Virus record (IMG/VR): IMGVR_UViG_3300009431_000061 | Span: 1-37,231 of that record | Source of the DNA: a virus | Reading direction: 5' to 3' (one strand) | DNA length: 37,231 bases | Shown: piece after piece, positions 1 to 37,231 of the stretch | Position numbering within the stretch: position 1 is the first letter of the stretch | Layout: every line of letters begins with the position of its first letter | Notes under the pieces: generated by a model | Database searches by the model: none | What the model saw: the letters and a program-made list of their open reading frames with translations, nothing else | Told to the model about the DNA's origin: nothing | Program-made: the position numbers and the translations under genes

Positions 1-839
1 GTGATCGTTCCATCATTATCTTCACCATCCATGGTTATAGTGTAGTCGACACCTGCAGCTCCGATACCGACAGTTAAACCTCCATCAGCAGTTACAGTAT
101 CTCCAGCGGTCAATGGATGTAAATTCGTACCAGTTCTTTGCCAAACGTCAGCAGGGATAGTCAGCCCGATCTCTGCTTCTCCACCACCCATATCTGTGAC
201 AGTGAAGTTATCACCTTGATCGAAAGTCAACGTACTCACATCGACTACTATCGGAACTCCATCTTTCTCCTTGACTGTAATCGCACCGCCAGCACCTTTA
301 TTCCCTACATAATACCAACCGTGGAGATAGATGCCTGTGGCATCTGGACAGGTGTCTTGGAAAGTCAGAATCCCAGACTCATAGTCGAATATCCAATCAG
401 AAGCATCCGTAGTTGGGATTTCTGTCACGTTATCCGATTCAAATAAACGGACTGCATACCCAGAGCCATACTTTGGAGGTACCCATCCCTTCTGTAGCAC
501 TCCCAGAACAGATGCATGCCAAGCCTTAGAATCTGCGACTGTTATATCCTTAGTGAGTAATAAACGCCCATCTCCTGGAGCTGGTATATAGCACTTGACT
601 ACAGCAGTAGTGGTCGCTGGAGGAGAGCCTGGTACAGCGTCTATCCACAAATCATCATTATGGATATTGATTCCTCCAGGATTCCCTTCCTCATAATACG
701 CTTTATCGGAAGTTGTCCTACCTATTGCTTTCAACTTCTTGAAGTTATCATCAATCTTGGTATCGTTAGTGATATCCGCAGAAGCGGTACCTGCTACCAA
801 GAGTCCTGACAGGATCAAACTTAATAGTTTTTTATACAT
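1..839 (-). CDS. Secreted phage fibre-like protein, partial (3' end outside window)
   Basis: The reading frame stays open to the window edge, so the C-terminus is missing; about 279 codons are visible. The first residues, MYKKLLSLILSGLLVAGTAS followed by A-D, form a textbook Sec signal peptide (Lys-Lys, hydrophobic core, A-S-A cleavage site). The start at 839 was chosen because GGAGGG lies six bases upstream; an in-frame ATG at 845 abuts that site and is less likely. The mature part is rich in Gly, Thr and Asp. It contains a WQRTGTNLHPLTAGDTV stretch typical of phage tail fibres that present repeated beta domains. It follows another signal-peptide fibre gene by 33 bases. No enzyme motif is seen. 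Fibre identity rests on composition and that stretch; the signal peptide is clear, but export itself is inferred. Confidence 0.75.
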   Translation of the reverse strand, partial: MYKKLLSLILSGLLVAGTASADITNDTKIDDNFKKLKAIGRTTSDKAYYEEGNPGGINIHNDDLWIDAVPGSPPATTTAVVKCYIPAPGDGRLLLTKDITVADSKAWHASVLGVLQKGWVPPKYGSGYAVRLFESDNVTEIPTTDASDWIFDYESGILTFQDTCPDATGIYLHGWYYVGNKGAGGAITVKEKDGVPIVVDVSTLTFDQGDNFTVTDMGGGEAEIGLTIPADVWQRTGTNLHPLTAGDTVTADGGLTVGIGAAGVDYTITMDGEDNDGTI

Positions 840-872
840 TTTCATCCCTCCATTTTATTTGATAATCTATCA

Positions 873-3017
873 TTACCATCCGAGCTCTCTTACTTGAGTT
901 ATACTCTTCGTATTATTCCGAATTGTTACTCTAACAATAATCATGTATCCCGAACTGGCTGTAGAGAAAATCCCGCATGTCCAACCCCAGTCATCTCCTG
1001 ATTGTGAAGTTCGACAACCATCTCCATCAGCACCTGTAAAAGTACCTGCAACATAGGCTGTCCCAAGATCTAACCAACCAGTCTGCGTAGGTAATTTAAT
1101 TTCAACGTTCACATCTCCTGAACCAATTGGATCAATATCGGAACCCACTAAGTTCGCAAATTCTAGCGAACCATTACTATGAGGAGTTCCTGCTTCATAG
1201 AATGCTCTATAGTAAACCTGATTAGATACGAACCCAGAATAATCTGCTCCAACCTGTTGTGAAGGATTGTATCCTACAGTGAAATCGATCGTCGGATAGT
1301 AGAGTCTTCCATTATATACCTGTGCCTGTCCATCTACTAAAGCTGTAGCAGAGACCCACTGTCCTGTAATTGCTCCAGGAACTAGGTCATAAGCACCTGC
1401 AGGCAACCTTCTGTTCTCATCATCCAAGTAATCATAAAGAGCTGTGGAAGTAGTTCCATAAGTATCAACTAAGTTATTCGCTGAAGCTGATTGCCGAGCA
1501 GTATAACTCCCATAAGGATCTCTTGGAGTCAAAGTTACTCGAGCATTAGTGCTTCTCGCACTCCCAGCAGTGATCGTGAGTACCTTATTCGTGACTGTCA
1601 TCGTCTCACCTATTGCTGGAGGATTCGAAAGTCCGCTTACAGCACCGTCTGTAGGAGTGATATTCCCGTTAGAAACCCCAGTGAGACTCGCGTAAGTCAA
1701 TGGTGAGGTTGTGTGATAAACGTTATCAAAACAATCACTACCGACAACACTTAAATCGAAGGTGCTATTCGTAGTATAAGATTGAACCCCTGAAAGATAC
1801 TTGACTTGCTTCGCATTCTCCACTAAAGTCGGTACCGTTACTGAAGGATTCGCTCCCGCATCATTATCGTAGAAGACTTCGTAACTAGCGGTGGTCTGCA
1901 CAGGTGCTATTCCAGAGTGTTCCATCGCAAAATAATTATATCCTTGAAGACAGTCTCCAGCTACGATTAACGCTGTTGCATTCCCCTTCTGCCAGAGTGG
2001 GAACGTATTATAATAAGCTACACTATCAACTCTAATATTCCCTGCAGCACCTAAAGCTGGAGGATAAGATTGAGCACCTGCTCGTTCGCCCTCATTGAAA
2101 GCTGCAGCTAAATCGAAGGTGTCATTCAACCCTCCATTAAGATACCAATCAAGATCTCCTTCATCCGCAGTATTGAACGTAGTTGCTTGATTCGGTGAAG
2201 CAAGATTGAAAGTCGCATCATTCACGATGTAATTGACGTTCGTTCCAGCAGGATCTCCTCCTTTATAACTAGCACTTCCTGCAGAGAGCCTTCCTGTATG
2301 CTTCGAAGTACCACTTGGTATCAGTGAATTCCCATCCATCGAAGAAGCATCAGAAGGAGCTAAGAAAGAGAACAAGTAATTCATATCATACAAAGCTTGG
2401 TTCGTCCCTGTAGAGTTAGTCCAATTCTTAATCCCGTCAGTCCAAGCTTTCGTCGCAGGTGCATTAGCGATAGGCATATCATCAGAACCTACTTGATCAA
2501 CAGCATCTCCCCAATCAATACCACCGTCTTCAACCAAAGCTTTCGTCCAAGCAGCACCGTTATAATAATACCACTGCGATTCTCCTTCAATCCATAATAA
2601 CATGTGATCTATCGCTACGAGTTCCTCCCAAGCACCGTTATCATAGTAATAAACATTATCCGCTGTCCAACCATTCCCTGATACAGAACAGACATAAGTA
2701 TCGTTCTGGACTGGTCCAACTGGGAGAGCAACCGAAGCATCCCATTGACTTATCGCAGAGATTAGATAGGTAGCACCGCTTCCTATTCCACCTCCACCAA
2801 CAGCCACCCAAGAAGCTGCAGTAGCGTCGTATAAGTATATCTTAGTCTCGTCTAGAACAACTCTTGCTGTTCCACCCGTAGCCCAAGCTTCTAAATCCGC
2901 AGAAGTATCACGAGGAGCCTTCCATCTTGGAGATGCTCCACCATGAGTTTGTCTAGCATAAGCAGCTGGACACAGCATCGCTCCTACTAGGATTAACGTA
3001 AGTAATTTCTTTATCAT
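873..3017 (-). CDS. Secreted large tail-fibre/adhesin-like protein (714 aa)
   Basis: A 714-residue protein starting with a Sec signal peptide (MIKKLLTLILVGAMLCPAAYA, with probable cleavage after A-Y-A). The cysteine in the hydrophobic core is preceded by Leu, so it is not a good lipobox. The first 170 mature residues hold short aromatic repeats of the kind Y-x-Y-(D/N)-x-x-x-x-W-(V/E/T), for example YLYDATAASWVAV, YYYDNGAWEEL and YYYNGAAWTKA. These are common in phage tail fibres. The rest is a long Gly/Ser/Thr/Asn-rich, beta-prone body without recognised enzymatic residues. AGGAGG stands eight bases before the ATG. It lies between a small membrane protein gene and a second signal-peptide fibre gene. 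A virion fibre or a secreted adhesin are both possible; a signal peptide is unusual for a virion protein. Confidence 0.75.
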   Translation of the reverse strand: MIKKLLTLILVGAMLCPAAYARQTHGGASPRWKAPRDTSADLEAWATGGTARVVLDETKIYLYDATAASWVAVGGGGIGSGATYLISAISQWDASVALPVGPVQNDTYVCSVSGNGWTADNVYYYDNGAWEELVAIDHMLLWIEGESQWYYYNGAAWTKALVEDGGIDWGDAVDQVGSDDMPIANAPATKAWTDGIKNWTNSTGTNQALYDMNYLFSFLAPSDASSMDGNSLIPSGTSKHTGRLSAGSASYKGGDPAGTNVNYIVNDATFNLASPNQATTFNTADEGDLDWYLNGGLNDTFDLAAAFNEGERAGAQSYPPALGAAGNIRVDSVAYYNTFPLWQKGNATALIVAGDCLQGYNYFAMEHSGIAPVQTTASYEVFYDNDAGANPSVTVPTLVENAKQVKYLSGVQSYTTNSTFDLSVVGSDCFDNVYHTTSPLTYASLTGVSNGNITPTDGAVSGLSNPPAIGETMTVTNKVLTITAGSARSTNARVTLTPRDPYGSYTARQSASANNLVDTYGTTSTALYDYLDDENRRLPAGAYDLVPGAITGQWVSATALVDGQAQVYNGRLYYPTIDFTVGYNPSQQVGADYSGFVSNQVYYRAFYEAGTPHSNGSLEFANLVGSDIDPIGSGDVNVEIKLPTQTGWLDLGTAYVAGTFTGADGDGCRTSQSGDDWGWTCGIFSTASSGYMIIVRVTIRNNTKSITQVRELGW

Positions 3018-3032
3018 TTTAATCCTCCTATA

Positions 3033-3305
3033 TTATTTTGCCGAATCTTGTTTATTCGAGTCGTCTCTCTTCTTTACTAAGAAATAAAAGTTGAACACGA
3101 GCGAAATAATTAACATAAAATCTTTAGCTTCTATCTTCTGGTCAAATGCCATCGCACAGAAAGTTAATCCAACCATCAAAGTAATAATCGCACGGACACT
3201 AGATGCCCATTCCGCTTTCTCTTTTAATCCCCAATAAACTAGAATGAGAATCACAATGAAAGGAGCGGTACCTTCTAATACATTCACTAGCACAGTCCAA
3301 TCCAT
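3033..3305 (-). CDS. Small membrane protein, holin-like
   Basis: The protein has 90 residues with three predicted membrane segments (about 6-26, 37-54 and 61-77) and a charged C-terminal tail (KKRDDSNKQDSAK). Three membrane spans plus a short charged tail fit the general look of class I holins, but no specific family is recognised. The start at 3305 (MDWTVLVN) is preferred over the in-frame TTG at 3317, because that TTG lies inside the GGAGG ribosome site that serves the ATG. It sits between two structural genes, and no endolysin gene is visible in the window, so a lysis role is only a suggestion. It could instead anchor or help assemble the exported fibres next to it. Confidence 0.6.
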   Translation of the reverse strand: MDWTVLVNVLEGTAPFIVILILVYWGLKEKAEWASSVRAIITLMVGLTFCAMAFDQKIEAKDFMLIISLVFNFYFLVKKRDDSNKQDSAK

Positions 3306-3318
3306 GATAACCTCCAAT

Positions 3319-3720
3319 TTAGCCTTTTTCTATGTTGACCCAAACTCTCCCACCAACTGCGAAATGTACTCTGATATCGTTGATAGATTTCGCTGTAAAG
3401 AACTTCTGCCAAGAAGATCCTTCTGTGATCTTCACGACTGGAGTCATGGAGGCTGAGTTGAACCTTACATCTACCTCACCTGCTTCAACATAGATATCTA
3501 CGTAATATGCTCCTGTATCGCTAACAGGCACAGGAATTGTAGAATCTACAATATAAGCTTCTGAGAGGAGAACAGGATTATAAGAGGGATCATCAGAAAC
3601 TAGTGTGACTCCTGCTGGTAAATTCGTGAAGAACCCTGATGTAATTACATCCTCATTGGGTGGGACTATGTAAGATCCCAACTGTTTGTTAATGTTCGTA
3701 CTATTCCTATACTTTGGCAT
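3319..3720 (-). CDS. Small beta-rich virion-like protein, unknown function
   Basis: A 133-residue protein with no recognised family. The composition (many Val, Ser, Thr, Pro, few charged residues, no cysteine) and the C-terminal half, with alternating hydrophobic residues (ISO: VYVDIYVEAGEVDVRF-like pattern near residues 72-88 and RVHFAVGGRVWVNIEKG at the end), suggest a beta-sandwich. Such small beta proteins are common as fibre or decoration subunits in phage tail operons. AAGGAGG precedes the ATG. It is the first gene downstream of the coiled-coil protein and just upstream of the holin-like gene. A structural role is inferred from neighbours only. Confidence 0.55.
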   Translation of the reverse strand: MPKYRNSTNINKQLGSYIVPPNEDVITSGFFTNLPAGVTLVSDDPSYNPVLLSEAYIVDSTIPVPVSDTGAYYVDIYVEAGEVDVRFNSASMTPVVKITEGSSWQKFFTAKSINDIRVHFAVGGRVWVNIEKG

Positions 3721-3732
3721 TGTGACCCTCCT

Positions 3733-4038
3733 TTATTTTTCGTCTTCCTCTTCTACGGTTTCTAAATGACTAAGCACTTCGTCCAAGTGTGAAGAAAGAG
3801 CTGTTGCCTGATTCACAAGATCTCGACATTTCTTACGAGTATTCCTCGCTACCGCTCTAGCTTCGACTGAAATAGTGTTCAGTTCTTTAACGAGACTCTG
3901 TGTAGTGAATTTGAAGTCATGGACTAAGCTAGAGACTTCTTCAGCGTGTAATTTAATCTTGTTCTGCATCCTTTCTCCTCTTCTATTATTAAAGTTGACC
4001 ACGAGTCGAGCAATCTCCCCGAAGGTTTGACTGCTCAT
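3733..4038 (-). CDS. Coiled-coil protein with an N-terminal TFGEI repeat unit
   Basis: The protein has 101 residues. After an N-terminal SSQTFGEIARL segment, nearly all of the chain (about 24-101) is helical, with heptad-like spacing and a very acidic end (VEEEDEK), so a coiled coil is likely. Two starts are plausible. One is 4038, with GGGGAG eight bases upstream. The other is 3969 (MQNKIK), with AGGAG five bases upstream, which would give 78 residues. The TFGEI unit is the third copy of a repeat whose first two copies lie upstream in another frame. The gene may therefore be the 3' remnant of a longer fibre protein, re-started after a one-base slip. No enzymatic motif is seen. Confidence 0.6.
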   Translation of the reverse strand: MSSQTFGEIARLVVNFNNRRGERMQNKIKLHAEEVSSLVHDFKFTTQSLVKELNTISVEARAVARNTRKKCRDLVNQATALSSHLDEVLSHLETVEEEDEK

Positions 4039-4091
4039 AACGGAAACTCCCCAAAGGTTTGTCCGTCAATACCCGTAATCTCCCCGAAGGT
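4012..4091 (-). repeat. Three direct repeats encoding TFGE(I/F), spaced 33 and 32 bases
   Basis: On the minus strand, ACCTTCGGGGAGATT starts at 4091, ACCTTTGGGGAGTTT at 4058 and ACCTTCGGGGAGATT again at 4026. Copies 1 and 2 encode TFGEI and TFGEF in one frame (open from 4121 to a TGA at 4035-4037). Copy 3 encodes TFGEI in the next frame, inside the coiled-coil gene. The 33-base and 32-base spacings explain the frame change: one base is missing between copies 2 and 3. Short T-(F/W)-G-E-I type repeats occur in phage fibre proteins. Confidence 0.7.
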
Positions 4092-4107
4092 CTTTTTATA
4101 ATATTCA

Positions 4108-4767
4108 TTATATCGCTTGCCTCAACTGTAAAGTTGAACAATCAAGACTGTAGTCCTTACCGTCTTTGTGTCCAACAGTAGTGATCGTCTCACTCTGATT
4201 GAATCTCACGATGTTATTGTTAACATCCCTAGCCCAGTTACAGAATTTCCAATGGTGATACTTAACCACCGAAGGAGGTACCCATTTCGTAAAATCAAAG
4301 ATGACTTGACCATTCGCCAACATGTTAAACGGCATGAATCTAGTACCTTGCCGATCTGGGTAGTCTACACCTGAGTTCGGATTAACATTCTTATACGGTG
4401 CCTTACGACGGACGTATTTCATTATTTCCATCGGGAGACCTTGTCCATCTAAGTACACTTTATTCTTGCTAATATCATCATCAGCGTGCTGTTTGGTCAT
4501 TATTCTGACTTTCACAGCTTGCCCTATATCCCCTATAAGTCTCGACCAACTTAACCCAACTGGATCATACTCGTAAAGAGCACCCTCAAGCAGATAGATA
4601 TAAGGCTTAATCATCGTTATCGGATACGTAGGTTCATACCCTGGACCTACAGGACCCTGAGGTCCAGTTGCACCCCGAGCACCGCTCTCCTGGACTCTCA
4701 CGACACCTCGCTCAGCAACCTTGATTACCAAGCGTTCTTCTAGAACCTGGATCTTTACATCACTCAT
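4108..4767 (-). CDS. Tail-fibre protein with a short collagen-like segment
   Basis: The protein has 219 residues. Residues 1-28 form a beta-rich lead-in and residues 29-43 are five Gly-X-Y triplets (GAR GAT GPQ GPV GPG). That is a short collagen-like stretch, typical of trimeric phage fibres and baseplate appendages. The remaining 170 residues carry aromatic, strand-rich segments and end in LQLRQAI. No receptor-binding fold can be named. The ATG overlaps the stop of the preceding BppU-N-like gene as ATGA, implying coupled translation. A trimeric fibre or baseplate appendage following two BppU-N-like proteins is consistent with a receptor-binding apparatus of the kind seen in phages of many hosts. 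Confidence 0.65.
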   Translation of the reverse strand: MSDVKIQVLEERLVIKVAERGVVRVQESGARGATGPQGPVGPGYEPTYPITMIKPYIYLLEGALYEYDPVGLSWSRLIGDIGQAVKVRIMTKQHADDDISKNKVYLDGQGLPMEIMKYVRRKAPYKNVNPNSGVDYPDRQGTRFMPFNMLANGQVIFDFTKWVPPSVVKYHHWKFCNWARDVNNNIVRFNQSETITTVGHKDGKDYSLDCSTLQLRQAI

Positions 4768-5114
4768 GGAGTTATCCTTCTCGTTATATCTTCCTCGAAG
4801 ACGAAATTCCCAGACATGAATGTAATAACTGTACCATCTGGTTTTACGTATTGCATATCATACCAATAACTTCCAGCAAGAGCATTCGCTTCAGCTGCTG
4901 TTAGTTGGAAGAGAGTTAAACCATCCGTAGGAGTCAAATGAGTATCCCAATCTTTCTTCAGCACAGCATCCACATCCGTATCAGTCTTATTCACCTTCAG
5001 AGTAAAGAATAATTGCCAACCTGTTATATCCTTAGGGTTATCATCATCATCAAGAAATTCTAGAGTCCGCTCATATGTGTCTCCTCTAAAAGCTTGTCTA
5101 TTTATTTTATTCAT
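4764..5114 (-). CDS. BppU N-terminal-domain-like baseplate/fibre protein
   Basis: The protein has 116 residues. The chain follows the pattern of the BppU-N family (baseplate upper protein, immunoglobulin-like): an early RGDTYERTLEF, then DITGWQLFFTLK, an acidic segment with a lysine (AVLKKDW), then LTAAEANALAGSYWYDMQ, and finally PDGTVITFMSGNFVFEEDIT. In characterised phages such domains attach receptor-binding proteins to the baseplate. This protein is only the single domain, so it may pair with the adjacent protein of the same type (5126-5515) or with the collagen-like fibre that follows. The latter gene overlaps it by four bases. Confidence 0.65.
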   Translation of the reverse strand: MNKINRQAFRGDTYERTLEFLDDDDNPKDITGWQLFFTLKVNKTDTDVDAVLKKDWDTHLTPTDGLTLFQLTAAEANALAGSYWYDMQYVKPDGTVITFMSGNFVFEEDITRRITP

Positions 5115-5125
5115 CGCATACTCCT

Positions 5126-5515
5126 CTAATCTTCAACCGATTTGACAATTTCAATAATGAAATCTTTTGTTTTATAGACTCTAGTACTCCCACTAGGTTG
5201 AAACTCGAATTCACAGAATAAAGAACCTGCGTCTGCTAAATCTGTGGTGTTCAGAACTAATTTCAACACTCCTGCAGAAGCCTGTGATTCGTCCCAATCC
5301 AGAGAAGCTTGATCTTTAGAGATCACGTAACGATCTGCGTTCTTCCTCGTCTTCGCTCTAAAAGTGAACGTCGCATTCTGTAGATTCCAGAGCTCTGCTA
5401 AATAAGTATCTAAATAGAAGTTCAATGGAAGTTGGATATTACTTCCTTCTTTGACAGTCAAATACTGGAAGGGTTGTTGTACCAAACTCCCATCTGTGGG
5501 TACTATGAATATCAT
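5126..5515 (-). CDS. BppU N-terminal-domain-like protein, second copy
   Basis: A 129-residue protein with the same general plan as the next gene: a conserved hydrophobic strand (NATFTFRAKTRKNADRY), an aspartate-rich turn, then LKLVLNTTDLADAGSLFCEFEF and a final strand ending FIIEIVKSVED. The sequence is divergent from its neighbour, but the order of elements matches an immunoglobulin-like BppU-N domain. It starts with an ATGA overlap on the preceding gene. A baseplate or fibre linker role is inferred from family resemblance and position. The two tandem genes look like an old duplication. Confidence 0.5.
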   Translation of the reverse strand: MIFIVPTDGSLVQQPFQYLTVKEGSNIQLPLNFYLDTYLAELWNLQNATFTFRAKTRKNADRYVISKDQASLDWDESQASAGVLKLVLNTTDLADAGSLFCEFEFQPSGSTRVYKTKDFIIEIVKSVED

Positions 5516-6210
5516 GTAATCCTCCTTATATCAGCATAGTTCGGTAGATATTTATTTAACCTACGGACTATATGATTCGTAACTCTATCCCAGAAATGGT
5601 CTTTAAGGAATATGTCCTTATACTCTCTGAAAATCCTGAACCTCAAACAATGATAGTTATCATAATGCTTATGAAACACAGTATTGAACGAGAGAACCAT
5701 CTTTTCCATTTGTTCTTTATTAGTTACTTCCTTTAATAAGGTGTCTGTTATCACATTATGTGGCATCGCAGAGTATTCCACAACCACTCCTGGTATATAC
5801 CAGAACAACTTCTTCAAGAGATCTCCAATGATTCCTGCTTTTGCTACAGTATCAAACGCAAGATAAACATACCTTGATCCCCATTCCCGATGTCCATCAC
5901 AAGAACTGAATGGAAGATAGCCACGGTGTACTAATAAACGGATGAGTGGTTCTACCTTCGGTTCTATATTATACCAAAAGTGATCCGAATGTGGTGAAAC
6001 TGTAATGGCTCGAACATTGCCCTGCTCATCATAACCCGAATTCACCCTCCCATTTGCGTCTCTTTGATTGCTGAACACGTGTGAATACATCCACCCTAAC
6101 GACCCTTCGGCAAATCGCTTTTCGGCTCTCTCAGAGCGTCTCACAGCGTAATCGTATTGCCTTAGAGGAGCTTGTTCCACGATCGCTATAGGATTCAGGA
6201 GATCTAACAT
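5512..6210 (-). CDS. Unknown protein with an SSCDGH motif
   Basis: The protein has 232 residues, no signal peptide and no membrane span. The centre holds a distinctive stretch, LVHRGYLPFSSCDGHREWG, followed by an alternating hydrophobic strand (RYVYLAFDT). SSCDGH-like motifs of this kind appear in small uncharacterised phage and bacterial proteins, and the Cys, Asp and His could bind metal. The C-terminal third is basic and aromatic (HKHYDNYHCLRFRIFREYKD). The ATG at 6210 is chosen over an in-frame TTG at 6216, because GGGAGG stands seven bases before the ATG. It is coupled to the U32-like gene upstream and the BppU-N-like gene downstream. Its job is unknown; it may be an accessory to the neighbouring Fe-S enzyme. 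Confidence 0.55.
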   Translation of the reverse strand: MLDLLNPIAIVEQAPLRQYDYAVRRSERAEKRFAEGSLGWMYSHVFSNQRDANGRVNSGYDEQGNVRAITVSPHSDHFWYNIEPKVEPLIRLLVHRGYLPFSSCDGHREWGSRYVYLAFDTVAKAGIIGDLLKKLFWYIPGVVVEYSAMPHNVITDTLLKEVTNKEQMEKMVLSFNTVFHKHYDNYHCLRFRIFREYKDIFLKDHFWDRVTNHIVRRLNKYLPNYADIRRIT

Positions 6211-7163
6211 CTGCAAGCCTCCCAGTTATCTTCTTTTAAACATTCCTTCTCATAAAGCTCTTTACAATATTCACACTCTAAACAATGATGGTCACACGTA
6301 TGATCCAACCGCTCCCGTACGAATTCTTCTGGGATACCGTTCTCAAATTGTATTCCACAGAAACTCTTAGTCCGAGAAGGGCTAACCCAACTCTTCAAGA
6401 GTTCTGAGATCGAATCGTTGTCCATACTTCTTGTTGCGAACTTCACGATATCAACTTCTGTCAAATACTCCAAGAACTCTTTGGTGAATCCCATCCTAGT
6501 TAAATTAAGCCAACGAAGATCGCCAACCAACTTCTTGTAACAAGCCAAACCACAGAAGTCTCCAACATGTGCTTCGTTCTTCCGACCACAGATATCTTCA
6601 CCAAAAAGGTAATTACTAAACCCGTTTTTCATAAATAAACAATTCTCATTCGCAATCAACTTAACCTGGATCCTCCACCATTTAACAGCATGCATGAACT
6701 CGTGATCGAACATCCGTTGACTACTAAGGTTCACACACTGGAGATCACCCATTCTGAACTCTCTGGTAAGATCTCCTATGGAATCGATCGCAGGATCTGC
6801 TGCAGTCGATAGATGGAACTCTAACCCGAGGTCTCTGAACAACTCTACTTGGTAATGATTCAGAACTGTAATCGCTTTAAGATTCAGGTGATCTAAGAGT
6901 AAGAATTCTGACAGAATCTCTTCTGATTCAACCAAGGTATCAATTAACGTATGATTAAACAAAATGTTCCCCTGGATCCCATAAGTATTGAGCTTCGCCA
7001 TCGTTTCCAGTTCCTTCTCCCAAGTTAACCGTTCACCCAACACCCAAGTAGGACTGAAGTAATACGAGTGTATATAGGGTCGGTAGAGGTTCAAGAGATC
7101 GAAGAAATCTTGACCTGTTCTGTTATAACCCACCGAGAATTTATTCAGAAGTTCCTGCTTCAT
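6204..7163 (-). CDS. Peptidase U32-like (UbiU/UbiV/RlhA-type) Fe-S protein
   Basis: A 319-residue protein that resembles the peptidase U32 superfamily, which includes UbiU/UbiV, RlhA and TrhP. Matching elements are an N-terminal barrel part with YGIQGNILFNHTLID, the core signature LIANENCLFMKN (compare the family NE-x-CL motif), a later DICGRKNE and FCGLACYKK cysteine region, the strand DIVKFATRSMDND (compare the family fKxxGR segment), and a Cys-rich end with C-x3-C-x2-C-x2-C (CDHHCLECEYC). Studied members are not generally proteases but hold Fe-S clusters and support oxygen-independent hydroxylation of rRNA, tRNA or ubiquinone precursors. Here the gene sits in a fibre operon, directly after a 52-aa secreted peptide, so a modified peptide, protein or RNA are all possible substrates. 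The family call is by eye and not certain. Confidence 0.55.
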   Translation of the reverse strand: MKQELLNKFSVGYNRTGQDFFDLLNLYRPYIHSYYFSPTWVLGERLTWEKELETMAKLNTYGIQGNILFNHTLIDTLVESEEILSEFLLLDHLNLKAITVLNHYQVELFRDLGLEFHLSTAADPAIDSIGDLTREFRMGDLQCVNLSSQRMFDHEFMHAVKWWRIQVKLIANENCLFMKNGFSNYLFGEDICGRKNEAHVGDFCGLACYKKLVGDLRWLNLTRMGFTKEFLEYLTEVDIVKFATRSMDNDSISELLKSWVSPSRTKSFCGIQFENGIPEEFVRERLDHTCDHHCLECEYCKELYEKECLKEDNWEACRC

Positions 7164-7321
7164 TAAAACTCCGTCCCCATGAAGAGAACCTCGCCACCGT
7201 CTGGTTCTCCGTTCCCTTCATAACCAATTCCTGTGAATTTCGTCTCATAAGTCGAATCACCCGCATACGCAGGAGGTATCATTAACCCACAAATCATCAA
7301 TAAAGCTATCAATTTTTTCAT
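7163..7321 (-). CDS. 52-aa peptide with signal peptide
   Basis: This is a very short gene with a strong ribosome site (GGAGGG six bases before the ATG at 7321). Its first 20 residues, MKKLIALLMICGLMIPPAYA, are a clear Sec signal peptide. The predicted mature peptide is only 32 residues (starting GDSTYETKF), rich in Gly, Glu and Asp, ends in GTEF and has no cysteine. Longer in-frame readings upstream overlap the previous gene and lack the ribosome site. The stop overlaps the start of the U32-like gene (TAATG), so the two are co-translated. No family is recognised. It could be an exported virion peptide, a substrate of the adjacent enzyme, or the leftover N-terminus of a larger secreted fibre. 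Confidence 0.6.
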   Translation of the reverse strand: MKKLIALLMICGLMIPPAYAGDSTYETKFTGIGYEGNGEPDGGEVLFMGTEF

Positions 7322-7334
7322 ATTAACCCTCCAT

Positions 7335-7649
7335 TTATGCATAGAGTGCTTGTGATAAATTGAACCAACCTGAAGTGGTACCTGTCCTGCCAACTCCTAT
7401 AAATACGTAAAGATACCCGTCACTCTCTACAGCTGTATACTTGTAGAAAGTCTGCCCATAACTAGGAGAAGCAGGAAAAGAAGTCCCTTTATCTGGTCTA
7501 AAGCTTGAGATCTGTACACCAGCTCCAGGAGTTTTCTCTATGATAGTATCTGTCTTAAAAGTATGCTCACTCATGATAGCGAGTTCACCTACTTCAAGAT
7601 ATTGATCCTTTAATAACCAAGATAAAAATTTCGCTATAAGTTTTTTCAT
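7335..7649 (-). CDS. Small fibre-domain protein ending in GWFNLSQALYA
   Basis: The protein has 104 residues. The N-terminus is amphipathic and basic (MKKLIAKFLSWLLKDQ). The C-terminal 50 residues form a compact domain with FPASPSYGQTFYKY and LYVFIGVGRTGTTSGWFNL. The same domain, with the same last residues (QA-x-YA), makes up most of the 65-aa protein at 17156-17353. Domains of this kind (short aromatic beta units, with a final W) are common in tail fibres. It begins with an ATGA overlap on the secreted fibre gene, so it is likely co-translated with it and may cap or chaperone that fibre (inference). Confidence 0.6.
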   Translation of the reverse strand: MKKLIAKFLSWLLKDQYLEVGELAIMSEHTFKTDTIIEKTPGAGVQISSFRPDKGTSFPASPSYGQTFYKYTAVESDGYLYVFIGVGRTGTTSGWFNLSQALYA

Positions 7650-9184
7650 TGTATTTCCTCCAGTACGAATTTGTATTTTTTACCGTCTGGTGAAAGGAGC
7701 ATAAGCCCACCATTCTCCCAGTCTTCTGTAATTCTCCACTTATTCATGAACCCTAAATCACCAGCTTCTATGTTCACCCCATAGATATTGCCAAAACGAT
7801 TACCTGGAGCTCCTATGTCTCCATTGCCGTCTCCAGAAGGATCGATATCATCACACTCCAGAGCAGCGAACTCAACACTACTGGAAGTCATAACATTTTG
7901 ATCCATATCATAAAGTTCATTCGCACCCTGACCTGTGTTGACTGTTAAGAAGGTGACCGCACTAGCCGTAGTTAAGTGCTGTCCTGTGTTGTAAGTTAAC
8001 TGAGTGTCACCTATCGCATTCGGAGTTACGCTTAACGTTACTGTTGAATTCGCTCCACCATCTGTTCGTGTGATCGCAGTACCTGCAGTTAAAGCACGTT
8101 CAGCTGAAAGATCTCCTGTGTTCGATATAGTCACGAAGGTTGCATCTGCAGGAGCCGTAGGATCTCCAATTTCGATTCCTCTAAAATTCACGAATACGCC
8201 TGAAGTCGTAGAGTCTGTGATAAGTAATGGTTTATTAATCTGTCCAACGCTCGAAGGTGCAGTATTCGTTAGAGCTCCCGCTACAGTTGGAGATAAGAAG
8301 TACGTATCTCCTTCGACCAACCCTGAGAGTGTATCACAATAACCAGCGAAGAGGATCGTAAAATTATTAGGATCCGTGACATAAGAGACAATGCCAACTA
8401 CTTCTGCATTAGCGACATTATCGGCTTGAGCTTCTGTTAACTCACTCGCAATAGAATCCCATCTTAAGACATCACCTGCAGTAAACCCATGAAGAGCCTG
8501 AGCTACCGCCATTGTGATCGCATCCATAGAAACAGTACCAGAAACCGATGCCCACTCCATACTAGCACCGTTCCATCTCACAAAGTAGTTCGTTGTAGGA
8601 GCATTATTCATAGCTAGCTTCGGCTCTGATACTCCATCATCTTTGACTGATAGATCGAAAGAACCGTCTAAACCAAGCGTGACATTATCGTATTTAACTG
8701 CGATGAGTCCTGGAATAGTGATGTCGATCGCATCTCCCTCAAGAGAGCTGTTCAGCATCCCAGGAATGATCCCAGCGTCTTTAACATATAAATCACCGCC
8801 ACCATCTAATCCGATACTCGCATCATCATACTTGACATCGAGGTCTAAGACCTCATTGGCTCCTGGGTTGATGATCGTCTTATCGAGACCGTCTCCCGCA
8901 GTCAACTTATCATCGAGATAGCTAGGAGTCGTATCAGCTGCAGTTACCCCTACGAATAAATCAGAGGAGCTTCCAATGACTACCCAAGTGGCACCGTTCC
9001 AACCGTAGACTGCTCCTACAGAAGTGACGTAACGGACATCCCCAACCTGATTCGCAAAAGTAGGGAGGTCTACCACATTGGTTACATATTTCCTCCAACG
9101 TTGATCTCCATACTTAGCCCAATCTGCATGGACAGTGCTTGTCAAAAACATTAACATCAAACCTATTGCAATGACTTTTCTCAT
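7646..9184 (-). CDS. Secreted tail-fibre protein with internal repeats (512 aa)
   Basis: The 512-residue chain starts with a Sec signal peptide (MRKVIAIGLMLMFLTSTVHA, then D). The body is recognisably phage-fibre: a YGWNGATWVVIGSS unit and two copies of a repeat (VKYDDASIGLDGGGDLYVKD and VKYDNVTLGLDGSFDLSVKD). Next come an aldolase-free beta domain with HGFTAGDVLRWD, a RALTAGTAITRTDGG segment and a C-terminal NRFGNIYGVNIEAGDLG region like those of fibre tips. The start overlaps the stop of the fourth radical SAM gene (ATGA), so enzyme and fibre are translated as a coupled pair. GGAGG is well placed. It may be either a virion fibre routed to the membrane or a secreted adhesin, and it is a candidate substrate of the enzyme cassette. 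Confidence 0.8.
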   Translation of the reverse strand: MRKVIAIGLMLMFLTSTVHADWAKYGDQRWRKYVTNVVDLPTFANQVGDVRYVTSVGAVYGWNGATWVVIGSSSDLFVGVTAADTTPSYLDDKLTAGDGLDKTIINPGANEVLDLDVKYDDASIGLDGGGDLYVKDAGIIPGMLNSSLEGDAIDITIPGLIAVKYDNVTLGLDGSFDLSVKDDGVSEPKLAMNNAPTTNYFVRWNGASMEWASVSGTVSMDAITMAVAQALHGFTAGDVLRWDSIASELTEAQADNVANAEVVGIVSYVTDPNNFTILFAGYCDTLSGLVEGDTYFLSPTVAGALTNTAPSSVGQINKPLLITDSTTSGVFVNFRGIEIGDPTAPADATFVTISNTGDLSAERALTAGTAITRTDGGANSTVTLSVTPNAIGDTQLTYNTGQHLTTASAVTFLTVNTGQGANELYDMDQNVMTSSSVEFAALECDDIDPSGDGNGDIGAPGNRFGNIYGVNIEAGDLGFMNKWRITEDWENGGLMLLSPDGKKYKFVLEEIQ

Positions 9185-10131
9185 AATTTATCCTCCGACT
9201 TATATAAACATTGTCTGTTCTTATAAACATACCGCTGAGCGTAGTAAGTCTTCCAACACATTCCTGGACAAGTCTCCTGCTCTGCACATGTATCGCATCC
9301 ATACCAATCGATTACTTGTTGGTATCCATAGTTCAAATACTCTTCGTCATATGCCAAACGGTTCCATTCCTCATCCTCAATCCAAGAAGGTCTCCTCGTG
9401 AAGCCTGCACAAGTGAAGACTCCTTTTGGAGTGATCACTCTAAGAGTATTCGCAACACAACGAACCCCCAAGTGCATCTCTGGGATTCGCATGTTCTTGT
9501 ATGAGTAACTGAATCCATCGAACATCACTGGCTCTTCCCAATCGATCCTAGCATACTGACCGAGTTGCTCTAAGTACTCTTCATGCTGCATCTTCTCATC
9601 TGCAACTAGAACTGCGATTCTCGAGATCTTCCCAATCTTCGCCAAATTCTCAAAATAAAGTTTCTTCTTCTCAGGAGTCATAATCCTCAACGTACTAAAA
9701 GGTACTTGAAGATTCACCTGATGGTGATCTCTCAAATATTGAGCGAACTCTATACCTAGATCACTCACATTCTCCAGAGATATCGGCATATCAACACACC
9801 CGTTACCTCCAATGAACCGCTGAACTCCTTGTATCAAACGGAGGATGTTCTTCCTATAGGATTCGTCTTTCACAAGACTATCCATGAATAACTCGCCACC
9901 GAAGAGCCTTACGACATTACTTCTTTCATCAAAATCTCTCGAAGAGAAAAACTCAATAACATGTTTGAATAAGTTCTCCCAATCTTGTGCACCCACGACA
10001 GACCGATTCAGGAAGCAGAATTTACAGCCTCCCTGACATTCCGCTGTAGGAAGTATGGCTACCTCCTGCATTGTTGGATTCAATCTCCGTTCTAACATTA
10101 TACTAGATGTTCGTGTCATTACAGATTCCAT
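9181..10131 (-). CDS. Radical SAM protein 4 with C-terminal SPASM-like cluster
   Basis: The protein has 316 residues. The radical SAM motif is C32-QGG-C36-KF-C39, the three cysteines that bind the [4Fe-4S] cluster used to cleave S-adenosylmethionine. A GGELFMD segment follows (compare the GGEP motif). Near the C-terminus lies a cysteine cluster, CDTCAEQETCPGMC, matching the SPASM pattern that holds auxiliary Fe-S clusters in peptide-modifying enzymes such as sactionine synthases and anaerobic sulfatase maturases. It overlaps the preceding radical SAM gene by 29 bases and the following fibre gene by four. ATG at 10131 is assumed; in-frame ATGs at 10119 and 10098 also exist, without better ribosome sites. 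Substrate and reaction are unknown. Confidence 0.85.
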   Translation of the reverse strand: MESVMTRTSSIMLERRLNPTMQEVAILPTAECQGGCKFCFLNRSVVGAQDWENLFKHVIEFFSSRDFDERSNVVRLFGGELFMDSLVKDESYRKNILRLIQGVQRFIGGNGCVDMPISLENVSDLGIEFAQYLRDHHQVNLQVPFSTLRIMTPEKKKLYFENLAKIGKISRIAVLVADEKMQHEEYLEQLGQYARIDWEEPVMFDGFSYSYKNMRIPEMHLGVRCVANTLRVITPKGVFTCAGFTRRPSWIEDEEWNRLAYDEEYLNYGYQQVIDWYGCDTCAEQETCPGMCWKTYYAQRYVYKNRQCLYKSEDKL

Positions 10132-11302
10132 AATTCTCTCTCATGAATTTAACGAATCTCTTAGCACCAATACACTCTGAAGATCCATCATAATCAGCTT
10201 TATACATCTCATAAAGACACCTACCTGCGTATTCGCAAGTTAAACAATCCATCCTCATCCCTGTGAGTCGTTGTCTCGCTAGATGACTTTTTCTTTTATG
10301 TCCTTCAATAATATCTTTGAATGTAACCCCCTCTTTCAGTCTACCGAACTCTTGTAGGTACTCAGAGTGATCTTGACCTTCTCCCATATAAAGAAACCGA
10401 AGCCAACCATCGATAAAAATCGTCTCTCCACCGAGATCTGTGGCTATATCGTTGTTGTGACAAGTATCATGAACCATCCCAGACATATGTGGAGAACCTC
10501 TATCAATTAATTCTTGGTGACACTCAATTGCAAATTGTGTGAATTCCTCCATATTCGCTGCATAATTATTCCATTTATCCCACTGACCTTTAATAGGGAT
10601 GAAAGGCTTCAACGAGAACCCTCCAATAATATCGTATTCTTCCAAAGTGTCGATATAATACTTCGCTCCGAGTTTCAACATATCTTGGTTCACCACCGAC
10701 ATGATACATACGTTAACACCCGCATTCCTGAGAGTCCGAATGTTCTTGAACATCCGAGTATTATAAGCTTCTCCCCTCGTAGGTCCATCCCAACTAGCTG
10801 CAACAGGATAAGGTTCCTTCGTTCTTGCGAATTCTTTGAATAAGTCTATCCAACCACGGTTCATCTGCTGTAAAGAAGAATACATATTATAACGAACACC
10901 CTTGAAGAACGTATTCGTGATTGCCATCAAAGCGAAGTAGTACTCAGGATCTTTGCTTTGAGGTTCTGCTCCATACATTGTTACTTTGAAATGGTGCCAG
11001 TTCTCCCGATACTCTTTAACAGACTGCCAGAGCTTGCTTAGATCGCCCAAACTCAGATCAGGGGACTTCTCATTATCGTTTAGAGCTCTGAGATAACAAG
11101 CTGGACAATTATTCGGACACTCGTAAGTAACCCATAGATGAGGATTAAAGTATCCAGTCTCTACATCAATGATGGGCTTATGATCTATCCTTTTGAGAGG
11201 GATAGCTCCCCACTGTAAAGACTTATCGTGCTGATTGTATTGCTCTTCAATACTCTTATACTGATTGAGTTGTCGTTGAGCAATAGTGCTTGTTTCTTTC
11301 AT
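10103..11302 (-). CDS. Radical SAM protein 3 with C-terminal cysteine cluster
   Basis: The protein has 399 residues. The CxxxCxxC motif is C62-PNN-C66-PA-C69, unusually far from the N-terminus because of a hydrophilic 50-residue lead. KVTMYGAEPQ stands in place of the usual GGEP loop. The C-terminal part has a CLTCEYAGRC cluster followed by a further cysteine in SSEC, like a twitch or partial SPASM domain. GAGGAA lies close to the ATG. The first 47 bases overlap the preceding radical SAM gene, indicating coupled translation. The length and the extra N-terminal region set it apart from the other three enzymes, so it may have a different role or bind a partner or leader sequence (inference). 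Confidence 0.85.
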   Translation of the reverse strand: MKETSTIAQRQLNQYKSIEEQYNQHDKSLQWGAIPLKRIDHKPIIDVETGYFNPHLWVTYECPNNCPACYLRALNDNEKSPDLSLGDLSKLWQSVKEYRENWHHFKVTMYGAEPQSKDPEYYFALMAITNTFFKGVRYNMYSSLQQMNRGWIDLFKEFARTKEPYPVAASWDGPTRGEAYNTRMFKNIRTLRNAGVNVCIMSVVNQDMLKLGAKYYIDTLEEYDIIGGFSLKPFIPIKGQWDKWNNYAANMEEFTQFAIECHQELIDRGSPHMSGMVHDTCHNNDIATDLGGETIFIDGWLRFLYMGEGQDHSEYLQEFGRLKEGVTFKDIIEGHKRKSHLARQRLTGMRMDCLTCEYAGRCLYEMYKADYDGSSECIGAKRFVKFMRENYGICNDTNI

Positions 11303-12365
11303 AGTTCCTCACATATTTAGCAAAGTTCTTATTCTCTATCAAAGCTTCCTTTAAGACACGGAAGTAATTCTTGCCTTCATAACACTCCATTGTTTGCATA
11401 CACCCACCATTGCACATCTGAAAATGTTCGCAGTCTAGACACTCTTGTCTTCGAGAGCGTTCCTCTATAACTAATGACTTCCTTAAATTAGAGTCCAGGA
11501 ACTTCTTAAAATCGTCGTAGAGATTGCAGATCAAATAGGTTTTACTGTTGTTCGGGCATAACCCAACTGTCCCATCTCCATTAATCGTCATCGTCGTTAA
11601 CATACAATCTCGACAAGAGCAACCAACAAAAGCTCCATCATAGTGACTCTTCGCTTTCCTTAGAATCTCACTCTCAGAGAACATCAGATAGGCACCGCTA
11701 TCGATGAAGAGTCTCGCAAACTCTGATTTCCAATGATCATATTCTTCAGGAGTCGGTGCAATGTCGTTCCAATTCCCCTGTGCATTCCCATCCTTCGTGA
11801 TCGGTTCGAAGTGGAATCCATAGAAACCTCGTTCCACTAAGAAATTAATTAATTGTTGAGGACGTGTTCTCTTGATATACTCTTTCGACAGAGTTACTAC
11901 TAAATAAAGATCAATATCGGCATCCTTTAGTCTTCGAAGATTCTTTTCCCAGACAACCTCTTGCATAGCATAATTCCCCATGAATCTAAGATAAGGAGAA
12001 TAAGAAGTCCCGACATGTCCACCAAGACGATCCCGTGCGAATTGAATGAACTTATCATCCACTCTTGTTAGATTCGTCTGAATCGAGAACTTCAGATCCG
12101 CAAGAACAAAACGACTCTGAATAAGGTTGCAGAACGCTTCCAACTTATCTACACCAACCAATGTCGGTTCTCCACCATGGAAAACGATATCCAAGAAGAG
12201 CTCTCTATTAGACAACCGATCTGCCATGGAATCCAAGAAGTGTTTGAACGAAATAATATTCAAAGCAGACTTCGTGTTATTCTTCTGATTGTAGCAATGC
12301 AAACAATTCAGATTGCAAGCTTCTGTAGGCTTCAAATACATAGTTATCTTATCCTTCAACAACAT
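11256..12365 (-). CDS. Radical SAM/SPASM protein 2
   Basis: The protein has 369 residues starting at 12365 (MLLKDKITMYLKPTEACN), which has GGGAG at the right distance. A longer in-frame reading from 12518 lies inside the preceding gene and is rejected. The motif C17-NLN-C21-LH-C24 and a perfect FHGGEPTL are seen, so the S-adenosylmethionine binding core is intact. The C-terminal CLDCEHFQMCNGGCMQTMEC is a canonical SPASM signature, closest in style to anaerobic sulfatase-maturase-like and peptide-modifying enzymes. An extra CSCRDC pair sits before it. It overlaps the gene before it by 17 bases and the gene after it by 47. This is the most canonical enzyme of the four; its likely substrate is a peptide or protein. 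Confidence 0.9.
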   Translation of the reverse strand: MLLKDKITMYLKPTEACNLNCLHCYNQKNNTKSALNIISFKHFLDSMADRLSNRELFLDIVFHGGEPTLVGVDKLEAFCNLIQSRFVLADLKFSIQTNLTRVDDKFIQFARDRLGGHVGTSYSPYLRFMGNYAMQEVVWEKNLRRLKDADIDLYLVVTLSKEYIKRTRPQQLINFLVERGFYGFHFEPITKDGNAQGNWNDIAPTPEEYDHWKSEFARLFIDSGAYLMFSESEILRKAKSHYDGAFVGCSCRDCMLTTMTINGDGTVGLCPNNSKTYLICNLYDDFKKFLDSNLRKSLVIEERSRRQECLDCEHFQMCNGGCMQTMECYEGKNYFRVLKEALIENKNFAKYVRNYERNKHYCSTTTQSV

Positions 12366-13293
12366 GTGACTCCCTTTCCAATTTGACAGCTTCTTTGAGA
12401 CACTTAAAGAACTCTTTAGCTGATGCACAATAACCTGGATCTTCGATTTGTTGTAACATCCAATTTCTGATATTACATCCTTTACAGAGCTCGAAATGCT
12501 CACACAGGAGACACTCATCTACGAATTCTATCTTAAGATCTTCTTTCTGGAGTTTCAGATCCCCCAGCACTGGACAAGGATACTCTTGACCATCCATCTC
12601 TACATCCACCATAACATCTTCACGAATGCAACTCTCAATAAAAGGACAAACAGAACCTTTTCTCCCAGCTAAGTGTTCATATAGATCTTGGAATGGTTGT
12701 AACTCAACCTCCCTACTATCTCTCAACCACTGATGAAACATATGTAAATAAACGTTGAATACTTCAGAGAGTTTCATCACTCTCTCAATATTCTCTTGAG
12801 CCTTCCCCGTAGGGAGTAGATAATTAAGCTTCATTGGGAATCTGTATTCCTTCGCATACGCATACCAATCTTTCGCTTTCTTATAAGACTTCAACATATC
12901 TAAATCCATTAAAACTAGCACAAGAGGTGAATGACCAAGGTTCTCTGTAATTTTCTCGAAAGTCTGATAGAACGTCTCAAAATCTTTGAATTTATCTCCG
13001 CTCACAGAGAGTCCTAAGAAATTCGGATGATTGAGAACTTGATTCCAGTGTTCTGTATAAAGTGTCAAGTTCGTTTGCATAGAGAACTCCATCCCAGAGT
13101 CCAACAACTCCAAATAATATTCTGGAGATAGTAGCATCGGTTCACCACCAATAATTAATTTCTGGTGATTCGGATACTTCTCGTTTAATGCTAACAGTTC
13201 TTCAACACTCATCCGTCCTTCTCCATTCGTCGAACAGAACCAACAATTGAGATTACATTCATAAATATTCTTAATAATCAATGATCTACGCAC
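12349..13293 (-). CDS. Radical SAM/SPASM protein 1
   Basis: The protein has 314 residues. The radical SAM motif C13-NLN-C17-WF-C20 is followed by IIGGEPML. The C-terminal cluster CLLCEHFELCKGC (C261, C264, C270, C273), with a last cysteine at C289, matches SPASM. Translation starts at GTG 13293, inside the end of the preceding gene (eight-base overlap) with GAGGT just upstream. It is the first of four radical SAM genes in a row. The four are clearly related in plan but divergent in sequence, so this is an old set of paralogues or independent recruitments rather than a recent tandem duplication. Its substrate is unknown. Confidence 0.88.
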   Translation of the reverse strand: MRRSLIIKNIYECNLNCWFCSTNGEGRMSVEELLALNEKYPNHQKLIIGGEPMLLSPEYYLELLDSGMEFSMQTNLTLYTEHWNQVLNHPNFLGLSVSGDKFKDFETFYQTFEKITENLGHSPLVLVLMDLDMLKSYKKAKDWYAYAKEYRFPMKLNYLLPTGKAQENIERVMKLSEVFNVYLHMFHQWLRDSREVELQPFQDLYEHLAGRKGSVCPFIESCIREDVMVDVEMDGQEYPCPVLGDLKLQKEDLKIEFVDECLLCEHFELCKGCNIRNWMLQQIEDPGYCASAKEFFKCLKEAVKLERESHVVEG

Positions 13294-14251
13294 ATGCTAC
13301 CTCTATTGGAAACAGATCGACTTTAGAGACTGTCTTCTTAGTTTTAACAGTCTTACATTCTCGAAGGAGCTTCAAGATATCTTGATTCGTCAATGATTGT
13401 AGATCTTCGACATAGATTTGCTCCTTATCTTTCTTGGCTAAATAACGCTCCACTGAGATCTCGTATTCTACAATCGGTGCTAACGTTCGGATAACATTTC
13501 CTCTAGAAGTAGACACTGCATAATCATAATTCTTCCTAGCTGCGAGAACCTTCATTGGGTTGTATTTCATATCCACCATGATATTCGCCAATGGGATATA
13601 TAACCCAGATTTAATCCTCTGCCCTTCTCCGACATACTTATGCTTCAACTCTTCCTTCGCATAGTAAGAGCGAGCTGTATCATAGAGATAAACACAGTGA
13701 GGAATAAAATCCTGTACGAATTCCTTCTTATTCTCAACTAGGTAAACCATGTACCACTGAGACCAGTCCATAATGAACTGCCTAGTATACTTATCCTGAA
13801 TATATGTGTAATAGATGAATTTCTCCAGCACTTTGTCTACCAACTCTTCCCACTCATCAAAGACCTCCACTTTATAAAAGTGTTTCAGGTAGAGAGCATA
13901 TAGAACAACGAGTACAATAATCTTAGTAGGGTAGACACACTGTTTCATATCAGCTTCCCCGTAATTCACCAGCATCTCTTCCATCTGCGGTGAAGTGGGA
14001 TTCTTTAACAGGATATTAAGATTTAAGTTATTACTCAAATTAATTAACTGCTTCCCATTCAGTTCCACTTGATCGAACTCAAGAAAGGTCGTATTCAACC
14101 TCTTAGGATGTTGCATCTCAATATCGAGCAACTTCTCAAAGTTCGAATAATTAAAAGGAGTCTTGCTCTTCAAGATATAATCAGTGTCTGCCTCATAAGA
14201 GTCGAGGAGTTCTCTGAGGTCTGAGATATATTTAACTTCACTATGGATCAT
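13286..14251 (-). CDS. Unknown protein upstream of radical SAM genes
   Basis: A 321-residue protein, without recognised domain, signal peptide or clear catalytic motif. A hydrophobic helix around residues 108-124 (TKIIVLVVLYALYLKHF) is followed by a very aromatic, Tyr- and Trp-rich helical region (about 130-200), suggesting a compact helical protein rather than a membrane protein. The end is basic with a KTVKTKKTVSK stretch. The ATG overlaps the preceding stop as ATGA, and the stop overlaps the start of radical SAM protein 1. Its fixed place between a methyltransferase block and the radical SAM block suggests it is part of the same cassette, perhaps a scaffold or substrate-recognition subunit (inference). 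Confidence 0.6.
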   Translation of the reverse strand: MIHSEVKYISDLRELLDSYEADTDYILKSKTPFNYSNFEKLLDIEMQHPKRLNTTFLEFDQVELNGKQLINLSNNLNLNILLKNPTSPQMEEMLVNYGEADMKQCVYPTKIIVLVVLYALYLKHFYKVEVFDEWEELVDKVLEKFIYYTYIQDKYTRQFIMDWSQWYMVYLVENKKEFVQDFIPHCVYLYDTARSYYAKEELKHKYVGEGQRIKSGLYIPLANIMVDMKYNPMKVLAARKNYDYAVSTSRGNVIRTLAPIVEYEISVERYLAKKDKEQIYVEDLQSLTNQDILKLLRECKTVKTKKTVSKVDLFPIEVACA

Positions 14252-14571
14252 TTTATTTTTATCCTCCCCTTTTTGAATTTATTTCCCAATTTATCTACGC
14301 TCTCTACGAGCTCTAATCGATATCCGAGCTTCTGAACTCGATCTAACGTTTCTTGATTCTTAGACATCCAATTGCTCAGTTGTCTCTCCCCAAAAACCAC
14401 GAAGAACTCAATTGAACCAGCTTCCGACTTCACTTGGATGTTCAAGCCACGCTCCACAAGGAGTTGATAAAGAAAATTCATACCAACCAGTTCTCCGTAT
14501 CCTAAGTTCTCGTATAAGGATTCAATACCTTCAAAGAGTGCTGAATCAACCTCATAAATCTTAACTGACAT
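14248..14571 (-). CDS. Unknown 107-aa protein in the enzyme cassette
   Basis: A small mixed alpha/beta protein without cysteine and without a recognised family. The pattern of a strand (SIEFFVVFG), then helices, then a strand (YRLELVES) and a basic end (FKKGRIKIK) resembles small binding domains. Its size, charge and position next to radical SAM genes would be compatible with a peptide-recognition subunit (RRE-like), but no specific RRE signature can be shown by eye. GGAGG is well placed before the ATG, and its stop overlaps the next start (ATGA). Confidence 0.55.
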   Translation of the reverse strand: MSVKIYEVDSALFEGIESLYENLGYGELVGMNFLYQLLVERGLNIQVKSEAGSIEFFVVFGERQLSNWMSKNQETLDRVQKLGYRLELVESVDKLGNKFKKGRIKIK

Positions 14572-15196
14572 GGGATCCTCCTAGTTTTAATAAATCTTTT
14601 ACTCTTATAGGAGTCTCCAAATCATGAGACTCCGTAACATGGTTTTTGACAACAAATCCAAGAGTCAAAGGATTCATCTGTACCCATCGGAGATTCTTGG
14701 AACTCAAGAAGCTCCAGATTGAAGTCCAATCCTTCATCCGAGGGAGTGTATCATTCGTGATCATAAGAACTAACTTCCCTCCTGGATTCAGATTCTTGTA
14801 ATAATACTCAAAACTTCGAACAAAATTGTTACCTATATAAAGCGGATTCACAATGATGTAATCGAACTTTATTGAGAACACGAACTGTTCAATATCTGCA
14901 ACGAAGAAGTTCTCTCGATAATGCGGTAATACTAGTTCCTGAGCTTGATCAATTGAGATCTCGTCGATATCTACTCCATAAGGCACAATTCTATGGATGG
15001 AGTTCTGAACAAGATAACTTAAGAAATAACCACAACCACACCCAAGATCTATCAGCCTACCTGGAGCATCTATTAGATTCAAGATAGCACGTCTGGAAAC
15101 GTCTAAGTCTGACGGAGTATGAACTCCGAAATCTTTATAGACTTCTATTGTGTACCCAATAATAGATTCATGCTCGTCAGTATGCTTCAATTGCAT
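14561..15196 (-). CDS. Class I S-adenosylmethionine-dependent methyltransferase
   Basis: The protein has 211 residues starting at ATG 15196 (an in-frame TTG one codon earlier is not preferred). Motif I is RLIDLGCGCGYF (about residues 47-58), an acidic end of strand 2 appears as YGVDIDE, and motif IV is DYIIVNPLY. This NPxY-type motif is typical of methyltransferases acting on the amide or amine nitrogen of DNA bases or of glutamine (PrmC-like NPPY). The post-motif region KNLNPGGKLVLMIT matches the usual strand 5. There is no target-recognition domain, so a small substrate or protein is more likely than specific DNA. It overlaps the preceding gene by 20 bases and the following gene by 11. Confidence 0.85.
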   Translation of the reverse strand: MQLKHTDEHESIIGYTIEVYKDFGVHTPSDLDVSRRAILNLIDAPGRLIDLGCGCGYFLSYLVQNSIHRIVPYGVDIDEISIDQAQELVLPHYRENFFVADIEQFVFSIKFDYIIVNPLYIGNNFVRSFEYYYKNLNPGGKLVLMITNDTLPRMKDWTSIWSFLSSKNLRWVQMNPLTLGFVVKNHVTESHDLETPIRVKDLLKLGGSHVS

Positions 15197-15629
15197 CAAT
15201 AACCTCTTTCGGATAATAGAACAGTTCTACCGCAGGATCATGCGTCTGCTGTTGTGTACGAATAACATCCGTGAGATCTACAACAGTCGGTTCGAACTGT
15301 TTAATCATATCGTTATATTTGTTGATGTTACTATAGAGCTCAATGTCGTAGTCTCGGAGCTCCTCCTTTTTGAGACGTACAAGACTTCTGAGAGTGTATT
15401 TTCCGCTCTCTTTCTTAGAAATATATGGCAAAGTGTAGAACAAAGATTCCATTAACACAAGGAGCATCCTCATCCGACCACCTCTATCCAAGTATTTCTT
15501 TTTAAGTACTTCCTTAAGACCTGGGATGTATTCATCGTCCATATAAGCTGCCTTCGTGGGGCAGTATTCAGTGAAGCTCTCAGTGTCAGGAAGTTTTTTA
15601 TCTTGTGGAAATAATAGTATTACCTTCAT
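15177..15629 (-). CDS. Unknown 150-aa protein in the enzyme cassette
   Basis: No family is recognised. The N-terminus MKVILLFPQD looks like a first beta strand of an alpha/beta fold. The rest is helical and rich in Lys, Glu and Tyr, with one cysteine (EYCPTKAAY). The C-terminal part, around VVDLTDVIRTQ, again suggests a strand-helix unit. This general look (strand, then C-P-T-K region) is compatible with a small Rossmann-like protein, such as the B12-binding-like N-terminal halves of some radical SAM proteins, but that is speculative. Its start overlaps the preceding stop as ATGA. Confidence 0.55.
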   Translation of the reverse strand: MKVILLFPQDKKLPDTESFTEYCPTKAAYMDDEYIPGLKEVLKKKYLDRGGRMRMLLVLMESLFYTLPYISKKESGKYTLRSLVRLKKEELRDYDIELYSNINKYNDMIKQFEPTVVDLTDVIRTQQQTHDPAVELFYYPKEVIDAIEAY

Positions 15630-16573
15630 CGTATTGGTCTCGCCTCCTCTAGCTTCTTACTTGATGGATAATGAGTTAACACCACAAAGAACATCTCATC
15701 TACAGGGATGTGAGGTCTCGAAGGGATAGTAATCAAGAAGCACCCATCAATTCCTCGATCCAACCAACGTTTGAATTTTTTCTTATCGAATCTGCAAAGG
15801 ATCTGATCGCTCTTCTCAGTGTATACTAACCCAGTCAGAGAGTCCAGAACTTGTAGAATCGGTCTCCCTTGGTAGTATTGTTTATACTCTGGCTTCACCC
15901 GCACATAGTAATCTCGAGTTAACGGTCTGTAATAGACCTCTCCATCTTTGACTACATAGGTACAGACAAAATTAGAGAACTGAGCACAAAGAGTACATCC
16001 ATGCTCTTTCTGATACTGCTTAAGAGCTTCTTCACCCTTTACATCCTGATCTGCGATCAATACTATTTTGAACGCTGTCCGACTAAGCTTGACTTGATCA
16101 ATTGGAATCTCGGGTTTCATGTAAACGTGATCCACTGGTGCAGCGTATTTATCTAACCAGTGAGTATAATGAATCATCCTCCTTCGCAATAAATCCATTG
16201 GGAGTGTTAAATACATTAGATCCGCCTTCTCACCAGCGAATGTAGACAGTTTTATAGGATCTCTCCAACAGTCTATGTTAGGACCACTCTTCCCATCGAA
16301 CAGACATTTGAACGTGTCTCTCCCATCTCTGACTCTCTGCCAACTCACCTGAAACCAATTCGCATACATATCGAAGTACTCGAATTTTCTGGGAGTGAAG
16401 TCTAGGTTGAAATATTCAACTGCGTCTTCAGTCTCTTCTACATCGAAATGCGAGTAGACTCCAGGCTCAAGCTCCTTTAGTGTAACCCTATCTTTATTAC
16501 CACCAAGGAGTTGAGTGTAATAGTCAGCGAGTTTCGTGTACTTCGTATCGTGACTTTCATGAATTTTAGCCAT
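15626..16573 (-). CDS. Unknown 315-aa protein, first gene of the cassette
   Basis: No domain is recognised with confidence. The chain has aromatic, charged segments and a short cysteine pair, GCTLC, followed by FVC about seven residues later, near residues 193-205. It also has a hydrophobic strand KIVLIADQD just before that and a strongly basic patch (KKKFKRW). It is not secreted and has no membrane span. GGAGT precedes the ATG. It lies ten bases after the Cys/His-tailed protein gene and is coupled to the next gene (ATGA). Position alone suggests that it acts with the methyltransferase and radical SAM enzymes; a substrate carrier or chaperone for the tailed protein would be one possibility. 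Confidence 0.6.
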   Translation of the reverse strand: MAKIHESHDTKYTKLADYYTQLLGGNKDRVTLKELEPGVYSHFDVEETEDAVEYFNLDFTPRKFEYFDMYANWFQVSWQRVRDGRDTFKCLFDGKSGPNIDCWRDPIKLSTFAGEKADLMYLTLPMDLLRRRMIHYTHWLDKYAAPVDHVYMKPEIPIDQVKLSRTAFKIVLIADQDVKGEEALKQYQKEHGCTLCAQFSNFVCTYVVKDGEVYYRPLTRDYYVRVKPEYKQYYQGRPILQVLDSLTGLVYTEKSDQILCRFDKKKFKRWLDRGIDGCFLITIPSRPHIPVDEMFFVVLTHYPSSKKLEEARPIR

Positions 16574-16583
16574 AACTCACTCC

Positions 16584-17141
16584 TTATCTTTTACTTCTTC
16601 GACAATCACCATGACAACTTGAATGGCAACTGCTATGACATTCGTTAATATAAACATACTCAGCTCCAGGTGCTACACCTAACACCGTCGAGTTATGAAT
16701 CACAACTCCATCCACAATGATCTCCACTACATCCCGAGTGCTCACAATGTTCTCGATCAAATCAGCAGCATTCGGAGGTGCTATATAATCTGGAGTATCT
16801 GGTGGAAAACTCGCTGAACGAGTTCCGATAACATCGACTGAAGTAACTGTCCTGTTGTATTGCCAACTACCATTATTCAGTTGTCTCCTACAACTCTCGT
16901 ATTTCCTCAGAAGATTGTATTTGTACACTAAACCATCCCCGTCAGAGTACTCATCTGCATCTACTTGCTCTCCTTGTGCGATAGATCTTGAGATCTGCGT
17001 GATCGCAGCTTCCAAGGTAATCGAAGGAGTGATCGTCCCTGTAGTCGAGGCTATGTGCACTGCATTGAAACTCGACAGGAGACCATTGATTGCGGACTTG
17101 GCACTAGTCCAGTCCGCTGCTGCTACTAATCTTACAGACAT
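16584..17141 (-). CDS. Virion-like protein with a C-terminal Cys/His repeat tail
   Basis: The protein has 185 residues. The first 165 look like a phage fibre or baseplate accessory protein, with hydrophobic strands (VVEIIVDGVVIHNS) and a helical N-terminus. The last 18 residues form a striking tail, C168-HSS-C172-HSS-C176-HGD-C180-RRSKR: four cysteines exactly four residues apart, three followed by His, ending in a basic patch. The codons of the repeat units differ (AGC AGT versus TCA AGT; TGC versus TGT), so the repeat is kept at protein level rather than being a fresh DNA duplication. The tail could bind metal, form cross-links, or be modified by the radical SAM enzymes encoded just downstream. 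GGAGG is well placed before the ATG. The fibre role is inferred from neighbours. Confidence 0.7.
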   Translation of the reverse strand: MSVRLVAAADWTSAKSAINGLLSSFNAVHIASTTGTITPSITLEAAITQISRSIAQGEQVDADEYSDGDGLVYKYNLLRKYESCRRQLNNGSWQYNRTVTSVDVIGTRSASFPPDTPDYIAPPNAADLIENIVSTRDVVEIIVDGVVIHNSTVLGVAPGAEYVYINECHSSCHSSCHGDCRRSKR

Positions 17142-17155
17142 AATTTAACCTCCTA

Positions 17156-17353
17156 TCATGCATAAACTGCTTGTTTTAAATTGAACCACCCATCAGTAGT
17201 ACCAACTTCACCAACTCCAATAAAGACGAACAATGCTTTGAGATCAGTTCGATAGAACTTCTCTGCAGGCATCGGTGTCGGAGGGAAAGCTGCTCCAGAA
17301 GGAGTATACTGTCTCCAGGTGGTACCTTTCTTCATACGGTATAAACCTTGCAT
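17156..17353 (-). CDS. 65-aa fibre-domain protein, paralogue of the 104-aa protein
   Basis: Almost the whole protein is one domain: FPPTPMPAEKFYRTDLKALF, then VFIGVGEVGTTDGWFNLKQA, then VYA. The same domain, with the same ending, forms the C-terminal half of the protein at 7335-7649. The DNA of the last 70 bases is also visibly similar between the two genes. The two copies have the same orientation and lie on the two sides of the enzyme cassette. Such small aromatic units act as building blocks of phage fibres. GGAGG precedes the ATG. Confidence 0.6.
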   Translation of the reverse strand: MQGLYRMKKGTTWRQYTPSGAAFPPTPMPAEKFYRTDLKALFVFIGVGEVGTTDGWFNLKQAVYA

Positions 17354-17367
17354 AATGATACCTCCTA

Positions 17368-17688
17368 TTAAGCTTCGTCACCATTAACTGTAATTGTCAT
17401 CCTACCATTCGTAGAATACATACGGATACTCTCACCTTCCTCAAGAGTGATTCCTGCAACCACAACGAAGCTGTCCTTCGCTGGAATCTCTCCCAAGAAA
17501 ATCGTGTTGTCCGCTCCAGGTGAACCTGCTGCAAGAATCTGATAGAGAATGAACTCATCCGCATTCGCAGGATCCGTATTACAGATTACTATACTCGAGA
17601 CTACAGCTGATTTACCAACGGGCACCTGATATACTGTTCCTGTAGTTGCTGCTGCTGGTCTATCTTGACCTAAAATTTTAGCTGCCAT
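17368..17688 (-). CDS. Small beta-rich virion protein
   Basis: The protein has 106 residues. The pattern MAAKILGQDRPAAATTGTVY, then VPVGKSAVVSSIVICN, GITLEEGESIRMYSTNG and a final NGDEA is often seen in small phage structural proteins. Those are usually called tail or decoration proteins of beta-sandwich fold. There is one cysteine, no signal peptide and no catalytic residue. GGAGG precedes the ATG. It lies between a fibre gene and the 65-aa domain gene. A peripheral virion component is likely, but its exact place in the particle cannot be given. Confidence 0.55.
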   Translation of the reverse strand: MAAKILGQDRPAAATTGTVYQVPVGKSAVVSSIVICNTDPANADEFILYQILAAGSPGADNTIFLGEIPAKDSFVVVAGITLEEGESIRMYSTNGRMTITVNGDEA

Positions 17689-17713
17689 TTCGTTCCTCCT
17701 TCTTGTATGTTAT

Positions 17714-18520
17714 TTATGCACCCATCATTAAAAACGCACTTCTTATTCCAGATAAAGATCCTTCGCCACCCAAGTTCAAGAAAGGTCTAGCATCAGTGAT
17801 ATCTCCTGTATCTATGGTAGTCTGTCCTACTGTGAGAGTGATCTCTGCTAGAACGATCTTCCCAGAATGATCAGGTGGTGTTGGAGAAGGATCTTCTGCT
17901 CCTAGCTCTATCAATAAATTCCCACCACTATCGATGTAAGCCAAATCAATCCTCGGATTCACCAAAGGAGCAGCTATCGCAGGAGAATTTTGAGCAGCTA
18001 CATTAATCCGACTTGCTCCATAACTACACCAACCACTCGTACAACGAACATACATTGCAGGAGATTCCAGAGGCAAACACTTCAAGAAATCTGCCATTGA
18101 TAATGGAGAAGACCTCTCAGCATATTCGAATCCAGTTAAAGTAGGACCAGCGTAGATACATTTCCCCACAACAAGGTAGTCTGGATCTACTGATGGATCT
18201 GCAACCGCTTTGATATCCATATACCAAGATGACAGTGCTTGCCAGTCCCAACTAAGTACCACATAAGGAGTAGCTGGTGCTACACCTACAGTGTAGTTAG
18301 ACTGTGTCTCAACACGAGCCTGTTGTGTACCATCCTGGATCTCACAGATCAAAGGTGAGAGCTGGGCATTCGAATTATCGACCTTCGTCAACAATCCTCC
18401 TGTATAAATCCCGCATGGGATGATACTTTGGTTTCTTTTATCAAAATGATCTGAATTCAGCGGATCGTAATACTTAAACTGAATGTCCTGATTGCCTTTA
18501 TTAGTACCTGTTCCACCCAT
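17714..18520 (-). CDS. Tail fibre/structural protein
   Basis: A 268-residue protein. The N-terminus is Gly/Asn-rich (MGGTGTNKGNQDIQFKYYDP). The middle holds strands with Cys-containing loops (VRCTSGWCSYG), and the C-terminal part has KIVLAEITLTVGQTTIDTGD followed by ITDARPF, a combination commonly found in phage fibre and baseplate-appendage proteins. No enzymatic motif is seen. It follows the gpI-like gene by 12 bases, as expected for the fibre that attaches to the baseplate wedge through that protein (P2 gpI to gpH order). AGGAGG precedes the ATG. Confidence 0.6.
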   Translation of the reverse strand: MGGTGTNKGNQDIQFKYYDPLNSDHFDKRNQSIIPCGIYTGGLLTKVDNSNAQLSPLICEIQDGTQQARVETQSNYTVGVAPATPYVVLSWDWQALSSWYMDIKAVADPSVDPDYLVVGKCIYAGPTLTGFEYAERSSPLSMADFLKCLPLESPAMYVRCTSGWCSYGASRINVAAQNSPAIAAPLVNPRIDLAYIDSGGNLLIELGAEDPSPTPPDHSGKIVLAEITLTVGQTTIDTGDITDARPFLNLGGEGSLSGIRSAFLMMGA

Positions 18521-18532
18521 TTTAATCCTCCT

Positions 18533-19915
18533 TTATACTTGTCTTATCACATCGATTGTTATTTCCAATACCGCAGCACTAGGTTTATCCAAATCTGGGA
18601 AGAAAGACTCTATCACCAGATCTCCAGTAGCTGTATGGTAAATACCGAGCTCACTCGCATCGGTCAACTCTACACCAGCTGGAACTGTTGCTCGGAAAGT
18701 TATTTTATTCTCCGTTAACGTATAACCCGTAACTGTACCAGTCCAGATAATATTCGCCAGATCCGTATCTGTCGCTTGTGGTGTCGCCCCTTTATTACCG
18801 TCCCCAATCTTAATTGTAGTTAACTCAGACAACATCGACTCAAACGATTGATCTAAGTAGATCTCATCTGGTGCAACCTGATCTAAATAGATATCATCAG
18901 GAGGTTGTTGATCGAAGAATAATTTAGAGACTGCCCAGTTATTTGTCAAGCAAGTCTTTATCTGACTGTCTACTATTTCATAAGACTGGTAGTTCTCATA
19001 TGTCATCGCATAAAGCTCAAGAAAATAATGTGGTACTGTATTTAATGGAGTATATTCAGCCACGAGCTCTGCAAGTAAATCCCAGTATTCGTGCACAAAT
19101 AACTTGTTGTAATATCCTTGGAAATAAATCAACCGATCTAAATTAATTATCAGATCAAAATGTGGTGATTTGAATCCGAGACCACCATCGAAATGCCAAG
19201 GTGCTGAAGTACCGCCACCTCCAGCTGGGGTAGTCTCATCCATGAAATATCCATCATCTATGTGTAATGCTTCTGGAGTTTCCCAACCACCGAATTCTGG
19301 TGGTATCCCAGAATGTCTATGGGCAGGCTGTCTCTCAAAATTAAGATAATCTCTCGTCCATAGATCATACAAAGTAACATTCAATCCAACTAAGTAAAAT
19401 GCAATGTCCAGAACTCTATAGGTTCCTTTGGCTTTATACATCTCAATAGCCATCTTGAGCTGATTCCTTAATTGCTTAGTTGTAGCATATTCTGCGTTCT
19501 TCAGTTTGTAACCAATCAAAGCAGCTAGATGTCCTAAGTATCTTTTTGGACACGTATCAATATCTATAAGAGGACCTAGAGTCCCAATCCTACAAGCAAC
19601 GGAATTCACGAGCTGACTGACTGCATGTAGATAATCCATCATGACTGCCGACTTCCTGAACTTCCTCGGCAGCATCTCTCGAAGATCCCAGCATTCCGTA
19701 CATTGCGTAACATCGCCTTCCACAGAGGGTGAAAAAGAGCCTACAATGGTAACTTCCATCAGATCCGAGTAAACTCGGTGGACGTTAGTCCATCTTCCGA
19801 TTTCTTGGAGAGGTCGGATAGTACACTTCCTTCCAGTCTCTGTGAGCAGACTATCGAAGTCTTTCCCAAAGACGATGCGACCTTTCTCAGTTATGTACGG
19901 AACTTGAACACTCAT
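18533..19915 (-). CDS. P2 gpI-like baseplate/tail-fibre connector
   Basis: The protein has 460 residues. The segment at about 120-188 has the Tail_P2_I (phage tail protein I) pattern: TCPKRYLGHLAALIGYKL, a basic helix with LRNQLKMAIEMYKAKGT, then a helix and GLNVTLYDLW. In P2-like phages gpI links the baseplate wedge to the fibres. The C-terminal 120 residues are a separate beta-rich domain (KITFRATVPAGVELTDASEL, then GIYHTATGDLVIESFFP) like the N-terminal domain of collar-type tail fibres, so the protein seems to be a connector fused to a fibre root. A short repeat (DDIYLDQ, DEIYLDQ) forms the linker. It lies next to gp6-like and fibre genes, which supports the call. Confidence 0.75.
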   Translation of the reverse strand: MSVQVPYITEKGRIVFGKDFDSLLTETGRKCTIRPLQEIGRWTNVHRVYSDLMEVTIVGSFSPSVEGDVTQCTECWDLREMLPRKFRKSAVMMDYLHAVSQLVNSVACRIGTLGPLIDIDTCPKRYLGHLAALIGYKLKNAEYATTKQLRNQLKMAIEMYKAKGTYRVLDIAFYLVGLNVTLYDLWTRDYLNFERQPAHRHSGIPPEFGGWETPEALHIDDGYFMDETTPAGGGGTSAPWHFDGGLGFKSPHFDLIINLDRLIYFQGYYNKLFVHEYWDLLAELVAEYTPLNTVPHYFLELYAMTYENYQSYEIVDSQIKTCLTNNWAVSKLFFDQQPPDDIYLDQVAPDEIYLDQSFESMLSELTTIKIGDGNKGATPQATDTDLANIIWTGTVTGYTLTENKITFRATVPAGVELTDASELGIYHTATGDLVIESFFPDLDKPSAAVLEITIDVIRQV

Positions 19916-19916
19916 A

Positions 19917-20207
19917 TTAAGGCTCCACAGTTAAAACACCATCATAAGCGATATATATCGCTCCACCAGAACGATTATAAACTCGAACAAATTGTGCATT
20001 GGTAACGTGTAGGTAGATATTCGTTAAGAAATTCTTCCCAGCTTCTTCCATGAATGCACATTCATTACCACCATTCACAATCATAACTTCTACGTTGTTT
20101 GGGTGATAAATATTATGTACAACCCATTCAATTGCAGCAGCTGGCTGTATATCGATATAGCTACCTGCACCTACACTTGCAAATCCTTGTATGACCTCTC
20201 CAACCAT
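19917..20207 (-). CDS. 96-aa beta-rich protein
   Basis: No family is recognised with confidence. Alternating hydrophobic residues (YIDIQPAAAIEWVVHNIYH, VEVMIVNGG, QFVRVYNRSGGAIYIAYDGV) suggest an all-beta domain of the size of decoration or adaptor proteins. The composition resembles the beta proteins at 17368-17688 and 30967-31380. GGAGG precedes the ATG, and its stop is one base from the start of the gpI-like gene. A structural role is inferred. Confidence 0.5.
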   Translation of the reverse strand: MVGEVIQGFASVGAGSYIDIQPAAAIEWVVHNIYHPNNVEVMIVNGGNECAFMEEAGKNFLTNIYLHVTNAQFVRVYNRSGGAIYIAYDGVLTVEP

Positions 20208-20243
20208 TATATTCCTCCTATACTAAGTTTCTCATGACTGAGT

Positions 20244-20645
20244 TTAAGTGAACAACACTCTCGTGTCAATCTCAAGTCTGTCTCCGTAAAATTTTAATTC
20301 ATAAGGAGTCGTAAACTTATGAATCGCTATCAGCTTCCCAGAACTATCGGCACTCGTTGCTAAGAAGCACCCATAGATCGTCCCGAACTGCTCCAAGCCA
20401 ATTTCATATTCCACCGTGGGATACACATTCAGTTCATCGGTGGTGATCCAGTTAGACGGAGTGAGTTCCTTTCTTGCATAAGAAGAAGCCGAAGGTTCGA
20501 CAATATCTCCAAGACTCAAGTCATTTAATATTGCATCATCTGGATTATTCGCCAACAAGCCTAGATAGAGCTTGGGATTCTGTGATAAATTACGGAAATA
20601 AATTCCACCCAGATTCGCTGATCCTTCTTTTGTCCATATACCCAT
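20244..20645 (-). CDS. Baseplate-associated virion protein (133 aa)
   Basis: The chain has a pattern seen in a widespread small phage structural protein: LYLGLLANNP, then SYARKELTPSNW, then YGCFLATSADSSGKLIAIHKF and an end with FYGDRLEIDTRVLF. Such proteins are usually annotated as tail or structural and may fit between baseplate and fibres. There is no signal peptide or catalytic motif. GAGAGG precedes the ATG. It lies downstream of a small membrane protein gene and upstream of gpI-like. Confidence 0.55.
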   Translation of the reverse strand: MGIWTKEGSANLGGIYFRNLSQNPKLYLGLLANNPDDAILNDLSLGDIVEPSASSYARKELTPSNWITTDELNVYPTVEYEIGLEQFGTIYGCFLATSADSSGKLIAIHKFTTPYELKFYGDRLEIDTRVLFT

Positions 20646-20647
20646 TA

Positions 20648-20896
20648 TTAACCTCTCATCATTAGCATTGACCCCAGGATATTCAACACAGGGACAATGA
20701 ACCAGTAAAGACTAGTTGCTCTCCAACCACTCATAATAAATAAAACTAATCCAATAATTGTCGGTACGATCGCCAACCAACCACCGAATAAAATCCCGAG
20801 CATAGCTTTAGAATCCCCACTACTAATACTGGAGATTACCATTATCAGACATCCAATATTCGTCAAACCCATAATAATGTAGCCTGTTATCTTCAT
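20648..20896 (-). CDS. Small integral membrane protein in the baseplate block
   Basis: The protein has 82 residues with three predicted membrane segments (about 4-25, 31-55 and 60-80) joined by short loops. It has no cleavable signal peptide and few charges. GGAGG precedes the ATG, and its stop is two bases from the next start. A membrane protein inserted between gp6-like and distal fibre genes is unusual. A holin is possible by size and topology, as is a factor that holds assembling baseplates at the membrane. There is not enough sequence signal to choose. Confidence 0.6.
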   Translation of the reverse strand: MKITGYIIMGLTNIGCLIMVISSISSGDSKAMLGILFGGWLAIVPTIIGLVLFIMSGWRATSLYWFIVPVLNILGSMLMMRG

Positions 20897-20904
20897 GTAT
20901 CCTC

Positions 20905-22611
20905 CTAAGCAAGTGTAATATTCTTCTCGACTAACTTTGCGATCTCGTCTTGGTCAACCACGATATCGCCTTCTTGATCCTGTCTGTAGACCACGTAGAT
21001 ATCATCTCCGAATACAGGAGGAACTAAGAACTCGATACTCACAATGCCACTCACATAATCGACAGTTGAAGTTGCCACGTTAATAGTACCAGGGACATCT
21101 TCTATGAAGAACCCAGAACCGTTATCATGAGCAATCTTGACTGTGTTCACATAGATTTCAACATATTCATTCAATAAGGGTAATAGATGCATAGTCTTCG
21201 TGAAAACAGTTAATCCTCCATCTCCCACTCCGAGAAGCTCTTTGTGTTTGATAGCCACATGACAATAATCTACTCCTATAACACCATCAATCCCTCCAAC
21301 AATATCAGAATAATAAACGGCTTCTCCTAACTTAACAGTACCAAGAGCGAAGAGCTCATCTAACTTCGTGCTCACATTAGAGATAATCGTGCTTTGCTGA
21401 TAAGTAGGTAGTATAGCCAAGTCTACATCTACAATAGTATCGATGATCACAGGATCCAAAAATTCTAGCCAAACTGTTAATTGTTCTTTATTCTGTAACT
21501 GCTCGGCTATTGAGACTTTGAAAGTAGCATCTGGGATCTCCCATTCTTGTAGAAGCGTTACGATCTTGAGCTTGTTGAACATTGTTATATCTGGATGTGC
21601 TACATCTCTCTCTCCCCACACATAAGCTGAAGCTACACCAGCGATGTTCTCTATTATTGTAATATAATCTTGTCTCGTCACAGCACGCTGACCTGTTGCG
21701 AAGACTAGCGGGGCTTCTTGACGGATTTCATCTTTATCCTCAGCATCATCACCACCTAAGAAATTCGAACTGTTCGTTACTGTTAACAAGGAAGTGACAT
21801 CATTATTATCAGTATCATAAATAGTAGTCTCAATACTAGTAATCTGTCCTGTAGAATAAACATTCCCAGAGAGTCCGTCTGTCTCGATATATTCGACCAC
21901 AACCGTGGATCCATTAATAGGGATCTTACCGAATCTACCATCCCCAAAAATAATCTTAACTGTCCCATCCAACTGAGTTTCTTGAGTATAGTGGTTACTT
22001 GTCGCACCAGAATCTACGAAGTTCTCCACGAGAGTCCAAAGCTCACCGTCAACTGTCAAACGAATGGTTGGATCCTCGAGATCTGTAGAGTTCTCGACAT
22101 CTATAGCATTGATATGGATTTCTTGACTCGCAGTACCATCTGAAGTATACTCTTGTGTCTTCAACTCGCCTTGTATCCCTAAGAGCGTTACCTCAGTTAA
22201 CCCTCTGTTCAACATCCCTCCATCTTTGACAATGAACTTCTTATTCGCAGAAGTCTTGACAACTATACCTCTGGGGATCACGATGTACCCATCATACCAC
22301 CCTCCAGGTAACTCGAACTTCAAATTCCCTGTAGAAGAGACTTGCCTCTTCGGTCTGTAATTGAGTAGTCCCACCAACCTCACAACCGAAGAACGGAGTT
22401 GAGCAGTATCAATGTAGGATTCTTGTGCTCTTCTTTCGAGGTAATACATCAACATCTCTGCGACATAACAAAATAGCTCAATCAGGAAGTTACCTGTACC
22501 AGCTTCTACTGCGACATCTTTCCAAGCATCTTCCTGTAATACAATGTTCCTTAATTGAGTTACTAAATTATCGAAGTTATAATCAGCAAAATTCAATCTA
22601 TTTTCACTCAT
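20905..22611 (-). CDS. Baseplate wedge protein, gp6/baseplate J-like
   Basis: The protein has 568 residues (T4 gp6 has 660). The N-terminus shows the typical wedge pattern (NFADYNFDNLVTQLRNIVL, then FLIELFCYVAEMLMYYLERR, then ESYIDTAQLRSSVVRLVGLL, ending NYRP). The middle has the baseplate J features GDGRFGKIPINGSTVVVEY and a QRAVTRQDYITIIENIAGV segment. Residues 300-450 carry domains such as LTVWLEFLDPVIIDTIVDVD. The C-terminus is beta-rich. gp6 forms the ring of wedge dimers that opens during contraction. It follows gp25, in the same order as in T4-like and P2-like phages. Confidence 0.9.
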   Translation of the reverse strand: MSENRLNFADYNFDNLVTQLRNIVLQEDAWKDVAVEAGTGNFLIELFCYVAEMLMYYLERRAQESYIDTAQLRSSVVRLVGLLNYRPKRQVSSTGNLKFELPGGWYDGYIVIPRGIVVKTSANKKFIVKDGGMLNRGLTEVTLLGIQGELKTQEYTSDGTASQEIHINAIDVENSTDLEDPTIRLTVDGELWTLVENFVDSGATSNHYTQETQLDGTVKIIFGDGRFGKIPINGSTVVVEYIETDGLSGNVYSTGQITSIETTIYDTDNNDVTSLLTVTNSSNFLGGDDAEDKDEIRQEAPLVFATGQRAVTRQDYITIIENIAGVASAYVWGERDVAHPDITMFNKLKIVTLLQEWEIPDATFKVSIAEQLQNKEQLTVWLEFLDPVIIDTIVDVDLAILPTYQQSTIISNVSTKLDELFALGTVKLGEAVYYSDIVGGIDGVIGVDYCHVAIKHKELLGVGDGGLTVFTKTMHLLPLLNEYVEIYVNTVKIAHDNGSGFFIEDVPGTINVATSTVDYVSGIVSIEFLVPPVFGDDIYVVYRQDQEGDIVVDQDEIAKLVEKNITLA

Positions 22612-22621
22612 AATTTACTCC

Positions 22622-23029
22622 CTAGGATTCATTATCCATTGATCTACTATACATAAAATCAAAGGTAAATACTTGTTCGTATCCGATTATATAAGCTCTA
22701 AGTTTAATATAAACCTCTCCTCGCTCAGGATTCGATCGGACATCAATGTTCTCGACCTTCACTCGAGGTTCCCATCTCTCAATTGCATCTCTGAAATCTT
22801 CAGCGAAAACTGTTCTAAGATGTTCATCATCAATCCTCTCAAACAACAGAGAGTGTGGATTTGTGGCAAAGTTTCTTATCATCACTCTCTCACCCATAAT
22901 AGTTAGCAGTATATTCTCCAATGAAGCGTAGACTGCCTCTACGTTCGTGACCAAAGAGACTGCTCCATCCGCACCAATCTTTAAATCTGGATGAAGGTCT
23001 GACCATATTGTTCTCTCTGTTACCGCCAT
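22622..23029 (-). CDS. Baseplate wedge protein, gp25-like
   Basis: A 135-residue protein, about the size of T4 gp25 (132). It has the family plan SLVTNVEAVYASLENILLTI, then GERVMIRNFATNPHSLLFE, then a W-E-P-R motif (residues 86-89; the conserved EPR that gives gp25/IraD-like proteins their signature), followed by VKVENIDV. gp25 binds the wedge and is thought to help start sheath assembly. It has a good AGGAG site. It lies directly below the promoter candidate at 23129-23157 and before the gp6 gene. No lysozyme residues are expected, despite the old name of the domain. Confidence 0.92.
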   Translation of the reverse strand: MAVTERTIWSDLHPDLKIGADGAVSLVTNVEAVYASLENILLTIMGERVMIRNFATNPHSLLFERIDDEHLRTVFAEDFRDAIERWEPRVKVENIDVRSNPERGEVYIKLRAYIIGYEQVFTFDFMYSRSMDNES

Positions 23030-23123
23030 TATATTCTCCTAAAGTATCGGGAGGAGGTGAAGGCTGACGTTATTGGTACTGCCAACATACGTACATGTCT
23101 TCTAAGTCGGTGGATTCGAGGTT

Positions 23124-23140
23124 GGAACATTATCTGTTCC
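23124..23140. repeat. Inverted repeat (GGAACA-N5-TGTTCC) over the -10
   Basis: A perfect six-base dyad with a five-base centre overlaps the -10 hexamer of the promoter above; a weaker GGT/ACC pair outside it extends the symmetry. A dyad on a -10 could be a repressor site. It could also be a hairpin in an RNA from upstream. There is no T-run, so it is not a simple terminator. Confidence 0.45.
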
Positions 23141-23157
23141 ACACCATCCAGTGTCAA
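23129..23157 (-). promoter_or_regulatory. Sigma70-type promoter upstream of gp25-like gene
   Basis: On the minus strand TTGACA (23157-23152) and GATAAT (23134-23129) are separated by exactly 17 bases. That is a perfect -35 and a five-of-six -10. Transcription would start near 23122, about 90 bases before the gp25 ATG. It lies in the longest intergenic gap of the window (145 bases between gp25 and PAAR), as expected for a real control site. Confidence 0.6.
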
Positions 23158-23174
23158 ATCCCCCTCCCAAATTC

Positions 23175-23447
23175 TTATTCAACGTACATCTTCCTATCTG
23201 GAGGAGTGATAATAGCTCCACAGCCTGCTACCGCTCCTTCAGTTACTATCAATTTACCGTCCACAAAAGACTTAACCGTGATCGCTGTTACAGGAGTTGT
23301 CCCATGTCCCGTTATCGGACACGCATGTAAACACCCATTAGCACAAACTTGAACATTCTTAGTACTGAACTTGTTGTTCTGATTCGTCGTAATCAACGAA
23401 CCTCCATGGGTACTCGGATCTCCTAAACAAGCAATATTCTTCGGCAT
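23175..23447 (-). CDS. PAAR-domain spike tip protein
   Basis: The protein has 90 residues. Pro-Ala-Ala-Arg-type features: ACLGDPSTHGGSLITTN, then NGCLHACPITGHGTTPVT, with His and Cys residues that in this family bind the metal at the tip, and a final VAGCGAIITPPDRKMYVE. PAAR proteins form the sharp cone on top of the gp5-type spike of contractile tails. The ATG overlaps the stop of the spike gene (TAATG), which fits the assembly partner. Confidence 0.85.
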   Translation of the reverse strand: MPKNIACLGDPSTHGGSLITTNQNNKFSTKNVQVCANGCLHACPITGHGTTPVTAITVKSFVDGKLIVTEGAVAGCGAIITPPDRKMYVE

Positions 23448-24655
23448 TATAATAATCCTTGATACATACTTAAACCACCAACAAAAGAGTCTAAACTCGG
23501 AGTCAGAGCATTCCGTACGCTCATCTCTACCGACTTCGTAAAAGCTCCTGTATCACTGACGCATGGAACACCAGCAGCAAGTGGGTTCCCATCTAGGAAG
23601 ACATCCATGATAGAACCTCCTGGGATCGACTGGTCTATTGAGAACTCTAACCTACTTAGCACATCGCTAGGTAACAACCCTGAATAAATTTGGTTAAAGT
23701 TCAACCCATGCTTGACAAATATCCCATTCACATCTATACCAACAATCGATTTCACTGTATCGTTAATAAAATCGATTGAGAAATAATCTCCATTAACTAA
23801 ATCTCCTAAAGAACCCATAGCGAAATCAAGAGCACCTGTGAATTGACTTGTTAACCCTGTGAGATTCTGTCCTATCTGTGCCAGTGAACCTACACTAAGT
23901 CCACTCGCGAAACTGTAAAGTGTCCCTAAAGGATTCGTTATCGTTGACATTAACCCTGTCCCTAGGAGCGTCTGCGTATAATTCCCTAGGTTACCACCAA
24001 AGTCTAGTAAGAGTCCTGAGTTAACCTTAACCCCAACCGCAGAGTCAATCATAATCCCTAGCGGAGAGTTAATGACGACCTTCTTAGTCGCCAATGCTCG
24101 GAGTTCATTCACCGCACTGATCTTTAATACTCCCATTTTGTCTATCGTAATCAAAGAACCACCACTATGTTTGACTCGTACCTCATCTTCCGACATCATA
24201 ATCATATGTCCCGAAGCATGTGTGACCTTGATCTCTTCAGGATCCACATAGAAGATATGTCCATCTTCCGTCTTCCAAACAACCGCATCTGGATATTCCG
24301 CATCTTTCTCGCTGGGTAACCCATTTACACCGTCTGGAGCTTCAGCGAAATAAACAGGAGACATTGGATCGCCATCCTCAAAGAAGCACCAGACCATTGA
24401 GTCCACCTTAGGGACAGCGAAGAATCCGAAGCCTTGCCCTGCTCCACCGAACATGGGATAAGCTGGGACAGCCCACGGGAGAGCGTCAATTTGGATCTCT
24501 TCACTCCCGAACATAGGGTAAACTCGAACCTTGACTCTCCCCCATTTCTGGGCAGTCTGTCCAGCGGGTAAGGTCGCTTGTTCTTCATCGTTCATCACGA
24601 CTTTCCCTCGATAGATGCCTGGATACTTTGTTGTAGCTTTAACCAATTTCATCAT
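23447..24655 (-). CDS. Baseplate hub spike protein, gp5-like without lysozyme
   Basis: The protein has 402 residues. Residues 1-110 show the OB-fold of the gp5/baseplate V family: GRVKVRVYPMFG, LPWAVPAYPMFGGAGQG, then FGFFAVPKVDSMVWCFFEDG and SPVYFAEAP. A beta-helix-like stretch follows (EDGHIFYVDPEEIKVTHASG, MIMMSEDEVRVKHSGGSLIT, VLKISAVNELRALATKKVVI), then a Gly/Leu/Ser-rich, helical-looking C-terminus that is long and unusual. The lysozyme domain present between these parts in T4 gp5 (575 residues) is absent. It forms the needle with PAAR at its tip and the gp27-like hub above. ATGA overlap with the hub gene is seen. Confidence 0.85.
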   Translation of the reverse strand: MMKLVKATTKYPGIYRGKVVMNDEEQATLPAGQTAQKWGRVKVRVYPMFGSEEIQIDALPWAVPAYPMFGGAGQGFGFFAVPKVDSMVWCFFEDGDPMSPVYFAEAPDGVNGLPSEKDAEYPDAVVWKTEDGHIFYVDPEEIKVTHASGHMIMMSEDEVRVKHSGGSLITIDKMGVLKISAVNELRALATKKVVINSPLGIMIDSAVGVKVNSGLLLDFGGNLGNYTQTLLGTGLMSTITNPLGTLYSFASGLSVGSLAQIGQNLTGLTSQFTGALDFAMGSLGDLVNGDYFSIDFINDTVKSIVGIDVNGIFVKHGLNFNQIYSGLLPSDVLSRLEFSIDQSIPGGSIMDVFLDGNPLAAGVPCVSDTGAFTKSVEMSVRNALTPSLDSFVGGLSMYQGLL

Positions 24656-25902
24656 GCGTATACCAATCCCTCTGGTAAAATCGACCTCGCTGGTTTAAAC
24701 GTGGCTGCAGAAGCTTTATTCTTCTCCACACCCGCATAATCCGCTCCAGCTCTTGTTAATAATAGTTTTGTAAAGTAAGTACTACTTATGTGATGAATCA
24801 CTCTCTCAACCATCCAAGTTCCTGTATTCGGCTGTTCCTCCAAATCCTCTCCTGCAGCAGGCAGTATCACCACGATATTTCCAGGACCGAGCTTCGTAGT
24901 ACCACTAGTAGTTAACCACAGCTTCTTAATACCATTCACTCTCTTCGCATAATGTCCCTTCTCTATTAGCTTGGGATCATTAATATAAGGACCCATCCTA
25001 GGACAGCGAGGAGAAGTTATTCCTTCTGTCCCACGAACTCGATCATAACCAATATACTTAGAGAGACTCTGGAATCCTAGATCCTCTAATGGGATCTCAT
25101 CTTCTTTGTACTGACCTTCATCATAATCATAATACTGATAACGTTGTTTATCTATTCCAAAAACCGCACTGAACTCACCGTTTTCTATAGATTCAAGTGT
25201 GTAGATTGGGAGCATATCCTTTATAGGAGTCTTGCTATTCAAGAAATTCACTTTAACTCCATCTTCACAAAAACTAGGGATAGAACGGAAATTCAACCTT
25301 AAACCTCCTGCTGCACTGGAAGGTCCTGCTGGAAAATCGAAGAATGAATAATAGCCGTAGATACCCGAAGCCTGAGTGGAATTCACGAGATAATGTAGGA
25401 GTTGTAGATTCGACCAAGCAGGTTGAGAAAGGTTGACTACTAGCTTACTCAAAGCAAGGTCTATCTTAGAGACCTTCACTGTACCGAGATCTGATCGAAC
25501 TTGATCCAGGATACTTGCGACTGAGGTAGATACCCAACCTCTTGATCTCGAAGGACTGAATAAGCCCTCCACCTTCGCCAACCCTGTTAGCTTCAAGGTA
25601 TCCACCCCAAAAGAGAAAGCCTGCGAGAATTGTCTGTAAATCAAGAATTCCATTGACTTCTCCTCTGCTTTCGACCCCTCAGTGGGATTCGACAGTGTGA
25701 ACTTCGCAGTTTCATAAGCGGAATTCAGAATCTCTGAAGAAGGTCCTTTCAGAACAGCCGAAAAACTCGGCAGTGCTCGATTCAGATCTTCGATAAAACT
25801 AATCTCCACGAATGACCCAGGAGTCAAATAGAGATCCTGTTCTCCGAGCTGCATCCGCAAGGAATAGTTACCAGCTATAATAGTCTTACTTTGCTCTGCC
25901 AT
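24652..25902 (-). CDS. Baseplate hub protein, gp27-like
   Basis: The protein has 416 residues (T4 gp27 has 391). It has the two-lobed, tube-like pattern of the hub protein: FVEISFIEDLNRALPSFSAV near the start, then SMEFLIYRQFSQAFSFG, a middle region with SILDQVRSDLG, and a C-terminal GTWMVERVIHHISSTYFTKL. No single motif is diagnostic; position between gp53-like and gp5-like genes and the ATGA overlap with the spike gene make it the hub. Its trimer links the six-fold tube to the trimeric spike. Confidence 0.75.
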   Translation of the reverse strand: MAEQSKTIIAGNYSLRMQLGEQDLYLTPGSFVEISFIEDLNRALPSFSAVLKGPSSEILNSAYETAKFTLSNPTEGSKAEEKSMEFLIYRQFSQAFSFGVDTLKLTGLAKVEGLFSPSRSRGWVSTSVASILDQVRSDLGTVKVSKIDLALSKLVVNLSQPAWSNLQLLHYLVNSTQASGIYGYYSFFDFPAGPSSAAGGLRLNFRSIPSFCEDGVKVNFLNSKTPIKDMLPIYTLESIENGEFSAVFGIDKQRYQYYDYDEGQYKEDEIPLEDLGFQSLSKYIGYDRVRGTEGITSPRCPRMGPYINDPKLIEKGHYAKRVNGIKKLWLTTSGTTKLGPGNIVVILPAAGEDLEEQPNTGTWMVERVIHHISSTYFTKLLLTRAGADYAGVEKNKASAATFKPARSILPEGLVYA

Positions 25903-26222
25903 TATCGTTTCCTATACATTCTAAAGAAATCGTAGAGATCCAATCGATCTGGAATCGTTAACAAATCTCCTACCGCAATGTCCGCACAAGGACACGAGAT
26001 CTCATTCGCCAGACAGACCACCCACCATAACCTCTCATCTCCGTAAACTTTATAAGCAATATTATCGGGTTGTGCTAAATCTCCCTGAGCAACTCTATAA
26101 TAAAGTGGAGCTCTTCGGAGTTCTAGCCCTGAGAGACTATGGTTCAAAAAGTCCAGTTCTCTCCTAGTTATGCCATCACCCACATCCACTGATTCTATCT
26201 CAAAAAATTGTGTTCTATCCAT
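25902..26222 (-). CDS. Baseplate wedge protein, gp53-like (LysM-like)
   Basis: The protein has 106 residues, shorter than T4 gp53 (196). The last 60 residues show the LysM-like plan that is kept in this family: DNIAYKVYGDERLWWVVCLA, N-E-I, a short loop with a Cys pair, then AVGDLLTIPDRLDLYDFF. gp53 clamps neighbouring wedges into a ring. Its start follows weak AGGA. It is joined to the hub gene by a TAATG-type overlap. Confidence 0.8.
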   Translation of the reverse strand: MDRTQFFEIESVDVGDGITRRELDFLNHSLSGLELRRAPLYYRVAQGDLAQPDNIAYKVYGDERLWWVVCLANEISCPCADIAVGDLLTIPDRLDLYDFFRMYRKR

Positions 26223-26237
26223 ACCTGAGTCCTTCTA

Positions 26238-27080
26238 CTAACGGAGTTGAGGGAGTGTAACCATCTTTGCCCAAGCTTCGTAAGCTGCGTCTCCCATATA
26301 CTTCCTCATCCATGCTTCGCCCTTCTCAGCGAATAAATCTATTAATGTTTGCCTAGTATCAATAACTTCTGAACGATAGACATTCTTTAAATCATATTTA
26401 GTGAGCATCTGATAAGTCTCAAACGTTAGGTCTATCTTCGCTACAGTAGGTTTCTTAGCGACCTGACTCATACGATTCTTGAAAGAGACAGCCACACTCT
26501 TAATAATTACATTCCTGAACCAAAGGTATTCACCGACCTGGATAGTTATGTCCTCACCTCGATCGAAAGCTCCCTCACCTGTTTGAGACGTCGCACTCCT
26601 CTTGAAAGGAGAAGGTCCTGGAGGAGTCAATAATCCTCCAATCACAGTCTCTTCAGGTAATGTGAGCTCTTGGAGATAATGAACCTTCGCCATCACATCG
26701 TCTCGGTGCTCATAATTATCAGAGATCACAATCAACGGGATTGTCATACTAACAGGATCCGAAGACACCCAAATCCTTCTAGAAGTCGTAGTGAAAGCTA
26801 GTGCTTTCTTCGCTCCAGCCTGTAATCCGACTTGCAGAACTCCTGCGAGAGTGCCTGACCCTGTTGGGATATAATTCTCCCAATTCGATCCAACAACCAT
26901 GTTCACACTATCTTGTAGGAGGAAAACATTCGGTTCACCCCTCTCCTTACCAGGACTCTTAGAAGAAATCTTGAGCTTATAGGAGTCGTCAACCGTCGGA
27001 TATGTAGATCCGATAGCTCGGAGTACCATCCCCTTAGCTTGTTGGATCACAAATCCTTTTAATAAAGTTCCTACCGCCAT
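26238..27080 (-). CDS. Baseplate tail-tube cap protein, gp48/gp54-like
   Basis: The protein has 280 residues. In T4 the genes after the tape measure encode gp48 and gp54, which cap the hub and start the tube. Here the product following the tape measure has a similar look: an N-terminal helix, a strand SMTIPLIVISDNYE, a tube-like middle (HYLQELTLPEETVIGGLLTP, P-G-P), and a beta part with IQVGEYLWFRNVIIKSVAVS and VAKIDLTFETYQML. This is the plan of tube-like proteins at the baseplate end. TAATG overlap with the tape measure gene. gp48 versus gp54 cannot be resolved. Confidence 0.65.
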   Translation of the reverse strand: MAVGTLLKGFVIQQAKGMVLRAIGSTYPTVDDSYKLKISSKSPGKERGEPNVFLLQDSVNMVVGSNWENYIPTGSGTLAGVLQVGLQAGAKKALAFTTTSRRIWVSSDPVSMTIPLIVISDNYEHRDDVMAKVHYLQELTLPEETVIGGLLTPPGPSPFKRSATSQTGEGAFDRGEDITIQVGEYLWFRNVIIKSVAVSFKNRMSQVAKKPTVAKIDLTFETYQMLTKYDLKNVYRSEVIDTRQTLIDLFAEKGEAWMRKYMGDAAYEAWAKMVTLPQLR

Positions 27081-28825
27081 TATTCTACTCCTAAACCAGC
27101 TCCCATACCCAATCCATCTTGTAATGGATCTGCATTCCCTGATGAAATAGTGCTGATTATCTGTGGGTCTTTCTGTTTACCGAGTTTCTTGATCTCTTCC
27201 GTCTGAGTCTGAATCTCATTCTTAATCTGTTCCGAAAGCCCAGTGGAACCTGCTGCAGCTTTGGTGGCTTCCACCTCTGTCGCTTCTCGGATCACAGAAG
27301 GGCTCACCGAAGGAGCGGATGGGGCTGGCTGCGTCTCTCTCTGTTCGATGACTTTCTCCACGAGACTCTGTTCTCCTTCCAGAACTCTCCGCTTCTCACT
27401 GAACCAAGGACGATTGTACCAAGCCCTTCGAATGGGAGTAGCAGCCCTATCCCACCATTTCTGGAAGAGATTCCGATTATCCGCAGTAATTGTTCCAGGA
27501 TCCCCTGCAACTGGACTCCAACCCGCCTTCTCTCTCCAGACCTGCGTGACAACCTGCTCAGCTTCTTCTCTAGTGATTTTCTGCCCTCGTTTAGCTGCAC
27601 GAGTGACGATACCCGCAATGTGTTGTTCTTGTACATCCGAAGGTTTCATCTTCGCTTTCTCTTTGGCAGAGATAGTCCATGACTGAAGAAGCTTGGCGAT
27701 TCCCGCTCCTGTGAGAGCTGCGAGAACTATCGGGATGATTGTAGGGATCAGAGCTAAAAACTTCGTGAATATAGAAGATAAATCAAAACCTTCCTTCTCG
27801 TCTCTCAGTTCAGGGCGAGTCTCCCCACCCCTAACTGCTTTTAGCAACGCTCTCGTATAACGAGCTTTGAAGGCTGCTTTATCATAGAACTCTGCCATTC
27901 CTGCAGCTAATGCTGGAACAAGTATCTTCTTATTATAAGCTTTACTTTGTGTATCAACATTTTGAGCTCCTACATCACGATAACGTTCTCTCCCACGCAT
28001 GAACCCAAGGAGATCTCCCGCCTGTAAACCACCGACACCTCGAGCTGCACTAAGTCCAGTAGCACCCCCCTCAGCTCTCACATCGTAACCACCGAGATCA
28101 CGACTACCCATTCCCATTGCTTCAGCAGCAATTCCAGGAGAGATCTTCCGAACTTGTCTCATCATCCTACGGTTCTGCAGAGTCCTAGAGATCCCTCCAG
28201 CCAAACCACCTAAGCCACCGACAACAGCCTGTGCCACTGGTGCAAGAGGTCCGAATAATCCTACAATTGCTTGACCAGCGATACTCTCACCTCGAATAGG
28301 ACTTTTTACTCCTTGGATCATCCCTTCCATTCCACCTCTAATTGCTGAAGGTTCTTTCGTCCAACGGAGTCCACGTTCATGGAAAGCTTGCATATAGGAT
28401 TCAATGATTGAAGTCGCACTACTGATCTGTTTCACCCATGTCTTCATATCACCGTATTCTTCACTCAAAGACTCCATAAGACTGCCATTCGTCTGAACCT
28501 CTTGGAATAGCGAGAGGACTCTCTTTCTGAAGCGTGTAAAGAAGATCGTACTTTCTGAAATGGTGTTCTGATCAGGTCTCCCACCGAGAAGGCTATCAAT
28601 TATATGGACACCACCCTTCAGAGAGGCTTGAATCTGTTTAGCTAGATTCCGAGTCTCAGCACTGACAGAAGGTCTCCCTGCAGACACCTCTTCTATCGAG
28701 GGGTGACTAGAGCTCCGCTCCAGATACTTCAAGATAGGTGGAAGCTTGATCTTTAACCAAACTTTCATCCCCTCAAGGTATCGAATACCTTCTGGCTCAA
28801 TGTCTAAATACTTTCTTCTTAACAT
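27080..28825 (-). CDS. Tape measure protein (gp29-like)
   Basis: The protein has 581 residues (T4 gp29 has 590), so a tail length close to that of T4, near 90-100 nm, is expected if the usual length relation holds. It has helical charged ends and two hydrophobic segments (about 183-212, Gly/Ala/Val-rich, and 352-380, FDLSSIFTKFLALIPTIIPI), which are typical of tape measures that later help DNA cross the inner membrane. The C-terminus is a low-complexity Thr/Glu/Lys/Gly tail (NEIQTQTEEIKKLGKQKD). Its start overlaps the preceding gene (TAATG). Position downstream of the gp26-like gene and before the tube cap is as in T4-like gene order. Confidence 0.8.
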   Translation of the reverse strand: MLRRKYLDIEPEGIRYLEGMKVWLKIKLPPILKYLERSSSHPSIEEVSAGRPSVSAETRNLAKQIQASLKGGVHIIDSLLGGRPDQNTISESTIFFTRFRKRVLSLFQEVQTNGSLMESLSEEYGDMKTWVKQISSATSIIESYMQAFHERGLRWTKEPSAIRGGMEGMIQGVKSPIRGESIAGQAIVGLFGPLAPVAQAVVGGLGGLAGGISRTLQNRRMMRQVRKISPGIAAEAMGMGSRDLGGYDVRAEGGATGLSAARGVGGLQAGDLLGFMRGRERYRDVGAQNVDTQSKAYNKKILVPALAAGMAEFYDKAAFKARYTRALLKAVRGGETRPELRDEKEGFDLSSIFTKFLALIPTIIPIVLAALTGAGIAKLLQSWTISAKEKAKMKPSDVQEQHIAGIVTRAAKRGQKITREEAEQVVTQVWREKAGWSPVAGDPGTITADNRNLFQKWWDRAATPIRRAWYNRPWFSEKRRVLEGEQSLVEKVIEQRETQPAPSAPSVSPSVIREATEVEATKAAAGSTGLSEQIKNEIQTQTEEIKKLGKQKDPQIISTISSGNADPLQDGLGMGAGLGVE

Positions 28826-29022
28826 TACTTCCCGCCCTGTAATTTCTTTAATCGTTCCAATTCTTCTTTCTTCGTCTTACTTAATCTCTCATGCATATAC
28901 ACGATATCAGTTGTATACCACTCTAAGATATCACTGAATCCTTGATTCGCATAATAACAAAGATCAAATACTACGTCCAAGAGATTTCGCAACGGTTGCA
29001 CCATCTGGAAAAATGATGTCAA
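28825..29022 (-). CDS. 65-aa protein overlapping the gp26-like gene (chaperone partner?)
   Basis: A 65-residue protein, reading from a TTG at 29022 in the +1 frame relative to the gp26-like gene, which it overlaps by 59 bases. It might instead start at ATG 29004 (MVQPLRNLL). It has an aromatic helix (FDLCYYANQGFSDILEWYTT) and a charged C-terminus (LSKTKKEELERLKKLQGGK). In many phages a tail assembly chaperone is extended by a programmed frameshift into a second frame just before the tape measure gene, and this layout fits. The stretch ATCATTTTTCCA in the overlap is a homopolymer region that could slip. Independent translation is equally possible. Confidence 0.55.
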   Translation of the reverse strand: MTSFFQMVQPLRNLLDVVFDLCYYANQGFSDILEWYTTDIVYMHERLSKTKKEELERLKKLQGGK

Positions 29023-29683
29023 GTCGAAAGGGTATGGGCATCAAGCCCGCACCTCCGCACTTTGGGCAAGTGTAGCCTGCTTCCATCTTCACACCATGGA
29101 AGTATGTGTCATGAAACGCCCGAATCAGTGCCAAGTCTTGCGTTGACAGTTCTTCCAGATACCCAATTCTATCAACCATATTCCGCTCATCCAACATCGT
29201 TTGAGCTAGCTTATAGAGAAGGTTATCCTGTTGCTTCTTCTCTACATAATTCAAATACTGAATCTGATCTGCTACTCGATAGAGCCGAAGCTTCACTTTC
29301 TCACCATTTATGAGCTCCAACTCGTACGGTTCTTGGAACTTCTCTGGTAAATAGACCTTCTCGAGTTCTTTCAGATCTACATCGACGCTTATGTTCCTTA
29401 AACAAACTTCACAAACGCCATCAACTGGATAGATGTTCGTATAACAGTTAATACCCAGCCATACCAGAATAAAGAACCTATCCCCGATTGTTAACTTCTC
29501 AGGTTCAATACCCTTGATAACCCCTTTCAAGAGTAAAGCGAACTTCGACTCGAAGTTGCTCATCGTGAATTCACCAATGAGCTTCTCATCTTTACCCTTC
29601 AGCATCCGAATTTCTACCGCTTCAACCCCTTCATACGGTATCAACTTGGATGGGAGATCCAGTTTATGATACATTGTCTCCAT
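28964..29683 (-). CDS. Baseplate/tail assembly protein, T4 gp26-like
   Basis: The protein has 239 residues (T4 gp26 has 208). It shows the T4 baseplate protein family plan: KLDLPSKLIPYEGVEAVEIR, then KLTIGDRFFILVWLGINCY, then a cysteine pair CEVC and ISVDVDLKEL. A second pair, CPKC followed by GGAG, lies near the C-terminus, so a zinc site is likely. gp26 relatives are hub or chaperone factors needed to build the baseplate around the tape measure. AGGAGG precedes the ATG. Zinc binding is inferred from the CxxC pairs. Confidence 0.75.
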   Translation of the reverse strand: METMYHKLDLPSKLIPYEGVEAVEIRMLKGKDEKLIGEFTMSNFESKFALLLKGVIKGIEPEKLTIGDRFFILVWLGINCYTNIYPVDGVCEVCLRNISVDVDLKELEKVYLPEKFQEPYELELINGEKVKLRLYRVADQIQYLNYVEKKQQDNLLYKLAQTMLDERNMVDRIGYLEELSTQDLALIRAFHDTYFHGVKMEAGYTCPKCGGAGLMPIPFRLDIIFPDGATVAKSLGRSI

Positions 29684-29693
29684 TTAACACCTC

Positions 29694-30269
29694 CTATATG
29701 GTTCCGATCAAGCCTTCTTCTACACGATCGCATGAGAAGGGGACTTGAATCTTCAAAATATCATTGTCCATGTAATCTAACTTTGCTTTATACGACACAA
29801 GTGGAAATGCCTTTCTGAACTTAACTTCTCTCAATGGTATCTGGAAGTTGTTGAGATAGGTCACTATGATATCTTGAGCGTACCCAAGCGTACCATATTT
29901 CTGTCCCCACAACCCCTTGCTGTCAACAATCCGATTCCTCCATCTACCAAGATACAGCTTCACCAAACCTTCATCAGTCTCCATGAATGTTAATGTCAAC
30001 GAAGGCTTAGCGAAACTATTCGGATAGAATTCAATATAAGGTCCTGCTTTCATCTGAGAAGGCTCCAAGATATTGTAGTCTTCATACTCCACCGATTGGA
30101 TCAACGGAGCTACCAGCTCACCAGGATATGGAAATAGATCTGGCATCAAAACCTCGAAGTTATACGTTCTTTGGAACCTATGATACTTCAATACTTCGAT
30201 GTTTCTTGCTAACCCAATTTTACCCGAGAGACTAGCTAGTTTCTCTTCTGCATCTTGAAGGAATCCCAT
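29694..30269 (-). CDS. Second tail-tube-like protein
   Basis: The protein has 191 residues. Its chain follows that of tube proteins: an N-terminal helix, then YHRFQRTYNFEVLMPDLFPY, LIQSVEYEDYNILEPSQM, a strand SLTLTFMETDEGLVKLYLGR, and a C-terminal IQVPFSCDRVE. gp19-like tube paralogues at the baseplate end (as in gp54-like or tube-initiator proteins) have this fold, and this gene sits between tube and gp26. It is clearly divergent from the main tube protein. AAGGTAGGTG serves as ribosome site. It may be the first tube ring or a stabiliser. Confidence 0.65.
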   Translation of the reverse strand: MGFLQDAEEKLASLSGKIGLARNIEVLKYHRFQRTYNFEVLMPDLFPYPGELVAPLIQSVEYEDYNILEPSQMKAGPYIEFYPNSFAKPSLTLTFMETDEGLVKLYLGRWRNRIVDSKGLWGQKYGTLGYAQDIIVTYLNNFQIPLREVKFRKAFPLVSYKAKLDYMDNDILKIQVPFSCDRVEEGLIGTI

Positions 30270-30287
30270 TTCACCTACCTTATTATT

Positions 30288-30362
30288 TTATTCCATCTCT
30301 TCTTCTGTCCAAATCTCAAAATCTAAACCGTGCTGCTCACAGTAATCTGATAGTGCGAACAT
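30288..30362 (-). CDS. 24-codon ORF, possible second half of a split Cys-rich gene
   Basis: MFALSDYCEQHGLDFEIWTE followed by E-E-M-E and stop. The acidic helical end looks like a real protein C-terminus. Without its own ribosome site it may be the downstream part of the mini-gene starting at 30411, reached after a +1 shift, or broken by a one-base error. It ends 18 bases before the second tube-like gene. Confidence 0.3.
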   Translation of the reverse strand: MFALSDYCEQHGLDFEIWTEEEME

Positions 30363-30411
30363 CTTCTCCACAACCACAAGCACATTCCGGAGGAACGATC
30401 TGCTTATTCAT
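30337..30411 (-). CDS. 24-codon Cys-rich ORF coupled to the tail tube gene
   Basis: The ATG overlaps the tube stop (ATGAATAA), a classic coupled start. The product begins MNKQIVPPECACGCGED and stops soon afterwards. The C-x-C-x-C knot and the residues in the +1 frame that follow (K-M-F-A-L-S-D-Y-C) suggest a single small Cys-rich protein of about 40 residues, interrupted by one base. If real, it may bind zinc. Confidence 0.35.
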   Translation of the reverse strand: MNKQIVPPECACGCGEDVRTIRLL

Positions 30412-30919
30412 AAGTCTCCCATCTATCATATGCGAATGTAATCTCATACGCTTCGATTGCATTATCATCGTAATTCAAAGTGACATCAGGCTTTGCCTGA
30501 GGATACATGCCGACAATCTTAATCTGCTTGGCAACTTCACCTTGAGTCGTGAGCAATCTTACAACCGCATCGGTTTTCAGAGAAGGGTCACTTAGTCCTA
30601 CACCGTCAATGTTGTCACGGATCAACTTCATCCAAGACTGAACAGCCTCGAATCCTTTTGCGTCTTCACCCTCAAGAAGTCTAACAGTGAATTCATGACT
30701 GTAAACCTCTTTACCAGGTACTCTCAATCCACCCGTACCTTTATAAGGAATATCGATTGGAGTGAAGCTCCGTCCAGGCTCAACGACAGCTTGTGTCCTT
30801 AAGACCCACACATCAGCATCTCCGACACCCTTCGGAGAGGGTATCTCGAACTCCCACATAAAGACTCGCTGCGGATTACTGAGAGTTGTTTTTAATGCGT
30901 CCAAATTCATCTGTGGCAT
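30404..30919 (-). CDS. Tail tube protein (gp19-like)
   Basis: The protein has 171 residues (T4 gp19 has 163). It shows the tube plan: an N-terminal helix (LDALKTTLSNPQRVFMWEFE), then FTPIDIPYKGTGGLRVPG, HEFTVRLLEGEDAKGFEAVQ, a helix SWMKLIRDNIDG, a strand ADAVVRLLT-like segment, and a C-terminal AYEITFAYDRW. It builds the inner tube around the tape measure. ATG at 30919 was chosen because AGGAGG stands six bases upstream, whereas a TTG at 30925 lies within the ribosome site. Tube after sheath is the usual order. Confidence 0.85.
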   Translation of the reverse strand: MPQMNLDALKTTLSNPQRVFMWEFEIPSPKGVGDADVWVLRTQAVVEPGRSFTPIDIPYKGTGGLRVPGKEVYSHEFTVRLLEGEDAKGFEAVQSWMKLIRDNIDGVGLSDPSLKTDAVVRLLTTQGEVAKQIKIVGMYPQAKPDVTLNYDDNAIEAYEITFAYDRWETYE

Positions 30920-30937
30920 TTCCAACCTCCTTCTTGT

Positions 30938-30945
30938 TATTTATA
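30938..30945 (-). promoter_or_regulatory. TATAAATA upstream of tail tube gene
   Basis: TATAAATA matches the T4 late promoter consensus and is 18 bases from the tube ATG on the coding strand. No other exact copy was noticed in the window, and the leader would be very short, so it may be a chance AT-rich site. Confidence 0.2.
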
Positions 30946-30966
30946 TGTCCACTTGTTATCTACTCA

Positions 30967-31380
30967 TTACGGAGTAGCATCTCTTCCAACTAACACCTTC
31001 ACAACTACAGCAGATACATTGATGTTACTGAAATACAACTTCGTCGGCTCTGCTGCTCCATCAATCAATGCCTCGATAGCTCCTCTGCCTGAGAACAGAT
31101 GCATATTCCCGAGGGGTATAACACCATGCCCTGCATCTGCTATCTTGTAAGAAACATCGGGAGTACCTGGAACTGTGGCTGGATAAACGCCATTCGGGAT
31201 CAAAATAGCCAACAAGCTACATTCTGATCCAGCTCCATAGAGTTCTACTTCCATATCAGCTGCTAATCCAGCGACTGTGACATCGATGATATCATAAGCA
31301 TCACAGGTGTAACCAATAGCTTCCTGGATGAGTTCCCCACTGCTGATCTGAGCTCTCTGTGTTAAAGCGATATTATTCAT
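30967..31380 (-). CDS. Beta-rich virion-like protein between sheath and tube
   Basis: The protein has 137 residues and no recognised family. The composition (many Ala, Gly, Val, Ile, few charges) and alternating patterns (YDIIDVTVAGLAADMEVELY, then LYFSNINVSAVVVKVLVG) suggest a beta-sandwich. It sits between the sheath and tube genes, both of which make abundant virion proteins, so a decoration or tail-associated subunit is plausible. AGGAGG precedes the ATG. No catalytic residues or signal peptide are seen. Confidence 0.55.
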   Translation of the reverse strand: MNNIALTQRAQISSGELIQEAIGYTCDAYDIIDVTVAGLAADMEVELYGAGSECSLLAILIPNGVYPATVPGTPDVSYKIADAGHGVIPLGNMHLFSGRGAIEALIDGAAEPTKLYFSNINVSAVVVKVLVGRDATP

Positions 31381-31412
31381 GTTCTATCCTCCTTTAGTCA
31401 TTTGAGATACTA

Positions 31413-33017
31413 TTAACTAGGAATACCAGCTGCTACAATTGCCTCGAAGCTAGCAGTAGACCTAGTGATGATAGCCTTGATTTCGATGTACTTAGCAACC
31501 CTGACTGGTTTCACGAACAGCCAGACATGGAGCTCATTGTTGTCTCTCGCAGATGCTGGGTTATTCGTTGCATCACAAACAACCTTCCAACCACGACCAT
31601 CAACATTATCGAAAGCTCCCAGACCTTCCATCTCACCCATATATTGTTCCAAAACTGTCCTGACTCTGAAATACGTCCTCTCAATAAGAGGTTCGAACAA
31701 GTAAGTCTTACACAGTCTGGTTGTTTGCACTGCCATCTGGTTGATCATCCTACGGACATGCACGTTACTCAGAGCGGAACGAGTAGTCTGTTCTGTCTCT
31801 TCACCGTAAACAAGAATCCCGTATCCAGGATCCGCCAGAATCGAGTTGATCTGAGCATCATCCAGAGTATCCATCTCACCCTCAGTGTAAGCTTTCTTCG
31901 TGAGAGTACTCCCGAAGCTGAGAGAAAGAGCTCTTGTAAGACCTCCTCGGTTGTATCCTGCTGGAGCTCCGTGTGCTGCACCATAGATATTATCGGTGTA
32001 CGCATACACGCCAGCGATGTCTCCTGAAGGTGGAATCGAGATGATCTGTCCATTATACTCATCGAAGATTTTAATCCAAGGTGAGTATAACGCAGCGAAG
32101 CTCGAATTGAAGTTCTGTGTAGTATTCCTCCAGGTTACCAGATCTGTTACACTATCGAGATCTGCATAAGGAGCATCTAAGACACAAGTACAATCTACAC
32201 GAGCCTCAGCGATAGTCAACATCTTCTGCTGGACTGTTACATCTGTGAAACCACCGTTGATAAGAATGTTTACTGAATAACTGTTCTTATCAGCGAATTT
32301 ATCCCATGCAGTGACAAGCTCACTACTAGTTACTGCAGAACCGTTGGATCCGCCATCCATTGCAAGAGCAACCAGCTGTTCATTACACAAAGTTGTGTCT
32401 GCGACAACTGTGTTATCAAGCACACGGATGTACTGAGAAGCACCATTAATCCTGTCCTCCATGTACATTTGCTCGCCATATCCATCGACCTGTCTAACAC
32501 GGGAGACATCCCAACTCTCTACAAGAGTCGTGCTACCGCCTTCTGTGTAATAAACAGAGATCGTCAGAAGGTGACTCGCAACATCCGAGATTTCAACCTT
32601 GACAGAGATGTTATCTCCCCAAGCTCCAGGATTCTTCTGGAAAACGGTGAACAGACCATCCACCCCGAAAGGTCGAGTTGTTGGATCTGCGACACCTGCT
32701 GCCCATGCTGCGTTCACCTCTGGAGAACCTGCACTCTTGATCTCGATACCACCATAAAGAGCATCTTTGTGTGCCCTCATACAATAGAGCCGAGTCGCAT
32801 TATTCAGGAACCCAATAGCTGCGTGCATAGGATAATCATCTACTGCGGGTTGACCGTACTCCTCGATAAATTGAGCGATATTCGTGATCAATTTTGGCTG
32901 ATCCACATCTCCTTTATCGGAGTCGATAACTATCGCTCCAACCGAAGTCGCAACCGCCTGAACCAATTCAGAAATATCGACCGTTTTGAAAACTATTTTT
33001 GCTGCACCTGAGTACAT
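31413..33017 (-). CDS. Tail sheath protein (gp18-like)
   Basis: The protein has 534 residues (T4 gp18 has 659). The sheath plan is clear: an N-terminal extended arm and domain with VGAIVIDSDKGDVDQPKLIT, then NATRLYCMRAH, a middle NPGAWGDNISVKVEISD, and a C-terminal core with YGILVYGEETEQTTRSALSN, VHVRRMINQM and WKVVCDATNNPASARDNNEL, where sheath proteins keep their handshake strands. Contraction of the sheath drives tube and spike through the envelope. AAGGAGG is close to the ATG. It is shorter than T4's because of fewer outer domains. Confidence 0.92.
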   Translation of the reverse strand: MYSGAAKIVFKTVDISELVQAVATSVGAIVIDSDKGDVDQPKLITNIAQFIEEYGQPAVDDYPMHAAIGFLNNATRLYCMRAHKDALYGGIEIKSAGSPEVNAAWAAGVADPTTRPFGVDGLFTVFQKNPGAWGDNISVKVEISDVASHLLTISVYYTEGGSTTLVESWDVSRVRQVDGYGEQMYMEDRINGASQYIRVLDNTVVADTTLCNEQLVALAMDGGSNGSAVTSSELVTAWDKFADKNSYSVNILINGGFTDVTVQQKMLTIAEARVDCTCVLDAPYADLDSVTDLVTWRNTTQNFNSSFAALYSPWIKIFDEYNGQIISIPPSGDIAGVYAYTDNIYGAAHGAPAGYNRGGLTRALSLSFGSTLTKKAYTEGEMDTLDDAQINSILADPGYGILVYGEETEQTTRSALSNVHVRRMINQMAVQTTRLCKTYLFEPLIERTYFRVRTVLEQYMGEMEGLGAFDNVDGRGWKVVCDATNNPASARDNNELHVWLFVKPVRVAKYIEIKAIITRSTASFEAIVAAGIPS

Positions 33018-33037
33018 TTTATACCTCCTTTTGTCTG

Positions 33038-33505
33038 TTAGAACATTTTCATTGCTTGCTTAATCGAGGGCTTAAGATCGATATCGATATCGATACGTTC
33101 TTTGTGTCTCTTACCCTCTCGATCTTTGAAATCCCTCTCGAATCTTACAGATTTATAACCTGTTTTCTTAACTTCCCATGAACCGAAAGCGTTAATCATG
33201 TTATTCGCCTGCATCATTTTGAGGAATTCACCTTGAGTAATCCTCTTTCTCCTCCCATTATCCTGGTATAAGAAATTAATCTTACCCCAGATCCCTATAC
33301 GATAGAGCCATGCCTCGAATGTTTTATCGAATACACAAGGCAAGACCTCTGGTTGCATCAACAGTAATCTTAAATCTTCATCGCTCCTACCTCCAGCTTC
33401 TTTGACTAAGACGGATTCGAGGCTACACCCCTTATCGAATCCACGTTCATAACTTTTGCCATTCCCACTAAAAAAGAAATCATGAATCTTATCAGTTAAT
33501 CCCAT
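33038..33505 (-). CDS. Unknown protein between gp15-like and sheath
   Basis: The protein has 155 residues, starting at ATG 33505 (MGLTDKIHDFF), with GGGGAG seven bases upstream. A longer in-frame reading from 33547 runs into the preceding gene and is not preferred. It is helical at both ends, with a basic middle (DNGRRKRITQGEFLKMMQ) and a repeated charged end (KERIDIDIDLKPSIKQ). It has two cysteines. No family is recognised. Position between the tail completion protein and the sheath suggests a tail-assembly role. Confidence 0.55.
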   Translation of the reverse strand: MGLTDKIHDFFFSGNGKSYERGFDKGCSLESVLVKEAGGRSDEDLRLLLMQPEVLPCVFDKTFEAWLYRIGIWGKINFLYQDNGRRKRITQGEFLKMMQANNMINAFGSWEVKKTGYKSVRFERDFKDREGKRHKERIDIDIDLKPSIKQAMKMF

Positions 33506-33507
33506 TG

Positions 33508-34788
33508 TTAACTCCCCTGATATGCAAAATCTTTGCTCCCTGCCCATTGGAGTGCCCTGAGCAAGAATATCTTACCGTTTTCGGTAGCCTCAGCAAACTG
33601 CCAGTTCCCATATAGTGTTCTGCGACCTGCAGCCTTGGTACCGTCAAATAAGGTCTCTTCTTTGTCACACATAGCCATTATTATCTCCGCTAAAGCTACT
33701 TCTTGTCCTCCGTAAGTACTATAACCAGAAGTATCTTGAGGAGTAGCTTCGTTAATCTGAACTTCTCCTAATGCATAATCGTCAGTGATAAAATGCTGAT
33801 TATTATAAAGATTCGCATACTGACTTGCACGTGTTGTTTTGGTACTTGGATCTCCAAATCCAAAACTGTCGTTAGCGTACACCATCAGAATGCCAGCAGT
33901 GGTGGGCTTAATTGTAGATAGATCAACACCATCGTGTGCGTATCCTACGACAACCACATCATGAGTATCAGCTATAGCCAAGTCGATTGTCTCTAACTGA
34001 GTGACCGCATGTCCCGCATCGTTCAAACACTTCTTGATAGCGAGCTCATGGGCAGTTAAGTCTGTTAGATCCCCGACAAGCTGTGCCACCGACAAGAACG
34101 TGTCCGAAGTGATTGTCTGATCCAAAAATTTGTTAGCAGCTTCCTTAGTTTTCAAATCATCCGCTATGTAAGCCTCCAATTGGATCTCCTTCGCAGTCCT
34201 CACTTCAACGTTCCTCAAAATCCAAGCTTCAACTAATATGTTGACAGTATATCTCCAGTACTTCCCTTCAATAAACATACTCTTCACCTGTTCTGCAGAG
34301 ACAGTCGCTGGATCAACTATGATATCGAATTCTAATCGTTTATCTTCCTCGTAATAAAGACCCACATTCGGATTATCTTCCTGCCAAAAGGTGAACTCTT
34401 GTAAGAAAGTGTCCATCCGATCTTTGTACTTCGTCCAGAATGTAATACTATAAGTCAGATCCGCAGGTACTGCTCGATGCATCTTCACAAAAGTCTTCGA
34501 GTTCGGGTCATTAAAGGAAGTCATAGGTCCGAATCTAGATACCCCAATCCTTCTCCGACTCTTCGCATACACAAGATCTTCCAACCAAACATTGATGAAC
34601 TCTAAATCGTATTTCGCAGACTCAGCGGTCTTCGAGTCAACTTGACGTTCCGCTCTTTCACGCAAAGCGATATCAATAGGCTGATAAATAATATCTTTGT
34701 TGATCCTCTCTGAAGGCAGAGCATCGCTGAATCGGTCTGCGACCTCCAATACTAACGCTTCAGTGATAGATCGAATCATATTTGTCAT
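33508..34788 (-). CDS. Tail completion protein, gp15-like, with extra C-terminal domain
   Basis: The protein has 426 residues (T4 gp15 has 272). Residues 1-215 resemble T4 gp15, the hexameric ring that closes the top of the sheath: an early FVKMHRAVPADLTYSITFW, then TKYKDRMDTFLQEFTFWQE, RLEFDIIVD, and YWRYTVNILVEAWIL, in the same order as gp15's PSPIKMIYELSIFTRYEDD and later wall strands. Residues about 245-426 are a separate alpha/beta domain (THDVVVVGYAHDGVDL, then TAGILMVYANDSFGFG, ending RRTLYGNWQFAEATENGKIF and LLRALQWAG). That domain resembles the flavodoxin/ThuA-like folds found fused to other extracellular proteins. ATGA overlap with the preceding gene. Confidence 0.7.
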   Translation of the reverse strand: MTNMIRSITEALVLEVADRFSDALPSERINKDIIYQPIDIALRERAERQVDSKTAESAKYDLEFINVWLEDLVYAKSRRRIGVSRFGPMTSFNDPNSKTFVKMHRAVPADLTYSITFWTKYKDRMDTFLQEFTFWQEDNPNVGLYYEEDKRLEFDIIVDPATVSAEQVKSMFIEGKYWRYTVNILVEAWILRNVEVRTAKEIQLEAYIADDLKTKEAANKFLDQTITSDTFLSVAQLVGDLTDLTAHELAIKKCLNDAGHAVTQLETIDLAIADTHDVVVVGYAHDGVDLSTIKPTTAGILMVYANDSFGFGDPSTKTTRASQYANLYNNQHFITDDYALGEVQINEATPQDTSGYSTYGGQEVALAEIIMAMCDKEETLFDGTKAAGRRTLYGNWQFAEATENGKIFLLRALQWAGSKDFAYQGS

Positions 34789-35126
34789 CTTCTCTCCAAC
34801 TCTATCTTAATAGCATCCGCAACCTTGCGGGACATAATCGAAGCCTGCGAATGGTTGATCACAGTGGTCACAATAACAGTCACCACAATCACAACTCCTA
34901 TGAGACTGAACAGAACCTTCAAGAATCCTGTATCAGTTTTGATCTCATTCAAGCTGGTAGTTAACTCCTTACCAAATCCATTCGAAAACTTATTGAGTAA
35001 TTTCTCTTGGTTCTCAGAGATAGTCTGCAATCGCTCAGCTATCTTACCCATCTGCTCAGCAGTCTTACCCTGGACTTCCATGACTGCTTGAATCTCTTTC
35101 ATCGTTACATTCTCTTCTGGTGGCAT
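34785..35126 (-). CDS. Coiled-coil protein with a single membrane segment
   Basis: The protein has 113 residues, starting at ATG 35126 with AAGGAG seven bases upstream (an in-frame GTG at 35144 is less likely). Residues 5-65 are a helix with heptad-like spacing (EQMGKIAERLQTISENQEKL), residues 68-90 a membrane helix (FLKVLFSLIGVVIVVTVIVT), and the end is a charged helix. The plan resembles XhlA-type or other small phage membrane proteins. It could help lysis or tail assembly at the membrane. Overlap with gp15-like gene is ATGA. Confidence 0.6.
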   Translation of the reverse strand: MPPEENVTMKEIQAVMEVQGKTAEQMGKIAERLQTISENQEKLLNKFSNGFGKELTTSLNEIKTDTGFLKVLFSLIGVVIVVTVIVTTVINHSQASIMSRKVADAIKIELERR

Positions 35127-35130
35127 GATA

Positions 35131-35574
35131 CTACTCCTTGGCACTGAATCTGCGATGTAATTCTTCCATCCCTGGATCAGCTGGTACAGTCACATAAAGC
35201 AACCTTGTTTGATCTTCCAACGGCTTAGAATGATGTTTAACATTCGGTGGCACACTCGCGATATCCCCAGCTTTCAAGATTCGGAGATCTACTCCATCCA
35301 AATTAAACAACACCTTACCTCTCAACACTATCAAATACTCGATGCAACCTTCGTGAATATGATCAGGACACCGACCTGCATCAGCTGTCTCAATATCCAC
35401 GAATCCAATACAACATGCAGAATCCTGATGAAGCGGGGTCAACTTCCATTCTATCGATTTCGTATTGAAATGTCCTATACTCAGCAGCGTATCAATAGAA
35501 GCTTGGAGCGACCTGACCTCTTTAATCTGCTTTACGAATCCCTTTTCTTTAACATTTCCAGGATTTTTGCCCAT
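35131..35574 (-). CDS. Cupin-fold protein
   Basis: The protein has 147 residues. Both cupin motifs are seen. Motif 1 is GRCPDHIHEGCIEYLIVLRG, with the H-x-H and E that bind metal, and motif 2 is GDIASVPPNVKHH with the final His. All four metal ligands are present, so an active metal site is likely. Cupins act as enzymes (isomerases, dioxygenases) or binding proteins. In a virion gene block it might bind a small ligand or modify sugars; its role is not known. The only ATG overlaps the preceding gene by 43 bases. Confidence 0.8.
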   Translation of the reverse strand: MGKNPGNVKEKGFVKQIKEVRSLQASIDTLLSIGHFNTKSIEWKLTPLHQDSACCIGFVDIETADAGRCPDHIHEGCIEYLIVLRGKVLFNLDGVDLRILKAGDIASVPPNVKHHSKPLEDQTRLLYVTVPADPGMEELHRRFSAKE

Positions 35575-35753
35575 ACCGTATTCCTTACATGTTGTTCACG
35601 GATATTCCGAGGTGCCCATAATTCATAGAAGTGTTCCAACTCTTCTCCTAATCGGACTGCCTTATTATAATCTGCAATAAACTTATTCGCTAAGAGCCAC
35701 ATAGCTCGATCACGATAAGTTCTCAGATCTTTATGTTCGTGTCTCTTCTTCAT
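35532..35753 (-). CDS. Small basic helical protein
   Basis: The protein has 73 residues. It is very basic at the start (MKKRHEHKDLRTYRDRA) and helical throughout, with two tryptophans. No family is recognised. It overlaps the preceding gene by 23 bases and the cupin gene by 43, so it is read as part of the same transcript. Function unknown. Confidence 0.5.
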   Translation of the reverse strand: MKKRHEHKDLRTYRDRAMWLLANKFIADYNKAVRLGEELEHFYELWAPRNIREQHVRNTVWAKILEMLKKRDS

Positions 35754-36027
35754 TTATCTGCACTTTCGGTTTCCGACCTCGACGTTTTGGAGCTTCTTCA
35801 ACCTTGGGAGCAGGCTCATTTAATGGTTGTCTCTTAACCTCAGGTTTCTCTCCGACTTCTGTTAGATCTTGCTTAACCATAAAGAACCTCCTAATTTTAT
35901 CGAGGTTTTCGATCTTCACATCTTTTAATTTCCCTCTAGGTGGAACATAAACAGTAGTCCCGTTCTTGAGTTCCACTGGCACGACTGCTTGACTCTTATT
36001 GAACATCTCTACGATTTTATCGCTCAT
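35731..36027 (-). CDS. Small protein with a basic RRGRKPK tail
   Basis: The protein has 98 residues. The N-terminal 55 residues form a small beta domain with VELKNGTTVYVPPRGKLKDV and IENLDKIRRFFMV, a pattern seen in small phage virion proteins near head and tail completion genes. The rest is proline- and charge-rich and contains RRGRKPK, an AT-hook-like motif that may touch DNA. ATGA overlap with the nucleotidyltransferase gene. A head-tail joining role is possible. Confidence 0.55.
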   Translation of the reverse strand: MSDKIVEMFNKSQAVVPVELKNGTTVYVPPRGKLKDVKIENLDKIRRFFMVKQDLTEVGEKPEVKRQPLNEPAPKVEEAPKRRGRKPKVQINEEETRT

Positions 36028-36944
36028 GATTCACTCCCTACTTTTAATACTCCCAACATCTTCTTGATCTCACCGAATTCACTGGGATCTATTTCGTCAT
36101 CCTTCATCATGTTCTCCAAAGCCGTGATTAATTTGAAATACTGATACCGATCTAAGAGCTTGAAGACTGCATTACCTTCTTTCCATTCCTTCGCCAACTC
36201 AACATCATGGAGAGCCTGTTGAGTCGTTATAGGTGCAGACGCTGCTTTACGCATGTCTAACCACTCTTTCTTATTCTTCAACAGATCATCGATGTCATGC
36301 TCAACCTCATCAAATTTATTCTTAAGGCTCTTATAGAGCTCTTTCTTAGCACGAGGTGGTAGCGTCCTCATGGCATCTTGCATAACCTCATAGTCAATCA
36401 CATCTCTTTTCAACTCACCGAACTTCGCATCCGTGGCACTGGCGAGTGCTACCACCTCATCGTAAATACCACTATATACTTTATAAGGATCATAATCATC
36501 AGGCACTAACAATGGACCTTTCACCCAATCTTTCTTCTCAATATCATAAAGCGAATCGCTCATGTAATCTTGATAAGGATTCAATTGTAGATAAATATCG
36601 ATTGGATGTTCATCCACATAAATATGGTTCTCTTTAATCCACCTCTTCAATTCTGCTTGTAATCCTTCAGCATCATCAGTAACCTCTGCGAGCTTCTTCG
36701 GATCTGGATTCAGGTGAACATCAATATCGGTATCATCTCTGTAAAGATTCGTGCCGATACTCCCGACTACTCTCAAATCTCCAAGTAACCCCATCAGATC
36801 CACCTGCTTGAAGTTAGCAATCATCTCTTTAATTTTGGCTTCAACCTCTGCTTTGAGAGTATACTCTCCACCTTCTCTCGCCCAAACAGCTAGACAGAGC
36901 TCTGGTTTCGGATAATCAATTATGGATTCTTTTAAATTCTTCAT
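36024..36944 (-). CDS. Nucleotidyltransferase-fold protein
   Basis: The protein has 306 residues. The motif VVGSIGTNLYRDDTDIDVHL (G61-S62, then D73-I-D75) is the signature of the Pol beta-type nucleotidyltransferase fold. A third acidic residue that would complete the metal site is D116 in HPIDIYLQL. The C-terminal 130 residues are helical. Such phage proteins may transfer a nucleotide to RNA or protein, or act as antitoxin-like factors; the substrate is unknown. It overlaps neighbours by ATGA on both sides, so it is part of the structural operon rather than an inserted gene. Confidence 0.8.
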   Translation of the reverse strand: MKNLKESIIDYPKPELCLAVWAREGGEYTLKAEVEAKIKEMIANFKQVDLMGLLGDLRVVGSIGTNLYRDDTDIDVHLNPDPKKLAEVTDDAEGLQAELKRWIKENHIYVDEHPIDIYLQLNPYQDYMSDSLYDIEKKDWVKGPLLVPDDYDPYKVYSGIYDEVVALASATDAKFGELKRDVIDYEVMQDAMRTLPPRAKKELYKSLKNKFDEVEHDIDDLLKNKKEWLDMRKAASAPITTQQALHDVELAKEWKEGNAVFKLLDRYQYFKLITALENMMKDDEIDPSEFGEIKKMLGVLKVGSES

Positions 36945-37231
36945 GGTTTATAGTAATAACACTCCAATGTTGATTTCTTGTAATCAATCTTCCCTTCTTC
37001 ATCTAACCAAATACTTAAAGCACGAGGTGTGTAACCACTACCCTCAGTATACTCAGTCTCTACCTCTCCGAGATCTACCTCTAAAGTTTTCTCGGTTTCA
37101 TTATCTTCTTCGTCAATCTCTCGATAAGTGACTTCAATAATTTCGGAAGCAATGATAGCGATATATTTCAAACCCCAACTACGGAATTCTGTATCGAGAC
37201 TGAATGGTACTGAAGCTTTGTCTGTCTCAAT
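36941..37231 (-). CDS. Unknown protein, 5' end outside window
   Basis: The frame is open to the window edge (beginning I-E-T-D-K-A-S-V), so the start lies upstream; an internal TTG at 37171 is not needed as a start. About 96 codons are visible. The visible part has a beta start (KYIAIIASEIIEVTYREID), then an acidic segment, and a C-terminal STLECYYYKP. No family is recognised. The stop overlaps the start of the nucleotidyltransferase gene (ATGA). Confidence 0.55.
   Translation of the reverse strand: METDKASVPFSLDTEFRSWGLKYIAIIASEIIEVTYREIDEEDNETEKTLEVDLGEVETEYTEGSGYTPRALSIWLDEEGKIDYKKSTLECYYYKP

Follow-up and report, generated by a model that had tools for sequence, protein, structure and literature searches.

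Three tail-fibre genes and a gene for a small, predicted secreted peptide, all lying within positions 1-9184 of a 37,231-base virus record (the window, by which we mean the whole stretch of DNA analysed), begin with N-terminal segments that the sequence strongly indicates to be real signal peptides of the Sec/signal peptidase I type. Tailed phages, fibres included, are taken to assemble in the cytoplasm; with particle construction normally confined to the cell interior, export signals on fibres are unexpected. Among the options listed by an earlier note on this DNA, the reading that we consider best, with a probability of roughly 45%, is that these fibres pass through the inner membrane, undergo maturation in the periplasm and attach to the tails at a late stage, probably at lysis.

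Genomic context of the signal-bearing genes

The window is a linear record without end repeats from an uncultured bacterial virus, and all its 48 called genes are on the minus strand. PHROGs and Pfam matches delineate a contractile-tail module in its upper half (16584..36944, minus strand), comprising a sheath (31413-33017), a tube, a T4-type hub (28964-29683), a gp5-like spike (23447-24655), a PAAR tip, gp25, a gp6-like wedge and signal-less fibre genes. In the lower third, fibre genes are interspersed with genes for radical-SAM and other enzymes. The signal-bearing fibre genes share their strand with the tail module at 16.6-37 kb, which places them in a late structural region together with baseplate genes.

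No capsid or terminase gene was recognised in the window, and the only head-type match was that of 26238-27080 to a PHROG named PmgG-like head morphogenesis. The fragment may therefore come from a contractile injection system instead of a phage, a reading that remains only because head genes are absent from it. The presence of an AAA+ ATPase (Cis15) in the cluster is one eCIS criterion given in PMC12210884; an AAA match was seen in none of the 35 genes scanned with Pfam, out of the 48 in this incomplete fragment. A defence-system library gave no match for the 8 proteins compared with it. Single-protein searches of viral contigs with gene 2, 6204-7163, gene 1, 18533-19915 and 20905-22611 recovered no close relative of this phage, and the relatives of gene 1 discussed below were obtained via an alignment-based search.

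A small protein bordering the tail module (16584-17141) ends in the C-terminal tail CHSSCHSSCHGDC, which looks like a modification or metal-binding tag. Within the fibre region, the signal-less gene at 4108-4767 encodes a short collagen-like stretch, GATGPQGPVGPG, and the adjacent 4764-5114 and 5126-5515 weakly match the N-terminal part of BppU (E 0.07 and 8e-4, respectively), reminiscent of baseplate upper proteins.

Detection of Sec signal peptides

Signals were detected using a home-made, rule-based scorer that considers a basic n-region, an uncharged hydrophobic core and an AxA-type cleavage site. A score of 6.9 or more was reached by 4 of the 48 called genes, all within 1-9184, namely 3-845 (gene 1; 7.94, or 7.64 from the start at 839), 873-3017 (gene 2; 7.72), 7163-7321 (8.12) and 7646-9184 (gene 4; 6.91), with the fifth-ranked gene, a membrane protein, scoring 5.09. 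The predicted cleavage motifs are ASA^DI in gene 1, AYA^RQ in gene 2, AYA^GD in 7163-7321 and VHA^DW in gene 4, and each of the four N-termini displays the basic n-region, hydrophobic core and AxA-type site typical of Sec/signal peptidase I substrates. None of the four has a lipobox with a cysteine at +1, the hallmark of Llp/Cor-type superinfection-exclusion lipoproteins, and on this ground a lipoprotein reading was rejected.

Among the 791 start codons of the window that are followed by 50 open codons, 7 score 6 or more; six of these are starts of the four genes, and the remaining one is an opposite-strand stray at 739. In control sets from other phage loci, 5 of 12,252 internal starts, serving as decoys, and 10 of 1,402 first starts scored at least 6.9. 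If the decoy rate is applied, the chance of observing 4 of 48 is 5e-9; with the rate for first starts of the other loci, it is 4e-4. The chance that all four would cluster among the 13 genes of 1-9184 is 0.004.

Shine-Dalgarno sites of the GGAGG type precede all four starts (for example, AGGAGG in gene 2, GGAGGG in 7163-7321 and CGGAGG in gene 4), and in none of the four genes does a start codon with such a site occur between the signal and the body. With good sites at the called starts and no usable start past the signal, mis-chosen starts were discarded as an explanation. In gene 1, the Shine-Dalgarno spacing is better for 839 than for 845, in agreement with the start chosen by the earlier note. 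That the pattern is an artefact of wrong starts, or of hydrophobic N-termini that are not signals, appears extremely improbable: although the scorer is not SignalP, the ribosome sites are good, the AxA motifs are present, the signal of gene 1 abuts its domain at an exact junction, and the arrangement recurs in other phages with host-type variation (LFSQ^N in L167; L and G numbers denote other loci and records compared). The Sec signal peptides which the earlier note had assigned to the four genes are thus borne out by the scores (6.91-8.12), the sites and the controls, and its coordinates hold. Three of the four are fibre genes; the product of 7163-7321 is a small, predicted secreted peptide without a fibre body.

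The four signal-coding stretches do not resemble each other more than codon-shuffled controls do, except for a single borderline pair, which reached 21 where the 95% level was 18 and the maximum 23. Being essentially unrelated, these DNA segments are not copies of one cassette, and spread of a signal cassette by duplication was accordingly rejected.

Apparent addition of signals to a conserved fibre pair

Gene 1 is an open reading frame cut by the contig end, with 281 codons visible (3..845, minus strand; start at 839 favoured). Its predicted signal peptide, MYKKLLSLILSGLLVAGTASA^D (777..839, minus strand), is followed by an N-terminal connector-like fibre domain of the phrog_9417 family (276..776, minus strand; PHROG E 3.5e-20; AlphaFold model with pLDDT 78.7) that starts at the cleavage site. 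An alignment with phiCbK gp74 and its counterparts from Caulobacter phage C1 and Sinorhizobium phage Phosso begins at residue 2 or 3 of these proteins and enters gene 1 at residue 24-25, directly past ASA^D. Residues 24-190 of gene 1 span the whole domain, with 26-37% identity to members from cultured phages and about 50% to those of L086 and L087. The family invariants E30, W128, Y132, G135 and Y156 (mature numbering) are all kept, which argues for a kept structural role of this domain.

The domain was found in at least 566 of 599 pattern-matched IMG/VR stretches among the matches listed, and 54 cultured-phage records match it. A signal upstream of it was seen in none of the 80 IMG/VR relatives kept from the matches listed, a set which was not dereplicated, as was also the case for the other 80-locus set (a single phage seems to account for L020, L022, L023 and some more), and in none of the five aligned cultured-phage sequences. 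Thus, among the sequences compared, the signal-before-domain arrangement occurs only in gene 1 of the window. Given that the domain starts at the cleavage site and that the relatives are signal-less, the signal appears to have been added at the junction; as it sits exactly before the domain start, its cleavage would restore the usual N-terminus of the family. Of the signal-bearing genes, gene 1 thus provides the most pointed evidence.

A structure search with the domain recovered no PDB match at 0.001, and the viral matches were the phrog_9417 family itself; for want of a PDB relative, we infer its docking role from its position and gene context. In Atu_ph07, two gene 1 relatives are encoded 2-3 genes from an annotated tail-fibre gene. 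The virion data given for this phage in PMC6102473 include detection of all tail-fibre proteins and virion-rich clusters such as CDS 284-329, and the two gene 1 relatives appear to fall within that cluster. In Table 2 of PMC3556154, phiCbK gp74 is missing from the eight proteins detected in phiCbK virions, which speaks against a virion role.

Gene 2, recognised as an open reading frame and through homology, encodes a fibre protein of 714 residues (873..3017, minus strand) with the predicted signal peptide MIKKLLTLILVGAMLCPAAYA^R (2955..3017, minus strand). Its C-terminal fibre module (residues 208-714; 876..2396, minus strand) is shared with signal-less homologues (jumbo-phage contigs), showing 59% identity to L086:8179-9981 and 52% to L087:8224-9993 among 23 hit lines. 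In L086, L087, L088 and L090, a signal-less gene 2 homologue stands immediately before a gene 1 homologue, the order being the same as in the window. L154 encodes a single protein with a gene-1 type domain near the N-terminus and a gene-2 type module at the C-terminus, a fusion consistent with the N-terminal connector and distal module of fibres. The huge-phage records LR756500, LR756502, LR756501 and LR756508 also match gene 2, and in these four loci no signal was detected on the matches; LR756501 has a marginal score of 5.96 on another ORF. Taken together, genes 1 and 2 seem to be pre-existing fibre genes to which signals were added. The AlphaFold model of gene 2 residues 160-714 (pLDDT 80.1) is beta-rich and does not support an outer-membrane barrel; its Ig-like matches, with a query TM-score of at most 0.18 among the best 50 listed, were treated as uninformative.

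Gene 4, the small putative secreted peptide and the radical-SAM neighbours

Gene 4 (7646..9184, minus strand) encodes a fibre protein of 512 residues with the predicted signal peptide MRKVIAIGLMLMFLTSTVHA^D (9125..9184, minus strand) and a fibre repeat region of the NTGQGANELYDMDQN type (residues 382-445; 7850..8041, minus strand), relatives of which were collected by pattern match. A gene 4 relative is encoded by 118 of the 122 pattern-matching stretches; 80 were kept, 12 of which are cut at the 5' end, and signals are found in 2 of the other 68 (L003 and L041). The repeat is also present in chromosomal contigs, for instance in L178, where the Woesearchaeota protein that carries it has a signal-like N-terminus, and lambda Lom, as described in PMC12309495, is a signal-bearing outer-membrane protein encoded between tail and fibre genes. 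Both observations favour a scenario in which the products are secreted adhesins or other cargo with borrowed fibre domains, or host-derived surface proteins, and are neither virion parts nor receptor blockers. We consider this improbable, as genes 1 and 2 constitute a recognisable phage fibre pair rather than host proteins, and late structural runs enclose the signal-bearing genes.

The gene at 7163..7321 (minus strand) specifies a 52-residue peptide, with a 20-residue predicted signal and 32 mature residues, for which Pfam returned nothing at 0.01. Directly after it, 6204-7163 encodes a 319-residue cysteine-rich protein (13 Cys) with no Pfam or NCBIfam match, which could be a modifying enzyme of the 52-residue peptide. 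Four adjacent radical-SAM genes (9181-13293) lie directly upstream of gene 4, one of which (9181-10131) overlaps it by 4 bases. The nearest models to another, 11256-12518, are those of DynA/sulfatase-maturase (E 1.5e-31, far below cut-off), and it also has a SPASM match. In other phages, radical-SAM genes (L087:11594-12903 and L172:623-1510, one with a B12-binding domain) are found near signal-less fibre pairs.

The proximity of these genes to gene 4 favours the idea that export serves modification, an option also raised by the earlier note, or oxidative folding, be it through disulfides, glycosylation or the action of the neighbouring radical-SAM enzymes on the Sec-unfolded chain. The richness in N-x-S/T of the L003 fibre and of L041:1717-3594, where the observed count was reached in 13/500 and 2/500 shuffles, points in the same direction. 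However, the window proteins have no excess of N-x-S/T and few cysteines. Further, a radical-SAM motif scan detected nine ORFs in seven loci, none of them in the pieces initially retrieved for the six other loci with signals (L003, L004, L041/L166, L167, L168 and L181; L187-L192 lay outside the scan). Hence, this option finds no support in the window, and we assign it a low probability.

Signal-bearing fibres in other phages

Fibre-like proteins with predicted signal peptides were found in the six other records named above, which belong to viruses unrelated to that of the window and in which ORFs were picked longest-first, without a gene finder; these records give no prevalence, as the relatives were picked by homology to the window fibres. 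The gene 4 relative L003:8735-10450 is one of these. Reading of neighbourhoods yielded L004:18852-20141 and a run of signal-bearing genes in L041 (L041:412-1707, 1717-3597, 3935-5197 and a small one). It also gave a fibre of 1,544 aa (L167:7763-12397), L168:9473-11146 and 11169-12392, with a further signal-bearing 976-residue stretch in the same phage (G003, with two neighbouring signal-bearing fibre genes and a distant third one), and L181:5518-6942.

Several of these loci also encode virion genes: L003 has a portal gene, L168 encodes a terminase, a portal and a major head protein, and in L181 a major head protein accompanies a P22 portal. In L167, a siphophage, the tape measure and a virion structural gene are located just upstream of the signal-bearing fibre, and no second large fibre gene was found in the remainder of the contig, the tail-tip genes of which could still bind receptors. 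We also noted that L003:8735-10450 contains 21 N-x-S/T sites versus 14.3 expected; L003 is possibly an archaeal virus with a glycosylated fibre.

L041, L167 and L168 have related fibre bodies, at 56% and 38% over parts of their length. Of the five loci with the L041 fibre, signals are present in L041 itself, L167 and L168 and absent from L169 and L170, which seem to represent a single phage. In L167, the signal terminates in LFSQ^N, and its start has an AT-rich sequence instead of a Shine-Dalgarno site, features of the Bacteroidota style; since ends of this type (FSQ^N, for instance) escape the AxA scorer, the signal at L167:7763 was called by eye. Two adjacent L041 fibres share about 130 nearly identical bases, from the signal end through a 40-residue connector, and differ in their signal cores and bodies. 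This combination of a shared piece past the predicted cleavage site with exchangeable bodies looks like that of virion fibres.

Proposed export and late docking of the fibres

The signal-bearing fibres are very probably exported, and we lean, with less assurance, towards the mature proteins ending up on the virion. The evidence for a virion role is moderate, and comes from the kept connector domains, the gene order, the runs of signals and the L167 contig, in which no second large fibre was seen. In the proposed mechanism, the signal peptide would carry the unfolded fibre chain through the inner membrane via the host Sec pathway, whereupon a cut by signal peptidase I would give the mature fibre the N-terminus of its signal-less relatives. 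The fibre would then fold and assemble in the periplasm and be added at a late stage to particles made in the cytoplasm, most probably as lysis opens the inner membrane. Late docking follows if both export and the virion role hold, because a periplasmic fibre can meet a cytoplasmic particle only once the inner membrane opens. Runs of signal-bearing neighbours, as in L041 and G003, are to be expected if partner subunits need joint export. In T4, long tail fibres are reported to attach, slowly, to fibreless particles without fibritin (PMC3004832). Against this reading, fibre-like genes of the window such as 4108-4767 and 18533-19915 have no signal, so that export would concern some of its fibres only. 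Moreover, we know of no phage fibre that is assembled in the periplasm.

The main rival, which we consider unlikely but take seriously, is that the fibres are secreted non-virion proteins that bind the receptor, in the periplasm or as soluble proteins after release, and block superinfection or the sticking of progeny to debris. Such masking requires that the proteins be exported to where the receptors are produced, and with T5 Llp a phage protein that blocks a receptor from the periplasm is already known. However, the receptor blockers known to us are small lipoproteins, and the four signals lack a lipobox. In addition, the conserved connector-like domain retained by gene 1 would be superfluous for a decoy, and the L167 contig shows no other large fibre.

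Extending the preferred reading of export followed by late docking, we tentatively propose that some tailed phages infecting diderm bacteria make their receptor-binding fibres outside the cytoplasm, through joint Sec export of the fibre subunits, periplasmic maturation and mounting only on cell opening, and that this may have arisen more than once via host-type signals added to ordinary fibre genes. If the main fibres are indeed exported first, the periplasm would constitute a second assembly compartment, and this could account for a failure of such fibres to form under cytoplasmic expression. Until lysis, sticky receptor-binding parts would be kept away from the particles of the phage itself, or on the side of the receptor. 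As regards annotation, signal-bearing fibre genes of uncultured phages may pass for host genes or membrane proteins. The recurrence with a siphophage-type tail and P22-type portals renders the proposal testable, given a cultured case.

Comparison with known systems

The phrog_9417/phiCbK gp74 family of jumbo and phiCbK-like phages has the same domain as gene 1, but its members compared here are signal-less. Unlike the fibres described here, those of T4 have no signal peptide and fold in the cytoplasm, with the chaperones gp57A and gp38. The T4 long tail fibres are akin to the proposed scheme in their late, separable attachment (PMC3004832). The T5 Llp-like exclusion lipoproteins are, as the products here would be, phage proteins sent through the inner membrane. 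Llp-type proteins are lipidated and small, whereas the fibre products of the window have signal peptidase I sites and lengths of 281 (cut), 714 and 512 residues. Signal peptides are ordinary on phage lysis and exclusion proteins and on Lom. The lambda Lom gene is, like the genes studied here, a signal-peptide gene in a tail/fibre region (PMC12309495), but encodes an outer-membrane beta-barrel where the window products are fibres. We found no report of signal peptides on phage fibres in open-access full text, subscription journals and preprints being beyond this scope. What is new here, as judged from sequence, is the presence of ordinary tail-fibre families with an added, predicted export step.

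Follow-up and report, generated by a model that had tools for sequence, protein, structure and literature searches.

Several described radical-SAM systems resemble the locus reported here. In the His-Xaa-Ser system (HxsA with HxsB and HxsC; TIGR03978, TIGR03977), HxsA, the His/Ser repeat protein, is encoded beside more than one dedicated radical-SAM enzyme. The maturases DynA, PapB, CteB and SuiB (dynobactin, ranthipeptides, sactipeptides, streptide) act on short leader-core peptides, while the substrate of anSME (TIGR03942) is a protein of full size, in which a residue is altered at the target motif C/S-x-P-x-R.

The locus analysed here lies in positions 1 to 37,231 of the virus record IMGVR_UViG_3300009431_000061 (the entire 37,231-nucleotide stretch is called the window below). 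It combines four radical-SAM enzymes, of subfamilies that we call R1 to R4, with a protein ending in a Cys-His repeat tag. As in the His-Xaa-Ser system, a repeat protein accompanies several dedicated enzymes, but the phage repeat contains Cys, has a period of four, is located at the extreme C-terminus, is served by four enzymes and occurs almost only in viruses. Matches of the window's enzymes to this system are weak, with R1 scoring 35.2 bits against HxsB (cut-off 370) and R3 scoring 16.8 bits against HxsC (cut-off 267.9). R1 has the same domain order as DynA, PapB, CteB and SuiB, and its SPASM domain scores above the cut-off of TIGR04085. Its best curated model is DynA (109.7 bits, below the cut-off of 450), its PapB score is 60.5 bits (below 340), and its relatives of solved structure include CteB and SuiB. 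In contrast to these peptide maturases, the phage enzymes are proposed to act not on a short leader-core peptide but on the end of a folded protein from the tail region. In acting on a full-size protein, the phage enzymes would resemble anSME, whose structures 4k36 and 4k37 are the closest solved ones to R1 and whose model R1 matches with 75.2 bits (below the cut-off of 349.45). However, the cassettes contain no sulfatase, and the tag has no C/S-x-P-x-R motif. In database comparisons, R1 is closest to maturases of peptides and proteins.

Four radical-SAM enzymes in a contractile-tail operon

A sequence-only reading of this DNA had proposed that four mutually overlapping minus-strand genes, between positions 13293 and 9181 and inside a contractile-tail operon, encode radical-SAM enzymes, and this proposal holds. 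The CxxxCxxC motif is readable in all four sequences. The radical-SAM model PF04055 (cut-off 29.5 bits) matches the record in exactly four places, which are these four genes. Two of the matches (40.1 and 34.5 bits) pass the cut-off, and the genes behind the two lower ones (26.2 and 16.2 bits) are confirmed by profiles of related phage enzymes, with E-values of 3e-15 and 1.3e-11. By their motif together with PF04055 or subfamily profiles, all four enzymes belong to the radical SAM superfamily.

R1 to R4 are subfamilies found in nearly every cassette that we compared, and the window's enzymes could be assigned to them one-to-one. The R3 enzyme (12349..13293, minus strand; CNLNCWFC) matches PF04055 with 34.5 bits and the R3 profile with 73 bits. 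The R1 enzyme, which has the SPASM domain (minus strand; CNLNCLHC), matches them with 40.1 bits and, for the R1 profile, 237 bits. Its reading frame is open to 12518, but the gene probably starts at 12365 (MLLKD..., matching the orthologue in a related phage, L372, described below), giving coordinates of 11256..12365. The overlap with the upstream gene that had been read from the longer frame therefore exists, but it is probably about 17 nucleotides and not 170. The next enzyme (10103..11302, minus strand; CPNNCPAC) best matches R4, an assignment that is narrow, with R1 close behind (49.4 versus 43.3 bits). The last enzyme (9181..10131, minus strand; CQGGCKFC) belongs to R2 (37.5 bits; hhalign probability 98%). 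The latter two are 54% and 58% identical, respectively, to their L372 counterparts.

The C-terminal Cys clusters that had also been noticed are genuine, and are common to the enzymes of related phages. R1 has eight invariant auxiliary Cys residues, and the other three enzymes have between four and seven conserved C-terminal Cys each, with seven in R3 and four in R4. Judged by these residues, all four enzymes are predicted to carry SPASM/twitch-type auxiliary clusters.

The tagged protein and its association with the enzymes

The range to which attention had first been drawn, 9181-16573, contains the four enzymes, but the first gene of the cassette lies just beyond it. This key element, missed in that reading, is the minus-strand gene at 16584..17141, which encodes a 185-amino-acid protein with the C-terminus ECHSSCHSSCHGDCRRSKR. 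The tag itself, CHSSCHSSCHGDCRRSKR, occupies the 18 codons before the stop (16587..16640, minus strand), and includes the only CHxxCHxxCH found in a six-frame scan of the window. The window thus contains what we define as a phage tag cassette, namely a C-terminal CHxxCHxxCH tag together with R1 to R4. The protein matches a profile of tagged proteins with an E-value of 6.9e-7, a match carried by the tag, whose end reads C-R-R-S-K-R instead of the final R-x-R-R. The body of the protein has no detectable relationship to the main tagged-protein family, so that the window is linked to the wider system by its tag, its R1-R4 matches and L372, where the counterpart of the tagged protein is 53% identical.

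The C-terminal pattern CHxSCHxSCHxSRxRR recurs in more than 100 viral contigs. It is present in the cultured Burkholderia phages FLC6, FLC8 and SURPRISE13, Agrobacterium phage Atu_ph07, Sinorhizobium phage Phosso and Pseudomonas phage DT01, and is almost restricted to viruses. With a first version of the tag pattern, all 40 records with a real tag, as judged by our own sorting of their reading frames, had radical-SAM matches. A broader pattern gave radical-SAM genes in 50/50 tested records and in 0/39 controls; the control records were smaller on average than the tagged ones, but tagged records of similar size were positive too. A second test was positive for 4/4 tagged records and for 0/36 controls. 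In view of these control patterns, we rejected the possibility that the tag is a chance motif. In the reverse direction, 72 of the 80 loci retrieved with a profile of the R1 enzyme contain the tag, which is in the next gene in 64 of them. The alignment profile was needed for this retrieval, and single-sequence searches of viral contigs found no close relatives of the R1 enzyme or of the tail sheath. Enzymes and tag therefore co-occur in both directions, an arrangement that corresponds to the RiPP hallmark of maturases encoded next to their own substrate, a gene product with a conserved core.

Metal-binding tips are known in phage spikes, and the three Cys-His pairs of the tag could hold a metal. 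The tag might thus bind a metal or another cofactor, while the radical-SAM enzymes act on something nearby, such as another tail protein. We consider this quite improbable, since the enzymes always accompany the tag in the tested sets, the tag directly follows R1 in most loci, and inspection of 24 cassettes revealed no further shared protein with a conserved segment. Attachment of c-type haem was also considered, as the tag contains CX3CH, and was rejected because it leaves the radical-SAM partners without account.

A core-like C-terminal repeat next to multiple maturases is typical of RiPP clusters, and could further suggest a strict RiPP precursor, in which the modified C-terminal segment is cleaved off and set free as a small peptide with bioactivity, directed for instance at the host or at rival phages, instead of being retained in the virion. 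Several features make this unlikely. No recurrent protease or exporter family was found among the partner clusters examined. In the main tagged family, the body is predicted with confidence to be a folded domain of about 165 residues, unlike a short leader (neither this fold nor that of partner family C5 had a PDB match). Furthermore, in locus L344 a peptidase-S74 fibre chaperone directly follows the tag within the same tagged protein, and the genes usually lie in a tail-gene neighbourhood.

Mobility, tail-region context and accessory genes

A collinear cassette was found in L372, a 75-kb phage whose cassette is identical in gene content and order except for the missing methyltransferase, with non-homologous flanks. 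The cassette thus travels as a unit between phages. As had been described, four genes with no assigned function and a methyltransferase accompany the enzymes, and all of these genes are encoded by the minus strand and overlap one another. The first of them (15626..16573; 315 amino acids) belongs to no known family and is 59% identical to the L372 protein in the same place. The next (15177..15629; 150 amino acids) is 52% identical to its L372 counterpart, the 107-amino-acid protein (14248..14571) has a partial L372 match (36% over 55 amino acids), and the 321-amino-acid protein (13286..14251) is 49% identical. This last protein may be a divergent version of partner families C3/C5, to which it has weak similarity (E-values of 0.0008 and 0.03, without hhalign support). 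No relation of the 315-, 150- and 107-amino-acid proteins to partner families of other cassettes was established. The class I methyltransferase (14561..15199; NPLY motif) is genuine (PF05175, E 5.5e-10), but neither L372 nor the other fetched loci contain a match to it; its absence from L372, the nearest related cassette, rules it out as a core gene. Other cassettes likewise lack most of the window's accessory genes. Two minus-strand genes further along do have relatives in such cassettes. A Cys-rich protein (6204..7163), a possible companion, is 54% identical over 39 amino acids to an ORF within a tagged radical-SAM cluster in L014, and a frequent companion, family C22 (5512..6216), has tblastn matches in 19 fetched loci, including the cassette loci L250, L395, L398 and L411.

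The cassette is in the tail region, and among the compared cassettes the enzymes and the tagged gene mostly adjoin tail genes. In Atu_ph07, the tagged protein is gp170, which falls at the edge of the mass-spectrometric cluster of virion-protein genes delimited as CDS 170-215 in passages of the phage's description (PMC6102473). The clues to a possible placement in the virion are this cluster edge, the S74 chaperone of L344 and the tail-gene neighbourhood.

The enzymes could instead be auxiliary metabolic genes, for RNA, nucleotide or cofactor modification, located in the tail region by chance. Radical-SAM enzymes, for example QueE and NrdG, are indeed known from phages, and single members of the set are weakly similar to such models. 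This explanation is highly improbable, given that R1 finds its best relatives among maturases of peptides and proteins, that co-occurrence with one tag is strict, and that the cassette was transferred as a unit in L372. Relocation of the enzymes to a metabolic context, which would have spoken against the original proposal, was not seen in the compared cassettes.

A proposed maturation system for a phage particle protein

The sequence-only reading suggested modification, by the phage, of a protein that is exported or part of the virion, or else synthesis of a RiPP-like product. Genomic evidence supports this, and the two-way co-occurrence of tag and enzymes, the movement of the module as a unit and the S74 domain on one tagged protein favour the virion protein. 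Probably, then, the phage encodes a dedicated RiPP-like maturation system whose target is the Cys-His tail of a tail or fibre protein in its virion. Since a mobile four-enzyme set adjoins a tagged tail-region protein in many phages, the tip of one of the phage's own particle proteins is very probably chemically altered. That the tag is the modified site is our inference, as are the chemistry, the placement of this phage's tagged protein in the virion, and the biological role. In the mechanism we propose, R1 to R4, as dedicated enzymes with auxiliary Fe-S clusters and small partner proteins, would act on the Cys-His-x-Ser repeat tag of the 17141-16584 product. The likeliest chemistry would be thioether or carbon-carbon cross-links within the CHxS repeats, possibly with further decoration by 2OG-Fe(II) oxygenases in other cassettes, and here perhaps by the methyltransferase. 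The modified protein would become a displayed tail or fibre component, whose altered Cys-His tip may serve adsorption or tip stability. More tentatively, it is possible that this is a virus-specific pathway of several phage lineages, in which mobile R1-R4 enzymes with oxygenase or methyltransferase accessories turn a (CHxS)3 fibre tag into a cross-linked, non-canonical adsorption tip, with a type of cross-link new to peptides.

Radical-SAM genes have been noted in passages on the jumbo phages FLC6, SURPRISE13 and RP12/RP31 and on pelagimyophages (PMC8066314, PMC11898562, PMC5468394, PMC7029224), and for pelagimyophages as gene cassettes in the HRC region (PMC7029224). In those passages the genes are listed singly, without a substrate, tag or common system, although FLC6 and SURPRISE13 bear a cassette and a tag of the kind found in the window. 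The word ‘radical’ is absent from a comparative review of jumbo phages, searches for the tag string returned unrelated matches only, and the passages found in papers on phage radical-SAM enzymes or RiPPs do not describe the system. Our search, which covered neither subscription papers nor preprints, found no paper linking the enzymes to the tag, or reporting a viral particle modified by radical-SAM chemistry.

The culturable phages FLC6, SURPRISE13 and Atu_ph07 make this prediction accessible to mass spectrometry. If it is correct, the tag and its dedicated enzymes might serve as a tool for decorating the C-termini of proteins, Cys-His repeats would constitute a new class of substrate, and the unexplained radical-SAM genes of jumbo and marine phages would gain a function.

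The tagged gene and the cassette in the window

The window, a virus record of 37,231 bases, is part of the genome of a contractile-tail phage, and its main genes all lie on the minus strand; recognised genes include those for a baseplate wedge protein (22611-20905) and a tail-protein-I-like product with a tail-collar-like end (19915-18533). A sequence-only reading had proposed a block at 9181-16573 in which four unknown genes and one methyltransferase precede four radical-SAM genes. The four enzymes are real, as each carries CxxxCxxC and PF04055 matches occur in the record at just these four places, and the genes ahead of them were confirmed. The proposed range, however, left out the first gene in transcription order, 17141-16584. 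This gene encodes a 185-residue protein with the C-terminal end ECHSSCHSSCHGDCRRSKR, which holds the only CHxxCHxxCH in the six frames of the window. We call this Cys-His repeat the tag.

Short proteins encoded at 17353-17156 and 7649-7335, with the common ends LFVFIGVGEVGTTDGWFNLKQAVYA and LYVFIGVGRTGTTSGWFNLSQALYA, flank the cassette and are a paralogous pair on both sides of an inserted block. By eye, the tail-region proteins 9184-7646, 3017-873, 845-3 and 7393-7163 (minus strand) start with apparent Sec signal peptides (for example, MRKVIAIGLMLMFLTSTVHA and MIKKLLTLILVGAMLCPAAYA), which is unusual for phage tail proteins; perhaps these are exported proteins of the infected cell. The Cys-rich product of 7163-6204 resembles, also by eye, a peptidase-U32-type barrel. 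It had no match in Pfam or PDB; one partial relative lies in L014, part of a phage record of 504 kb that has 14 matches to radical SAM.

Co-occurrence of the tag and radical-SAM enzymes

The C-terminal tag is a genuine motif that recurs across phages. We scanned 2.9 million viral contigs with a degenerate DNA pattern that encodes a CHSSCHSSCHG core, takes S- or T-like codons where residues are free and may lie at any position; it matched 46 stretches. By our own reading of the frames, 40 of these are real tags, located a few residues ahead of an ORF stop and nearly all ending in CHSSCHSSCHGSRGRR or similar, and six are chance reading frames. A broader pattern matched at least 120 stretches in viral contigs; among the matches listed, its free positions are also conserved (S/N at 3 and 7, S/A/N at 11, G/S at 13), as is a V, I or L immediately ahead of the tag. 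The commonest tag peptide has 21 different DNA encodings. Among cellular genomes (84,980 searched), only four contigs carry the first pattern, three of them with real tags, in MAGs; these three are probably phage contigs.

The tag and the radical-SAM enzymes are associated whichever of the two is taken as the starting point. Radical-SAM matches were obtained in each of the 40 records whose first-pattern tag is real, mostly three to six per record, and in all 50 tested records of the broader pattern; one chance-frame record out of the six has a single match. None of 39 control records, chosen by a chance pattern of composition similar to the tag pattern, has such a match (Fisher p 4e-26), a contrast that is not fully size-matched, as controls were smaller on average than tagged records; tagged records of only 6 to 30 kb are also positive. 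A four-Cys pattern served for a second test. Four of its 40 records were positive, precisely those whose motif falls within a plausible tag ORF next to radical-SAM genes, and these had been singled out ahead of the radical-SAM search. In the reverse direction, a profile of R1, one of the four radical-SAM subfamilies, found 344 relatives in viral contigs. Among the best 80 of these 344, the locus contains the tag in 72, with the tagged gene directly after R1 in 64 of the 72. The strict tag is missing from eight, of which one (L372) has a variant tag of the window type and most others have little or no sequence beyond the match.

Enzyme subfamilies and exchange between phages

We compared cassettes in 24 loci, including the cultured phages SURPRISE13, Atu_ph07, DT01 and Phosso and one atypical locus (L245). 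Each of the subfamilies R1 to R4 was found in 22-23 of the 24. A 2OG-Fe(II) oxygenase (PF13759) and a cupin/JmjC-like protein recur as partners, as do unknown families of about 135, 240 and 365 residues. Since the subfamily profiles place the window's minus-strand enzymes one to one in R1 (12518-11256, 237 bits), R2 (10131-9181, 37.5 bits), R3 (13293-12349, 73 bits) and R4 (11302-10103, 49 bits, with R1 close behind at 43), the window is a divergent representative of this system. Relatives of the gene at 6216-5512 occur in 19 of the loci fetched; the remaining accessory genes of the window showed no detectable sharing with main-family cassettes. A second cassette type (in L086, L108, L151, L159 and similar loci) has two tandem tagged genes of ~130 residues and extra radical-SAM genes of a subfamily R0.

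The cassette moves as a unit between phages. In L372, a locus of a 75-kb phage contig, its genes are collinear with those of the window (identity 53% for the tag protein; 59%, 52% and 49% for the 315-, 150- and 321-residue proteins; 45%, 50%, 54% and 58% for R3, R1, R4 and R2), and the flanking genes, searched against the window, gave no match. The window's 107-residue gene is partly present in L372. The methyltransferase gene is missing from that cassette and is therefore accessory. The L372 tag is ECHSSCHSSCYSSCKRGKR, so a fourth Cys and a basic end are traits of the window/L372 subtype.

The tagged protein as a putative substrate

The tagged protein is a likely tail or fibre component. Cassettes mostly adjoin tail genes. 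In one viral locus (L344), a four-repeat tag is followed at once by a peptidase S74 domain (44.8 bits; cut-off 22), and a related protein (in L316) stops just past its tag. In tail fibres and spikes, peptidase S74 serves as a chaperone that cleaves itself off, and its cleavage in L344 would leave the tag near the mature C-terminus. The tag protein of Atu_ph07 is gp170. According to the virion MS study of this phage, most virion proteins fall in three gene clusters, one of which is CDS 170-215 (PMC6102473); on our reading the tag protein itself, at the cluster edge, was probably detected. For the main tag-protein family, AlphaFold predicts a confidently folded body (pLDDT 91) and a low-confidence C-terminal end. 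Foldseek found the body fold in other phage proteins, including that of Atu_ph07, and gave no match in the PDB. The fold also occurs in three larger proteins of Myoviridae sp. ctijX18 (BFVD A0A8S5USJ7, A0A8S5USJ8, A0A8S5USV2). In another locus, the product of L352:2865-1642 has a five-repeat tag, a PT-rich linker and a stretch (GGGGGGCVAIAS...HHN) that by eye is Hint/intein-like and may be another self-cleaving end; a Pfam search gave no Hint match.

The co-occurrence and adjacency of tag and enzymes suggest that the tag is their target. R1 has three SAM-cluster and eight auxiliary Cys that are invariant between the window and jumbo phages, and among its relatives the closest are maturases of proteins and peptides (anSME, DynA, PapB, CteB, SuiB); for these reasons, we think that the four enzymes would modify the CHxS repeats. 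Thioether or carbon-carbon cross-links would be the most likely modification, a guess from family resemblance to which we give about an even chance, and oxygenases or the methyltransferase might add to it.

This class of chemistry is already known. The window enzymes resemble specific peptide-maturase families and the His-Xaa-Ser families, yet do not reach the curated cut-offs of either. In the passages found, papers on FLC6, SURPRISE13, RP12/RP31 and pelagimyophages name radical-SAM genes but link them to no substrate or system (PMC8066314, PMC11898562, PMC5468394, PMC7029224). In PHROGs, phrog_35144 contains the tag and two partners have families of their own; none of these families has an assigned function. 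A search of the literature outside subscription journals and preprints found no relevant occurrence of the tag string among the papers listed and, as far as that literature is searchable, a virus-borne four-enzyme system with a Cys-His tag is undescribed. For the phages that carry it, the modified tag may serve adsorption or tip stability.

Follow-up and report, generated by a model that had tools for sequence, protein, structure and literature searches.

The 185-aa protein encoded by a minus-strand ORF with an ATG start (16584–17141) ends in a cysteine- and histidine-rich tail that is conserved across its relatives and is linked, in both directions and in most loci by direct gene adjacency, to radical SAM enzymes. 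This tail is probably a substrate of the adjacent radical SAM/SPASM cassette; its modification is inferred, with no mass spectrum or other direct evidence behind it. The window, that is, the whole stretch of DNA analysed, comprises an entire IMG/VR record of 37,231 bases, which is probably a fragment.

We propose that a flexible C-terminal C-H-x-(S/N) tail would be modified by the radical SAM/SPASM enzymes of the adjacent cassette, with help, in most relatives, from 2OG-Fe(II) oxygenases and a cupin/JmjC-type protein. The folded body would present the tail, in the role that a leader has in peptide natural products, and recognition may involve the basic end (RGRR; RRSKR in the window). The chemistry is proposed with less confidence: in each unit, a short crosslink would run from the His ring to the Ser or Asn two residues on, at its beta carbon, and the invariant Cys may also be modified or used as a ligand. 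The particle would thereby gain a tip that is predicted to be rigid, protease-resistant or metal-binding. We lean towards the broader reading that lytic phages of several lineages, namely phiKZ-like and Rak2-like jumbo phages and other contractile-tailed phages such as that of the window, use a multi-enzyme RiPP-like pathway by which a virion protein acquires a crosslinked C-H-x-S chain at its end. One criterion for RiPP-type maturation, a ribosomal substrate adjoining a peptide-modifying enzyme, is fulfilled, with the enzyme class assigned by profile and the modification not demonstrated. If true, the tail would be a chemically new virion part; to our knowledge, no viral structural protein was known earlier to be matured by radical SAM chemistry.

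Tail sequence, variants and protein bodies

The tail CHSSCHSSCHGDCRRSKR (16587–16640, minus strand) lies at the C-terminal end of the protein (ECHSSCHSSCHGDCRRSKR), and a like motif occurs in 107 unique proteins. Specifically, Cys168, Cys172, Cys176 and Cys180 (codons 16640–16602) are spaced exactly four residues apart, the first three are each followed by His, and RRSKR closes the tail before the stop codon (16584–16586); translation of the ORF confirms the four evenly spaced Cys, three with His next to them, that an earlier note on this DNA had placed at the end of the protein. When the 185-aa sequence was shuffled 200,000 times, four Cys so spaced came up in 3 cases, and the six frames of the window contain only two other C-x3-C-x3-C stretches, both unrelated. 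The sole other minus-strand ORF carrying C-x3-C-x3-C encodes a 90-aa protein (23175–23447) with CANGCLHACP, PAAR-like by eye.

Codon differences between the units had been taken in the same note as a sign that the protein pattern is under selection. Such differences are present for Cys (TGT/TGC) and for Ser (AGC/TCA, a change of Ser codon box) but not for His, all three codons of which are CAT. Selection on the pattern is nevertheless supported by a stronger test across the 101 relatives ending in RxRR, in which synonymous codons are mixed at the six tail Cys/His positions (52:49, 52:49, 57:44, 55:46, 56:45 and 64:36) while the residues stay constant, save one Tyr at the third His.

The usual form in relatives is three CHxx units followed by R[GSA]RR, and 101 of the 107 unique proteins end in CHxxCHxxC[HY]xxR[GSA]RR. 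The unit reads C-H-[S/T/A]-[S/N], with S or N at position 4 in 229 of 236 units. A fourth Cys is present in the window, in the closest relative found (L236, CHSSCHSSCYSSCKRGKR) and in a few other tails of at least four units. The third His is replaced by Tyr in L236 and L304 and by Asn in L374, the latter leading us to drop the idea that only aromatics replace it; one tail (L343) has two CHxx units only. Invariance of C and H is partly built into the pattern-derived set described below, but retrieval of the enzyme-derived set carries no such bias, and every complete locus in that set has the tail.

Expanded tails are observed in L175 (7832–8515, plus strand) and L177 (7956–8660, minus strand), which carry nine and eleven CHxx units with N-V-P-V / N-V-V spacers between blocks and offer a natural test of processive modification. 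In L102 (1642–2865, minus strand), a P-T-E-A linker separates five CHxx units from a C-terminal domain that is Hint-like by eye, though not confirmed by Pfam. Among 84,980 bacterial and archaeal species genomes, a single scan recovered only three relatives, all on metagenome-assembled or binned contigs (L317 and L318 in a Rhodobacteraceae bin, L316 in a Bdellovibrionaceae MAG) that are probably phage contigs binned with bacteria. The tail system belongs to phages, often large, rather than to bacteria.

The bodies that carry the tail show a mean column identity of 33% and no shared Cys, and 57 of the 107 proteins have no Cys outside the tail; disulfides from tail to body were dropped as a candidate because most bodies lack Cys. 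An AlphaFold2 family model based on a 33-sequence alignment reaches a body mean pLDDT of 87.6 and a pTM of 0.80, with most of the body above 85 and the last 13 residues near 50, so that the tail is predicted to be flexible. No convincing match to the family body was found among solved structures (best Foldseek E 0.11; best VIA-align 2 Z 3.2), which does not show a new fold. In a viral structure library, the family model matches an Atu_ph07 protein and A0A8A6C8P8 (178 aa, 45% identity), by its length the pPa_SNUABM_DT01 protein. Additionally, 27 of 33 relatives match PHROG_35144, a 186-aa phage family of unknown function (best 4.7e-129).

The PHROG_35144 profile includes the tail, and the CHxxCHxxCH tail of the window aligns to the profile of the relatives; the window protein, however, matches PHROG_35144 only by its tail (residues 163–181, E 0.023). 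By hhalign, the window tail aligns with the main-family profile at a probability of 95.9% (residues 163–179), and no relation was detected between the window body without its tail and the main tail family. AF2 gave no usable body model of the window protein (pLDDT 32). Apart from the L236 homologue (54% identity), no homologue of the full-length window protein was found in phages or IMG/VR, and full-length tblastn returned none. Carriage of the same tail on unrelated-looking bodies is as expected of a modification substrate or a tag.

If the tail were a tag, it could be a docking sequence only, with the modified residues located in the body or in a neighbouring fibre. The basic R.RR end and the uniform distance from the C-terminus do look like a recognition tag, and the body gene lies beside the enzymes; against this, the bodies are too diverse to present a common target, and L094 and L102 have residues after the motif, which is therefore not tied to the extreme end. 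Docking alone seems improbable to us, and modification of the tail itself remains the preferred reading.

Two-way linkage of the tail and radical SAM enzymes

Tail-bearing proteins were retrieved with two DNA patterns chosen blind to the enzymes, CHxxCHxxCHxxC and CHxxCHxxRGR, and the matches were sorted by ORF shape only, not by enzyme content, repeat or GC-rich frame noise being dropped. The first pattern returned at least five real proteins among the matches listed (L056, L066, L074, L094 and L102), and the second returned forty, in ORFs of about 100–370 aa with the motif exactly C-terminal; L160 is cut by the locus edge, and near-duplicates occur among the forty, e.g., L139/L143 and L173/L180. 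CHxx-repeat ORFs were found in 45 viral records among the matches listed, mostly ending in CHxxCHxxCHxxRGRR, and every one of these 45 records contains Radical_SAM (PF04055) above the curated cut-off, most with four to seven genes. Control records, drawn from the noise matches of the same patterns, match PF04055 in 6 of 50 cases, five of them above cut-off (Fisher p 6e-21). When only records of at least 60 kb are considered, the counts are 33/33 for tail records (among the matches listed) and 5/18 for controls (p 2e-8). Near-duplicates make these p values too small, though not enough to matter. The co-occurrence of the tail with radical SAM genes raised in the earlier note is thus upheld, and the case that would have refuted its proposal, many phages with the tail but without any radical SAM gene, was looked for and not met among the matches listed. 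Short tail queries gave no matches in the phage collection, though tail phages are present there, so the absence of enzyme-less tail phages in that collection rests on the body and enzyme searches only.

In the reverse direction, viral records were retrieved by orthologues of the window enzyme encoded at 11256–12518 (enzyme 2), with the tail ignored. A CHxxCH tail ORF is present in 100 of 105 distinct viral records, and in the five records without one the sequence stops no more than ~1.3 kb from where the enzyme match starts. The phage collection holds enzyme-2 orthologues in pPa_SNUABM_DT01, Atu_ph07, Phosso, FLC6, FLC8 and SURPRISE13, and the tail protein adjoins the enzyme in all six of these cultured phages; that of pPa_SNUABM_DT01 has the accession QTH80265. 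Moreover, in 35 of 47 loci the two genes share a strand and the end of the enzyme gene precedes the tail gene by 0–19 nt; the gap is 45 nt in one more, and in several of the remaining loci the fetched piece begins inside or just before the tail gene. The window is an exception, its enzyme-2 orthologue lying 4 kb from the tail gene, beyond other cassette genes. Together, the two-way linkage and the direct adjacency in most loci sustain the earlier suggestion that this protein is the best single candidate substrate.

This linkage bears on the possibility that the tail is a metal-binding strip without covalent change, in which Cys and His would serve as ligands for Zn, Cu, Fe or a cluster while the enzymes acted on another target. 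Cys-His repeats are natural metal ligands, and the absence of other Cys from most bodies suits such a strip, but neither the near-complete linkage in both directions nor the 0–19 nt adjacency to a peptide-maturase-type enzyme is expected from it, and the S/N position and the R.RR end are not required for metal binding. An unmodified strip therefore has only a slim chance of being correct; a modified tail could still bind metal.

Two weaker metagenomic matches to window enzyme 2 were also recovered; the one examined (L230) has no C-x3-C-x3-C protein, so more distant enzymes of this class occur without the tail. The first 50 kb of Eowyn contain no annotated cassette. No CHxxCH tail protein was found in the stretches read of three of the five control radical SAM clusters (G085, G088 and G097; L231–L235), which belong to large viral records with 6–12 radical SAM genes, many of them clustered. 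Some neighbours there resemble sugar or nucleotide enzymes, and a second, unrelated phage radical SAM system may therefore exist.

Cassette organization and candidate chemistries

Tail genes lie upstream of the 185-aa gene, including one for tail protein I (Tail_P2_I; 18533–19915, minus strand; PF09684, 1.3e-4), whose tail-fibre-like C-terminus matches a PHROG tail collar fibre at residues 365–457 (3.9e-7). Downstream on the same strand follows the cassette, with four radical SAM-type enzymes among its genes, in agreement with the earlier placement of the 185-aa gene just upstream of it. All of the following genes are on the minus strand. Three conserved cassette proteins without a family, of 315 aa (15626–16573; no Pfam/NCBIfam match above cut-off), 150 aa (15177–15629) and 321 aa (13286–14251), are 59%, 52% and 49% identical to L236 ORFs, the first in the matching place in the gene order. 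Between them are encoded a SAM-dependent methyltransferase (14561–15199; PF05175, 5.5e-10), a possible extra tailoring enzyme with no counterpart among L236 ORFs, and a 107-aa protein of unknown role without family matches (14248–14571). Radical SAM enzyme 1 (12349–13293; PF04055, 4.5e-8) has weak TIGR04083/DynA/anSME similarity; radical SAM/SPASM enzyme 2 (11256–12518; PF04055, 2.6e-9) is the orthologue of the tail-adjacent enzyme in other phages; radical SAM enzyme 3 (10103–11302; PF04055, 2.7e-5, under the curated cut-off) and radical SAM-like enzyme 4 (9181–10131; PF04055, 0.019, under cut-off) are 54% and 58% identical to L236 ORFs.

The order of tail protein, 315-aa, 150-aa and 321-aa proteins and four radical SAM enzymes is kept in L236, with 49–59% identity for the five cassette proteins tested and 48% for the orthologous enzyme 2. 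The neighbouring genes of L236 look different by eye, so the tail gene and cassette may move as a unit. Separately, a 234-aa protein of unknown family (5512–6216, minus strand) has relatives in 15 sampled cassette loci.

Across sampled loci, a cupin/JmjC protein is encoded directly upstream of the enzyme in 81, proteins of 239 and 370 aa without known family occur in 71 and 70, 2OG-Fe(II) oxygenases in 44 and 35, and a B12-binding radical SAM enzyme in 31 (including L237, 11404–13107), the last pointing to a possible cobalamin-dependent step, methylation or another. The conserved cassette genes scanned brought up no protease family. In composition, the cassette resembles a group of protein or peptide tailoring genes rather than DNA repair genes. 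hhalign gave no support for relating the accessory proteins of the window to those of 239 and 370 aa, and this homology was set aside; the 321-aa protein is a possible analogue of the 239-aa accessory by eye only, again without hhalign support.

The adjacent enzyme family (23 members) has invariant radical SAM CxxxCxxC and SPASM cysteines. Window enzyme 2 shares 25–30% identity with family members other than L236, and its best phage matches are the tail phages. Profiles of DynA, anSME and PapB match 23/23 enzymes, the window enzyme lying far under the cut-offs, and profile comparison places anSME 4k37 nearest among solved chains, along with 5wgg, which we take to be CteB. Judged from their sequences, the enzymes are SPASM-type protein or peptide maturases; they score far below every named family, so that any chemistry assigned to them is putative.

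In nearly all units, H-x-(S/N) provides an aromatic-x-residue arrangement at i/i+2, as a His-x-Ser/Asn cyclophane would need. HaaB and ScaB form His-to-beta-carbon links in His-Ala-Ala, with the second Ala as the partner of His, and ScaB tolerates Tyr for His (PMC11002830). Like the triceptide/cyclophane systems (XyeB, FxsB, YhhB, HaaB and ScaB), the phage loci place a SPASM enzyme beside an aromatic-x-(small/polar) substrate; unlike them, the substrate is a folded ~180-aa protein rather than a short precursor, a Cys precedes each His, and the cassette combines several radical SAM enzymes with oxygenases, no transporter or bacteriocin context being seen. The cut-offs of the triceptide maturases are not met (YhhB 57.7/445, FxsB 42.5/370 and XyeB 39.5/450 bits). 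The His-Xaa-Ser system (HxsA/HxsB/HxsC) similarly sets a repeated His-x-Ser substrate beside paired radical SAM enzymes, but the phage units contain Cys and the setting is a phage, and the scores again fall short of the cut-offs (HxsB 35.2 of 370; HxsC 16.8 of 267.9). A cyclophane alone leaves the invariant Cys unexplained, which favours thioethers or a ligand role, and Asn at the third His in one record does not fit a ring donor. Cyclophane chemistry is held as a tentative assignment; it was absent from the list in the earlier note, and the choice among the metal strip, thioether and anchor offered there is not settled.

Thioether crosslinks of the sactipeptide and ranthipeptide type, between each Cys sulfur and a carbon close by, would account for the three or four invariant Cys. 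The enzymes share a superfamily with the ranthipeptide/sactipeptide maturases PapB and CteB, whose substrates are likewise Cys-spaced; the PapB ranthipeptide model matches 23/23 enzymes (best 1.5e-16), and the nearest structures include anSME and 5wgg. PapB reportedly uses a C-x3-D motif, which the C-x3-C spacing of the tail resembles. Its products are Cys-Asp thioethers (PMC11002830). In the phage tail, Asp/Glu is absent from i+4 and, apart from Ser/Asn, no invariant residue stands out as a carbon acceptor; furthermore, the PapB score is far under cut-off (NF047865, 60.5 bits against 340), and the invariant His and S/N remain unexplained. Thioethers are the main competitor of the cyclophane and are given only slightly less weight, each falling short of even odds.

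Alternatively, an anSME-like enzyme could oxidise a tail Cys or Ser to a formylglycine-type aldehyde, which could then bond covalently with the host surface or another virion protein. anSME acts on protein Cys/Ser, its profile matches 23/23 enzymes, and profile comparison ranks its structure 4k37 closest of those solved. C-x-(P/A)-x-R is the sulfatase motif, and the last unit of the tail, C-H-x-S-R, recalls it, but position 3 usually lacks P/A and three Cys are equally conserved. The target motif and the multi-enzyme cassette also differ from anSME, most cassettes having several different radical SAM enzymes, and the anSME score (TIGR03942) is about 75 bits (75.2) against a cut-off of 349. We give this oxidation little credence and retain crosslinking of the C-H-x-(S/N) units as the working model.

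Virion context of the tail-bearing protein

The Atu_ph07 study describes 131 virion proteins identified by ESI-MS/MS and one large cluster spanning CDS 170–215 (PMC6102473). Portal gp198 and prohead gp204 agree with the RefSeq numbering of this phage, so that CDS 170 corresponds to FDI40_gp170, the tail protein, which lies at the edge of the virion-protein cluster with enzyme genes on both sides. Detection of gp170 in the virion is inferred only from the range stated in the text of that study, where the cluster starts at CDS 170. The C-terminal tryptic peptide of the Atu_ph07 tail protein ends in ...VDFCHSSCHASCHNSR.

In pPa_SNUABM_DT01 and FLC6, the tail gene is located near spike or virion structural genes. 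Additionally, in L094 (2486–3433, minus strand) the tail motif is followed by a Peptidase_S74 chaperone domain (PF13884, 1.5e-11). Such domains are typical of trimeric tail fibres, from which they are cleaved off; if L094 is cleaved likewise, the CHxx motif would end up close to the C-terminus of the mature protein. The tail-bearing protein is most likely a small and probably minor virion component of the tail or baseplate region, its presence in the virion being inferred.

A search of the open-access literature, with subscription papers outside its reach, found no paper connecting phage radical SAM clusters with a virion substrate. The present result points to a specific candidate substrate, and to a part in particle maturation that can be tested directly, in six cultured phages. 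Its confirmation would extend RiPP chemistry to viral structural proteins, provide many natural SPASM maturases together with the short substrate motif that matches them, and suggest a new type of tip or adhesin on phage particles.

Flanking the cassette of the window, two minus-strand ORFs (7335–7649 and 17156–17353) have C-termini that are nearly identical (VFIGVG..GTT.GWFNL.QA.YA), apparently through duplication of a fibre or spike segment.
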